The notes beneath the pieces are model-generated. The model made no database searches and was not told where the DNA came from. It worked only from the letters and a program-made list of their open reading frames with translations. A stretch of DNA of 42,704 nucleotides from Sandaracinaceae bacterium. Its GTDB lineage: Bacteria > Myxococcota_A > Polyangia > Polyangiales > Sandaracinaceae. Position 1 is the stretch's first letter; each line of letters begins with the position of its first letter. Made by a program: the position numbers and the translations under genes. The stretch lies in the NCBI GenBank assembly GCA_019637095.1, contig JAHBWG010000081.1, positions 1 to 42,704 on the forward strand, in the 5' to 3' direction. Shown in pieces: positions 1 to 42,704 of this stretch.

Positions 1-702
1 CGTCGCTGTCCGCATGGACCCAACCCCGCTCAGGGGATTGAGACGTCGTGGCTTCATCACAGAAGTCTCGCGATTCCTGTTGTCCGCATGGACCCAACCC
101 CGCTCAGGGGATTGAGACACGCCGGCTCGCGCGGCGAGCCAGAGGAGCCAGTCGCCGTCCGCATGGACCCAACCCCGCTCAGGGGATTGAGACGCGATGA
201 CGCTGAACGCGCCCTGCGCCGAGATGTAGTACGTCCGCATGGACCCAACCCCGCTCAGGGGATTGAGACTCGTCGAGTGCCGACGAGCCGAGAGCGAGGA
301 TGTAGTGTCCGCATGGACCCAACCCCGCTCAGGGGATTGAGACCCAAGCGCTTACTTGCGAACGAGGAGCAGACGATCGTGTCCGCATGGACCCAACCCC
401 GCTCAGGGGATTGAGACCTCTCCGCGAAGGAGAGCGAGATCGCCGGGCGGATGCGCGTCCGCATGGACCCAACCCCGCTCAGGGGATTGAGACGCTCAGT
501 TGAACTGTGAGACGCGATTCGCGGGGTGTTCGTCCGCATGGACCCAACCCCGCTCAGGGGATTGAGACACGATCAGCGCCTCGACGACGGGCAGCGGATG
601 CCGCTGTCCGCATGGACCCAACCCCGCTCAGGGGATTGAGACCCTTGTCACGCAAGCGCGCCAGCGCTGCGTCCATGGCCTGTCCGCATGGACCCAACCC
701 CG
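1..702 (+). CRISPR. CRISPR array, leader-distal end (9 full repeats + 1 truncated)
   Basis: Nine identical 37-nt repeats lie at 8-44, 82-118, 157-193, 233-269, 307-343, 381-417, 457-493, 532-568 and 606-642, with a 21-nt partial copy at 682-702. Spacers are 37-39 nt. Each repeat begins GTCCGCATGG and ends ATTGAGAC. Its middle, CCCC-GCTCA-GGGG, can form a hairpin. The 3' end ATTGAGAC has the form of the 8-nt 5' tag left on type III crRNAs after Cas6 cleavage, so transcription should be left to right with the leader before position 1. Repeats do not drift towards the right end; the array simply stops inside a repeat where the insertion sequence begins. The matching effector operon is probably the type III cas genes starting at 13491, the only cas genes here. 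That pairing is inference. Confidence 0.98.
682..702 (+). repeat. Truncated terminal CRISPR repeat
   Basis: The first 21 bases match the 37-nt repeat exactly, then similarity ends abruptly before the hairpin's second arm. The abrupt break, rather than gradual degeneration, suggests that the array once continued and was interrupted or deleted by the insertion sequence starting at about 703. Confidence 0.85.
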
Positions 703-1800
703 TGGTGTGTCAGCTTGGATCGGCGCTACGCGGCGCCGCGATGGTAGTGGCGCAAGAGGCCGCCGATGCGGTCGCGGCGGCGGATCGCGCCGTTGTCGTT
801 CGCGGGCCCGGCTCGCGGTTCGATGGGTACGTTGCTGAGCCCCTGGTGTGGTCGCTCTGTGTGGTAGTGCTCGAGGTAGTCGCGGAGCACCTGGCGGAGG
901 TGACGCTCGCCGAGGATGACGAGGTGGTCGAGGCACTCCTTGCGCACCGAGCCGATGAAGCGCTCCGCATAGGCGTTGAGGTTCGGGCTGCGCGCGGGGA
1001 GCCGAACGACGCGTACCCCGGCGTCCGCGAGGAGGCGGCGGAATGCGGCGGTGAAGAGCGGGTCGCGGTCGACGACCAGGGCGCGCTTGCCGGTGAGGAA
1101 GCCGTCGACGGCGTCGGTCAGGTTCCGGGCGACTTGGAGCGTCCAGGCTTCGCCCGGGTCGTGAGCGATGCCGGCGAGGTGGACGCGGCGGGTCGCGAGC
1201 TCGATGACGAAGAGGACCTGGTAGCGCACCAGCCCGGTGAGCGTGAGCGCCTCGACGGTGAAGAAGTCGGCGGCGGCGATCCCGTCCCAGTGTCGGCGGA
1301 GGAAGTCGCTCCAACGGGTCGAGCCGCCTCGCTCAGGGACGGGCGAGATCGCCGCCGCCGCGAGGATGCGGCGCACGCTCGATGCGCTGAGGGGTGGCCG
1401 AGGGCGGCGAGCGCGCCCGCGATCCGCAGGTAGCCCCAGCGGGGGCACTCGCGCGCCATGCGCACGACGAGCTCGCGGGCTTCGGGTGAGATCGTGCGCC
1501 GGGCGCCGCGCTTCGGCGCGCCGTCGTAGCGGTCGCGGACGAGGCGACGATGCCAGCGCAGGAGGGTCTCGGGACGGACGATGCGCGCCAGGGCGCGCAG
1601 GCGGTCCGGCGCGAGGCGCGCCGCCCGCTCGGCGATCCCGCGCCGTTGGCGGTCCGTGAACCGAGGACGGCGATCGCCGAGGTGCTCGCGCAGCACGCGG
1701 TTCTCCTCGAGGAGATAATCGATCACGTCGGCCTGGCGGCGGTCGAGCCACCCGGCGACGCAGAGCACGAGGAAGTGGAGCGCGGTCGGGGCCACCGGGG
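703..1800 (-). mobile_element. Degenerate insertion sequence with DDE transposase
   Basis: The left boundary is set by the broken CRISPR repeat; the sequence after it starts TGGTGTGTCAGC. The right boundary is not clear. I could not find an inverted copy of the left terminus between 1796 and 1848, and the next gene starts at 1849, so the right end seems lost or too diverged to see. The only coding content is the frameshifted transposase at 726-1795. Exact ends and target-site duplication cannot be given. Confidence 0.7.
726..1795 (-). pseudogene. Frameshifted integrase-core (DDE) transposase
   Basis: Two overlapping minus-strand frames together make a normal transposase. The upstream frame (from GTG at 1795) gives the N-terminal helix-turn-helix part, beginning near MAPTALHFLVLC and ending at a WGYLRIAGAL segment. 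The downstream frame gives the rve integrase core with the DDE residues in ADFFTV, VVDRDPLF and NAYAERF contexts. The two join if one base is added to the CCCC run at 1391-1394. The repaired length is 356 aa, about the usual size of this single-ORF IS481/IS3-like family. I read it as a 1-base deletion making a pseudogene. Programmed frameshifting is possible but unusual for this family. Confidence 0.85.
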
Positions 1801-1822
1801 TGGTCTACCCCGAGGGGTGCGG

Positions 1823-1828
1823 TAGAGT
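1823..1828 (+). promoter_or_regulatory. Possible -10 box (TAGAGT) for the 806-aa gene
   Basis: TAGAGT lies 20 bp before the GTG at 1849, followed by a GAGGAG ribosome site at 1836-1841. No convincing -35 box was seen. Confidence 0.35.
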
Positions 1829-1848
1829 CGCGCGCGAGGAGCTCCACG

Positions 1849-4269
1849 GTGGCGCGCAAGATCAAGAGGAAGGGCACCAAGCTCTCCCGCGGTGCGGCGC
1901 GCGCGGTCCGCTACACGACCGCGGATCGGGCGGCGGTCCTCCTCGAGCTCGAGGAGATCGCGGCCAACCCCGAGGCGGCGGAGCTGGTGGAGCCGCTCGT
2001 CGAGGCGTACTACGACGGGGTCGGCGAGGCGCTCGGGGACGCGGCGTACCGCGCGTACGAGGAAGCGGTCAGCCACCTGGGGTTCCTCTTCTGGATGTGC
2101 TTCGACGCGCGGCTCGAGCCGGCGCCGCCGCTCGCCGACGTGATGCTGCGAGAGCCGCGGCGACCCGCGGGGCAGAAGGCGTTCCTGCGCGCGATGCGCG
2201 CGACGCGGATGCGGCTCTACGAGATCACGCGCGTGGCGCCGGGCTTCACGATCACGGTGCGCGACGCGCTCGATGGCGGGGAGGAGGTCACGCTGCGCGA
2301 GCGCAGCGGCTCGCGCACCCTGCAGCCCGGGGCGCTGATCGCGACGCGGGTGATGCGGCCCGGCGCGTCCGGCGAGCCCGAGGCGGACGGCGGCTTCTTC
2401 AACTACAGCGAGCTCCAGCGGGAGCCCGTGCTCGCGGGCGCGCGCCAGCTGCTCGCCGACCTGCGCGAGGAGGGGCTCGACGAGGACTTCTGCTGGCGGG
2501 AGGAGATGCCGCTCTTGTTCCACCTCGAGTGGCGTACGTCGCGCCTGCCCACGCCGGTGAACTACGACGGCGACGCGCTGACGCGGACGCGCGTGACGTT
2601 CGAGGTGCGCGATCGCGGCGCGCTCGAGGCGGCGCTCGACGCGGCGCCGGCGATGGAGCGGGCGAGCGAAGGGGAGGCCTGTTGGGTGTGGTCCGGCACG
2701 GGCACCGAGGAGAAGGAGCTCGTCGTGCTCGGGCGCGTGACGCTCGACGCGGAGGGTCGCGCCGTGCTCGAGGCCAACTCCGTCCCGCGCGGGGAGCGCG
2801 GGCGCGCGTTGCTCGAGAGCCTCGCGGGCGAGGCCATCGCCCACCGCTCGACGGTCCACGAGGACGTGATGCGCAAGGTGCTCGAGCAGATGCGCGAGGG
2901 GGCCCGGCCGGATGATCCGCTCGCCGGGCTCGACGCGACGACGCGCGAGGCGCTGCACGAGGAGGCGGAGCAGTTCTTGGCGCGCCACCAGCGCGCGTGG
3001 CTCGACGAGGCCATCCCCGCGCTCGACGGCGCGAGCCCGCGCGAGGCCGCGAAGGACGCCGCGCTGCGCCCGCGGCTCGTCGAGCTGTTGGCGCTGGGGG
3101 ACCGCCTGTACCAGCGCGCCCTCGCGACCGGCGCGCCCGCGGCCGATCCTCGGTGGGTGCGCGAGGAGCTCGGCGTCTTCGACGGGTGCCTGCGGCGCGA
3201 CCCGTCGCAGCTCCCGGCCCTCGCACACGAGCGCATGGCCGAGCTGGCCCCGGAGCTCGCGGCGCTCGCGCGCGACATCGCGGCGCGGGTGCGCGCCGAG
3301 CCGGGCTACGACGCGATGCGGACCGTCTCGCGCCGCGAGCTGGAGCACGACCTCGGCTTCGTGCGCTTCCTGCGCACGCACACCCGCGACGAGGTCGAGG
3401 CGCACGCCGACCCCGCGACGGCCTCGAGCGAGACCGAGCTCCTCGCAACGCACCTCGAGGTCGCGACGAACCTCGAGCTGCACCACCGCAAGGTCTTCTG
3501 GGTCGGCGAGAGCGTGTCCTGGATGCTCGGCGCGACCCGGCTCGACGTCGAGGGCGACCTCTTGCGGCTTCCCTTCGGGAGCTTCGCCATCGCGTTCACC
3601 GACCGCTACGCGCTCGGCCTGGCGGAGCGCGCGCTCGCGCGCGAGCCAGCCTGCCGGCTGCGCGGGCACCTCCTCGAGGTCGTCACGGCGTACGTCACGG
3701 CGCGCGAGGGCGGGCTCCGCATCGCGTTCGCCTGTGACGCGCTCGACCCGGGCTGGCCCTACCTCCTGGTGCGCGAGCTGCGCTACGGCCCCGAGGACCG
3801 GCTCGACCGCATCGTCGACAGCCACCTCCCCGGCGGGGCCGATCTCGACGAGGTCCCGTCGATGTTCCGCTCGTTCGCGCTGCGCGATCTCGTGCGGCTG
3901 GTGGTCAACGCGATCCTCTACGCGACGAGCGCCGACGCAGAGGTTCGCGAGGTCGCGCCGCCGCGCGAGGGTGGCAAGCACGCGGAGCGCGACGAGGCGA
4001 TCCCACCGCTGAGCGGCGAGACCGTGTTCCACCTGCCGGGCAAGATCGAGATCGGCGCGCTGCGCGCGTTGCAGGCGGTGCGCCGCGGCGAGCTCGAGCG
4101 CACGCAGGTGCAGCGGTGCATGGTGCGCGGGCACTGGCGCCGCGCGGCCAGGCAGTACCGCGATCAGCGCCCGCGCTGGGTCTCGCCGCACTGGCGCGGC
4201 CCGAGCATCGCGGCGATCGTCGAGCGGCAGTATCGACTCGTCGCACCGGAGCCCGCGCCCGAGAGCTGA
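1849..4269 (+). CDS. Large protein of unknown function (806 aa)
   Basis: The GTG start follows GAGGAG at 1836-1841. The N-terminus is very basic (MARKIKRKGTK), which could bind nucleic acid. Residues 120-180 hold a beta-rich segment (GFTITVRDALDGGEEVTLRERSG is part of it), and the middle is helical and acidic. The C-terminal 300 residues include LPFGSFAIAFTDRYALGL and a final RGHWRR...RWVSPHWRG tail. That tail is reminiscent of the C-terminal RxHWR...W-x-x-P signature of proteins often annotated as the AcrVA2 family, but this is recalled resemblance, not alignment. There are no clear catalytic motifs, membrane segments or signal peptide. It stands alone between the insertion sequence and the convergent small operon at 4279. 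I do not assign a function. Confidence 0.8.
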   Translation: MARKIKRKGTKLSRGAARAVRYTTADRAAVLLELEEIAANPEAAELVEPLVEAYYDGVGEALGDAAYRAYEEAVSHLGFLFWMCFDARLEPAPPLADVMLREPRRPAGQKAFLRAMRATRMRLYEITRVAPGFTITVRDALDGGEEVTLRERSGSRTLQPGALIATRVMRPGASGEPEADGGFFNYSELQREPVLAGARQLLADLREEGLDEDFCWREEMPLLFHLEWRTSRLPTPVNYDGDALTRTRVTFEVRDRGALEAALDAAPAMERASEGEACWVWSGTGTEEKELVVLGRVTLDAEGRAVLEANSVPRGERGRALLESLAGEAIAHRSTVHEDVMRKVLEQMREGARPDDPLAGLDATTREALHEEAEQFLARHQRAWLDEAIPALDGASPREAAKDAALRPRLVELLALGDRLYQRALATGAPAADPRWVREELGVFDGCLRRDPSQLPALAHERMAELAPELAALARDIAARVRAEPGYDAMRTVSRRELEHDLGFVRFLRTHTRDEVEAHADPATASSETELLATHLEVATNLELHHRKVFWVGESVSWMLGATRLDVEGDLLRLPFGSFAIAFTDRYALGLAERALAREPACRLRGHLLEVVTAYVTAREGGLRIAFACDALDPGWPYLLVRELRYGPEDRLDRIVDSHLPGGADLDEVPSMFRSFALRDLVRLVVNAILYATSADAEVREVAPPREGGKHAERDEAIPPLSGETVFHLPGKIEIGALRALQAVRRGELERTQVQRCMVRGHWRRAARQYRDQRPRWVSPHWRGPSIAAIVERQYRLVAPEPAPES

Positions 4270-4278
4270 CCGTCGAGC

Positions 4279-4482
4279 TCAGCGCCGCGCCCGGGCGGCC
4301 GCCACCGCGGCGGGGCCCACGGCGACCATCACCTCGCCGATGACGACGGCCGCGCCGCCGCCCGTCGCGATGGCGTAGCCGACCGCGCCGGCCGTCGCGA
4401 CCGTGAGCACGCCGCCGGCGACGCCGAGCGCGATCTTCTCCCCGGTCGAGCGCCGGTCCCACCAGTTCGCCAGAGCACTCAT
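4279..4482 (-). CDS. Small hydrophobic glycine-rich peptide (67 aa)
   Basis: ATG at 4482 overlaps the TGA of the preceding gene (ATGA), so translation is probably coupled. The N-terminal 15 residues are amphipathic with a WW pair (MSALANWWDRRSTGEK). The next 45 are almost entirely hydrophobic or Gly/Ala (IALGVAGGVLTVATAGAVGYA and on), enough for two short membrane helices, then an RARR end. It lies last in the four-ORF operon downstream of the -24/-12 promoter at 5180-5195. A membrane-inserting or pore-forming role is suggested by composition only. It could also be a small structural membrane protein. Confidence 0.65.
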   Translation of the reverse strand: MSALANWWDRRSTGEKIALGVAGGVLTVATAGAVGYAIATGGGAAVVIGEVMVAVGPAAVAAARARR

Positions 4483-4706
4483 CGATTCCCTCCTTCCAGC
4501 CTCTCTCCGGCCGCGACGCCGAGCGCGCCGCCGAGCCCCGCGCCGATCACCGCGCCGATGGGCCCGCCGAGCAGCGAGCCCACTGCGGCGCTGCTCGCCG
4601 CGCCCACGCTGGCCGCCACGGCGCGGCGCCGGTGCTCGGCCGGCAGCCTGCGCAGCGCCTCCTCCGCGGACCTCTTCATCTCCTCGTTCGACACGGGATC
4701 CTCCAT
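4479..4706 (-). CDS. Glycine-zipper small membrane protein (75 aa)
   Basis: ATG at 4706. The first 28 residues are charged and helical (NEEMKRSAEEALRRL). Residues about 30-65 form a hydrophobic glycine zipper (GSLLGGPIGAVIGAGLGGAL), ending GERLEGGNR. Glycine-zipper segments pack transmembrane helices in pore-forming and outer-membrane-associated peptides. There is no signal peptide. The gene starts 21 bp after the preceding 31-aa ORF and overlaps the following hydrophobic peptide by 4 bp, so the two hydrophobic peptides are made as a coupled pair. The function is not known. Confidence 0.65.
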   Translation of the reverse strand: MEDPVSNEEMKRSAEEALRRLPAEHRRRAVAASVGAASSAAVGSLLGGPIGAVIGAGLGGALGVAAGERLEGGNR

Positions 4707-4727
4707 CTGTCCACTCGATTTGCTCTA

Positions 4728-4823
4728 TCACGTCGGTCCGTCGACGGGCAGCGCCCGCGCGGCTCCGCCCCGTCGCATCGCGGGCCCGCGATCGAGCTCG
4801 TCCACGATGCTCATGTCACTCAT
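4728..4823 (-). CDS. Possible 31-aa small protein
   Basis: ATG at 4823 lies just after GAGGAG and overlaps the stop of the DUF4258 gene. It encodes a short hydrophilic peptide starting MSDMSIVDELDRGPAMRR. The Shine-Dalgarno match and the coupled position favour translation, but the ORF is too short to judge by composition. It could be a leader or antidote-type peptide, or chance. Confidence 0.35.
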   Translation of the reverse strand: MSDMSIVDELDRGPAMRRGGAARALPVDGPT

Positions 4824-5172
4824 CTCCTCGGTGCCCAGACGCGGTGGCGCGCCTGTCCTGACAGCGGCGCGGTCGGGTCGAGCGCCGCGGCTTGCGGAAG
4901 AGGTGGCGGATCGAACGGTTCCGGTAGACCGTCGCGATGCGGCCGCGCTCGAGCACGACCGTGGTGCCCTCGGCCCGCCGGACGAGCGGGTCATCGAGCA
5001 GCTCCTTCGGGATGTCGCGGCGGCGCAGGACGAAGAAGGTCGCGCCGGCTGCGTGGTGCTCGTAGCCGAGCTGGAGGGTGAGCTCGATGTCGCGCTGCCG
5101 GATGCGGCGGCGCGTCATCTGCTGCTCGAGGTGTCGGGATCGTGAGCCGCGAGTGACGTCGTGCATGCTCAT
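4816..5172 (-). CDS. DUF4258 family protein (toxin-like small protein)
   Basis: A protein of up to 118 aa with the DUF4258 pattern: RIRQRDIELTLQLGYEHH, a FFVLRRRDIP segment, then VVLERGRIATVYRNRSIRHL and a basic tail. DUF4258 proteins are small RelE/BrnT-like-fold proteins often found in toxin-antitoxin settings; this is family knowledge. The first ATG is at 5172. However, the sigma-54 promoter at 5180-5195 predicts a transcript start near 5169, inside or after that codon. The ATG at 5166 or the one at 5118 (MTRRRIRQ, right at the domain) may therefore be the true start. It is the first gene of an operon with three small ORFs and is divergent from the RtcR-like activator. I see no separate antitoxin gene. 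Confidence 0.8.
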   Translation of the reverse strand: MSMHDVTRGSRSRHLEQQMTRRRIRQRDIELTLQLGYEHHAAGATFFVLRRRDIPKELLDDPLVRRAEGTTVVLERGRIATVYRNRSIRHLFRKPRRSTRPRRCQDRRATASGHRGDE

Positions 5173-5179
5173 CGGCCTT

Positions 5180-5195
5180 TGCGGCTACCGTGCCA
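5180..5195 (-). promoter_or_regulatory. Sigma-54 (-24/-12) promoter for the DUF4258 operon
   Basis: On the minus strand the sequence is TGGCACGGTAGCCGCA. It matches the consensus TGGCACR-N4-TTGCW at all -24 positions and at the essential -12 GC, with CC in place of TT. The -24 GG to -12 GC spacing is correct. It faces the DUF4258 operon and lies next to a sigma-54 activator gene, the usual arrangement for RtcR and its target operon. Confidence 0.75.
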
Positions 5196-5260
5196 GCGAA
5201 GAGAGATGGCGCTCGATCGCGCTAGACGGGAAGGGCGGAGCGATTCTGTACCCCCGCGAT

Positions 5261-5286
5261 GATAGGTAGGCTATCTTCGTAGATAG
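5261..5286. promoter_or_regulatory. Three-half-site inverted repeat, probable activator binding site
   Basis: GATAG (5261-5265), CTATC (5271-5275) and GATAG (5282-5286) form two overlapping inverted repeats with 5- and 6-bp spacers. The site lies about 70-90 bp upstream of the -24/-12 promoter, where enhancer sites for sigma-54 activators usually sit. It also abuts the GTG start of the activator gene at 5289, so it could serve for autoregulation too. Confidence 0.6.
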
Positions 5287-5288
5287 TC

Positions 5289-6824
5289 GTGTCCGTAGTC
5301 CTCGTGCAGCTCGTCGGGTCCCGTCGCAACGCTGGGCGTGGCCGCGACCGTCCCGCCCTCCGCCTCGCGCGGGCCCGCCTCGACGGACGCGTGGCGCACG
5401 AGGTGGAGCTGATCGCCGATCCCTCGCTGGAGAACGCGGCGCTCGCGGACCAGCTCGCGGCGGAGATTGGCAAGCGCGCACGCGTGCGCGAGGCCGGCTG
5501 CATCGAGGCGTCCGTCGCGGCGCACCGCGTCGGGGTCGCGCGGGGCATGCTGGCGCCGGTCGTCGAAGCGATCCTCTCGCGCCACGGCGCGCGGGACACC
5601 CTCGACGCGCTCGTGGGCATCGAGACCGGCACTCCCGCGCAGCAGGTCGCGTTGACCGAAGGGTTGGCTCAGGCAGGCGCACGGCGGGTGGACCTCGTGT
5701 GGCTCGACGGCGCCGCGCCCCGCGTGCTCGACGCGAGGCTCCGGGGGCGCCGGCCGAGCCACCTGGCCCTGTCGACCGACCCCGAAGCGTTGGTCCCGCA
5801 GCTCGCGCACTTGCCTCCCGGGCGGGCCGTCTTGCTGCTCGGCCCGACCGGCGCCGGCAAGACGCGCTTCGCGCGGCGGCTCCACGCCGAGGTCTGGGGG
5901 AAGCCGCGCGAGCGGTTCGTGGCCGTGAACTGTGCGGCGCTCCCCCGTGAGCTCGTCGAGTCCGAGCTCTTCGGGCACGCGAAGGGCGCGTTCACCGGCG
6001 CGACGCGAGAGCATCGGGGGGCGTTCGAGCGAGCGGCTGGGGGTACGCTCCTGCTCGACGAGGTGGGCGAGCTGCCCCTCGTGATCCAGGCCAAGCTCCT
6101 GACCGCGCTCGACACGGACGAACGCGGCGTCCGTCGTTTCACGCCGGTGGGTGGTGAAGAGCGCACCACCGACGCGCGCCTCGTGCTCGCCACCAACCGA
6201 GACCCGTGCGACCTCGTCGACGCCGGGCTCTTGCGCGAGGACCTCCTCGCCCGCATCGCGACGTGGCAAGTTCGCTTGCCATCGCTCACCGAGCGTCCGG
6301 TCTCTGCGCTCGCCGCATACCTCGAGGGCCTGGAAGCGGTCGGAGGGCCCGCGACCCTGGTGATCGAGCGTCCGGCGTGGCATCGGTTGGTCCGCTACGC
6401 GCTCGAGCCCTCGACCGAGTGGCGGGGGAACTACCGCGATGTCCTCGGCTCGGCCGAGCGGCTCGCTACCCGGGCGCTCGCGGCGCACGGCCCCCGCACG
6501 GATGACGAAGCGATCACCATCACCGAGGAGCTCCTGCGGGTGGAGCTCGAAGAGCTGGCGGCTCGGTGGCCGCCCCGCGAAGCGGGGGCGTCGCGAGAGG
6601 CCTGGGCCGACCTCGAGCGCGTCCTGCGCCGGGGCGCGCTCGAGCGCCTCAGCGAGCTCGAGCGCTGGGAGGCGCGCTACCTCCTCGAGGCGATGCAGGC
6701 CAACGAGTCCAAGGCCGACGCGTGGCGCTGGCTCGTGGCGCGCCGCCTCCTGCCGCACTCGGGGGACGTGAAGAACCCCACCGCCGCGTTCGACAAGCGC
6801 TGGGCCCGCTTCGACTGGGCGTGA
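5289..6824 (+). CDS. RtcR-like sigma-54-dependent activator with CARF-type sensor
   Basis: 511 aa, GTG start at 5289. Residues 1-150 follow the layout of the RtcR N-terminal regulator domain: a VVLVQLVGSRRNAGRGRDRP opening and a later IETGTPAQQVAL segment matching RtcR's ITTGTHVAQI. RtcR's sensor domain is a CARF-family domain that senses RNA ends. The AAA+ domain has Walker A GPTGAGKT (185-192), the sigma-54-contacting GAFTGA loop (233-238) and Walker B LLLDE (254-258). The C-terminus (NPTAAFDKRWARFDW) resembles the RtcR end. There is no rtcB or rtcA here. The divergent operon instead carries DUF4258 and small membrane peptides behind a -24/-12 promoter. The true ligand is unknown: 2',3'-cyclic-phosphate RNA as for RtcR, or a CRISPR cyclic oligoadenylate, are candidates. 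Confidence 0.88.
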   Translation: MSVVLVQLVGSRRNAGRGRDRPALRLARARLDGRVAHEVELIADPSLENAALADQLAAEIGKRARVREAGCIEASVAAHRVGVARGMLAPVVEAILSRHGARDTLDALVGIETGTPAQQVALTEGLAQAGARRVDLVWLDGAAPRVLDARLRGRRPSHLALSTDPEALVPQLAHLPPGRAVLLLGPTGAGKTRFARRLHAEVWGKPRERFVAVNCAALPRELVESELFGHAKGAFTGATREHRGAFERAAGGTLLLDEVGELPLVIQAKLLTALDTDERGVRRFTPVGGEERTTDARLVLATNRDPCDLVDAGLLREDLLARIATWQVRLPSLTERPVSALAAYLEGLEAVGGPATLVIERPAWHRLVRYALEPSTEWRGNYRDVLGSAERLATRALAAHGPRTDDEAITITEELLRVELEELAARWPPREAGASREAWADLERVLRRGALERLSELERWEARYLLEAMQANESKADAWRWLVARRLLPHSGDVKNPTAAFDKRWARFDWA

Positions 6825-6878
6825 GCCCTGCGCGCTCGAGGCTCGCGTTGGCGGCCAGGGAGCGTCGCGGTGAGCTCG

Positions 6879-7136
6879 TCAGTCGCCGGCCGCGGGCGGC
6901 CAGGCGAACGCCGCCTTCATCGTCGCCGCGTCGATGGCTCGGGCCGCCAGCCGCAGGCGAAGCGTCCGTTCATCGTCCTCGGGGTGCCGCTGTCGCAGCG
7001 CCGCGAGCGCGATGGCGTGCGTCAGCGCCGTGAGCGCGACCGAGTGTTCCACGCGCGCGCGCGGCGTCATCCGACGATACGCCGCCTCCATCATCGCCCA
7101 CGCCTCGGGCGAGGTGTCGCGGGGTCGCACGCTCAC
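6879..7136 (-). CDS. Conserved-looking 85-aa protein of unknown function
   Basis: GTG start overlapping the Uma2 stop (GTGA), giving an 85-aa helical protein: SPEAWAMMEAAYRRMTPRAR, a hydrophobic helix ALTALTHAIALAAL, then RQRHPEDDERTLRLRLAA. This looks like the short proteins often found beside other nuclease or nucleotidyltransferase-type genes in high-GC genomes, but I cannot name a family with certainty. It is cotranslated with the Uma2 protein upstream and ends convergent with the RtcR-like gene, 54 bp away. A role as a partner of the Uma2 protein is inference from overlap only. Confidence 0.65.
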   Translation of the reverse strand: MSVRPRDTSPEAWAMMEAAYRRMTPRARVEHSVALTALTHAIALAALRQRHPEDDERTLRLRLAARAIDAATMKAAFAWPPAAGD

Positions 7137-7717
7137 TCCTCGTCGCCGAAGAGCGCGTCCATCGACAGCGCGATGGCCTCGAACGGCTCGGCGTGGACGC
7201 GCTCGCCGGCGCGCGCGCCGAGCACCCGCAGGGATCCGTCGGCGTGCCAGCGGTGGACGGCGAGCGTTCGATCGCGTGGGTCGAGCAGGCAGTGGTGCCC
7301 GACCCGTGCTCGGTGGTACAGGCTCATCTTCTCGATCGTGTCCGTGCTGGCGTTGGACGGCGAGAGTACCTCGCAGATCCAGTCCGGAACGACGCGCACG
7401 GGTGCCTCGGCCGGGAGCGTGGCGAGGCGCTCGCGACGCCAGCCCGCGACGTCGGGACGCCGCACCTCGTCGGTCGCGAGCTCGACGAGCGCCTCGACGG
7501 CGAACCACCAGCCGCCCGGGCGCTCGGGCGGCCCACCAGGCCGCCGGCGGAACGGCGCGAGCTGCGCGAAGAGCGCGCCCTGCGCCACGCCGTGCAGCGC
7601 GCTGCTCGCCTCTTTCGGGACGAGCTCGCCGGCGACGTGCTCGCAGCGGTCACCCTCCGGGCGCGCGAGCAGGTCGGCCAGGGTCGCGGGGTGCGAGCGA
7701 GCGGCGGCGCGGCTCAT
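7133..7717 (-). CDS. Uma2 family (DUF820) putative endonuclease
   Basis: 194 aa from ATG at 7717 (a TTG two codons earlier is possible). The Uma2 fold is a PD-(D/E)XK-type restriction endonuclease relative. The visible core is EHVAGELVPKE, then VRRPDVAGWRRE with the metal-binding Asp, then VPDWICEVLSPSN with the acidic residue before the strand end, and CLLDPRDRTLAVHRW. A TACCCT -10 box at 7724-7729 lies 6 bp from the ATG, so it may have its own leaderless transcript as well as being read from the operon upstream (DUF3800 stop at 7732). Uma2 genes are abundant in some bacteria and their targets are unknown. Confidence 0.82.
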   Translation of the reverse strand: MSRAAARSHPATLADLLARPEGDRCEHVAGELVPKEASSALHGVAQGALFAQLAPFRRRPGGPPERPGGWWFAVEALVELATDEVRRPDVAGWRRERLATLPAEAPVRVVPDWICEVLSPSNASTDTIEKMSLYHRARVGHHCLLDPRDRTLAVHRWHADGSLRVLGARAGERVHAEPFEAIALSMDALFGDEE

Positions 7718-7723
7718 GGGCAA

Positions 7724-7729
7724 AGGGTA
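7724..7729 (-). promoter_or_regulatory. -10 box TACCCT for the Uma2 gene (leaderless type)
   Basis: On the minus strand TACCCT is followed by 6 bp and then ATG at 7717, placing the predicted transcript start at the start codon. It is the same layout as at 22733, 28054, 28342 and 41025. Confidence 0.4.
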
Positions 7730-7731
7730 GC

Positions 7732-9852
7732 TCAGCGATACTCGAACGTCGGGTTGAGCAGCGAGCCTGGCCGGCCCCTTCCCGCGCTCGCATCGTCTTT
7801 CAGCAGGGCACGGCTCATCGCCCCGAGTCGGTGGAGCGTGCTGCCGTCCGTGGCCGCCTCGCAGAGGGTCACCGACAGGGCGAGCCAGCGTCGAGCCGGA
7901 GCTTCTCGGCCTTCACGGCGCAGGAGCTCGCCGGCGTGTCGGGCGACGAGCTCGCTCGGGTGCGAGCGCTGCTCGCCCTCCGACGAGGCGAGAAAGAGCC
8001 AGTCCGCGCCCAACGAGTCCAGCCACCGGTCGCACGGCGCGACCGTGGGGGCCCAGAGCATCGCGCGCAGCGACAGGTCCAACCGGAACCGTGCGGCGAG
8101 GTCGCCGCGCTCGAGGGCGGCGCGCAGCGCTCGCGGTGCGTCGACGCCGGCCATCGCCAGGAGGGCCGCGAGGCGATCGGCGCGCGGGTCTCCGAGCCGT
8201 GCTCGCTCCGCTTCGATTCGAGCCAACACCGAGGCGTTGAACGCGAGGTCGAACGCCGAGCCCGAGAAGAGGGAGCGAGCCTCGATGGCGAGGTCGGCGG
8301 CGCGGTCGAGCTCGCCGGCGAACGCGAAGCTGCGCGCGGCGGTTCCGAGCATGCGGCCGCGCTCGATGTCCGGGAGATCGAAGGCCGGCTCGTCCCAGCC
8401 GAACGACCGCCAGAGCTCCACCTCACCGGGGGCTGTTTCGCTCGGTGCGCGCGGTGCCGCGTCGTCGCCGTCGCGGCGGGTGATCTGCCCGGCGTCGTGC
8501 GCGAGCTCGACGAGCCGTTCGGCGTGTACGCGGAGCGCCTCGACGATGTCGGACACCGCGTCGTCGGGCGCCGGGAGCTCGTTTTGGAGCGCTCCGCACG
8601 CGAGGTTCTCGACCTGCTGCTGCTCGGCGCGCAGGCGGAACGAGCGCGCTCGCGCGAAGATGCCCTCTGCGTGGTCGATGGCCGCGCGCGCGCTGCGGAC
8701 GTCTCCGCGATGGTTGGCGCATTCGGCGGTCAAGCGCCACAAGCGCGCGCCGAGCTCGAGGTCGCCGCACGCGCGAGCGCGGCGGGCGAGCTCCGAGTCA
8801 CCCGCCCAGCCCGCCTCGAGCGCGCGCCACACGGCGTCGTAAGCGCCGGACTTCACGGCGAGGGCGGCCTCGGCCTGCCCCGCGAGCGCGCGAGCCGAGC
8901 TCACGGTGTCTGCCGGTGACCGTCGGCTCGTCGTCTCGAGCGCGCAGAGGCCTTCGGTGAAGAGGCGCTCCGCCGTGAGGCCGCCGTGGGCTCGCACGCC
9001 GGCCTCCCAGTCGTCCGCGGCGCTGCGTCCGCGCAGGTCTTCCACGTGGCGCGCCGCGCGCACGAGGTCGGGCGGCGACTCGCGCAAGGCGCGGTCGATC
9101 TGCCGCAGATGCGTCGCCGCGGGCGCGTCGAGCAGCAAGGAGCGCGTCTCGCCCAGCGCGCTCACCACGCGCTCGATGTCGGCGCGTCGTGTCGTCGCCC
9201 GATAGAGCGCGTTGGCGGCGACATCGGCGAGCAGCACGATGGGATGAGCGCCCGGATCGCTCGCGGAGCGAACGCTCACTTCGCCGAGGCCTGGGTGGGG
9301 AGCAGACCATCCGTGCGCCTCGCGCTGCAGCGCGTCGAGCGTCAGGCGGACCTCGATCTCGGAGGCGGCGCGGACGCGTGTGCCCTCCTCGGTCTCCACG
9401 ATCCGACCGGCGCGCTTCGCGTCGGACTCGAGGCTCGGATCGATCGGGACGCTGCGCTGCGCCGGGATGACGTCGAGCGCCCGCGCGCCACCGAGCGCCG
9501 CGAAGCGCGCAGCCAGATCGACGACGGTGCCCAGCCACCGGACGTACTCGCCCAGCCGCTCCCGCGGCGAGCTCGCCGTCGGCCGCGCGACGACGAACAG
9601 CCAGCGGCCATTCAGCTCGCGCACGATGCGCGCCGCGAAGGAGAGGAGCTGCTCTCGATCCTCGACGCGCATTTCGCTCGCGTGCGGTGGGTAGGGGAGG
9701 GGGCTCGTGAACTTGCGCAGTCGGTCGCGCAGGTCTGCTTCGAAGTCGCTGGCGGCGGCGGGAAGTAGCGGGCCGCCGACGACCAGGCCGCCGCGCCGCT
9801 CCTCCTCGAAGTCGCCGGACTCGTCCAGGCCGAAGGTCCAGGTGCTCGTCAC
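7732..9852 (-). CDS. DUF3800-TPR protein
   Basis: 706 aa. The N-terminus FGLDESGDFEEE is the DUF3800 signature (D10-E11-S12-G13-D14); DUF3800 is predicted to have an RNase H/integrase-like fold. Further acidic positions include IVLLADVAANALYRA near residue 200, typical of the second half of this domain. From about residue 290 to the end the protein is helical and repetitive (TPR-like: AGQAEAALAVKSGAYDAVWRAL, AARSFAFAGELDRAADLAIEAR). Its GTG start overlaps the stop of the kinase gene by 4 bp, so the two are cotranslated. The TPR half may bind a partner, perhaps the kinase. A nuclease activity is predicted by family, not shown. Confidence 0.8.
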   Translation of the reverse strand: MTSTWTFGLDESGDFEEERRGGLVVGGPLLPAAASDFEADLRDRLRKFTSPLPYPPHASEMRVEDREQLLSFAARIVRELNGRWLFVVARPTASSPRERLGEYVRWLGTVVDLAARFAALGGARALDVIPAQRSVPIDPSLESDAKRAGRIVETEEGTRVRAASEIEVRLTLDALQREAHGWSAPHPGLGEVSVRSASDPGAHPIVLLADVAANALYRATTRRADIERVVSALGETRSLLLDAPAATHLRQIDRALRESPPDLVRAARHVEDLRGRSAADDWEAGVRAHGGLTAERLFTEGLCALETTSRRSPADTVSSARALAGQAEAALAVKSGAYDAVWRALEAGWAGDSELARRARACGDLELGARLWRLTAECANHRGDVRSARAAIDHAEGIFARARSFRLRAEQQQVENLACGALQNELPAPDDAVSDIVEALRVHAERLVELAHDAGQITRRDGDDAAPRAPSETAPGEVELWRSFGWDEPAFDLPDIERGRMLGTAARSFAFAGELDRAADLAIEARSLFSGSAFDLAFNASVLARIEAERARLGDPRADRLAALLAMAGVDAPRALRAALERGDLAARFRLDLSLRAMLWAPTVAPCDRWLDSLGADWLFLASSEGEQRSHPSELVARHAGELLRREGREAPARRWLALSVTLCEAATDGSTLHRLGAMSRALLKDDASAGRGRPGSLLNPTFEYR

Positions 9853-12800
9853 GAGCGCGCTCCCGCCGGGGGGCGGAGGGCACGAAGCGGGAGCGCGGGC
9901 GGCGCGCCCACTCGGAGCTCCCAGCGCTCGTCGACCTCGCGGAGCCCGTGAGGCCAGCCGACGACGGCATCGAGTGAGACGGCGCGGCGCGTCCCTGGTC
10001 GCGCGCGTTGGTCGTGGGCATCTGCGCGGCAGGGGAAGAGATCGGGGTTGAGCGGGAGCGACGTCTCGGCGAACGCGAGGAGGGGGCGCGCGTCGTTGCC
10101 CACCACGAGCGCGCAGCTCCCCAGCATGTCACGCAGGAGCTGGAAGAGCGCGCGCTCTCCGTCGGCCAAGGCTTGTTCCTCGCCGACGTTGGAGAGCCCG
10201 CCTTCGTTGAGATAATCCTCCACGCGCGCGACGAGCCGTGCGAGCTCGGCGCGCCGGCCTCGCCAGGGGATCTGGTTGCGGTGGAGCTCGCCCTCGAGCC
10301 ACGCCCGCTCGAAGGGCCCGAACGGCCGCCAGGTGCAGGACTTCGCGCGCACCTCCTCAATCTTCTTTGCGATCGTCTCCGGCTTCGCGTCCGGGTCGTG
10401 CTCCGCGCCGATGATGACCCAAAGCGCTTCGGGGACGAAGCGCAGCCGGGCGTCGCGGTCCCACGCGTCGCCTCGGCCCGCGAGCGCGGCGTCGGTCACG
10501 CCCCGCAGGCGTGCGTCGAAGCGCTCGTGAACGAGCGGCCGGGCGTCCTCGCCCGCCGGCTCGAGGTCGGTGATCCGCGACTCCCAGCGGATCTCGACCG
10601 TGCCCGTCTCGCGCTCGAGCTGGTACTCGGTCGGGTCGAAGTCTCGTGGCACGAACGGCGGCTCGTCGTACGACTCCGGCTCTCGCAGCCGTTCGGCCTC
10701 GGCTCGCTTGCTGTCACGCTCATGGTACAGTCGTTCGCGCTCCCTCTCGTCCTTGGTTCCCTCGGCGAGCCGGCGGAGCGCGTCGGCCTCGCGGGTCAGC
10801 CGCGCGTGCTCGAGCCGACGGTCTTCTTGCCGCGCGTCGAACTGCGCGCGCCGGCGCCGCTCCTCGCGCTGGTGCTGTTCCCGTCGCTCTTGCTCGGCGT
10901 GCTCGTGCCTCAGCCGCGCGAGCTCCTCGGCCGAGCGGGGTTTGGGGTCGCGGACCCATTCGGAGGCGAGCAGGAGCGCCGGGGAGATGAGCGCCCGCAG
11001 CTCCGCGCGATCGACGTCCCGCTTTGGATCGTGGCGGGTGGCGCCACGGACCGCGAGCTCGAGGTCTCGAAAGATCGCCGGCAAGTAGGTAGAGAGGTCG
11101 CGCTCGATCCACTCCGCGGCGTCGAGCGTGCCCTCGTGACGTGTGGTGGCGGGCTGCACGAGCCGGTCGGACGACTTCGAGCGAAGCCGTTTGCGCAAGG
11201 CGTCGAGCAGCGCTTGCCAGGACGCCGTGCCGCCGAGCACGACGACTCTCGCTGCGCCCGACCGCGGCGAGACGGCGACATCGGTTGGAGAGATTGGCGC
11301 CGTGCCGCGGCCGTCGGCCCGAAGCCGCTGCGCCGTCTCGACGATCTCGACGAGGTCGAGGAGGAGCGTCGCGACCGCTCGCAGCGGCAGGCCCGCGACG
11401 AGCTCCGCGTCCAGCGGCTCGATCGATGGGTGCGGCGCGAGGACCGTCGCTTCCGCTCGCCTCGCGTCGAAGGCGACCAAGCTCACGAAACGCTCGGGCC
11501 GCTCCGCGCAACACTGCGCCCACCATCGACCGAGCGCCTTGCGCGCGTCCTCGTCGTCGCCATGGAGCGGGACGCGCCAAACCCGCAGCCCGTCGTGGGG
11601 TGGCGCAGCGCGCACGGTGTAGAGCTCGGGCCGGTTCGGCCAGAACACCCGGCCGAGGACCTGTCCAGCGGTGGCTTCGCGGGTGAGCTGGAGCCTCCGC
11701 ATCAGCTCGATGGCGTCCTTCGGACGGCGAGCGGGATCTCGGCAGGCCGCCTCGAGGAGGATCGGCCGCCAGGGGTGGTCCTCCGCCACTTGGTCGATAT
11801 CGTCGAGCTCTCGGGCCTCGAGGAGGGCGCCGACGACGTACGCGAGGGCGTGCACGTCGACCCGTGGGTCTCGAACCGTTCCGCCCAGAGGCCGGAGCTG
11901 CTCGGGGGCCGCGTACGGCGGTTGGCCGAACCCGAGCCCGCCGAGCGTCGCGCTGGATCGCGTGCCGGCGCCGTTGTGCAAGCGCGCGAGGCCGAGGTCC
12001 ACGATCGTCGGCGAGCCGTCTTCCCCGACCACGAGGTTGGCCGGACGCAGATCGCGGTGGACGATGCCGACGCGGTGTAGGCGCGCCGCCGCCCGGACGA
12101 TCGCCAGCGCGAGGTCCTGGCGATCCTCCAGGGTGCCGCGCAGGTGGGCGTCGAGCGTCTGCCCCTCGACGAAGTCCATCACCACCCACGCGGGCGCCAC
12201 GTTGCAGAGCGCCTCGTGGTAGCGCACGACGCCGTGGATGGAGGTGCCTCCCAGACGCGCGATCGCCCGCTCGAAGCGCTCCCGCTCGTCGAGCAGCATG
12301 GCGTGGGCGTGGAAGACCTTGACGGCGTACTCGCGCGCGTCGCCGTCGCGGCGCGCCCGAAAGACCGTCCCGAAGCTCCCGCTGCCGATCTGGTCACTCA
12401 CCGTCCAGCCGGCGTCCCGCAACGCACGCACGTGTCGGTCCTGCTCGCGCCGCGAGGCGGGCTGGCAGCATCCTTCGGGGCGCTCAGGACGGCGTCGCTC
12501 GGGCCACTTGTCCTGATCTTTCGCCGCGCGAGCCCCGGCTTGTCCAGCGATCGATCCTACGTAGAGCTGCGCCGCGCTCTCAGGGCTCGGGACCCGTAGG
12601 CCGATCTCACAGACGAGCGCGGGTGGATGGCCCGAGGGCGATGGGGGCGGCTCGACCTTGACGATCCACGGTCGGAGGTCGACCCACTGGTCGCCGAGCA
12701 GCAGCAGGGGGCCGTGGCTCTGGACCGTCCCTTCGGGCGCCTGCTCGATCGTCGTTCGCGGACGGCCGACGCCGTAGTGCCATCGAGCCTCCCAGCTCAA

Positions 12801-13316
12801 CCACCCCTCCTCCTCCGATGGGCCTCCGATCAGCGTCACGATCTGCAGCTCGAGGATCGGTTTGATAGTATCCAGGAGCGCAGGGAGGCTCCCGCGCGCC
12901 ACCGGCGCTCGCCGGTGGGCTTTGGCGTTCCTTTCCTCGGCGATCGGCTCGAGGAGCTGCTCGATCTGTCTCAGCCGAACGGGCGTGAACGGCTCACTTC
13001 GGCCCTGCGCGCGCTTCGCGAGCTTGCCGAAGAAGCCTGGGCCGGGCTCGAGCGCGTCTTGCCACGACTTGACGCGCGGAGCCCCGAGCTCGACCACGTC
13101 CTCCTCACCGAGACCCAGAGCGCACGTGCTCGTCGCCACGAGATAGCGCGTGACCAAGTATGCCAGATCGATCAGCCGATCGTCGCGCTCCGTGCTACTC
13201 CACGAGCCGGCGCGCAGCTCGTCGAAGGCCCCAGCCACGAAGCTCGGCGCCGTGTGACGCAGCGCATTCGCGCTGCCGAGGACGCGATCGAACTCGCTGC
13301 TCGTGTCCCCACCCAC
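9849..13316 (-). CDS. Large serine/threonine protein kinase with HEPN-like N-terminus
   Basis: 1155 aa, GTG start. Residues about 1-165 are helical and contain EERNAKAH (R129-x4-H134), the HEPN-type R-x4-6-H spacing. The kinase domain runs from about 300 to 560, with glycine loop GSGSFGTV (311-318), Lys333 in YAVKVF, HRD at 420-422 (HRDLRPAN), DLG at 440-442 and an APE-type PEQL further on, so it should be active. Residues about 790-875 are a highly charged coiled coil. The C-terminal 250 residues, including WRPFGPFERAWLEGELHR, are unrecognised. It is the first gene of the operon with DUF3800-TPR. Kinase-led defence operons exist (for example BREX PglW and Stk2), but this architecture is not one I can name. 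Confidence 0.88.
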   Translation of the reverse strand: MGGDTSSEFDRVLGSANALRHTAPSFVAGAFDELRAGSWSSTERDDRLIDLAYLVTRYLVATSTCALGLGEEDVVELGAPRVKSWQDALEPGPGFFGKLAKRAQGRSEPFTPVRLRQIEQLLEPIAEERNAKAHRRAPVARGSLPALLDTIKPILELQIVTLIGGPSEEEGWLSWEARWHYGVGRPRTTIEQAPEGTVQSHGPLLLLGDQWVDLRPWIVKVEPPPSPSGHPPALVCEIGLRVPSPESAAQLYVGSIAGQAGARAAKDQDKWPERRRPERPEGCCQPASRREQDRHVRALRDAGWTVSDQIGSGSFGTVFRARRDGDAREYAVKVFHAHAMLLDERERFERAIARLGGTSIHGVVRYHEALCNVAPAWVVMDFVEGQTLDAHLRGTLEDRQDLALAIVRAAARLHRVGIVHRDLRPANLVVGEDGSPTIVDLGLARLHNGAGTRSSATLGGLGFGQPPYAAPEQLRPLGGTVRDPRVDVHALAYVVGALLEARELDDIDQVAEDHPWRPILLEAACRDPARRPKDAIELMRRLQLTREATAGQVLGRVFWPNRPELYTVRAAPPHDGLRVWRVPLHGDDEDARKALGRWWAQCCAERPERFVSLVAFDARRAEATVLAPHPSIEPLDAELVAGLPLRAVATLLLDLVEIVETAQRLRADGRGTAPISPTDVAVSPRSGAARVVVLGGTASWQALLDALRKRLRSKSSDRLVQPATTRHEGTLDAAEWIERDLSTYLPAIFRDLELAVRGATRHDPKRDVDRAELRALISPALLLASEWVRDPKPRSAEELARLRHEHAEQERREQHQREERRRRAQFDARQEDRRLEHARLTREADALRRLAEGTKDERERERLYHERDSKRAEAERLREPESYDEPPFVPRDFDPTEYQLERETGTVEIRWESRITDLEPAGEDARPLVHERFDARLRGVTDAALAGRGDAWDRDARLRFVPEALWVIIGAEHDPDAKPETIAKKIEEVRAKSCTWRPFGPFERAWLEGELHRNQIPWRGRRAELARLVARVEDYLNEGGLSNVGEEQALADGERALFQLLRDMLGSCALVVGNDARPLLAFAETSLPLNPDLFPCRADAHDQRARPGTRRAVSLDAVVGWPHGLREVDERWELRVGAPPALPLRALRPPAGARS

Positions 13317-13326
13317 GACCGGCTCG

Positions 13327-13332
13327 AGTATC
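13327..13332 (-). promoter_or_regulatory. Possible -10 box (GATACT) for the kinase operon
   Basis: GATACT on the minus strand lies 10 bp before the GTG at 13316. No clear ribosome-binding site is visible, which fits a near-leaderless transcript. The 174-bp gap 13317-13490 is otherwise a divergent promoter region with nothing else I can support. Confidence 0.3.
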
Positions 13333-13445
13333 GTCGCGCCGGGCGAGGCAGGTCAACCGCGTGATTTCGGGCGACGCGATGTCAGAAGTCGCGCAGGTGT
13401 GCGTCGGATCGGCGTCGTCATCACCACCGGCGGCAGCGGCCATGG

Positions 13446-13451
13446 TAGGGT
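13446..13451 (+). promoter_or_regulatory. Possible -10 box (TAGGGT) for the cas operon
   Basis: TAGGGT lies 39 bp upstream of the cas10 GTG, with GGGGAGGA (13480-13487) as ribosome-binding site. No good -35 was seen. It is the only plausible promoter element before the ten-gene operon. Confidence 0.3.
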
Positions 13452-13490
13452 GGGCGTCGCGTAGGGCGTGACGCGCTCAGGGGAGGATGC

Positions 13491-15134
13491 GTGGGGATCC
13501 AGAGAACCATCGACGACGCGCGTCTGCGCGCGACCTTCGAGGCAGCGGGAGCGCCCGGCGCACAGGCCGAGGCCGTCCTCGAGGAGCGGGCAGAGGGCTT
13601 GTCGGACGAGCGCTCGCTCGCGCTCGTCGCCATCGACGCGGACGCGGTCCAGCGGACGCTCCTCGCGTCGCCCCGGCCGGTGACCATCGCGGGGGCGAGC
13701 GCGACGCTTCAGCAGTGGGACCGCGACCTGCGCAAGCACGACGAGGTCGTGCCCTCGGAGGCGACGGTGTTGTTCGCGGGCGGGGGCACTGCCGTGGTGC
13801 TCGCCCCGGCGCGCGCGGCGGCGAGCCTGGGCGCGAAGCTCGAGCGGGCCTACGCGGAGCGCATGCACGCGCGGGCGACGGCGGCGCACGTCGCGGTCTC
13901 ACCGCGTGAGCTGGTCTCGGGGCCGCGTGCGTTGACGCCGCCGGTCGACGGGCTCGCGCGGCTCGGGCTCCGTCCGGGCGGCGGCGGGTTCGGCGGTTGC
14001 ATGGCGAACCTCGCGTTCGCGCTGCGCACGGCCAAGTCGGCGGCGCGCGCGCACTTCGACGTCACCGAGGCGACGAGCGTAGCCCGGTGTGCCGAGACGG
14101 GGGATCGGCCGCGCGCGCCCGGACACGACGCGAAGGGCGACCCGTGGACGGTGTCGGAGTTCGCCCGGGGACATCGCGAGGCGGGCCGGAAGGAGAAGGC
14201 AGCGGACGAACAGGCTCGGTCGCTCGATGACCTGTTGAAGCGGGCGAAGGCCCGCCGGCTCGCCTTCATCTGCATCGACGGCGCGAAGATCGGCACGCTG
14301 CTCACCGGGCTCACGAGCTTGCGTGAGTACGTCGGGCTCTCGAGCACGCTCGACGACGCGTTCTCGTCGGTGCTCCTGGAGGACGTGCAGCGCGAGCTCG
14401 GGATCCGCCCTCGCGAACACCAGGTGATCCTCGCCGGCGGGGACGACCTCTTGCTCGTCGTGCCCGCGGAGGGGCGTGGCGAGCGGCCCAACGCGCTCGA
14501 GCTGACGCGCAGGATCGCGCGCCGGATCGAAGGTGCCTTCGCGGACGGCCCGCGGGACGGGAAGGTCGGCGTCGGCGCCGGGGTGCTGATCACGAGCGGC
14601 GGGCTGCCCTCGCGGATCGCGTTCGACTACGCGCGCGCGCTCTGCGACTCGGCCAAGCGAGCCATCGACGACGTGGACCGGTCGGGAGTGGACTTCGAGG
14701 TGGTGCTCGCGGGCGCGCCACTCTCGTCGAGCATCGCCAGCCTGCGCGAGGCGCGCGAGCGCACGACGGACAGCTTCCCGAAGATGGGGCAGAGCGCGAT
14801 GCTCCGCGACACGCAGTGCCCCTACGCGATCGGGCGATTCGAGGGGCTGCTGGCCGTGGCCGAGGCGCTGCACGAGGCGAAGGTGGGGCAGTCGACCCTG
14901 GCCGCGTACACGCGCGCGCTGGAGCAGGGGGAGCTGAACACGGCGCTCATCGACGTCTACTATCAGCTCGCGCGCGACCGAACGGGGCACGTACGCGAGG
15001 CGCTCGGGGTGACGAGCCTGGAGCCGGACGCGCCGAGCGAGTGGATCGCGCGTCAGGTCTCGGAGCCCGAGCGCGTCTGGGCTACGGGCCTGCGCGACCT
15101 CGTGGAGGTCACCAAGCTGATGAGGCGCCGATGA
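13491..15134 (+). CDS. cas10: Cas10 (type III large subunit, HD-less, GGDD cyclase)
   Basis: 547 aa, GTG start after GGGGAGGA. Two palm-like halves are visible. The first has the degenerate motif AGGGTAVV (GGGT 97-100). The second has ILAGGDDLLLVV with GGDD at 316-319, the catalytic motif for making cyclic oligoadenylates from ATP upon target RNA binding. No HD nuclease domain is visible at the N-terminus, and the protein is shorter than typical Csm1/Cmr2 (about 700-1000 aa), so ssDNA cutting is not expected. The C-terminal part is helical (domain D4-like). Its stop overlaps the next ATG by 4 bp. The lack of HD together with a Csx10-like neighbour points to subtype III-D. Confidence 0.92.
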   Translation: MGIQRTIDDARLRATFEAAGAPGAQAEAVLEERAEGLSDERSLALVAIDADAVQRTLLASPRPVTIAGASATLQQWDRDLRKHDEVVPSEATVLFAGGGTAVVLAPARAAASLGAKLERAYAERMHARATAAHVAVSPRELVSGPRALTPPVDGLARLGLRPGGGGFGGCMANLAFALRTAKSAARAHFDVTEATSVARCAETGDRPRAPGHDAKGDPWTVSEFARGHREAGRKEKAADEQARSLDDLLKRAKARRLAFICIDGAKIGTLLTGLTSLREYVGLSSTLDDAFSSVLLEDVQRELGIRPREHQVILAGGDDLLLVVPAEGRGERPNALELTRRIARRIEGAFADGPRDGKVGVGAGVLITSGGLPSRIAFDYARALCDSAKRAIDDVDRSGVDFEVVLAGAPLSSSIASLREARERTTDSFPKMGQSAMLRDTQCPYAIGRFEGLLAVAEALHEAKVGQSTLAAYTRALEQGELNTALIDVYYQLARDRTGHVREALGVTSLEPDAPSEWIARQVSEPERVWATGLRDLVEVTKLMRRR

Positions 15135-16918
15135 CGCAACGAACTTTCCACGCCACGCTCCAGCTCACGCTCGAGAGCCCGCTGCTCGTCGGCGGCCACA
15201 CATCGCCGGCGAGCTACGTCGACGCGACGAGCGCGAAGCGAGCCGACTACGTGATTCCCGCCTCGGCGCTCCGCGGCGCGCTGCGCGAGGCGTGTACGCG
15301 CCTCGAGAACGCGGCGACCGACGGCGCCACTGCCGAGACGGCGGTAGGCCCGCTCACCTGCGAGCTCTTCGGCGCTCCGGGAGCCGACCGCCCGAAGCTC
15401 ACCGAGGGGACCGGCGACGACATCGCCATCCACTCGGGTGACGCGGGCGGGACGTCGGGCAAGCTGCGGGTGGGCGACGCGGTGGCGCGGGACACCATGC
15501 ACGCGGCCGTGCGGCACGGCGTGGGTGTCGACCGATGGACGGGCGCGGCGCGCCCGGAGGTCCACTTCCAGCGTGAGGTGGCAGGCGGCCCCGGCGACGT
15601 GCTCTCGGCCCCGCTCGAGTGTCGCGCGTCGGAGCCCGCGATCGATCTGTTGAAGCGGGCGATCGCGCTCGTCACCGGGGTCGGCAACAGCCAGAGCCGC
15701 GGGCTCGGCGCGGTGTGCGCGTCGATCGAGGCGACAACCGCACCCATCCCGAAGCGCTCGGTCGAGCTGCGCTCGAACCGCACGGAGCTGGCCGTTCGGA
15801 TCGTCGCGCGCGAGCCGCTGCTCCTGGGCGGGCTGCCTACGCCGACGAACGTGCGCGAGTCGCTCCCGTTCGTCAGCGGCGCGGTGCTGCGCGGCGCGAT
15901 CGCGAACGCGGCGCTCCGCTCGGGCATCGCCGAGACCTACGAGGACTTCCGGGCTGCGCTGGTGGACCCGCAGACGTGCATCCTGTTCTCGGATGCGCTC
16001 CCGGCGACGGAGAGCGAGCGCAATCTTCCCTTGCCCGCGCCGCGCTCGCGGCTCGCGTGCAAGCACGCGGGTGACAGAGACCACCGCAACGTGAACGGCG
16101 TCGCGCGCGACACGCTGGTCAGCGGCTGGCTCGCGGGCCTGCTCTTGCGCGAGGGGGGGACGGTGGCGCCGTTCGTCTGCCCGGTGTGCAGTCGTACGCT
16201 GACCAGCGCCAAGGGTTGGGTCGGGGGCGTCGACCCAGACAGGCGGGTGGTCACACGCCTCGGGCGTGACGTCGCGACCGGGGCGGCTTCGCCCGGCCTG
16301 CTCTACAGCACGGTGCAGATCGAGCCGACTGCGACGTTCGTGGGCACGGTCGCGCGGCTCGGCGATGCGGCCCGGCGGCTGCTGGCGCGGATCGACGCCC
16401 CGGTGCGGGTCGGTGGCTTGCGCAACCGCGGGCTCGGCACCGTCGAAGTGACGTTCGAGGAGAGCTCGCACCTCGGGCGCGGCGCGGTGCAGAGCCGGCG
16501 CGCCAAGCTCGCGAAGGCGGCCAAGCCGCTGCTCGACGTGGCGAGGGTGCTGGGCGTCGCGGAGGTCGCCGACGCGGATCGCTTGCTCGCCGTCGTCGCG
16601 CGGACCGACGTCGCGTTGCCGCCGGAGGCGGCGCCCGAGCGCGTCGGGCGCGCGCTCTTCGGCGAGGTGCCGTTCCGCGTGCTCGCGGTCGCGCAGGCGG
16701 CCGGCGTGCGCTCGGGCTGGTGCGAGCGCACGCCGGGGCCGCGGGCGCTCCGGCCGGTCGTGTCGGCCGGCTCGGCGTGGCTCTTCGCCGCCGAGGGTGA
16801 GGCTCCGTCGGACGAGTACCTCGCGCGGCTCGAGGTGGAAGGCGTCGGTGACGACCGCGAGCTGGGCCTCGGCCGGCTCGCGATCGCGCCGCATGCGCTC
16901 ATGGAGGGATGGGAGTGA
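15131..16918 (+). CDS. Fused RAMP (Cas7-like)/Csx10-like protein
   Basis: 595 aa with two RAMP domains in one chain. Domain 1 (about 1-210): PLLVGGHTSPASYVDAT...YVIPASALRGALRE, with D31 where Cas7 proteins carry the RNA-cleaving Asp, and GNSQSRGLG as its glycine-rich loop. Domain 2 (about 220-460): EPLLLGGLPTPTNVRESLPF with Asn instead of that Asp, then C310/H312 and C350-P-V-C353 as a likely zinc site, and VGGLRNRGLGTVEV. The order Cys-His, NGVARDTL, CxxC, LLYSTVQIE matches Csx10, the Cas5-like protein of type III-D. A C-terminal 130-residue extension ends GLGRLAIAPH. ATGA coupling to cas10. It probably caps the crRNA 5' tag and adds one cleaving backbone subunit. Confidence 0.82.
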   Translation: MTQRTFHATLQLTLESPLLVGGHTSPASYVDATSAKRADYVIPASALRGALREACTRLENAATDGATAETAVGPLTCELFGAPGADRPKLTEGTGDDIAIHSGDAGGTSGKLRVGDAVARDTMHAAVRHGVGVDRWTGAARPEVHFQREVAGGPGDVLSAPLECRASEPAIDLLKRAIALVTGVGNSQSRGLGAVCASIEATTAPIPKRSVELRSNRTELAVRIVAREPLLLGGLPTPTNVRESLPFVSGAVLRGAIANAALRSGIAETYEDFRAALVDPQTCILFSDALPATESERNLPLPAPRSRLACKHAGDRDHRNVNGVARDTLVSGWLAGLLLREGGTVAPFVCPVCSRTLTSAKGWVGGVDPDRRVVTRLGRDVATGAASPGLLYSTVQIEPTATFVGTVARLGDAARRLLARIDAPVRVGGLRNRGLGTVEVTFEESSHLGRGAVQSRRAKLAKAAKPLLDVARVLGVAEVADADRLLAVVARTDVALPPEAAPERVGRALFGEVPFRVLAVAQAAGVRSGWCERTPGPRALRPVVSAGSAWLFAAEGEAPSDEYLARLEVEGVGDDRELGLGRLAIAPHALMEGWE

Positions 16919-17322
16919 TGGCGAATCAGGCGGACATGGCGCGGCGTGCGCTCGATCTCTACAAGGAAGGGTCGTTGCGGAGCGCCTTCGTCGCGGTCGA
17001 CCCGACGCAGATGCGGACGGTGCTCGCGGCGTTCGAGCAGGCCGGCTCGCTCGAGGAGCAGGAGGTCGTCCTGCGCTACCAGGCGGCGCGGCTGCGCGAG
17101 AAGTGGGACGGCAAGCTCGTCGATCGCCTGCTCGAGCTCTGTCGCAAGGCTGGCGAAGGCGTCGAGCGCACGGCCGGTCAGGACGCCGACGAGCCCAAGG
17201 CGCGGGCGGCGGCGCAGCAGCTCGGCTTCATCGTGCGGATGCACAAGGTCGCCCACGAAGAGGAGGCCTCCCGGCGTTCGGGCGGCGGAGCGCCACAGGG
17301 CGACAAGAGGGGGCGGCGATGA
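16918..17322 (+). CDS. Cas11-like small subunit
   Basis: 134 aa, almost all helical and soluble (ARRALDLYKEGSLRSAFVAV, EEQEVVLRYQAARLREKWDG), with a low-complexity basic tail. Small helical proteins in this position between RAMP genes are the Csm2/Cmr5-type Cas11 subunits that bridge Cas10 and the Cas7 backbone. I chose the ATG at 16918, which shares a base with the preceding TGA (TGATG) and has GGAGGG at 16903-16908 at good spacing. An ATG at 16909 in frame would add three residues. The identification rests on size, helicity and position. Confidence 0.7.
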   Translation: MANQADMARRALDLYKEGSLRSAFVAVDPTQMRTVLAAFEQAGSLEEQEVVLRYQAARLREKWDGKLVDRLLELCRKAGEGVERTAGQDADEPKARAAAQQLGFIVRMHKVAHEEEASRRSGGGAPQGDKRGRR

Positions 17323-18110
17323 GCGATCCGTTCTTCCACGTCTTTCGTCATCGGACCCGCGTGCGCGGCGTGATCGAGTGCGTGAGCGCGTTGCGGATCG
17401 GCGTCGGCCGCTCGAGCGACGCGCTCGGCACCGACCTGCCAATCCTGCGCGACGCGCGCGGGGTGCCGGTGATCCCCGGCGCGTCGATCAAAGGTGTCGT
17501 GCGCTCGCAGGTCGAGGCGCTCCTGCGCGCGATGAATCAGTCGTGGGCCGGCGATCCGTTCGAGCAGGGCGGATCGGATGAGGAGCGCGCGCGCGCCGGG
17601 GAAGGGAGCGCCGCGAAGAAGGCGAAGGAGGTTCGCGACGACATCGCGAAGAACGCCGACGAGGCCAGCCGGATCTTCGGCCGTCCGAACCTCGCGTCGC
17701 ACGTGCGGTTCGCGGACGCGTACCCGGTGCCCGGCCAAGAGATCGCCGTCGAGGTGCGGGACGGGGTCGCGATCGACCGGGACCTCGGCCGCGTGTCCGG
17801 CGCGAAGAAGTACGACTTCGAGGTGGTGGCCGCGGGGTCGCGGTTCACGCTCGAGCTGATGATGGACGGCCTCGAGGAGCGCCAGGAGGGCGCGGTCGTC
17901 GCGGGGCTCGAGATGTTGAACGAGGGCTTCGCGCGCCTCGGGGGGTTCAAGTCGCGCGGGCTCGGGCTCGTGAAGCTCGTCGACCTCGAGGTGAGCGGCC
18001 TGCGCGGCCCGACGCTCGAGCGCTTCGAGCACACGTGGGACGAGTTCCACGGCTCGCGGCTCGCCGCGTTCCGAAGGTGGGCGGGCGAAGCGACGAAGGG
18101 AGCCGCCTGA
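17319..18110 (+). CDS. Cas7 backbone subunit (Csm3-like RAMP)
   Basis: 263 aa. The N-terminus follows Csm3: SALRIGVGRSSDALGTDLPI, LRDARGVPVIPGASIKGVVR. D39 in GTDLPILRD aligns with the catalytic Asp of Csm3 (D33), so this subunit should cut bound RNA at 6-nt intervals. A charged helical insert (about 80-115: EERARAGEGSAAKKAKEVRD) is followed by VRFADAYP, GVAIDRDLGRV and the glycine-rich loop LGGFKSRGLGLVKL. ATGA overlap with the small subunit and TGATG overlap with the next RAMP. Confidence 0.9.
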   Translation: MSDPFFHVFRHRTRVRGVIECVSALRIGVGRSSDALGTDLPILRDARGVPVIPGASIKGVVRSQVEALLRAMNQSWAGDPFEQGGSDEERARAGEGSAAKKAKEVRDDIAKNADEASRIFGRPNLASHVRFADAYPVPGQEIAVEVRDGVAIDRDLGRVSGAKKYDFEVVAAGSRFTLELMMDGLEERQEGAVVAGLEMLNEGFARLGGFKSRGLGLVKLVDLEVSGLRGPTLERFEHTWDEFHGSRLAAFRRWAGEATKGAA

Positions 18111-19051
18111 TGCACAAGCTGACGATCAACCGCGCGCGGATCGACCTCGCGTTCACTCCGAAGACGCCGCTGCTCGTCAAGAGCGGAGACAAGGGCGCGC
18201 AGCTCCTGCACCCCGAGCGGCCCGACCTGATGTGCGTCCGCACGCACCACGGCGCGCGCGGCGAGACGGTGTACGTCCCCGGCTCGAGCCTCAAGGGGGT
18301 GGTGCGCTCGGCCGCGGAGCGGGTGCTGCGCTCGCTCGAGCTCCCGTGCTGCGATCCGATGAACCACAAGTCGCGGTGCCACGACGAGGCGAGCAAGCGC
18401 GGCGACGCCATCGCGCGTGGGCGCGAGGCGGCTGGGTCGCACCCGATGGGCGAGGTCCACGGGATGCTGTGCCTCGCGTGCCGGTCGTTCGGCAGCCAGG
18501 CGATCGCGTCGCGCGTGTCGTTCGCGGACGCGTACCCCACCGAACAGAGCCACGCGCGCGCCAACCACACCGAGACGCGCAACGGCGTGAGCATCGACCG
18601 CATGACCGGGGGCCCGGCGCGCGGCAAGCTGTTCGAGCTCGAGGTCGTGGTCGGCGGTGACTTCGCGACGTCGATCCACTTCGCCAATTTCGAGCTCTGG
18701 CAGCTCGGGCTCGTCGGGGTGGTTCTCGCCGATCTCGACGACGGGTTCGTGCGGCTCGGCTCCGCGAAGACCCGGGGCCTCGGCCGCGTGTCGGTCGCGC
18801 TGAGCGAGCTGGTCGTCGACCAGATCGGTGCGGGCGGCGGCCTCGCCGGCGTCGGGACGCTCCGCTCCGACCTCGTCGACTCCTACGACCTGCTCGAGCG
18901 TGATCTGCGCGGCCCGTCGGGCGAGGCCCGCGTGTCGGCGCTGGGGCAGCGCCTCGTGTGGAAAGGCAACGAAGCTTGTCGCCGCGCGCTCGACGAGGTC
19001 GTGGAGCGGGCGTGGCCGACGCTCCTGAAGCGCCGTGGAGCGGCGGCGTGA
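18110..19051 (+). CDS. Cas7-type RAMP with cysteine-rich insert
   Basis: 313 aa. It has the RAMP core TPLLVKSGDKGAQLL and YVPGSSLKGVVRSAAERVL. D39 (ERPDLMCVR) falls where the catalytic Asp lies in the neighbouring Csm3-like protein. An insert carries C80, C81, C90 and then C121-L-A-C124, a likely structural zinc site as found in several Cas7 subunits. VSFADAYP, GVSIDRMTGG and VRLGSAKTRGLGRVSV complete the fold. It should be a second, non-identical backbone subunit. The operon encodes distinct Cas7 copies rather than one multimer, as is usual in III-D. Confidence 0.88.
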   Translation: MHKLTINRARIDLAFTPKTPLLVKSGDKGAQLLHPERPDLMCVRTHHGARGETVYVPGSSLKGVVRSAAERVLRSLELPCCDPMNHKSRCHDEASKRGDAIARGREAAGSHPMGEVHGMLCLACRSFGSQAIASRVSFADAYPTEQSHARANHTETRNGVSIDRMTGGPARGKLFELEVVVGGDFATSIHFANFELWQLGLVGVVLADLDDGFVRLGSAKTRGLGRVSVALSELVVDQIGAGGGLAGVGTLRSDLVDSYDLLERDLRGPSGEARVSALGQRLVWKGNEACRRALDEVVERAWPTLLKRRGAAA

Positions 19052-19935
19052 GGGACGGTCGTCGCGGCCCGCCGCGCGGCGGGGGTGAACCGGCGCCGGT
19101 GAACTACCGCGCCATCGCGCCTGCGCGCGAGGCGGTGCGGCTCGACAAGCCCGGGCACCACCGCCTCGAGAGCGGACGCATGAGCGGATGGATTGCGCTC
19201 GAGCTCACCGCGGTCGACGCGGTCCACGTCGGGGCCGGCGCGCCGGTGCTCTACGAGGAGCTCGCGCGCGCGACGGTCGTGACCTTCGACGAGGATGGGG
19301 GAGTGGCCCCGGTGATCCCGGGCGCATCCCTCAAGGGCGCCGTCCGCAACCTCGCGGAGCTGGTGCTCGGCGGCGGCTCGCCCGACGACCGCGACGTGGC
19401 GAGCACCGCGGTCGGGAGCCTCTTTGGCTACGTCGCGGGCAACGACACATTCCTCGGCCGGATCGGGTTCGACGACGCGCTCCCGTTGGCCGAAGAGCCC
19501 GCGATGGGCCTGACGAAGCTGCCTCACCCCTACCAGCCGCGTAAGGCAGGGGGGCGGCGGCTCTACGGGCCGCCCGTCGGGGCGCTCGCCAAGGAGGTGC
19601 CCTACGAGGTCACCGCGCCCAAGGAGCGGTTTGGAACGCGGCTGCACCTGGTGAACGTGGCGATGGGGGAGCTCGGGGCCGTGCTGACGTGCCTCGGTAT
19701 GGATGGGACGTTCCTGCTGCGCGTCGGCGGCGGGAAGTTCGCCGGGCTGGGGCGCGTGCGGGTGGAGGCCGTGGGTGGGTCGATCCGGCGCGGCTACGAG
19801 CGGCCGCGCCCGGAGCGCCTCGACGCCGAAGCGGCGCGCAAGCTCGTCGCCGAGGCGCTCGCGAAGCGCACGCTCGCCAAGGACGCCGAGCAGCCCCTGC
19901 GGCTCATCCGTCAGGCGCTCGGAGGTGCGCGATGA
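19048..19935 (+). CDS. RAMP superfamily backbone protein without the cleavage Asp
   Basis: 295 aa from GTG at 19048, which overlaps the preceding stop (GTGA). The N-terminal 45 residues (NYRAIAPAREAVRLDKPGHH, then GRMSGW) resemble the leader of TIGR03986-type RAMPs. The core has VDAVHVGAGAPVLYEELARA and VIPGASLKGAVRNLAELVL, with no Asp in the loop where the other two Cas7 proteins carry one, so it is probably a non-cutting subunit. It ends with GGGKFAGLGRVRVEAVGG and a helical tail. An upstream in-frame ATG at 18958 lies within the previous gene and is not preferred. Confidence 0.85.
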   Translation: MRDGRRGPPRGGGEPAPVNYRAIAPAREAVRLDKPGHHRLESGRMSGWIALELTAVDAVHVGAGAPVLYEELARATVVTFDEDGGVAPVIPGASLKGAVRNLAELVLGGGSPDDRDVASTAVGSLFGYVAGNDTFLGRIGFDDALPLAEEPAMGLTKLPHPYQPRKAGGRRLYGPPVGALAKEVPYEVTAPKERFGTRLHLVNVAMGELGAVLTCLGMDGTFLLRVGGGKFAGLGRVRVEAVGGSIRRGYERPRPERLDAEAARKLVAEALAKRTLAKDAEQPLRLIRQALGGAR

Positions 19936-20333
19936 TCGCCGGGCCTCGGAAGAAGGATCTGGTGCAGCGAGCGGAGCGGCTCGCTCAGCAGCTTGGCGAG
20001 TTCAAGACCCAGGGCAGCGGCGACCCGGTCGACCCGTCGCGGCTCGCCGAGGTGCAGCGGTTCGTGCAGGCGAACGGGACTGGTGATCTCGGCGAGATGC
20101 TCGATCGCCTGCCGGGCTCGTACCTGCGCAAGGCGTCGCGCAGCGCGGGCCCTCAGCTCGAGGAGGTCAAGCGGCGAGTCAAGCCGCTCGCGCGCGAGGT
20201 CGCCGACGCGGAGGAGCTCGCGTACTTGTTGGGTTGGGCGCGTCGGCTGATGACCCTGGCCGAGAAGACGGGGCTCGCGCGTGAGGGACGCGGCGGATCG
20301 CAGCAAGGAAGGCCGGGCCGTGGACGGCGGTGA
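19932..20333 (+). CDS. Second small helical subunit of the type III complex
   Basis: 133 aa, helical (PRKKDLVQRAERLAQQLGEF, ELAYLLGWARRLMTLAEKTG), with a Gly/Arg-rich end. It overlaps the preceding RAMP by ATGA. It is similar in size and style to the Cas11 candidate at 16918 but not obviously homologous by eye. It could be a second Cas11-like subunit or a Csx19-like III-D accessory. There are no catalytic motifs. Confidence 0.65.
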   Translation: MIAGPRKKDLVQRAERLAQQLGEFKTQGSGDPVDPSRLAEVQRFVQANGTGDLGEMLDRLPGSYLRKASRSAGPQLEEVKRRVKPLAREVADAEELAYLLGWARRLMTLAEKTGLAREGRGGSQQGRPGRGRR

Positions 20334-21804
20334 TCTGCCCGAGGATCTCGAGGCTCGGCGCGACGAGCTGGAACGTGAGTTCGACGAGGAGGCGAGAAAG
20401 CTCGGGTGCCAAGAGCCCGGCTTCGCGCGGGACTACGTCGAGCGCGCGCTCGAGACCGAGCTCGGCTGTCTCCGTTGGCGCACCCCCGACCATGCGCGCC
20501 CCGTCGACGTCGAGCTCCTCGTCTTGCTGTGCGGGATGAGCCCGCAACCGCTCTTGCTGAGTACGAGCTTCGTCAGGCCGCGACGTGTGATGCTCGTCGG
20601 CTCCGACCTTATCGATGGCAAGGGGCGTGAGGCCGTCGAGAAGGTAGACGAGCGCTTGCGCGAGGTCGAGCGAGCGCAGCGAGACCTTCGGCTGGAGCGC
20701 CTGGACCCTCACTTCATGGCGGCGAGCGATCCGGTCGCGGCGTATCGCTCTCTGGCCGACGCGATCCGGAGCACGCAGGCCGCGTATGGCATCGCGACCG
20801 ATCGGATCCTCGTGGACATCACCGGCGGCAAGAAGACGATGGTCGCCGCCGCGTACCTCGTTTGTTCGGAGCTCGGCCTGTCATCCTGCTACATCGACGG
20901 CAAGTACGACGAGCGCGTCCGGATGCCCCGACCCGGCACCGCCGTGTTCGAGCGCCTCGGAGACCCCATCGCCGCGTACCGGGTGCGTGAGCTCCGGCGC
21001 GTGGTCGACCTCGCGCGGCGCGGGCGATACGCCGCGGCGGAGGAGCTGCTCGGTGAGCTGCTGGAGCAGAACCTCGCCGTCGGTCGCGACGCGCTCGAAG
21101 GCGACCTTCGAAGACTGCGATGGCTCCGCGCGTGGTCTGAGCGACGGATGAGTGAGCTCGATGGAGCCCCCGATCCGCTCGGAGCGTTTGGGCGCGAGTG
21201 GGCGAAGCACGCAGCGAAGCGGTTCGACCTCGACGCGTGCGCGAGGGTCGACAAGTGCCGGCTGCTCTCGGCGTACACCCTCCACCGGCTCGTCCACGCG
21301 TCCGGCCTCTACCGGCAGGGCGACGCGCACGAGGCCTTCCTCATCGCCTTCTCCGCGTGTGACGCGCTCGCTGATGGCGTGGTCATGGCGTTGCTGGCGC
21401 ACAACCTGGTCAAGCGCGAGAAGGTCACGAGCTACCACGAGCTCCTCAGGAAGGTCGGCGGGGACGCGATCGCAGCCATCTTGGCCGACGGGAGCCCGCC
21501 TCCTGACAAGAAGGTGGAGGTCGCCGCCTCGTGGAAAGGGATCGGCCGCGACGTCCTCGAAGCCGCACTCGGTCATGAGACCGTCCGGCCGACTCGAAAC
21601 GTCTTGATGCACGGCGTCGGCGAGGTCGACGAGCGCGTGGTCCAGCGCTTCTTCGAGGTAGACGCGGGCGGGCGCTTCGTCGAGGCTGTCGAGCGCGCCT
21701 TTGGGCGGGCTTTCGACCTCGCGGCGGCCCGCGCATCGATCGAGACGACCGTCGGCGAGCTGGAGGATCTGCAGATCGCACGCTCCTTCGGAGCGGGGGC
21801 GTGA
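20320..21804 (+). CDS. CARF-HEPN ribonuclease (Csm6/Csx1-like)
   Basis: 494 aa from the GTG at 20320, which has a strong ribosome site AAGGAAGG at 20305-20312. An in-frame GTG at 20281 is less likely. The CARF domain is shown by VMLVGSDLIDG, a Rossmann start, and by VDITGGKKTM (D166-x-T-G-G-K-K), the ligand-binding loop of CARF proteins. The C-terminal HEPN domain has R426-N-V-L-M-H431, an R-x4-H RNase motif in a helical context. Expected role: bind cyclic oligoadenylate made by Cas10 and cut RNA non-specifically, slowing growth of infected cells. It is cotranslated with the complex subunits (14-bp overlap), so effector and sensor are made together. Confidence 0.88.
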   Translation: MDGGDLPEDLEARRDELEREFDEEARKLGCQEPGFARDYVERALETELGCLRWRTPDHARPVDVELLVLLCGMSPQPLLLSTSFVRPRRVMLVGSDLIDGKGREAVEKVDERLREVERAQRDLRLERLDPHFMAASDPVAAYRSLADAIRSTQAAYGIATDRILVDITGGKKTMVAAAYLVCSELGLSSCYIDGKYDERVRMPRPGTAVFERLGDPIAAYRVRELRRVVDLARRGRYAAAEELLGELLEQNLAVGRDALEGDLRRLRWLRAWSERRMSELDGAPDPLGAFGREWAKHAAKRFDLDACARVDKCRLLSAYTLHRLVHASGLYRQGDAHEAFLIAFSACDALADGVVMALLAHNLVKREKVTSYHELLRKVGGDAIAAILADGSPPPDKKVEVAASWKGIGRDVLEAALGHETVRPTRNVLMHGVGEVDERVVQRFFEVDAGGRFVEAVERAFGRAFDLAAARASIETTVGELEDLQIARSFGAGA

Positions 21805-22697
21805 GCGAGCTCGACGCGATCGTCGCTGGCGTACCTGCGTCGGTCACCTTGCGCGCCCGCTACAGAGCCTCGGAGACGGTCTCGCTCCCTGCGTTCCTCG
21901 GCGGCACGATGCACGGCGCGCTCGGGCACGCGCTCGACGCCGTGGGTGCGATCGGGCTCTTCGGTCCGCCGCCCGCCCCCGAGGACGCGCCGGGGTTCGT
22001 GCGGGCGGGCGTGCCGCCGCCCTGCGTGATGATCCCTCCCGCGATCGCGCCGGCTCGGGAGCTCGAGCCCGGCGCGCCGCTCGAGCTCGCGGTCTTGCTC
22101 GTCGCCCCGGACGAACGCCGCGTCGGCGTGCTGCTCGCGGCGCTCGAGGCGATGGGGCGTCGAGGGCTCGGGCGTGGTCGAGGCCGGCTCGCGCTCGAGC
22201 GCGTGGACGACGGTGGCGGCCGCCCCACATGGGAGGGGGGACGGGTCGTCGCGACCCCGGAAGTGGATGTGGCCCCGGCGGCGAGGGGAGATGGACCGTG
22301 GACCTTGCGTGCCACCACACCACTTCATCTCGTGCGGAGGGGCGAGCTCGTCCAGCACCCGCGCGCCGCCGAGGTCGTCGTCGCGGCGGCGCGCAGGCTC
22401 CTGTCGCTCGCGTGGACGTACGGGGTGGGGCCGACGTGTGACCTGCGTGAGCTCGAGCACGCCGCGAGCGAGCGGCTCGCCGCTGCTCCCGGGGGCGACT
22501 GGACTAGGCTTCATGGCGAGCGCTGGTCCGAGCGGCAGAGGCGGCTGCACCCGGTCGAAGGTGTCCTCGGAACGCTTCGGCTCGACCGTACGGCGGAGCC
22601 GTACGTCCCGCTCCTCGCACAGGCGCTTCGCTTCGGTGTCGGCAAGGGCACGGCGCTCGGCCTCGGTCGCCTGGAGCTCGTGCTAGGCGTGAGCTGA
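21801..22697 (+). CDS. cas6: Cas6 pre-crRNA endoribonuclease
   Basis: 298 aa, GTG start overlapping the preceding stop. The N-terminal FLGGTMHGALGHAL segment offers H38 or H43 as catalytic His candidates. The C-terminal domain has the Cas6 signature: RWSERQRRLHPVEGVLGTLRL, PLLAQALRFGVGKGTALGLG and a final strand. It should cut the array transcript 3' of the repeat hairpin, leaving ATTGAGAC as the 5' tag. It is the last gene of the cas operon. After it comes 49 bp with a new promoter. Confidence 0.92.
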   Translation: MSELDAIVAGVPASVTLRARYRASETVSLPAFLGGTMHGALGHALDAVGAIGLFGPPPAPEDAPGFVRAGVPPPCVMIPPAIAPARELEPGAPLELAVLLVAPDERRVGVLLAALEAMGRRGLGRGRGRLALERVDDGGGRPTWEGGRVVATPEVDVAPAARGDGPWTLRATTPLHLVRRGELVQHPRAAEVVVAAARRLLSLAWTYGVGPTCDLRELEHAASERLAAAPGGDWTRLHGERWSERQRRLHPVEGVLGTLRLDRTAEPYVPLLAQALRFGVGKGTALGLGRLELVLGVS

Positions 22698-22708
22698 GCC
22701 AAACCGTC

Positions 22709-22738
22709 TTGTCGGTGGCCGGCGTCTCACGATAGCCT
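22709..22738 (+). promoter_or_regulatory. Promoter of the sigma factor/Lon-TPR operon
   Basis: TTGTCG (22709-22714), an 18-bp spacer and TAGCCT (22733-22738), with 8 bp to the GTG at 22747. It is the best -35/-10 pair in the window. It shows that the sigma operon can be transcribed separately from the cas operon, probably as a leaderless mRNA. TTGTCG could instead be an ECF-type or autoregulated promoter element. Confidence 0.5.
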
Positions 22739-22746
22739 CGGCGGCG

Positions 22747-23295
22747 GTGGGCGTCAGCGGAGAGTGGCGACTTGCGCGCGATCGCGTCGTCGAGAGCGGC
22801 GGCGCCGCGGGCCCTCACTTCCGTACGTTCTACGAGCTCGCGGTGCGTGATGGCGTGAGGGTGCTCGCGTCCAAGTGGAAGTACTCGCCCGCCGAGGCGC
22901 GCGACCTCGTCCACGACGTCCTCGCGCACAAGCTCGTTCACGTGCTCGCCGCCGAGAGCCCGCGCGCGATGTTCCTCACGCTGTTGACGAATCATGCGGT
23001 CGGTCGGCACCGGCGCCGCCAGCGCGAGGCGAGCCTCGAGGCGCCCGACCTGCACGCGAGCGGCGACGCGCCGCCGGACCAGACCGCCGAGGCGCGCGAG
23101 CGGCTCGAGGAGGTCGAGGCGTGCTTCGCCGCGCTGGTGAGCCCGCGTGATCGGCGCGTGTTCTCCGCCGTGGCCGTGCTCGGCGTGCCGGTGCCCGAGG
23201 TCGCGCGCGCGGAGGCGCTCTCGGAGGCCAACGTGCATCAGATCGTGTCGCGGACGCGGCGTCGGTTGAAGGAGGGGCTCGATGAGGGTTCCTGA
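22747..23295 (+). CDS. ECF-like sigma-70 family factor
   Basis: 182 aa, GTG start 8 bp after a TAGCCT box. Region 2 is visible as YSPAEARDLVHDVLAHKLVH followed by AMFLTLLTNHAVGRHRRRQR, the usual core-binding and -10-recognition pattern of ECF factors. Region 4 is ALVSPRDRRVFSAVAVLG then VPEVARAEALSEANVHQIVS, an HTH, with a basic RTRRRLKEGL end. There is a linker between them and no extra domain. No classical membrane anti-sigma gene follows. Instead come two unknown soluble proteins and a Lon-type protease, so control by proteolysis is a reasonable guess. Confidence 0.85.
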   Translation: MGVSGEWRLARDRVVESGGAAGPHFRTFYELAVRDGVRVLASKWKYSPAEARDLVHDVLAHKLVHVLAAESPRAMFLTLLTNHAVGRHRRRQREASLEAPDLHASGDAPPDQTAEARERLEEVEACFAALVSPRDRRVFSAVAVLGVPVPEVARAEALSEANVHQIVSRTRRRLKEGLDEGS

Positions 23296-24022
23296 CCGCG
23301 CGTACCCGCTGCCCGATGGGCTGGTGGTCGAGCCGCGCGTCGTACCCGCGCGGCCGTGGCAGGCGCACGTGATCAAGCACCCCTTCGGGCTGGGCGCGAT
23401 GTGGGGTGCGTGGAGCGGCAGTCGGCGCTGGAACACGGAGGGCTGGGACCGCGTGGCGCCCCCGGTGCTCGAGGAGGGCGAGCGGGCGAGCCTGACCGCC
23501 GCGATCGGCGCGCTGCACGAGGGCGAAGCGCGCTGTCGCGCGGACAAGTTGGAGCGTACCGAGTACCGCGGGGAGCCGCGGCGAGAGCGCACGCCCTGCT
23601 ACGAGTGCGCGCTGGCCGAGCGGTGCGGCGAGATCACGCGGTCGGTCGGGGAGCGCTACGCGAGCTGGGTCGACCGGCTGTTGGCGGAGCTCGCTCCGCT
23701 GGAGGCGGTGCCGCGCAATGAGCTGGCGCTGCGCCTGCAGCGCGAGCTCGGCGCGCCGGAGGCATCGCTCCCGGTGGTGCTGTCGGTAGGGCGCGGCGCC
23801 GGCGGGGCCGGGGCGCGCGTGCAGGCGCCGAACGGGGTGCGGGTCGAGCTGGCGCTCGTGGGGCGCGATCGGCTCGAGTGGTGGACTACCTATCGCAAGC
23901 CGGCGCGGACGGCCAACGACCGGATCAGCGCGCTGCTCGACGTGATGCAGCCACTGCCGAGCCTGCCGCTGTCAGGAATGGCGGTGGTCCCGCGTCGATG
24001 GTGGCGAGGAGACTCGCGATGA
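23282..24022 (+). CDS. Unknown protein with C-x2-C-x5-C motif (246 aa)
   Basis: The ATG at 23282 has a strong AAGGAGG site (23269-23275) inside the end of the sigma gene, 14-bp overlap. It is rich in Trp and Arg in the first 60 residues (HPFGLGAMWGAWSGSRRWN). C85 and then C106-x2-C109-x5-C115 (TPCYECALAERC) could bind zinc, or an Fe-S cluster like the C-x2-C-x5-C of Cas4/AddB proteins, though no nuclease motifs were recognised. The C-terminus has VELALVGRDRLEWWTTYRK and an SLPLSGMAVVPRRWW end. Because it sits between the sigma factor and the protease it is a candidate anti-sigma or sensor. No family was recognised. Confidence 0.7.
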   Translation: MRVPDRAYPLPDGLVVEPRVVPARPWQAHVIKHPFGLGAMWGAWSGSRRWNTEGWDRVAPPVLEEGERASLTAAIGALHEGEARCRADKLERTEYRGEPRRERTPCYECALAERCGEITRSVGERYASWVDRLLAELAPLEAVPRNELALRLQRELGAPEASLPVVLSVGRGAGGAGARVQAPNGVRVELALVGRDRLEWWTTYRKPARTANDRISALLDVMQPLPSLPLSGMAVVPRRWWRGDSR

Positions 24023-25086
24023 CGACGTGTGCGCTCACGGAGATGATCGAGGCCGCCCTCGAGGCGTGGGACGTGCCGCCGGACGCGCTCGACGCGCACG
24101 CGCTCGTGGTGGAGCGAGTCGGCGACGCGCTGCGCGCCGAGCTCGGGCTGCCGCGCGGGTGGTGTCGCTGGCTGGAGCGTCGGACCTCCGAGGAGCTGGG
24201 GAAGGTGATCGAGGACGCGGTCGAGCTGCTCGCAGAGGCTCCGGCACCGAGCGAGCCGGGCGTCTCGGACGAACTCGTGGTCGCGGCGGTGTCCCGGGAC
24301 CGCACCGAGAGCACGCGCCTCGGGGTGGAGCGGGCGTGCCTCGCGACGGGGCGCGCGTTCACGGCGGTGCCCGGCTTCGAGCGGTTGGTCGCGGCGCAAC
24401 AGGAGCTCGACGCGTGGCTCGCTCGCACCGTGACGCGTGACGAGGTGGAGCAGGCGCTCGGGATCCGGCGGGCGTTGCTCGCGCCCCCGGCCTGGACGGA
24501 CGTGCTCCCAGAGGGCGAAGGCGACGCCATCGTCGAGGAGGTCGTCGAGGGGCTCGCGCCACGCCGGATGGAGCCTCCGTCCGCGGCGGTGGTGGTCGCA
24601 TACGTGCAAGACGGCTTGCACAAGGGCTGGGTCGAGGCGGCAGCGGCGAGCGACCCGTGGTTCGCGCAGGAGCTGGCCGAGACGGTGGCGCTCTTGCGTG
24701 GGGAGGGCGAGCCGATCTCGCTGGTCGCGCGCCAATGGGAACGCCAGTCGCGGGAAGCGCCGGTGGAGATCGAGGTCCCCGTCGCGGCTGCGGCGGACGA
24801 TGGCGCGCCACGGGCGGCATCGATCGAGCTCCTGCTCGGGGTGCTGTCGCCGACGGACGCGGCGGCGCGGATGACGGTGGCGGGCGAGCGGGTGACGTTG
24901 CACGCGGTCGCTGGTGAGACGCCGCTCGTTCACGTCTCGCTCGGCGGCGTCGCGGCGACCGACGAAGGCGAGAAGTGGCGGCTCGAGGTGCCGTGGAGCG
25001 ACGGCGACGTCGGCGAGCTCGTGGTCGAGGACGCCGCCGGCCGCCGCTTCGCGTGCCCGCTGAGGCTCACGCCGGGGCCCGAGTGA
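24019..25086 (+). CDS. Unknown two-part protein (355 aa)
   Basis: The ATG at 24019 overlaps the preceding stop (ATGA). A helical N-terminal half (about 1-260) starts TTCALTEMIEAALEAW and includes VVVAYVQDGLHKGWVEAAA. A short acidic/Ala linker follows (VEIEVPVAAAADDG), then a beta-rich C-terminal domain of about 85 residues (MTVAGERVTLHAVAG, VHVSLGGVAATDEGEKWRLE). The exposed linker between two compact parts would suit a protease substrate, in the way CalpT is cut by CalpL, but this is analogy only. Its stop overlaps the GTG of the Lon-TPR gene. Confidence 0.7.
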   Translation: MTTCALTEMIEAALEAWDVPPDALDAHALVVERVGDALRAELGLPRGWCRWLERRTSEELGKVIEDAVELLAEAPAPSEPGVSDELVVAAVSRDRTESTRLGVERACLATGRAFTAVPGFERLVAAQQELDAWLARTVTRDEVEQALGIRRALLAPPAWTDVLPEGEGDAIVEEVVEGLAPRRMEPPSAAVVVAYVQDGLHKGWVEAAAASDPWFAQELAETVALLRGEGEPISLVARQWERQSREAPVEIEVPVAAAADDGAPRAASIELLLGVLSPTDAAARMTVAGERVTLHAVAGETPLVHVSLGGVAATDEGEKWRLEVPWSDGDVGELVVEDAAGRRFACPLRLTPGPE

Positions 25087-26843
25087 CGGAGCGCGCGTCG
25101 GTCGACGCGCTGATCCGAGGCGCGTTCGACGTCGACCGTCCGCTTGCGCAGCGCCGCCTCGACCTCGATCGGCTGCGGGAGCAGGCGTGCGCACACCCGC
25201 CCGACGAGCGCGCGCGTGCGCGGATCCGAGCGCTGGGTGGCGCGCTCGACCAGGCGCTCGCGGTGGAGTGGCGTCCAGGTGTTGGAGAAATGCACGTCGC
25301 ATTGACGAGCCCGTGCGGGCCGTCGACCGGCCGGCTCACCGTGCGGCGCGGCGGGATGGCCCATCGGGTCGAGGTCGGCGACGGCATCGGCACCTCGGCC
25401 AGCATGCAGGTCCGCGCGGCGTTCGACGCGGCCGCGGCGGCGGTGGCGCGCGCGGGCCGCGGGGTCCCGGAGGCGCGGGCGCGCGGGCACGTCGTCGAGT
25501 TGTGGACGCCCGATGGGACGCGCGTGGACGGGCGCTCGCTCGGGCTCGCGGCGGCGGCCGCGTTCGTCTCGTGCTGGTCGGGCCGCGCGCCGCGCGCCGA
25601 GGTGGCCGCGAGCGCCGGGGTCACGCGGGAGGGCGGGCTCGTCGCCGTCGACGGGATCGAGGACAAGGTGCGCGCGCTGCGCGAGCGCTACCCCTACGTG
25701 CGCGCGCTGCTCGTCGCCGCGGACCAAGTGCCCGCGCTCGACGCGATCGATGCGGTCGCGCTCACGCGCGCGGCGACGCTCGGGGGCGCGCTCGAGGTGC
25801 TCGGGCTCGACGTTCGCGCGATCGAAGGCGCGCCGCTTCCGTCCGCGCAGCGCAAGCGCATGCTCGAGGAGCTCGCGACGATCCAGGTGCCGAGCTACGA
25901 CGCGGGCACGTGGCGCGAGCACGCGATGCGGGCGCGCATTTGCGCGAGCGGCGGGTCGGCCTCGGAGACGACGCGCGCGCTCGGGTGGGCCGCGCTCTTT
26001 CATCTTCACGCAGGCGACCTCGACGACGCGAACGGCATCGCGCACGAGCTGCGCGGGCGCGAGCTCGACGCGCTCTCCGACGGCGCGCGCGTCTGGGTGC
26101 GCATCGTCCTGGCGACGACGGCGATCGACCGGGACCGTCACGACGACGCCGTGGCGCTCGCGCGCGAGGCGCTCGCCGACGCGCAGACGCTCCGCGGGGA
26201 CGACCGCGCCGAGCTGCTCGGGCGCGCGTACGGCACGCTCGGCCGGGCGCTGGTCCACGCTGGGCGGAGCGAGCAAGCCATCGAGCCGCTCGCGGCGGGG
26301 GCGGCGCACCATCGCGAGCACCTCGGGCGCGAGCTCGCGCGTTCTGCGATCTACCTCGCGACCGGGCTGCGACGCGCCGGGCGGCTCGACGAGGCGCTCG
26401 ACGCGATCGGCGAGGCGTTCGCCGCGATCGACGCGCACGCCCACGAGGAGGAGAGCGCGGTTTCGTTTCTCTACGCGCGCTACGAGCGAGGCCGCGTGCG
26501 CTTCGCGCGCGAGGAGCTCCGCGCTGCGCGCGACGACCTGCTCGCGCTGGTGGACGCGCAGGGGACTCACACGTACCCCGCGCTCGGGGCGCTCCGCTAC
26601 CTGGCCGCGATCGAGCAGCGCCTCGGCGAGGGCGACGGACGGCGCTGGCTCGAGGACGCGTGCGAGGTGGCCGAGGCCGAGTCGACCGGGGGCGCGCTCC
26701 GGCGCGTGGCCGCGGCGGCGGCCGGTGAGGCGCTCTTGCGCGGCGGCGCGCCGCCCGGGCTCGAGCCCCGGCTGCGCGCGGTCTGGATTCGTGTGATGGG
26801 CGAAGGTGCCGGAGAAGCCGCCCTCGACCGGTTGGTCTACTGA
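25083..26843 (+). CDS. Lon-like (S16) Ser-Lys protease fused to TPR repeats
   Basis: 586 aa, GTG start overlapping the preceding stop. Residues about 70-230 have the Lon protease fold pattern: VDGRSLGLAAAAAFVSCWSG gives catalytic S152, and GGLVAVDGIEDKVRALRERY gives K195. The 43-residue S-K spacing equals that of E. coli Lon (S679/K722). There is no AAA+ ATPase domain. Residues about 300-580 are TPR-like helical repeats (AYGTLGRALVHAGRSEQAIE, ATGLRRAGRLDEALDAIGEA). There is no SAVED or CARF domain, unlike CalpL. The TPRs presumably carry the signal or bind the substrate. It is last in the sigma operon and convergent with a CARF-HEPN gene 18 bp away. Confidence 0.82.
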   Translation: MTERASVDALIRGAFDVDRPLAQRRLDLDRLREQACAHPPDERARARIRALGGALDQALAVEWRPGVGEMHVALTSPCGPSTGRLTVRRGGMAHRVEVGDGIGTSASMQVRAAFDAAAAAVARAGRGVPEARARGHVVELWTPDGTRVDGRSLGLAAAAAFVSCWSGRAPRAEVAASAGVTREGGLVAVDGIEDKVRALRERYPYVRALLVAADQVPALDAIDAVALTRAATLGGALEVLGLDVRAIEGAPLPSAQRKRMLEELATIQVPSYDAGTWREHAMRARICASGGSASETTRALGWAALFHLHAGDLDDANGIAHELRGRELDALSDGARVWVRIVLATTAIDRDRHDDAVALAREALADAQTLRGDDRAELLGRAYGTLGRALVHAGRSEQAIEPLAAGAAHHREHLGRELARSAIYLATGLRRAGRLDEALDAIGEAFAAIDAHAHEEESAVSFLYARYERGRVRFAREELRAARDDLLALVDAQGTHTYPALGALRYLAAIEQRLGEGDGRRWLEDACEVAEAESTGGALRRVAAAAAGEALLRGGAPPGLEPRLRAVWIRVMGEGAGEAALDRLVY

Positions 26844-26861
26844 GGCCTACCCGACGGGCCG

Positions 26862-28046
26862 CTATCGCGTTCTGAGCTCCTGGTCCGGCAGCGCGTCGGG
26901 GAGCTGGGTCGGTGGCTCCTGCTTCGGGAACGCGACCTGAACGAACGAGGGCAAGAGGTGTTGCGCGAACCAGTCGCGGACGCGCGCGTGGGCCTCGGCG
27001 CTGAGCGGCGCGTGGCCGTGGGCCAGGACGGAGCCGTTGCGCTGCTTCGACAGATCGAGCCGCGGGCGCGCCGTCTCTCGCGCGACGGCGGCGAGCGATC
27101 CCTCGAGCCGGTCGAGGGCCTCCCACGCGGCGTGCTGTCCGAGGACCCGCTTGTCGTCGTAGCTCGGCGTGGTGAGGTCGGCGACGGGCGAGCTCGGCTC
27201 GACGTCGCCTGGATCGATCCCGTGCTCCCACCGGAGCGCCCACTGGGCGATCGCCTCGTTTGCGCGGTAGACCAACAGCACGGCGAGGTCGTAGCGGGTC
27301 GCCCGCGCGTGCCGCTCGGAGGCCAGCCAGAGGTCGAACGCGCGCGCCGCGTCCGACCGCTTCGACGGCGGGCTCGCGAGCGCGCCGAGGGACGGCATCG
27401 AAGGGACGAAGCGGGCGAGGGGCGCGAGCCGCTCACGCGCGTCTGCGTAGTCGAACGCGGCCCACGCGGCGTAGCCGCGCGAGAGCGCGAGGGCGCGCGA
27501 GGCTTCGGGACTCGGCCGGCGCAGGCCGCCGAGCGCCTCGACGGCGGCGGCGTAGTCGAACCGGCCCCACGCAAGAGCCGCGACGTCGAGCGCGAAGCGG
27601 CTCTCGAGCCCGCTCGTGTCGATGGAGACGATGTGCTCCGTCCCGGAGCGGACCTTGTGATGATCGGTGCGCGGGCCGAGGACGACCTCGACCTCGGCCT
27701 GCGTCGTCAAGGCGGCGAGCAGGAGCATCGCGCTCATCGACTTGGTGCCGCCGGTGTAGTCGACGACCAGGCGCGCCCCCGGCGCGCGCTCCGCGCGCAG
27801 GCACGCGAGGCAACGCTCGAGGATCGCGCCGGGCTCGTCGGCGGGCACTCGGACCACGGCGTACCGCGCTTCGTCGAGGCCGGCGTCGGCGGCCAGCGCG
27901 GGCACGGCGGCGTGGGTGCCGGGCTTGCCGGAGACCGGGTCGTCGTCGCTGGCGACGAACACGACGCGGTCCCAGTGCGCGGCGCTGAGGTGTCCGAGGA
28001 GCGGCTCGGGCGAGCCGCCGACGCTGAGCACGAGGGTCGAGACCAT
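26862..28046 (-). CDS. Second CARF-HEPN ribonuclease (TIGR02710-like)
   Basis: 394 aa, ATG at 28046. N-terminal CARF: LVLSVGGSPEPLLGHL, VVFVASDDD and VVDYTGGTKSMSAMLL (D96-Y-T-G-G-T-K102), the CARF binding loop. A helical middle domain is followed by a HEPN motif R336-N-G-S-V-L-A-H343 (R-x6-H) near the C-terminus. This order fits the TIGR02710/Csm6-like CRISPR-associated family. It is transcribed on the opposite strand from the cas operon with its own TATCCT box. It should be a second cyclic-oligoadenylate-activated RNase, perhaps tuned to another ring size than the one at 20320. Confidence 0.87.
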   Translation of the reverse strand: MVSTLVLSVGGSPEPLLGHLSAAHWDRVVFVASDDDPVSGKPGTHAAVPALAADAGLDEARYAVVRVPADEPGAILERCLACLRAERAPGARLVVDYTGGTKSMSAMLLLAALTTQAEVEVVLGPRTDHHKVRSGTEHIVSIDTSGLESRFALDVAALAWGRFDYAAAVEALGGLRRPSPEASRALALSRGYAAWAAFDYADARERLAPLARFVPSMPSLGALASPPSKRSDAARAFDLWLASERHARATRYDLAVLLVYRANEAIAQWALRWEHGIDPGDVEPSSPVADLTTPSYDDKRVLGQHAAWEALDRLEGSLAAVARETARPRLDLSKQRNGSVLAHGHAPLSAEAHARVRDWFAQHLLPSFVQVAFPKQEPPTQLPDALPDQELRTR

Positions 28047-28053
28047 GGGCTCG

Positions 28054-28059
28054 AGGATA
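28054..28059 (-). promoter_or_regulatory. -10 box TATCCT for the second CARF-HEPN gene
   Basis: Minus strand TATCCT, 7 bp before the ATG at 28046, so a leaderless transcript is predicted. No -35 match was seen. The rest of 28060-28177 shows no gene. Confidence 0.45.
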
Positions 28060-28177
28060 CCGGCCCGTTCGGGATCGCGGTGCAGCAGCCTCGGCGCTGT
28101 CAGGTTCGGGGCGCTGCGTACGTCATGGCGCTGTCGCGGCTCCGCGCGAGGGCGACGGGAGGGAGGTGACGGTCCTC

Positions 28178-28270
28178 ATGGGAAAGCGAATCGCGATCGA
28201 GGTCGGCGCGGCCGTCCTCCGTGCCCTCGTGAACGTGCTCGTGGACGTCCTTCGCAAGAAGGCCCGCTGA
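28178..28270 (+). CDS. Possible 30-aa cationic amphipathic peptide
   Basis: The ATG at 28178 starts a 30-aa ORF, MGKRIAIEVGAAVLRALVNV and on, ending DVLRKKAR. Its hydrophobic core of about 20 residues is flanked by Lys/Arg at both ends, the profile of small membrane-acting toxins such as TisB or Ldr. GGGAGGGAG lies 12 bp upstream, just before an in-frame GTG at 28166 that would add four residues. It is alone between divergent promoters and the Uma2 gene. It is very short and could be chance. Confidence 0.35.
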   Translation: MGKRIAIEVGAAVLRALVNVLVDVLRKKAR

Positions 28271-28341
28271 GCGTGCTCGCGTGAGCGGGACGAGCGCGGC
28301 GCGGCGCGCTCGCCTGCGTCGAGCCATGGATGGCTGCGTGC

Positions 28342-28347
28342 TACGCT
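28342..28347 (+). promoter_or_regulatory. -10 box TACGCT for the Uma2 gene at 28355
   Basis: TACGCT, 7 bp before ATG at 28355, the leaderless layout seen elsewhere in the window. GGAGG abuts the ATG. Confidence 0.4.
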
Positions 28348-28354
28348 CTGGAGG

Positions 28355-28912
28355 ATGAGCGAGCCGGCGCGAGAGATCCCTCGGCTCACCTTCGAGCAGG
28401 CCGCCGCGGCGGCGCCGGAGGTGCGCGGCGAGCTCGACGGGGGGAGGTTCGTGCCGGTGACTCGCAACACCTGGCGGCACGGCGAGGTCGTCGCACGCGT
28501 GACCCTCCTCTTCGGTCTGTACGCCCGGGAGCACGCGGGCTGGAGTGTCTCGGCGGGCGATCCAGGCGCGAAGCTCACGCACGATCCCGATACGCTCCGC
28601 GGTCCGGACGTGGGCATCGTCCGCGCGGAGCGGCGACCGGCTGGCCGAGGTGCCGCGGGCTGGCTGGATGGCGCGCCCGACGTCGCGGTGGAAGTGGTCG
28701 GCGACGCGCAGGGGCACTCGGACCTGGCGAAGAAGGCGCTCGAGTACCTCGCCGCGGGCGCGCGGGCCGTATGGGTCGTCGACCCTGGGCCGCGCCGCGT
28801 CGTCGTGTACACGCCGCCGAGCAGCGTGGCCGTGCTCGGCGCCGAGGACGTGCTCGACGGTGGCGACGCGCTGCCCGGCTTCCGGTGTTCGGTGGCCGAG
28901 CTCTTCGAGTGA
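28355..28912 (+). CDS. Uma2 family (DUF820) putative endonuclease
   Basis: 185 aa. Pattern of the Uma2 restriction-endonuclease-like fold: RGELDGGRFVPVTRNTWRHG, a LRGPDVGIVRAERRP strand with the conserved Asp, GAPDVAVEVVGDAQGHSDLA with the second acidic site, KALEYLAAGARAVWVVDPGP with the conserved K and VVDP strand, and a VLDGGDALPGF end, a frequent Uma2 C-terminal signature. It is closer to the family consensus than the copy at 7133. It is preceded by its own -10 box. The role in the island is unknown. Confidence 0.9.
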   Translation: MSEPAREIPRLTFEQAAAAAPEVRGELDGGRFVPVTRNTWRHGEVVARVTLLFGLYAREHAGWSVSAGDPGAKLTHDPDTLRGPDVGIVRAERRPAGRGAAGWLDGAPDVAVEVVGDAQGHSDLAKKALEYLAAGARAVWVVDPGPRRVVVYTPPSSVAVLGAEDVLDGGDALPGFRCSVAELFE

Positions 28913-28949
28913 CTCGCGTCGATCGTCGCGCACCGAGCTGCCTGCCCGC

Positions 28950-28955
28950 TATGCT
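28950..28955 (+). promoter_or_regulatory. -10 box TATGCT for the 544-aa membrane protein
   Basis: TATGCT, 9 bp before the ATG at 28965. It is identical in sequence to the boxes before 41017 and 41657. Confidence 0.4.
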
Positions 28956-28964
28956 CGACGCAGG

Positions 28965-30599
28965 ATGCGTGGACCGCCCCGCGAGGCGCCTCGGGCGCTG
29001 ACCCTCACCGGGGCGGACCTGGAGCTCTGGAGCGACCTGCCGCTGCCGCTCTCCGAGCTGGGCCTGCGGCTCGACGCGGGCCAGGAAGACTACTTCCTGC
29101 GCCTGCTCGAGCTCGTCGAGGACGCCGTCGTCCTCGTCGTCGCGCTCTCGCTCGTGCGGCTCGAGCCCCGCGCCGCGAGCACGCGCGCCCGAGCCCTCGA
29201 GCTCTCGAGTCGGCCGAGCTTCGGAGCGCGCGTGGATCTCCTGTGGCTCCTCGCCGACGGGGCGCCACGCGGCTGGGACCCGCGCGCGAGCGCCGAGTCG
29301 CAGCGCGCGCTGATCGAGCTCGTCAATCCCGAGTCGGTGCCTCGACGTCCGACGGTGCGCGACCTGTTCGCCGCGATCGTGAAGCTCCGCAACGACAGTC
29401 ATCACCGCCGGTTGGGGGCGCGGGAAGAGGCGACGCGAGGTCTCGAGCGAGCGGTCTTCTGGCTGTTGAGGCAGTGCCCTGCGCTGACCGAGCGGCTCTA
29501 CTGGGTGGACGAAGTCCGCCGCACGAGTGAGGGCACCGAGGAGCTGCGCGCGTGGTCGCTCTGGGGCCCGAAGATGGCGCGGTTCCGACGTGGGCAGTGG
29601 CAGCCGACCAGGCCTGGAGTGGTCCCGGGCCGGGTGTACCACGGTGAGCTGGTGGATCCCGTCGCGCTTCATCCGTTCTTCGTGGTGCGCGACGAGCGGC
29701 TGTACGTGCTCGACGAGGTGAAGGGAGCCAAGGGGGTCCTGCGTCACTTCGCGTCCCGCCAGGCCCTGGAGCCGCCCGCGTCGCTCGGCGACGTGTGGCC
29801 TGACGTCGAGGCGCCCCGCATCGCGACCGGCGATGCAGGCACGCGGCGGGCGCCCGTGAGCCTCGGGGTGTCCCGCCAGACTGCGGGCGCGGCGATGGCT
29901 TCCGAGTGGTCGGATGCGGTCGAGCCGCCACTTCGCCGGAGGCGTTGGCCTGGCGCCGTGCTCGTTGCGGCCCTCGTCTTCGCGACGGTCCTCTTCGTCG
30001 CGGTCGGCTCGTGGCGCATGCGCGATGACGAGCCGGTGGTGGTTCCCGCGCCAGCGTCGGGGGCCATCGCGCTCTCGCCGGGGGCGTCGACCTGTCCCAC
30101 CGCCCCGGGACCGGAGCGCCGCCCTCCCGCCGGTCTCCCGCACGCGCTGACGGGCGCCCCGCTCGAGTGGCGCGCCATGCCGAGCGCGCTGGCCCGTGCG
30201 TGCCCTGCCACCCTCGTCGTCGACCCAGGCGGCTGTCGAACCGCGCTCGTCGAGATCCGCTCGACGACCTGGGCGCCGGCGTGGCCGATCCCGTCGCACA
30301 CCGGGACGCATGTCGCGTTTCATCGGACCCATGGGCTCTTCGAGGTCATGGTCTACAGCGGGGTCGACGTCGCCGAGCTCGCCGCCTTCGCGGAACGCCG
30401 GCTCGGTCCGCCGCACCGCACGGAGGAACGTGGCCGGGTGTGGGAGTATCCCGACGACGCGGTCGGCGGCGAGACCCGGCTGCGAGTCTCGCCGCTCGCC
30501 CCCGGCCATTCGCTCGGGCGGAGCGCGATCCGGTTGACCCACCCGCCGGTCGCAGCGATCTACGCGCAGGAGATGCGGGCGTCCGGCTGCCGACGGTGA
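28965..30599 (+). CDS. Membrane protein with RN-x3-H motif N-terminal domain (544 aa)
   Basis: The ATG at 28965 follows a TATGCT box. The N-terminal 200 residues are helical (EDYFLRLLELVEDAVVLVVA) and contain LRNDSHHRR (R142-x4-H147), HEPN-type spacing also seen in the kinase at 9849. Residues about 200-270 look like a beta domain (RVYHGELVDPVALHPFFVVR, YVLDEVKG). One transmembrane helix lies at about 328-350 (WPGAVLVAALVFATVLFVAV), flanked by RRRRW on the inside. The region after it (about 355-544) is predicted extracytoplasmic, with paired Cys (ARACPATLVVDPGGC). It would be a single-pass protein joining a cytoplasmic sensor-like domain to an outer domain. No family was recognised. Confidence 0.75.
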   Translation: MRGPPREAPRALTLTGADLELWSDLPLPLSELGLRLDAGQEDYFLRLLELVEDAVVLVVALSLVRLEPRAASTRARALELSSRPSFGARVDLLWLLADGAPRGWDPRASAESQRALIELVNPESVPRRPTVRDLFAAIVKLRNDSHHRRLGAREEATRGLERAVFWLLRQCPALTERLYWVDEVRRTSEGTEELRAWSLWGPKMARFRRGQWQPTRPGVVPGRVYHGELVDPVALHPFFVVRDERLYVLDEVKGAKGVLRHFASRQALEPPASLGDVWPDVEAPRIATGDAGTRRAPVSLGVSRQTAGAAMASEWSDAVEPPLRRRRWPGAVLVAALVFATVLFVAVGSWRMRDDEPVVVPAPASGAIALSPGASTCPTAPGPERRPPAGLPHALTGAPLEWRAMPSALARACPATLVVDPGGCRTALVEIRSTTWAPAWPIPSHTGTHVAFHRTHGLFEVMVYSGVDVAELAAFAERRLGPPHRTEERGRVWEYPDDAVGGETRLRVSPLAPGHSLGRSAIRLTHPPVAAIYAQEMRASGCRR

Positions 30600-30604
30600 T
30601 CGTC

Positions 30605-30625
30605 GCGCCTCCGCAGACGAGGCGC
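30605..30625. terminator. Possible bidirectional terminator hairpin
   Basis: GCGCCTC (30605-30611), a 7-nt loop and GAGGCGC (30619-30625) form a perfect 7-bp stem between the convergent 544-aa gene and druE. There is no clear T-run on either side, so termination strength is uncertain. Confidence 0.45.
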
Positions 30626-30652
30626 TCCGCTGCCGACGGCAGGCGCTCCGGC

Positions 30653-33600
30653 TCAGTTCACGTAGACGATGACGGGTGCGGCGAGCGGATGGACCTCGAA
30701 GTCCGCTGCGAGAATGCGTCGAGCCTGCTCCGCCGCGTCGAGGCGGAAGTCGAGCTTGGGCGCAAGGGTTGGCGCGAGGAAGCTCAGCCCGTGGTCGAGC
30801 CGCACGCGGAGCGTGCTCTCGTCGCTCCAGCGCAGGACGAGCTCGCGGTGGTGCGGGAGCTGGTGTTTGCTCTGTACGTCGACCGTGGGGCGCCCACCGA
30901 CCTGCGCGAGCAACGCCTCGAGCACTCGCCGCTGATCCGCTTCCTCGCGCCAGTCGTGCGCGAAGGAGTCCGGGTACTTGTCGGTCGTCGCGACTGCGGC
31001 GGTGCGGAGTCGGATGACCGTGTGCTCGTCGAGCCCGCCCGGGTCGTCTCGTAGCGCGCGCAGCACCTCGTAAAGCACGCGCGCGGCGACCGGACGGTGG
31101 ACGTATCGGTCCGTGTATTCGACCTCGACGAGGCGAGCCTTCCCTGCGAGTCGATCGCGCAGGTTCGTCGCGCGCCGCGTCAGGTGCGACCAAAACCGGC
31201 CGCCCAGCGCGGCGACGGCGCCGTTGAGTTGGCCGGTGATCGCGATCTCCACGAACTGGTTGGGGACCGGCTTGAGGAGCTTCCTCGCGCTCGCCTCCCG
31301 CAGCTCGAGGGGGGGAAGCGGGCCGTCGAGGCGAGCGCCGACGTAGCGCGCGTTCTCGCCCGCCTCCCCGGGCCCGGCCCAGCGCTCGTTGGGGGCGAGG
31401 CCGACCGGATCGGTGGCCGCCCACCGCGCGGACCGCGGGCCTTCGGCCTCGAGGACCAACCAGGCCTCGCCGACTCGCGCCCCATCCCCCGCGCTCAGCG
31501 CGACGTGGAAGCCGTCGGACTCCAGGCGATGCGCGAGGGTGTTCGCCTCGTCCCAGGGGAGCTCCGCGTGCGCGCGCTCCGGGACGACGACCGTGACCTC
31601 GACGCCTTCGCCCCGCAGGTTGCGCAGGGTGTCGCGCAGGCTCCAGGCGTCGTAGTCCCAGTCCCCCGTCGCGCCCCCGAGGTGCACGCGGACGCGCTCG
31701 ATCCCGGCGCGCTGCCGATGCGCGAAGAGCGCGCCGCGCAGGGACAGGGTCTCGAGACGGGTCTCGGGGCCGAAGGCCTGGAGCGCCTCGGGGAGGCGCA
31801 GCGCGTCCACCAGATCTTCGCTGAGCGCCTCACGCGCGCGATGGCGATCGAGCCGCTCCACGTGGGCCTGCGTGTCGTAGGAGAGCAAGCACCCGTGGCA
31901 GGCCGCGTCGCACCGCTGCGGACAGTCGAGCAAGGCGCGTGCATCTTGGAGGAGCGCGTGGAGGTCGGAGGCCACCGTCGCGACGTACCCAGCCCCCCCT
32001 TGCGCCGCGTCGAAGAGCACGATGCTCGGGCGCGCCAGCCCCTCTCCGTGCGCCGAGCGACCGATCGCCCAGCCGATCTCGCGCGGATCCACGCCGAGCC
32101 GCCGGGCGAGGGCGTCGCGCAGCGCGACCGCGATGGAGACGCACTGCGTGTGCTCTTCGATCGGATGGGCCGTCCTCGGGTCGTCGAGCTGCAGTTCGAC
32201 CACGTCCGTGCGCGTCGAAGCGCCGAGCCGCAGGTGCTCGACGACGCCGAAGTCGCCAGCGGCACCCTCGCAGAGGGTTCCGCGCTCCCCACCACCCCGG
32301 AGCCGGCGGTGATTGCGGAAGGTCGCGGAGATCGTCGCCGGACCGGAGGCTTGTGACTCTGCGTAGCCGCAATGGAGGCAGACGGCGTACCCGCCCCCGT
32401 GCTCGCCGGCCGAGTGATGGTGGACGTACCCGTCGGGATCGTACCGGAAGCGACCGGCGCGAGGGTCCGCGAGGACCTGCCACGGGGCCCCACCCGCGCT
32501 GATCCAGGAGGGCTCGCGTCGAACGTACCGCTCCTTGGAGAGGTCGTTGTCCGGGCGCGCGGCGATCGCGGTGGCGAAGCCCGCAGGCTCGAGGTATCGG
32601 TGGGCGGCGAGCCTCGAAGAACCGCAGCTCGCGCAATGCTCGACGCGCTGAGCGCGGTCCCCTGCCTTTCCGCACTCCTTGCAGAGCCAGGCGTACCGAA
32701 GGCTCTGCACCTCTCGATACTCGCCGTTGGCCGTCGTCGGGAGCTGCCAGCTCAGCGTGACCCCGCGTGACTCGTAGACCATCCCGTCGATCACGACGCC
32801 GCTGCCCGGTGCGTAGTCGAGCAACGCCCGCTCGACCTGGCGCGACGGGAAGCCACGGGCCCGCTGGAACCCCTCGTCGCGCTCGGGCTCGGGGCTCGGC
32901 GGGTTCCGCTCGGCCTCGATCTGCTCCATCGTGAGGTAAACGAACGGGACGACGTGCAGCGGGAAGCCGTACGATGGCAGGTAGCCGCCGCTCGCGAGCG
33001 TCCGCAGGAGGTACTCCTCGCGCATGCGGCGGACCTGGAGCCAGATGGCCCGCTGGGCGGGCTGCGCTCGCTGGCCGGCCTCCGGGCGACCGCCCGCGCG
33101 ATCGAGCTCGGCGGTGAGGGCCTCGTGCTCGTCGAGCCAAGCGTCGGCGATCCGTCGGAGCTGCCGGCGCGCATCTTCGAGCCGAGGCCCAGGGCGACCA
33201 GCGAGCGCCGTGCCGCGCGTGACGAGCTCGAGGCCCGAGGCGACGTGCGAGTCGTCGCTCGCGTCGTCGTCGAGCCAGCGCAGGTAGTCGGCGAAGCGCG
33301 GCTCGGCGGGCGGCGAGGCGAGGAAGAAGGCGTCGCAGCGCATGGTGTGCGCGTCCGCCGCGCCGATCGAGCGCAGGAACGCGGCGAGCAGGACCGAGTG
33401 GACGTGGCGCTGCACGATGCGCTCGGAGCCGAGAGAGACCGCCGGGACGTGCACGGGGTGCGTGAACGGCCAGCTGGGGTTGGCGAACACGGCGGCGCCG
33501 TGGGGAGAGCCCTGGCACAGCGTGAGGACGGTGGCGCGCGCTTCACCTCGGCGCCCGGCGCGGCCTGCACGCTGTTGGTAGTTCGCGGGCCCGGGCGGGA

Positions 33601-36600
33601 CGTTGTTCATCGCGACCGCGGCGAGGCCCCCGATGTCGACGCCCATCTCCATGGTCGTCGAGCAGCTCAGGACGTTGACGCGGCCTTCCTTGAACGCCTT
33701 CTCGAGTTGGATGAGGCGGTTTTTGTCGACCTGGGCGGAGTGCTCCGCGCTCTGGTGGTAGAGCGTCGGAGAGAAGCTCGCGATTCGGTCCGAGAACTCG
33801 GTCCAGAGGCCGCGCTCGCGCAGCGCGCGAACTCGGGGGTCGGTCTCGAGCCACGCGTGGATGTCCGAGAGCGAGGCAGGGGAACCGCCGCGATGGCGCC
33901 CGAAGACGAACCGAGGGCGCGGCATCTCGACGCGGTCGCACGGGGTCGCCTCCTCCTCCGTCGCGAAGGGCGAGACACCTTCGAGCGTGCGGCTGAGCAC
34001 GCGGCGGGTGATCGGGCAGACGAAGCCGGAGTCGACCGTCTCGAGCAGGACCTCGTCCGTGGTCGTGCCGTGCAGTGGGAGGCGGTACCCATCTCCGTCG
34101 GCCGCCAGGGGGCCGGCTTCCACCAGCGCGCGGAACGCGCGGCGCAGGATCTCGTCGAGCTGCGCGCGGTCTGCGCTCGAGGTCGGATCGAGCCGAAGTG
34201 CCCGGGCGAGCACGCGCGCGAGGCGGGGAAGTCGCCCCCTCTCGGGCACCCTGGGCCACGGATAGAGGCGGTTCTTCACCGAGGTCCCGTCAGGGTCGAC
34301 GATCGCAGGCTGGCTCATGCGGACGCCGAGCCAGCGACGGATGTCCGGGTCGACGAACGTGACCGCGCCGAGGCTGCGGACGAAGTAGTCCAGGCTCACG
34401 CGCAGGAGCTCACGCCATCGCTCGGTCACGTCGCCGCCGAGCGCGCCTGCGGCCTCCCGCCAGACGCCAGGGGCCTCCCTCATCGCGTCGATGCTCGGAT
34501 AGGCGAAGCGCACCAGGCCCAGCGTCTCGAGTGAGCCTTGGCGTTTCGGCCGGCGCATGAGCTCCCGGAGGAGGAGTACGCGCGCCATCTGTTGCGCTGT
34601 GAGGTCCGCGGCGGCGTAGCGCTCACGCAAGCTCGCACGCATCCACCCGCGCACCTCCTCTCGTGCCGCCAGCCGGCTCTCGAGAGTCCTCCATGGGAGT
34701 GCGCCGCGCGCGCTGGCGCGCTCGACCGCCGCGATCTCTTGCTCCAGTTTCGCGATCGTCGCCTCGAACAGGTGCGCCTGCGCCGGAAGCTGGGAGGCTG
34801 CGGCGCGTTGCGCGTCGAGCTGTTGTCGGAGCTTCGTGACATCGTCTGGCGCGGCGGGCTTCGCCTCACCCCACAGCGTGTGATAGACGGTGGCGCGCAC
34901 GAAGTTGCGTTCGGCCTCGAGCTGCCCGCGCAGCGCGAAGCGCGCGGTCCCTTGGCGCGAGTCGGTGAACGTGATGAGCTTGCGTCCCTCCGCCGGAAGG
35001 CGATGGGCGGGGCCGCTCCTCGGATCGGGCGGCAACTGCTCGAGGACCGCCGGGATGCCCACGCCGAGGAGGAACGGCGCGCCGAGGCGCACCGCGCGTA
35101 GGGTGCGGCCCGTGTACGCGTCGAGGGCTCCGCAACGGCCGCAACGGTAGTTGCTTTCGTCCATCTCGGCGACGTAGGCGTGCCCAGAGCCCGTGCCGAA
35201 GCTCCCCTCGCGCGGTTCCAGGGGGACCGGAGCAGCGGTTGCGTCGGTGGCCGAGTCACGCATGGCGCCGTTGGGCCCCGCGAACAGCGTCGGCCGGAGA
35301 GCTCTGGCGTTCCCCTCTTCGTCGGTCTCGTCGTCGTCGGCTTCGTCATCGTCGAGCGCGGTACCCGGCTCCCACGCACACGGCTCGAACCGGTCCCCAC
35401 GCACCGCGGCGGCCAGGTATGCCTCCCCGCAGCCGTTGCAAAGGACGACCTCGAGCACGATCGCGCCGCAGGCGCAGCGCGTCCGACGCTCGCGGTAGAC
35501 CGCTCCGAACGGCCAATCCGTGCCGGCGAGCGTCGTGCCCGCGACGGCGCCGCAGCCGCGGTCGACGCAGGCCCACAGCCCGGTGAGGGAGCGCGTCATG
35601 AAGTGCCCGCGAAGCGGGAGGAACGCGTGCTCGTCTGGCGGCTCGCCCGAGGCGCCCGGAGGGAGGCGCTCGGTCGCTCGGCTCGCCTCGTCCAACCAGG
35701 CGAGGGTCTCGGATGGGGTCGCCGTGCCCAGGACCTCCCGTGCGTCGGCGAGCGATACGGGGCCGCGGTTCGCGCGCGCGCGCAGCTCCCGCATCGGCGC
35801 CGAGCGCGCCAGCGCCGGGTAGCACGCCTCGTCGTCGAGCGCGCGCACGCCCTCGAGCGACGGCAAGGGCTCCTCGTGCGCGAGGCACTCCTCGGGCAGC
35901 GGCGGTGCGAGCCGCTGTCCGGTCACGACCCGGACCTGATCGACTGGGATGCCCGCGAGGTCGGCGAGGAACGCTTGGAGCTTCGGCTCGGCGTCCTTCT
36001 CTCCGATCGTCGCGGACGTCGCGACGAACCGGACGTCCTCCGGTCGCACGTCGAAGGCGTGCATCACGCGCCGCAAGAGGAGCGAGAGCTCGGCGGCCGC
36101 CGAGCCGAGGTAGGTGTGCGCCTCGTCGAGGACGATCCAACGCAAGCGCCCGCGCGACCCCTCGACGATGGGCGCGTCGATCGCGCGGATCATCATGTAC
36201 TCGAGCATCGTCGCGTTCGTGACGAGGATCGGCGGTGGGTCCCGGCGCAACGCCCGGCGCGAGCGGACCTCGTTGGGCGTAGCGGCCGCTGCTGACGGCT
36301 TCACGTCTTCGGGCGTGTTCCCGTTGTAGAGGCAGAAGCGGATGGAGTCGCCGAACGCGCTCGTCCAGGCGAGCAGCCGATCCCGTTGGCTGTTGATGAG
36401 GGCGTTGAGCGGGTAGAGGAACAGGGCCCGCACGCCAGAGAGCGAGGTCGGCGCCCCGATCGCCGCCCGCTCGCGCGCGAGGTCGTCGAGGATGGGGACC
36501 AGAAAGCACTCCGTCTTTCCGCTCGCCGTCCCCGTCGTGACGACGATCGACTTGCGGTCCTCGATCAGGGTGCGCCACGCGTCGACCTGATGGACGTAGG

Positions 36601-36910
36601 GAGCGCGCGTGAGCGGGAACGCCTCCGCGGCGTAGGCCTGCTTCGGGGCCGAGATGGCGCGCTTCAGTTCGTCGTGGAGGAGCTCGCACTCCGACAGGGG
36701 CGCAGGGTGTCGAGCCCACTCGAACAGCGCTTCGAAGAGCGGAGGGGCGAGGAAGCTCTCGGGCCCGTCGGCGTCGGAGCCGAACACGTCCAGCAAGTGG
36801 CGTCGCAGACCGTCGCTCGCGGGGCTCGTCTGGCTGACCGTCGCCCGGCTCGTGCGCCGACGGAGCTCCTCGGCGAGGCGAGAGAAGTGACGCTGGTCAG
36901 TGGGTGACAT
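30653..36910 (-). CDS. druE: DruE-like giant DEAD/DEAH helicase with DUF1998
   Basis: 2085 aa. Helicase core: VVTTGTASGKTECF (Walker A, about 127-133), VLDEAH (DEAH 262-265), FVATSATIGE (motif III) and QQRAGRAGRRGEA (motif VI) in the C-terminal RecA lobe. Cysteine pairs follow in the inserted regions (CACGAIVLEVVLCNGCGEAY; YRCGRCGA). A DUF1998 region is shown by the four-Cys cluster CPQRCDAACHGCLLSYDTQA. Size, domain order and the DruH-like gene upstream (14-bp overlap) fit DruE of Druantia systems, type III. DrmA/DrmB of DISARM split these domains over two proteins, so a single chain argues for Druantia. It probably moves on or unwinds phage DNA. The ATP sites look intact. Confidence 0.85.
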   Translation of the reverse strand: MSPTDQRHFSRLAEELRRRTSRATVSQTSPASDGLRRHLLDVFGSDADGPESFLAPPLFEALFEWARHPAPLSECELLHDELKRAISAPKQAYAAEAFPLTRAPYVHQVDAWRTLIEDRKSIVVTTGTASGKTECFLVPILDDLARERAAIGAPTSLSGVRALFLYPLNALINSQRDRLLAWTSAFGDSIRFCLYNGNTPEDVKPSAAAATPNEVRSRRALRRDPPPILVTNATMLEYMMIRAIDAPIVEGSRGRLRWIVLDEAHTYLGSAAAELSLLLRRVMHAFDVRPEDVRFVATSATIGEKDAEPKLQAFLADLAGIPVDQVRVVTGQRLAPPLPEECLAHEEPLPSLEGVRALDDEACYPALARSAPMRELRARANRGPVSLADAREVLGTATPSETLAWLDEASRATERLPPGASGEPPDEHAFLPLRGHFMTRSLTGLWACVDRGCGAVAGTTLAGTDWPFGAVYRERRTRCACGAIVLEVVLCNGCGEAYLAAAVRGDRFEPCAWEPGTALDDDEADDDETDEEGNARALRPTLFAGPNGAMRDSATDATAAPVPLEPREGSFGTGSGHAYVAEMDESNYRCGRCGALDAYTGRTLRAVRLGAPFLLGVGIPAVLEQLPPDPRSGPAHRLPAEGRKLITFTDSRQGTARFALRGQLEAERNFVRATVYHTLWGEAKPAAPDDVTKLRQQLDAQRAAASQLPAQAHLFEATIAKLEQEIAAVERASARGALPWRTLESRLAAREEVRGWMRASLRERYAAADLTAQQMARVLLLRELMRRPKRQGSLETLGLVRFAYPSIDAMREAPGVWREAAGALGGDVTERWRELLRVSLDYFVRSLGAVTFVDPDIRRWLGVRMSQPAIVDPDGTSVKNRLYPWPRVPERGRLPRLARVLARALRLDPTSSADRAQLDEILRRAFRALVEAGPLAADGDGYRLPLHGTTTDEVLLETVDSGFVCPITRRVLSRTLEGVSPFATEEEATPCDRVEMPRPRFVFGRHRGGSPASLSDIHAWLETDPRVRALRERGLWTEFSDRIASFSPTLYHQSAEHSAQVDKNRLIQLEKAFKEGRVNVLSCSTTMEMGVDIGGLAAVAMNNVPPGPANYQQRAGRAGRRGEARATVLTLCQGSPHGAAVFANPSWPFTHPVHVPAVSLGSERIVQRHVHSVLLAAFLRSIGAADAHTMRCDAFFLASPPAEPRFADYLRWLDDDASDDSHVASGLELVTRGTALAGRPGPRLEDARRQLRRIADAWLDEHEALTAELDRAGGRPEAGQRAQPAQRAIWLQVRRMREEYLLRTLASGGYLPSYGFPLHVVPFVYLTMEQIEAERNPPSPEPERDEGFQRARGFPSRQVERALLDYAPGSGVVIDGMVYESRGVTLSWQLPTTANGEYREVQSLRYAWLCKECGKAGDRAQRVEHCASCGSSRLAAHRYLEPAGFATAIAARPDNDLSKERYVRREPSWISAGGAPWQVLADPRAGRFRYDPDGYVHHHSAGEHGGGYAVCLHCGYAESQASGPATISATFRNHRRLRGGGERGTLCEGAAGDFGVVEHLRLGASTRTDVVELQLDDPRTAHPIEEHTQCVSIAVALRDALARRLGVDPREIGWAIGRSAHGEGLARPSIVLFDAAQGGAGYVATVASDLHALLQDARALLDCPQRCDAACHGCLLSYDTQAHVERLDRHRAREALSEDLVDALRLPEALQAFGPETRLETLSLRGALFAHRQRAGIERVRVHLGGATGDWDYDAWSLRDTLRNLRGEGVEVTVVVPERAHAELPWDEANTLAHRLESDGFHVALSAGDGARVGEAWLVLEAEGPRSARWAATDPVGLAPNERWAGPGEAGENARYVGARLDGPLPPLELREASARKLLKPVPNQFVEIAITGQLNGAVAALGGRFWSHLTRRATNLRDRLAGKARLVEVEYTDRYVHRPVAARVLYEVLRALRDDPGGLDEHTVIRLRTAAVATTDKYPDSFAHDWREEADQRRVLEALLAQVGGRPTVDVQSKHQLPHHRELVLRWSDESTLRVRLDHGLSFLAPTLAPKLDFRLDAAEQARRILAADFEVHPLAAPVIVYVN

Positions 36911-39900
36911 CGAAGGCCTCCGGGTCGCGGGCGAGCTCGGCGGCGATCATGCCGGCGAGTGAGAGACAGTGCGCGTGCTGGAACCAGTCCGGATCGAAGT
37001 CGGCGACGCGGCGCACTGCGAACAATGCCTCCTCCGGCAGCGTCTCGCCGAGGACGGATACGGCAGCCACGAGCGCCGGAGCGAGCAGCACGGCCTCCTC
37101 GAACGGTCGACTCGGCGCGCAGCTGAAGCGCCGGGCCAGACTCACCGCACGCTGGGCGACGTAGTCGTCGAGCGCAGGTTCGGGCCACCGCCGTGTCGCG
37201 GACCGCGCTCGCATCTGCGCGGCCGCTGGCTCCCACTGCTGGTGACCGATGGCCGCATAGGCAGCGATGCGCCCGAGCGCCTCAGCATCGAGGCCGGGGA
37301 GCGAGAGGCTGACGACCGCTCGAACGATCTCCAGGAAGGGGGCCCGGCGTTGGAGGGCGCCCAGGGGCTCGCCGAGTAGCGCACTCGTGGCGGCGGCAGG
37401 GCTTCCGTAGAGCTCGGTCACGGCAGGCGTCGCGCGGATCCAGTCGTGTAGGCGCCGCGCGCCACGTACCCACGAGCGGAGCGGGAGCGCTGCCCAGAGG
37501 AAGGGGAGCTCCTCGAGGGAGGACCACGCAGCCGGGAGGTCGTGGGTGTGCAGCGCGAACACGACCGCGGCGTTGGGGCGCGCCGCGACCCGACGGATCA
37601 CGTCGAACGTCGTCGCCGGGAGGGTACCCAGCGTCCGCGCAAACGAAAGGACGGTCGCCCAGCGCTCGTGGCCGTAGTCGTTCGCCATGGTGACGAGGAG
37701 TTGATCGAGCGCCTCCGTACGTCGCGTCGAGTCCTCGATCCGAACCGCGGCGCGGAGCTCGTCGAGTGTCTCGACCGTCTCCGCCGTCGTGGCGCGAATC
37801 GTCAGCAAGAGGGGGCGCAGTCGCGCCCAGTCGTCTTGCCATCCGAGGACGAGCCAGGGGCCGGGCGTGAGCCCAGCAGGAATCTCCCACTCGCTCTGCC
37901 CGACTCGGCCAAACGGGACTGGGGGCTCGTCGGGCCGGTCGAGGGGCCGCGCGTCCACCTGGATCCGGTCGAGCCCCTGTGGCCCCAGCAGCGCCACGGA
38001 CGCCTCGGACAGCCGGACGCTGCGGGGGGTACCATCCGGGCCGCGGACGGGCTCGAGCTGCGTGTCGTAGCGGCCGACGTGCAGCGAGGGCGAGGCGTCG
38101 CGAGGGGTCCCTCCGAGCGCCGTCATCCGCAGCTCGACAGACGCGTCGAGACAGGGGCTACTCGCGAGCATGGTCGCGACGGACCGCTCGACGCGGTCGA
38201 GCGGAAGCTCGTAGAGGTGGTGGCCTCGATCGGGCAGCTCCGCGAGAAGGTGCCACTCGCCACGGTCGACGCGCCCGTTGACGCTGATCGTGACGCGCCC
38301 TTCCATGCTGATCCTCTCGTGGCGGTCTTCGATGGAACGCGCGCGAACGGTCCCCAGGCGATCGGCGGCGCGCAGCTCGTTCGCTGGCAGGCTCCGACCG
38401 TCGAAGCCGACGAAGCGGCGAAACTGGATCGGGCAGGCCACGTCGAGCGTTGCCTCCGCTCCCTCCCGGAGGAGGAGACGGAGCTGCACGGTCGTGGGCG
38501 GCGCCTCCGCGGTCTTCAGCTCGACCGAGAACCGGCCCGGCGCCAGCGGCCTCGACTCGGCGATGAGCCCTTCGGCGAGCGTGGCCCGCAATCCGCGGAG
38601 GTGCGCGCTGGCGACCGTGAGCACGCCGGCGCCTCGCGCTGGCGTGGCGCGTTCGACGGTGAGATCGCTCGGTACGATCGTGGCCCGCGTTCGGAAGATC
38701 GTCTCGCCCTCCTCGCGCACACGAAGGAGCACGTTCCCGTGCGCGTTCTCGAGGCCGCCTCGCCAGTCGCGCTCGCGCTCAGGGCGCCACTCGACCCGGT
38801 CGGAAGGGAACGAACGCTGGCAGCCGTCGTGGAGACGGACCAGCTTGGGCGGGCCCATCCAGACCTCTGCGCCTGCGAAACCAAAGGTGCGCAAGCGACC
38901 GCGGAGCGAGAACGGGGATGTCTCGTCTTCACGCGCGCTCGTCGCGAAGCGACAGCGGTCGTCTCCATTCGTCCACGTGGCCGTGCCGGAGAGCTGCACG
39001 AGCCGCCGCCCGCCCTCGAGGCCTTCGGCGATCGCCGTCACGGTTGCGGTCTCGTCCGACGCGAGGGCTCCCTCGCACGGGAGGACGAGCAGCATCGCGT
39101 CGCCCGCCGCGCGCGCGGAGCCGAACGCTCGTACGGCGTTGTGCTCGCGAAGGCGTCCGCCCTCGAGGACCCACGGCAGATCGTCGGCGATGGGCGCGCC
39201 TCCGGTGACCTCGGCGATCCCGATGTCCTCGGCGCCCACGCTGGCCACCACGCGCACCGCGCCGAACAGGCCCGGTCCGCGGTGGATGGGCCGCGGTGGC
39301 GTCGTGGGACGAAGGGCGAAGCGGTCCGTGCCCTGATAGCGCGTCGCCGTCGCGACCCAACGCCGCGTGCCGTCGGGCAACAGGAGCGCCAGGTGGACGA
39401 ACGGGGGGAGGTCTTGCAGGCCGAGCATGGAGGCGAGGGCGCTCTCCGCCACGGCCGGTTCCAGGATCGCGGCGCGCTCGAACGCGAACGATGTGCCGGT
39501 GGTGCGAAGCACGAGGCGGATCTCGATGGGATCGGCGCGTTGCGCGCGCCCGCTCGATCGCGGCGCGCGCAAGAGAACGGTCAGGAGGCGGTCGGCCACC
39601 GTGTCGTCGATGCGCAGAGGGACGCGAGCGCGCCACTCGGGGTTCCGTGCGTCGAGGGCGGCGACCGGGTCTTCGTCGTCCGAGGTGGACCGTCGGAGCG
39701 CGACGATGGCGTCCACGAGCGTGGCGGCGAGCTCGTGGACCAGGTCGTTGCGCAGGGTCGAAGGCAACGAACGGTCGAGCAGGGGCGCGAGCTCGTGTGC
39801 GGGCTGCTCATACTCCTCGGCGGCTCGCAGCAGGCGCGTGAAGTACTCGGAGAGCCCGTTGGCGTTCTCTCCCGTGAGCAGGCGCAGCGGTAGCCCGCCC

Positions 39901-40280
39901 TGGCACGCGAGCGTGCGGTGGTAGTAGCTACGGTCCTTGCGCACGAGGACGTCGCCACAGCGCCAGTGATCCAGGCCCCGGCGCACCATGTCGTAGAGGC
40001 GAGCGCCGACGCCGTGAGGCCATCCAGTGGCCTCGAAGATGGGCGACCAGCTCCACGGGCCGCCCTCGTGGGTGCGACAGAAGTGGGTGGCAGCGAAGAG
40101 GCAGAACGCGGCGGCGACGTGGCCGGGCTCGTGGTCGCCGGTGGCGAAGGCGACCCGCAGGAGGCGCTGCAGCTCGTCCATCGTGGCCTCGTCGACGCGA
40201 TAGCGCCAGAGCGGCGCCCTCTCGTCGCGGCCGACTCCCGAGCTCTCGCGCACCTGGCGCAGGAGGGTCGTGATGCTCAT
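36897..40280 (-). CDS. druH: DruH-like protein (STY4851/ECs_5259 family), Druantia type III
   Basis: 1127 aa from ATG at 40280 with GGAGG about 6 bp before. The N-terminal 200 residues match my recollection of the STY4851/ECs_5259 family: EGGPWSWSPIFEATGW, then RLYDMVRRGLDHWR, HRTLACQGGLPLRLLTGENA and LSEYFTRLLRAAEEY, later NPEWRARVPLRIDDTVADRL. The middle is a long run of beta-rich repeats (for example RVVASVGAEDIGIAEVTGG, LFLRGRLRT-type strands) and the C-terminal 300 residues are helical. There is no enzymatic motif. DruH with DruE defines Druantia type III. Its molecular role is not known. The 4-bp overlap with the 51-aa ORF upstream and 14 bp with druE make one operon. Confidence 0.78.
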   Translation of the reverse strand: MSITTLLRQVRESSGVGRDERAPLWRYRVDEATMDELQRLLRVAFATGDHEPGHVAAAFCLFAATHFCRTHEGGPWSWSPIFEATGWPHGVGARLYDMVRRGLDHWRCGDVLVRKDRSYYHRTLACQGGLPLRLLTGENANGLSEYFTRLLRAAEEYEQPAHELAPLLDRSLPSTLRNDLVHELAATLVDAIVALRRSTSDDEDPVAALDARNPEWRARVPLRIDDTVADRLLTVLLRAPRSSGRAQRADPIEIRLVLRTTGTSFAFERAAILEPAVAESALASMLGLQDLPPFVHLALLLPDGTRRWVATATRYQGTDRFALRPTTPPRPIHRGPGLFGAVRVVASVGAEDIGIAEVTGGAPIADDLPWVLEGGRLREHNAVRAFGSARAAGDAMLLVLPCEGALASDETATVTAIAEGLEGGRRLVQLSGTATWTNGDDRCRFATSAREDETSPFSLRGRLRTFGFAGAEVWMGPPKLVRLHDGCQRSFPSDRVEWRPERERDWRGGLENAHGNVLLRVREEGETIFRTRATIVPSDLTVERATPARGAGVLTVASAHLRGLRATLAEGLIAESRPLAPGRFSVELKTAEAPPTTVQLRLLLREGAEATLDVACPIQFRRFVGFDGRSLPANELRAADRLGTVRARSIEDRHERISMEGRVTISVNGRVDRGEWHLLAELPDRGHHLYELPLDRVERSVATMLASSPCLDASVELRMTALGGTPRDASPSLHVGRYDTQLEPVRGPDGTPRSVRLSEASVALLGPQGLDRIQVDARPLDRPDEPPVPFGRVGQSEWEIPAGLTPGPWLVLGWQDDWARLRPLLLTIRATTAETVETLDELRAAVRIEDSTRRTEALDQLLVTMANDYGHERWATVLSFARTLGTLPATTFDVIRRVAARPNAAVVFALHTHDLPAAWSSLEELPFLWAALPLRSWVRGARRLHDWIRATPAVTELYGSPAAATSALLGEPLGALQRRAPFLEIVRAVVSLSLPGLDAEALGRIAAYAAIGHQQWEPAAAQMRARSATRRWPEPALDDYVAQRAVSLARRFSCAPSRPFEEAVLLAPALVAAVSVLGETLPEEALFAVRRVADFDPDWFQHAHCLSLAGMIAAELARDPEAFDVTH

Positions 40281-40432
40281 CCGTGCCTCCCCACGGCTCG
40301 ATGGCGGGCCTCGAGTCCCGCCCACAGACCCGACCCGCCCAGGTCCGAGTACACCCGATCGCCCGCGGTGAGCGCAACCATGTGGTTGTGAAGCGCTCGG
40401 GGCGCGGCGCGAGAGCGGCTCGTGGTGGCCAT
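40277..40432 (-). CDS. Small 51-aa protein coupled to druH
   Basis: ATG at 40432 with GGAG 5 bp upstream. The stop TGA overlaps the druH ATG (ATGA). The C-terminal half, MVALTAGDRVYSDLGGSGLW and AGLEARHR, is not low-complexity and has a folded look. The N-terminus is basic. ATGA coupling suggests it is truly translated and feeds ribosomes to druH. It could be a leader peptide, a small partner of DruH or the remnant of a longer gene. No family was recognised. Confidence 0.5.
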   Translation of the reverse strand: MATTSRSRAAPRALHNHMVALTAGDRVYSDLGGSGLWAGLEARHRAVGRHG

Positions 40433-40484
40433 GCGTCTCCGACGCGCGAGCGCCCCCGGACTGACAGGCGACCTTTCGAAACGC

Positions 40485-40510
40485 CGAAGCCCGCCTCGCG
40501 GCGGGCTTCG
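40485..40510 (-). terminator. Rho-independent terminator of the tRNA gene
   Basis: A perfect 11-bp stem (CGAAGCCCGCC with its complement) and a 4-nt loop, immediately downstream of the tRNA on the minus strand, followed by GCGTTTCG with a short T stretch. Confidence 0.8.
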
Positions 40511-40511
40511 T

Positions 40512-40595
40512 TGCGGAAGAGAGGACTCGAACCTCCACGTCCTTTCGGACACCAGATCCTTAGTCTGGCGCGTCTGCCAGTTCCGCCACTTCCGC
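40512..40595 (-). tRNA. tRNA-Leu (anticodon AAG as read)
   Basis: 84 nt, class II. Acceptor stem GCGGAAG pairs with CTTCCGC, discriminator A. The D-arm contains AACTGGCAGACGC. Anticodon stem CCAGA/TCTGG encloses the 7-base loop CTAAGGA, which places AAG at positions 34-36. The long variable arm is GTCC-GAAA-GGAC. The T-arm has TTCGAGT as its loop with one G-U pair in the stem. CCA is not encoded. The long variable arm and the A73 discriminator confirm leucine. AAG is unusual, as bacteria normally use GAG for CUU/CUC. A terminator follows directly. Confidence 0.92.
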
Positions 40596-40633
40596 GTGGT
40601 GGGCGCGAGAAGTTAGCCGCAGCGCCCGTGAAG

Positions 40634-41017
40634 TCAAGCGTTGGAATCACGATTCGGGCGGGTCGCCCAGATGGCCCACGCGATGAGCACGCCCTGGATG
40701 GGCAGGCGCACCCACAGCGCCCACGCCGGCGCGTCGTAGGTGCCCTCGTCGGCGAGCGCCATGTGGAGGTTCGCCGGGAAGACGGCGACGAGCAGCGCGA
40801 CGAGGCCCCAGCCGGCGAGCGAGCGCGCGCGCGGGACGAGGACGAGGACGCCCAGGACGATCTCGGCGACCCCGCTGAGCCAGACGAGCTCGCGGTGCCA
40901 GGGGATCCACGGCGGCATGATCGAGACGTAGAACGCCTCGTTCACGAAGTGGTTCACGCCGGCGGCGACGAAGAGGACGCCGAGGAGGATCACGAGGACG
41001 AGCCGCGCGCGTCGCAT
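40634..41017 (-). CDS. DoxX-like small integral membrane protein
   Basis: 127 aa with four hydrophobic segments: about 5-22 (RLVLVILLGVLFVAAGVNHF), about 45-62 (LVWLSGVAEIVLGVLVLV), about 68-85 (AGWGLVALLVAVFPANLHMA) and about 100-118. N-H-F after the first helix and P-A-N-L-H-M in the third are typical of DoxX-like proteins, whose function is poorly known. I chose ATG 41017. The in-frame ATG at 41029 lies inside the TATGCT -10 box, so it would not be in the transcript. Confidence 0.85.
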   Translation of the reverse strand: MRRARLVLVILLGVLFVAAGVNHFVNEAFYVSIMPPWIPWHRELVWLSGVAEIVLGVLVLVPRARSLAGWGLVALLVAVFPANLHMALADEGTYDAPAWALWVRLPIQGVLIAWAIWATRPNRDSNA

Positions 41018-41024
41018 GGCGTCG

Positions 41025-41030
41025 AGCATA
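41025..41030 (-). promoter_or_regulatory. -10 box TATGCT for the DoxX-like gene
   Basis: Minus strand TATGCT, 7 bp before ATG 41017. It decides the start codon because the alternative ATG overlaps the box. Confidence 0.45.
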
Positions 41031-41182
41031 CGCGCGAGCGCGCTGACAGGTTCGGCGCGCGTGGCGGACAGAGCTGGCGCGCCCGAGGGGGAGCGCGCGG
41101 TTCTCCCGAGGATCTCGAGGGTCACGGCGGCTGGCACACGCCGTGGTGAAGGGGCTCGCGAGACGAACCCCAACGAGAGGTC

Positions 41183-41614
41183 ATGGAGATGAACGAGAAG
41201 ATCGGGAAGCTGAGCGCGCATTGGGTCTGGCTGTTCGCGCTCGCCGCGGTCGTGGTGGGCGTCGGCGCCGCGTACGCGACGGCCGGGCTCGGGAGCAAGG
41301 TGTCGAGCGCGGTGTACTTCGGCGTGTTCCTGACGTCGGGCTTCGCGGCGACGGCGCTGACCAAGGCCAAGGCGCTGCTGTCGCTGAGCGCGTTCCTCCT
41401 GGCGTCGCTGTTGAGCGCCGCGAGCTACTACGTCGTGACGATGCAGGCGGTCGCCGAGACGACCAGCGCGCTCGGCGCGGCGGAGGCGGGCGGGGCGCTC
41501 GGCGCGGCGATCGGGATCTTCGTGGCGGTGATCACGTTCTTCGTGAGCGCAGCCGGCGGGGTCGGCGGGGCGCTCGCGGGGCTGCGCGCGCGCAAGCAGC
41601 TCGCCGCGGCGTAG
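41183..41614 (+). CDS. Small membrane protein, three to four helices (143 aa)
   Basis: Two possible starts: ATG 41183 and ATG 41189. GAGAGG (41175-41180) is better spaced for the second. Hydrophobic segments at about 12-32 (HWVWLFALAAVVVGVGAAYA), 42-60 (VYFGVFLTSGFAATAL), 65-90 (LLSLSAFLLASLLSAASYYV) and 103-130 (ALGAAIGIFVAVITFFVSAA). Short basic tail LRARKQLAAA. No family was recognised. The 165-bp stretch before it (41018-41182) holds only the divergent promoter region. Confidence 0.75.
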   Translation: MEMNEKIGKLSAHWVWLFALAAVVVGVGAAYATAGLGSKVSSAVYFGVFLTSGFAATALTKAKALLSLSAFLLASLLSAASYYVVTMQAVAETTSALGAAEAGGALGAAIGIFVAVITFFVSAAGGVGGALAGLRARKQLAAA

Positions 41615-41641
41615 CGGAGCGGACCGGCGCGCCGCGCACGC

Positions 41642-41647
41642 TATGCT
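41642..41647 (+). promoter_or_regulatory. -10 box TATGCT for the kinase at 41657
   Basis: TATGCT 9 bp before ATG 41657, same layout as before 28965. No -35 match. Confidence 0.4.
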
Positions 41648-41656
41648 GCGCAGCGG

Positions 41657-42704
41657 ATGACGCGCGTCGGTCCGTACGAGCTCGCCGAGCCGATCGGTCG
41701 CGGCGGGATGGCGCAGGTCTTCCGCGCCATCGGCCCGGCCGGGGAGGTGGCGGTGAAGCTGCTCGACGGGGGCGCGAGCGCGACGAAGGAGCAGCTCGCG
41801 CGCTACGAGCGCGAGGTGCGGGCCGCCGAGCGGATCGAGCATCCGCACCTGATCCGCGTGGTGGATCACGGGATCGACGCGGAGCGGGGGCCGTGGCTCG
41901 CGATGCCGCTCGTGCGCGGGATGACGCTGCGCGATCTGTTCGCGGGCAAGTCGACTTGTCCGGAGGCGGCGCTGGTACTGCTGGCGCCGCTCGCGGAGGC
42001 GCTCGCGGCGCTGCACGCCGAGGGGCTGGTGCACCGCGACGTTAAGCCGGAGAACGTGATGCTGAGCCCGCTCGGCGATCTGACGCTGGTGGACCTCGGG
42101 CTCGCGCTCGCGGAGACGGACACGCGGCACACGCGCGAGGGCGAGGTGGCCGGGTCGGTGCCGTACCTGTCACCCGAGCGCATCGAGGGGCGCGACGTGG
42201 ACGCGACCGCCGACGTGTGGGCGTTCGGGGTGATGCTCTACGAGCTGATCGCGGGGCGGCGGCCGTTCGAGCGGGCGCGCGCGGGCGAGGAGGTCGCCGC
42301 GATCCTGAGCGGGAGCTTCACGCCGCTCGGGCAGGTCGATCGGCGCGTCGGGGAGGACCTCGACTGGGTGATCGGGGTGTGCCTGGCGCACGAGCCGTGG
42401 AAGCGGCCGCGGGACGCGCGGGCGCTGCTCGATCGGCTGCGGCCGATGACGCCGGCGGGCGACGGGCGCGCCCTGCGGGTGTCGGTCCTGAGCGATCCGG
42501 GCGCGTTCGAGCGGCGCGTCGCAGGCGAGGTGGTCGCCGCGCTGCGCGCCGAGGCCGAGGCGCTGCTCGGGCGAGGCGAGCCGCTCGAGGCGATCCGCAA
42601 GCTCGATCGCGCGCTGGCGTACGCGCCCGCCGACGAGGCGACGCTGGCGCTCGTGGAGGCGGCGTCGAGCGGCGCGCCGGTGGCGCCGCGGCCGGCCGTG
42701 CCGA
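41657..42704 (+). CDS. Serine/threonine protein kinase, 3' end beyond the window
   Basis: Open to the end of the window (349 codons read). Canonical Hanks-type kinase: YELAEPIGRGGMAQVFRA with a glycine loop, VAVKLL Lys, HRDVKPENVML catalytic loop, LVDLGLALAE (DLG), SVPYLSPERI activation segment and DVWAFGVMLYELIAG. All catalytic residues are present. After about residue 270 the sequence becomes helical with a TPR-like element (AEALLGRGEPLEAIRKLDRA), then Ala/Pro-rich, so a linker or sensor part probably follows downstream. Such kinases are very numerous in myxobacteria. Nothing ties this one to the defence island. Confidence 0.93.
   Translation, partial: MTRVGPYELAEPIGRGGMAQVFRAIGPAGEVAVKLLDGGASATKEQLARYEREVRAAERIEHPHLIRVVDHGIDAERGPWLAMPLVRGMTLRDLFAGKSTCPEAALVLLAPLAEALAALHAEGLVHRDVKPENVMLSPLGDLTLVDLGLALAETDTRHTREGEVAGSVPYLSPERIEGRDVDATADVWAFGVMLYELIAGRRPFERARAGEEVAAILSGSFTPLGQVDRRVGEDLDWVIGVCLAHEPWKRPRDARALLDRLRPMTPAGDGRALRVSVLSDPGAFERRVAGEVVAALRAEAEALLGRGEPLEAIRKLDRALAYAPADEATLALVEAASSGAPVAPRPAVP

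Follow-up and report, generated by a model that had tools for sequence, protein, structure and literature searches.

A four-gene cassette with an ECF-type sigma factor, a predicted anti-sigma factor and a Lon-TPR protease beside a type III-D-like CRISPR locus

The coordination of many immune systems in bacteria is poorly understood. In the CalpL/CalpT/CalpS system of Sulfurihydrogenibium, cleavage activated by cA4 releases a sigma factor (PMC11417357). The Craspase/CASP system comprises Csx29, Csx30, Csx31 and CASP-sigma. Motifs of CASP-sigma lie at cas1 within the CASP locus, and one Craspase ortholog cleaves Csx30 at AIAA/SSEK, with the cut between AIAA and SSEK (PMC10028731, PMC11106740). 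In Myxococcus xanthus, a type III-B CRISPR operon is described as controlled by the ECF sigma factor DdvS and the anti-sigma factor DdvA (cited in PMC11237760, PMC4374960). The ECF41 promoter has the form TGTCACA-N16-CGTC (PMC3426412).

Cassette organization and gene products

The locus studied here occupies positions 22747–26843 of the window, which is the whole stretch of 42,704 nucleotides that was analysed. It encodes, all on the + strand, a sigma factor, a 246-aa protein, a 355-aa protein (p355) and a protease termed Lon-TPR. The open reading frames overlap by 14, 4 and 4 bp in this order, and the cassette starts 50 bp past the end of cas6 (22697). Coordinates and overlaps agree with an initial annotation of the sequence, which had described four overlapping genes with their own promoter after cas6. 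A sigma-70-like promoter, TTGTCG-N18-TAGCCT, is located at 22709–22738 (+), and in the cassettes of the relatives, too, reading by eye showed a TAnnnT shortly upstream of where the sigma gene starts. The genome search for the four-gene set that the annotation had proposed was performed and yielded ten cassettes with identical gene order in nine Myxococcota genomes. Because this order repeats in nine genomes, the cassette is not a chance grouping. A contig scan returned five loci, since a single peptide pattern was used as the query. Relatives of Lon-TPR were looked for in viral contigs, plasmids and phages, and none were found.

The first gene (22747–23295, +, GTG start) is kept in the cassettes and encodes a protein of 182 aa that is, by sequence, a sigma-70 family member with ECF architecture, as the annotation had recognized. 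It matched TIGR02937 with 47.1 bits (cut-off 42.9; E 1.9e-12), and the Pfam family Sigma70_r4_2 scored slightly under its cut-off. The second gene (23282–24022, +), characterized by cassette comparison, codes for the 246-aa protein and holds an internal ECF promoter in its 3' end. Its product matched no family in Pfam, NCBIfam or PADLOC, gave weak, unconvincing matches at most to PDB sequences and yielded an AlphaFold model of too low confidence for interpretation (pLDDT 44). The length of the second-gene product varies, with 177 aa in one relative and 39–47 aa in three others. The C-x2-C-x5-C pattern noted earlier is present in the 246-aa protein but is not conserved across relatives, whose products are as short as 39–47 aa. 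A class of three-gene cassettes without the second gene was rejected, as an open reading frame of 39–47 aa stands at that place.

The fourth gene (25083–26843, +) encodes the 586-aa Lon-type Ser-Lys protease, with a catalytic domain at about residues 57–250, TPRs at about 260–586 and no AAA+ domain. Pfam Lon_C was matched with 22.5 bits (cut-off 21.1), followed by TPR, and comparison with Lon domains in the PDB gave an E value of 3e-7. The pair S152/K195, spaced by 43 residues, was invariant in all 17 proteins compared, which were the ten cassette homologues and seven more diverged Lon-TPR proteins. By sequence, this Ser-Lys pair at Lon spacing places the protein in peptidase family S16 (Lon); the Lon fold, the dyad spacing and the TPR fusion given in the annotation were all recovered. 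The absence of SAVED and CARF also held, Pfam and PADLOC giving Lon and TPR alone at the sequence level. In a diverged clade (clade B), the Lon-TPR part carries an additional region at its N terminus as a fusion; this fusion, too, belongs to a sigma cassette, with the promoter in the equivalent place. Comparison of these N-terminal regions with p355 by hhalign was negative, with no detectable homology.

The third gene (24019–25086, +) encodes p355, for which AlphaFold2 modeling, VIA-align comparison and sigma-adjacent homologues were used to predict a role as anti-sigma factor and protease substrate. The AlphaFold2 model (mean pLDDT 76) has two helical parts (residues 1–165 and 189–244), a linker (247–268, pLDDT <50) and a C-terminal beta-sandwich (269–355). 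Within the linker, Ala256-Ala257 (codons at 24784–24789, +) is invariant in 10/10 homologues, and its surroundings are disordered and variable in length. This pair is a candidate scissile or docking site and, judged from its conservation, is perhaps where Lon-TPR cuts. No family in Pfam, NCBIfam or PADLOC was matched by p355, Pfam searches with all p355 members gave nothing convincing, and the p355 profile matched no PDB chain. Fold comparison of residues 267–353 with VIA-align reached a best Z of 7.3, which is inside the range of chance folds, and the comparison only supports a generic Ig/CBM-like beta-sandwich at the C terminus. As regards homology to CalpT, the fold comparison covered just this C-terminal beta domain. 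Domains like p355 adjoin a sigma gene in diverged loci also; in one of these a predicted membrane segment comes after the domain, and in one the neighbour is a caspase in place of Lon. The findings support a protease/sigma signalling set, with p355 as its likely sigma inhibitor and cleavage substrate; p355 is most likely an anti-sigma factor whose cutting by Lon-TPR would free the sigma factor. By eye alone, residues 189–244 and the clade-B N termini bear a likeness to anti-sigma domains.

Relation to type III CRISPR

The genes preceding the cassette (13491–22697, +; Pfam, NCBIfam and PADLOC) form a type III-D-like set with cas10 carrying GGDD, a csm3/cas5 fusion, Csx7-type RAMPs, a 507-aa CARF protein and cas6. 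A search for gRAMP (Cas7-11) among the RAMPs of the window was negative, with the NCBIfam gRAMP models far under cut-off. The initial annotation had raised a possible CalpS/T/L-like cascade beside type III CRISPR. Read as an effector arm of that locus, the cassette would have its Lon protease activated upon target recognition, by way of a cyclic oligoadenylate or a CARF partner. The position straight after cas6, the GGDD retained in Cas10 and two CARF proteins in the vicinity fit this reading, but the protease has no SAVED or CARF match. Moreover, type III RAMP genes were detectable in only 4/9 cassette genomes, with just two having them on the cassette contig. Because the other 5/9 have no detectable type III system, the cassette is not a CRISPR-dependent CalpL/T/S system; the promoters described below also point the opposite way, and we regard an effector arm as very unlikely. 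What stood instead was the alternative that the annotation had offered, an independent protease-sigma signalling system, as the cassette is free of SAVED and CARF and is found without CRISPR. Occurrence without CRISPR had been named, together with unconserved S152/K195, as speaking against the proposal; the former was observed, whereas the dyad proved conserved throughout.

The promoter element and the genes behind it

An ECF-type promoter, TGTCAG-N17-CGTC, is located upstream of the p355 and Lon-TPR genes (23970–23996, +). It was found with identical spacing in all ten cassettes, with CGTC in eight and CGTT in two, and provides, as a sequence motif, a −35/−10 promoter of ECF type within the operon itself. 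Conservation of the 246-aa C terminus purely at the protein level was considered as an explanation. However, the rare codons within the element, TCA for Ser (2–7% of Ser codons) and CGT for Arg (4–13% of Arg codons), were used in 10/10 cassettes, which argues for a constraint at the DNA level. The motif was derived from the ten cassette sites before testing, and those ten are not independent of the tests. In a spacing scan of the cassette contigs, 37 sites were obtained at N17, 5 at N16 and 0–2 at other spacings, compared with a mean of 0.85 for 2,159 scrambled controls. Intergenic positions accounted for 37/42 sites against 12% of bases, and for 28/42 a gene on the same strand began no more than 100 nt away, compared with a random level of 3%.

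The genome of origin has 10 sites in 9.25 Mb, five of them within the 42.7-kb window (three N16, two N17). Besides the site upstream of p355, one precedes cas10 by 85 nt (N16; 13380–13405, +). Another (N16; 40441–40466, −) belongs to a Druantia III operon and is followed by a 51-aa leader ORF (40432–40277, −) that overlaps the start of druH. The operon encodes DruH (36897–40280, −; PADLOC DruH3, E 2.6e-72) and the helicase DruE (30653–36910, −; PADLOC DruE3, 2060 bits). The other two stand upstream of small ORFs. An N17 site (28098–28124, +) precedes a cationic amphipathic 30-aa ORF, MGKRIAIEVGAAVLRALVNVLVDVLRKKAR (28178–28270, +), which has a Shine-Dalgarno-like sequence, and an N16 site (4838–4863, −) precedes a 75-aa glycine-rich, glycine-zipper protein that is putatively membrane-inserting (4479–4706, −). 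A relative of the latter adjoins another type III locus (L113). Outside the window, a further site lies 10 nt upstream of a cas1-cas2 operon, which has the same repeats beside it. The remaining sites, three within called genes (one an apparent ATP-synthase gene) and one without a near downstream gene, are probably due to chance. Given the element upstream of the type III operon (cas10), the cas1-cas2 operon and Druantia III, the flow would run from sigma to CRISPR, and the sigma factor appears to transcribe all three.

The cassette sigma factor probably reads the TGTCAG-N16/17-CGTC elements. Similar elements also stand before certain type III operons of genomes in which no cassette was detected, and other sigma factors may therefore read the same element. 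About 10 strict hits were counted in each cassette-less genome. Both observations would suit a protease/anti-sigma/sigma cassette that controls something else, the element being read by another ECF sigma factor or regulator. We consider this unlikely, given that the element occupies the equivalent place in each of the ten cassettes and that its hits are concentrated on cassette contigs, with 10/21 genome hits in G060, 8/25 in G144 and 4/5 in G261.

Also weighed was an ECF system for general stress or the envelope, located in variable regions by happenstance and with targets not specifically in defence. It would account for the targets in G060, among them ClpP, a PP2C phosphatase and numerous small uncharacterized proteins, and for cassettes among ordinary genes, as in G212. 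Against it, type III operons of three genomes (G144 and G163 among them) are found among the targets, as are cas1-cas2, Druantia III, HsdR (a type I restriction gene being a target in G144) and SbcCD-like genes, and in G144 the cassette has Pycsar and type III-D on its flanks. We regard a general stress role as very unlikely, and the cassette resembles a master switch that turns on a whole block of immunity genes.

A proposed switch and its relation to known systems

In our view, the cassette is probably a switch for the defence island in which a protease gates an ECF sigma factor. The housekeeping-type promoter would supply the sigma factor and the 246-aa protein, and p355 would keep sigma inactive as an anti-sigma factor. 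A signal of infection or stress, most simply received through the TPR half, would activate the Ser-Lys protease, which would then cut p355 in the flexible Ala-Ala linker that separates the helical part, where sigma would bind, from the beta domain at the C terminus. Released sigma would turn to the TGTCAG-N16/17-CGTC promoters. The one upstream of p355-Lon would reset the switch and provide more protease, and the others would drive the type III cas10 operon, cas1-cas2, Druantia III and the two small membrane-active-looking peptides. In a more far-reaching and more tentative form, to which we give slightly less than even credence, a phage-derived signal at the TPR half would lead through one proteolytic event to simultaneous transcription of the entire defence island, covering interference and spacer acquisition by CRISPR, Druantia and the small peptides thought of as acting on membranes, with the protease exchangeable over evolutionary time (Lon-TPR, anti-sigma/Lon fusions, caspase). 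If the switch operates as proposed, a protease-released sigma factor is an input that switches on CRISPR and other systems, not an output of CRISPR. The element would then serve as a promoter code for listing the members of such defence regulons, reaching also very small peptides that gene finders overlook. The CalpL and Craspase cascades would likewise join a wider, CRISPR-independent protease/anti-sigma/sigma family with swapped protease.

In DdvS/DdvA, too, an ECF sigma/anti-sigma pair controls type III CRISPR in a myxobacterium, as proposed here for the cassette; no dedicated protease is described for that pair in PMC11237760 and PMC4374960. The ECF41 promoter is likewise bipartite with a CGTC −10, but the −35 here is TGTCAG, and in ECF41 sigma factors a regulatory domain is fused at the C terminus, whereas the cassette sigma has 182 aa. 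In Craspase/CASP as well, a TPR-carrying protease occurs with an ECF sigma factor, two additional proteins and an inhibitor of sigma that is cleaved within a loop. The Csx30 cut site resembles the p355 linker motif, which is conserved while the Csx30 site is not. The CHAT protease and gRAMP of that system are replaced here by Lon, with no gRAMP and no evident RNA-guided activation; the cassette does not contain a TPR-CHAT protease, its protease domain being Lon. CalpL/CalpT/CalpS (PMC11417357) shares an AAA+-free Lon-type protease, an anti-sigma substrate (here the predicted one, p355), an ECF sigma factor and a place near a type III locus. It differs in having SAVED where TPRs are found here and in lacking the extra gene between sigma and p355; moreover, the present cassette also occurs without CRISPR, and the direction indicated by its promoter sites is from sigma towards the CRISPR operon. 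Within the protease/anti-sigma/sigma logic shared by CalpL/T/S and Craspase, the cassette would represent a new variation.

The sigma/p355/Lon-TPR cassette and its distribution

Four genes lie in tandem on the + strand at 22747-26843 of the window, with overlaps of 14, 4 and 4 bp. Their products are, in order, an ECF-type sigma factor, proteins of 246 and 355 aa (the latter p355, 24019-25086) and a 586-aa protein in which TPRs come after a Lon catalytic domain (Lon-TPR, 25083-26843). The cassette starts 50 bp past cas6 behind a sigma-70-like sequence, TTGTCG-N18-TAGCCT, in agreement with the initial annotation of an overlapping gene set right after cas6 with its own promoter. The S152-K195 distance of 43 residues is the same as in Lon, as had been noted, and neither a SAVED nor a CARF domain was detected in the protease by Pfam or PADLOC. 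The window also contains a CRISPR array (7-679), a type III-D-like cas operon whose Cas10 carries GGDD, a CARF-HEPN gene facing the cassette, and Druantia III (DruH, DruE) adjoining a tRNA-Leu. A gene at 5289-6824, close to the array, matches PADLOC RtcR (CARF_AAA_HTH) models and is adjoined by a gene for a 1,155-aa protein kinase (9849-13316, - strand).

Among the 290 genomes searched, all from the class, ten contained relatives of p355. Nine genomes yielded complete sigma/p355/Lon-TPR cassettes, one of them two, giving ten in total; the cassette of genome G185 is at a contig end, with its sigma gene outside the covered DNA. All ten proteases keep S152 and K195. Five of the nine cassette genomes lack the type III RAMP family, and just two have it on the same contig as the cassette; order-wide, it occurs in 30/184 genomes. 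Single absences are soft because the cassette genomes are drafts (87-98% complete). In G144 the cassette has a type III-D operon on one side and a Pycsar system on the other. No relatives were detected in viral contigs, phages or plasmids. The search for the gene set established its recurrence but not the supposed linkage to type III cas genes. The cassette is conserved as a unit and does not depend on CRISPR, and the five genomes without the RAMP family uphold the earlier suggestion of an independent protease-sigma system.

The Lon-TPR profile also matched seven more diverged proteins from other genomes, all retaining the catalytic Ser and Lys, and gave a partial match adjoining sigma and p355-like genes on contig 54 of G185. 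At least five of the seven distant loci encode a sigma factor, a 440-590-aa protein and then an 840-1,140-aa protein that ends in the Lon-TPR part. G200 instead has separate proteins of 349 and 586 aa.

p355 as candidate anti-sigma factor and substrate

The ten p355 sequences have little in common except scattered invariants. Ala256-Ala257 is invariant and lies within a linker whose length varies. As modelled by AlphaFold2 (mean pLDDT 76), p355 consists of helices 2-162 and 189-244, a linker at ~247-268 (pLDDT <50) and a C-terminal beta-sandwich (269-355). Helices 189-244 resemble, as an impression from sequence, the anti-sigma domain found in classical ECF inhibitors, and p355 is likely the anti-sigma factor and protease substrate. 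Its motif LAA(S/A)T is similar to the site AIAA|SSEK, where Csx30 is cut in one Craspase ortholog (PMC11106740), a likeness to be taken as a lead only.

G061, G185 (contig 54) and G212 (contig 110) encode diverged p355-like domains next to a sigma gene. In G061 the domain is followed by a hydrophobic, apparently membrane-spanning segment. In G212 (L030:15410-19678), three genes overlap in tandem: one for sigma, one for a p355-like protein whose acidic tail is very long and, in Lon's place, one for a caspase (PF00656, E 1e-39); this locus is a version with the protease exchanged. Upstream, on the opposite strand, a 1,715-aa protein is encoded that looks CHAT-like by eye.

A promoter element in cassettes and at predicted targets

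Comparison of upstream DNA revealed TGTCAG-N17-CGT(C/T) upstream of p355 in 10/10 cassettes, at constant spacing and with CGTC in eight and CGTT in two. The ECF41 promoter, TGTCACA-N16-CGTC, has the same classical ECF layout (PMC3426412). In four-gene cassettes the element lies within the 3' end of the second gene; three cassettes have a 39-47-aa ORF as this gene, with the stretch retained. Since the rare codons TCA and CGT (2-7% of Ser and 4-13% of Arg codons, respectively) occur within the element in all ten, constraint appears to act on the DNA and not only on the protein. In the diverged loci of G048, G032, G223 and G200, TGTCAG-N16/17-CGTC directly precedes the Lon fusion or whichever gene occupies the anti-sigma position, and the CGTT form is at the corresponding place in G141.

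A scan for TGTCAG-Nk-CGTC (k 5-30) over 396 kb (ten contigs or stretches carrying a cassette) yielded 37 sites at k=17, discovery sites included (~29 independent), 5 at k=16 and 0-2 at each other k. Scrambled versions (n=2,159) gave a mean of 0.85 and a maximum of 18. The seven diverged loci peaked at N16 (10) and N17 (8), with 0-2 at other spacings. By a simple codon-based gene caller, 37/42 N16/N17 sites are intergenic, compared with an intergenic share of only 12% of bases, and 28/42 are ≤100 nt upstream of a same-strand gene versus 3% of random positions. Strict genome-wide matches fall on the cassette contig in 10/21 cases in G060, 8/25 in G144 and 4/5 in G261. The window's own genome (9.25 Mb) has 10 matches, five of them in the 42.7-kb window (4838, 13380, 23970, 28098 and 40441; P ~2e-6 by base composition).

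In the window, the predicted targets are cas10 (element 85 nt upstream), p355-Lon, Druantia III via a 51-aa leader ORF with a stop codon overlapping the start of druH, an ORF for a 30-aa cationic amphipathic peptide (28178-28270) and a 75-aa glycine-zipper protein (4479-4706, - strand). A sixth match precedes, by 10 nt, a four-gene operon on contig C17 (L161:1-9000) comprising a TPR gene, a 537-aa gene and, at its end, putative cas1 and cas2, named by sequence appearance and position, which are 70% and 69% identical to cas1-/cas2-like genes of the G165 type III locus. At least 25 copies of a 37-nt repeat identical to that of the window are also present on L161; the two arrays are very probably one array split by assembly. 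Elsewhere, predicted targets include a type III-D operon, an HsdR gene (PADLOC REase_I) and an AAA/UvrD-like helicase in G144, a type III-B operon with a cmr1-like first gene in G163, ClpP, PP2C and cREC genes in G060, and, at the G141 and G165 diverged loci, SbcCD-like genes so named from their sequence. Two ClpP genes follow the element in G060 (L092:2632-3216, L099:13750-14331); further breakdown of a cut anti-sigma factor would need a protease of this kind.

Very small ORFs directly after the element occur in unrelated genomes (window 28178-28270, L157:17790-17912). Their peptides are hydrophobic with a cationic C-terminus (MGKRIAIEVGAAVLRALVNVLVDVLRKKAR; MSKILVKVLPIVIAVVVKEVVVPLIRDAMERRRRRVLATA) and are possible membrane-acting effectors. 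The window's glycine-zipper protein is related (45% identity, E 6e-4) to that of L113:5611-5874 (- strand), each at a type III CRISPR locus of a different genome. Two further groups recur close to cassettes or element sites: ~480-590-aa proteins with a similar-looking N-terminal stretch, PLPLAELG...L (L156:14728-16233, L160:321-1796, L115:15555-17171, L154:17561-19000, L027:8985-16074), with no convincing Pfam match for those of them that were scanned, and, in three genomes, a ~450-aa AAA/UvrD-like helicase paired with a ~430-520-aa protein (L094:950-3922, L141:2-2681, L160:1855-4630), possibly an unnamed defence pair.

Proposed mechanism and known systems

Because the element sits inside 10/10 cassettes, the cassette sigma is proposed to read it. 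Twenty type III regions (302,882 bases) from genomes without a detected cassette contained five N17 sites and one N16 site, and those inspected preceded the cas operon and shared its orientation. The promoter class is therefore older or wider than the cassette. Other sigma factors may read it; these might resemble DdvS/DdvA, which is known to regulate a type III-B operon of Myxococcus xanthus (cited in PMC11237760). These sites weaken the claim that only this sigma reads the element, but not that it does so. Most likely, p355 would keep sigma bound until a trigger signal is sensed by the TPR half of Lon-TPR; the Lon domain would then cleave p355 in its linker, and the released sigma would transcribe the neighbouring defence genes, including new p355 and protease.

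The nearest known systems are CalpL/T/S and Craspase. The cascade resembling CalpS/T/L that the initial annotation proposed holds as a similar proposed way of working but not as membership, since the cassette has neither SAVED nor obligate CRISPR association. It would also work like Craspase, but differs from it in containing neither gRAMP nor a CHAT protease and in having no obligate CRISPR association. Relative to both systems its predicted direction with respect to CRISPR is reversed, and the CASP-sigma motifs at cas1 provide a partial precedent for this sigma-to-CRISPR direction (PMC10028731).

Follow-up and report, generated by a model that had tools for sequence, protein, structure and literature searches.

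Two large genes, druH and druE, occupy the same strand of the window, i. e. the whole stretch of 42,704 nucleotides that was analysed. druH lies immediately upstream of druE, and the two genes overlap by 14 bp (Table 1). A preliminary description of this DNA had placed two large minus-strand genes at these positions and, coupled to the first of them, a small open reading frame, and in all this it was correct: the 51-codon ATG frame is present, its TGA overlaps the ATG of druH, and a GGAG motif is located upstream of it. The start of druH is itself preceded by a Shine-Dalgarno-like GGGGAGG (read by eye), which is stronger than the GGAG of the small frame.

Table 1. Features of the Druantia locus in the window, and tRNA genes close to Druantia III operons at other loci (L numbers).
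Sequence	Feature	Position	Strand	Remarks
Window	druE	30653..36910	minus	2085 aa; YprA-like SF2 helicase with MrfA-type Zn-binding domain
Window	C-terminal region of druE	30653..36910 (druE)	minus	collinear with the PLD-bearing part of the solved DruE
Window	druH	36897..40280	minus	1127 aa; ATG start
Window	51-codon ATG frame	40277..40432	minus	its stop overlaps the druH start as ATGA; most likely a non-coding leader
Window	Leader from tRNA 3' end to druH	40281..40511	minus	231 nt
Window	G+C-rich hairpin	40485..40510	minus	right after the tRNA; no T run; not called by the terminator scan
Window	tRNA-Leu (anticodon AAG)	40512..40595	minus	ARAGORN; Rfam RF00005, 53.6 bits; edge of conserved gene order
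L024	tRNA upstream of operon	6466-6542		
L038	tRNA upstream of operon	5449-5523		
L040	tRNA upstream of operon	6023-6108		
L055	tRNA downstream of operon	16645-16720		
L060	tRNA downstream of operon	16685-16761		
L076	tRNA downstream of operon	16704-16780		
L089	tRNA downstream of operon	16216-16292		

The view that the large genes are a genuine Druantia type III pair, as had been proposed, is strongly supported by family models and by comparison with solved structures. DruE matches the PADLOC model DruE3 (PDLC00037) with 2060.5 bits over residues 6-2074 of 2085, as compared to 562 bits for DruE1 and 373 bits for DruE2, the models of other Druantia types, and DruH matches DruH3 (PDLC00049) with 242 bits over residues 3-1112. 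Pfam detects DEAD, Helicase_C and MZB domains in DruE, and a Pfam search with DruH gave no match. Moreover, DruE aligns with the solved DruE 9tu7 (1089.6 bits, residues 5-2066), and DruH aligns with the chain named DruH in 9tud (residues 17-938, E = 1.1e-30). A YprA-like helicase core is common to DruE, DrmA of DISARM, DpdJ of Dpd and BrxHI of BREX, and this could point to DISARM or another helicase system; however, the probability of such an assignment is practically nil: the competing models DrmA, DpdJ and BrxHI/SngC reach 52.9, 72 and 90-97 bits, respectively, and the neighbouring gene encodes DruH rather than a partner of any of these systems. The family-model scores and the matches to the solved DruE and DruH thus refute this assignment.

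The individual residues were inspected as well. In an alignment of eight DruE sequences, the helicase motifs SGKTE, DEAH, TSATI and QRxGRAGR and the paired cysteines (Zn) are invariant. The protein carries a putative C-terminal PLD-type nuclease: it is collinear with 9tu7 up to residue 2066, and H2020, R2022 and D2039 are conserved. For DruH, 19 of the 22 positions mutated in PMC13192584 could be mapped. Ten of them are identical here, among them F69, R79, W88, W115, T131, L132, G136 and G137 (numbering of PMC13192584), and nine differ, including E75, R78, H85, K87, Y114 and L129. At least one residue is kept in seven of the nine groups of loss-of-function DruH mutants of that study.

Judged from these comparisons, the operon is a diverged yet ordinary Druantia III system. 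The E. coli and Klebsiella systems (9tu7, 9tud; PMC13192584) likewise consist of two genes, druH followed by druE; their DruE is collinear with ours over nearly its full length, including the DEAD/DEAH core and the MZB Zn domain, and their DruH over residues 17-938, with identities of about 35% for DruE and 19-21% for DruH. According to PMC13316683, the genes of Mycolicibacterium smegmatis overlap, too, by 17 bp, and its DruH has nearly the same length (1132 aa), whereas its DruE is shorter (1667 aa) and the protein studied here has an extra C-terminal part.

As described in PMC13192584 and PMC13316683, DruH is likely to sense a structural protein of the phage and shows nuclease activity that depends on dimerisation. 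DruE, a 3'-loading helicase that forms dimers and bears a nuclease at its C-terminus, acts on long DNA in which single strands are exposed. With respect to contacts between the two proteins the papers differ: PMC13192584 reports no stable DruH-DruE interaction by mass photometry, PMC13316683 an interaction that is essential. If the system studied here works in this way, DruH would recognise the infection via a phage structural protein, and DruE, as a dimeric YprA-like helicase-nuclease, would load onto phage replication intermediates at 3' single-stranded DNA, which it would then degrade. The parts present at our locus fit this published scheme, and from this we infer that the operon is active in its host genome.

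The 51-codon frame had been suggested to be a regulatory leader or a missed subunit. Several observations bear on its coding capacity. The leader has a GC content of 73%, and at positions 40277-40432 all three frames of the minus strand and one of the plus strand lack stop codons, apart from the frame's own stop. The frame even remains open upstream into the tRNA gene: an ORF is called at 40277-40552, and the run of open codons numbers 111. The ATGA overlap arises because druH starts with ATG AGC. Given this ATGA, when the 231-nt leader was shuffled 5000 times, 6.2% of the shuffled sequences had an ATG frame of at least 51 codons, 29% a frame of this length with any start, and 4.1% one with a GGAG-like site; the window contains 101 ATGA sites, for which the respective values are 3%, 17% and 3%. 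The overlap and the length of the frame are therefore not beyond chance. A start was assigned for 78 other druH genes, and 29 of them have NTGA at this start (hand count); thus the ATGA carries little weight. A frame of at least 20 codons ending at the same +1 position precedes nine of these 78 genes; only two such frames reach 51 codons, and none is related to ours. The codon score of the frame, 0.04 per codon, is ambiguous: it is the best of the six frames, and it compares to 0.40 +/- 0.21 for 136 segments taken from genes and -0.38 +/- 0.37 for 680 segments read in a wrong frame, with 18% of the false segments reaching this value and 4% of the real gene segments scoring as low. Finally, a single-sequence structure model predicts two helices (mean pLDDT 78, pTM 0.40), which we consider weak evidence either way.

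It is the codon score and the GGAG that favour translation, albeit weakly. Together with the ATGA overlap, they would fit a translated, lineage-specific leader whose termination at the ATGA feeds ribosomes into druH, the peptide itself being without function. Such a leader would have arisen recently and would set the level of DruH by termination-reinitiation. Both the existence of this leader and its effect on DruH are unlikely, given that druH has its own, stronger ribosome-binding motif, that frames at the same position are rare and unrelated in front of other druH genes, and that overlap and length lie within chance. If the idea were nevertheless true, this Druantia would be tuned at the level of translation, a control that the available parts of PMC13192584 and PMC13316683 do not describe for the family.

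A conserved small gene should be detectable upstream of other druH genes. We gathered 89 loci by DruE or DruH similarity; as an alignment of DruH proved too diverged for scanning, the scan relied on the DruE alignment, from which the best 80 of 581 confirmed loci were kept. A DruH-like gene is present at 86 of the 89. Left out were the three loci without it (L029, L034 and L074, with druE matches that start within 252 nt of a contig end) and five loci without the DruH N-terminus (L025, L027, L064, L067 and L073). L069, L071 and L088 belong to the resulting 81 loci, and since their druH start is unassigned they are outside the set of 78 starts, which were determined by a simple in-house rule. 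Four loci offer less than 600 nt of upstream DNA (L098, 72 nt; L009, 257 nt; L080, 268 nt; L097, 413 nt). In tblastn searches (word size 2) of the regions that begin 2 kb before druH and extend 600 nt into it at these 81 loci, the 51-aa frame had no match at E <= 0.01 and five at E <= 1. Control pieces of our DruH of equal length were recovered at the same loci in seven cases for residues 1-51, 31 for residues 20-70, 54 for residues 52-102 and 30 for residues 100-150. Thus, the searches would have picked up a small gene as well conserved as the main part of druH, whereas one diverging like the DruH N-terminus would mostly have escaped them. The seven best chance matches (L013-L019) sit in unrelated frames; the match at L019 has nine residues in common with the N-terminus of an apparent aminotransferase (by eye), and we take it as chance.

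The result was the same at the level of genomes. DruH occurs in six of the 317 genomes of the class that were searched, its own included, and the closest relative is only 45% identical; at this distance, a small gene that is young or evolves fast could escape detection. A scan of the genome_contigs collection with DruH as the single query found no relative. The 51-aa frame matches none of the 317 genomes but its own at E <= 0.001, and its best non-self match, in one genome, has an E value of 0.0033, which is the chance level for 317 genomes. In the DruH-bearing genomes G264, G287 and G116 the matches listed are not near druH, for G313 the only match has an E value of 0.78, and G276 has none among the matches listed. 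IMG/VR, Pfam, PHROGs and PADLOC gave no match to the frame either. We also looked for any small gene of general occurrence upstream of druH: among 607 upstream frames, 62 cross-locus pairs were similar at E <= 0.001, and this candidate was rejected, as by eye these pairs represent closely similar neighbouring loci (such as L020/L051 and L079/L081) or larger upstream genes. The larger genes common to locus pairs stop some 14-320 nt short of druH and are possibly recurrent defence neighbours (L041/L068, L042/L087, L046/L057, L055/L066/L077, L058/L082, L084/L093 and L052/L101).

The first-gene position in the operon and the modelled two helices might mark the 51-aa protein as a true third component of this Druantia, be it a subunit, an inhibitor or a regulator. 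We consider this highly improbable: no homologue was found beside any other druH searched, and PMC13316683 and PMC13192584 describe a Druantia III of two genes, which protects. Neither text contains terms for a small ORF or a leader peptide, and among the papers listed in literature searches on Druantia none deals, by its title, with a small upstream component. The proposal of a missed subunit or regulator is thus not supported, since the frame is not conserved and the published systems consist of two genes. Rather, the locus very probably contains a standard two-gene Druantia III operon behind a tRNA-Leu, and it is most likely by chance that the GC-rich leader stays open over these 51 codons.

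The leader was also analysed for other functions. No sigma-70-type promoter was called at 40000-40700, and a scan for terminators found none. Three related genomes (G311, G312 and G313) carry a T-tailed hairpin at the place of the hairpin in our window, and by inference the latter is the terminator of the tRNA. A structured leader RNA was considered and rejected: the fold is not unusual (z = -1.52), and Rfam gives the tRNA alone.

The three related genomes have the same order of a gene at 41183-41614, a DoxX/MauE-like gene (40647-41021) and the tRNA-Leu. The similarity stops just past the tRNA: the 231-nt leader is not common to the tRNA locus of these relatives, and none of the frames of at least 100 codons downstream of the tRNA in their stretches matches the window beyond it. 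The loss of the shared order after the tRNA places druH at the edge of DNA that is not common to the relatives. An untranslated leader at the edge of an island is accordingly the likeliest identity of the 51-codon frame, its lack of translation being presumed from the evidence above.

Island integrases often lie behind tRNA 3' ends. As the frame is oriented like the tRNA and follows its 3' end, it might be a remnant of an integrase or another gene at the edge of the tRNA-inserted island. Yet we regard this as improbable: there is no Pfam or PHROG match at E <= 10, with HMMER filters dropping most weak matches, and the candidate was dismissed on this lack of a profile match. Moreover, an attachment-site repeat was sought and rejected: the tRNA 3' end has no copy in the window, and its single second copy in the genome (C176) sits where a whole tRNA-Leu matches, and is thus just another tRNA-Leu end. 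Two of the relatives contain the 3' end of the tRNA-Leu in perfect copies of 29 nt (G312:C702:20920-20948 and G313:C86:3254-3282); the copy in G312 is about 4 kb away from a tRNA-Leu-like match and resembles an island attachment site.

The position behind a tRNA recurs elsewhere. The tRNA scans took in 81 of the 89 loci, and at seven of these 81 other loci the Druantia III operon has a tRNA no more than 1 kb away (Table 1), where the density of tRNAs at greater distances would predict about 1.5 in a post hoc comparison. In all seven cases the 3' end of the tRNA faces the operon. This fits with insertion behind tRNA 3' ends, as for the Druantia III islands of E. coli, which PMC12458937 locates at tRNA-Leu and tRNA-Phe.

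The DNA not shared with the relatives also harbours a type III CRISPR-Cas set that adjoins the Druantia operon (window positions 13491-22697, plus strand, and 26862-28046, minus strand). It includes Cas10, Cas6 and further Csm3-like RAMPs, one frame that matches both Csm3/Cas7 and Csx10-like Cas5 III-D models, and two CARF-HEPN (Csx1/Csm6-like) proteins, one encoded on each strand; a CRISPR array was not apparent among the direct repeats at 12500-31000. A 684-aa frame without a Pfam or PADLOC match (28545-30599, plus strand) is located between the CRISPR region and druE. The Druantia operon is carried in a defence region directly behind the tRNA-Leu.

Our analysis adds one diverged copy of Druantia III in a high-GC genome, and a third subunit need no longer be considered a candidate. 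Of greater use is a by-product, the setting of the operon directly behind a tRNA 3' end: together with the seven other loci, it extends to other bacteria what PMC12458937 reports for the islands of E. coli.
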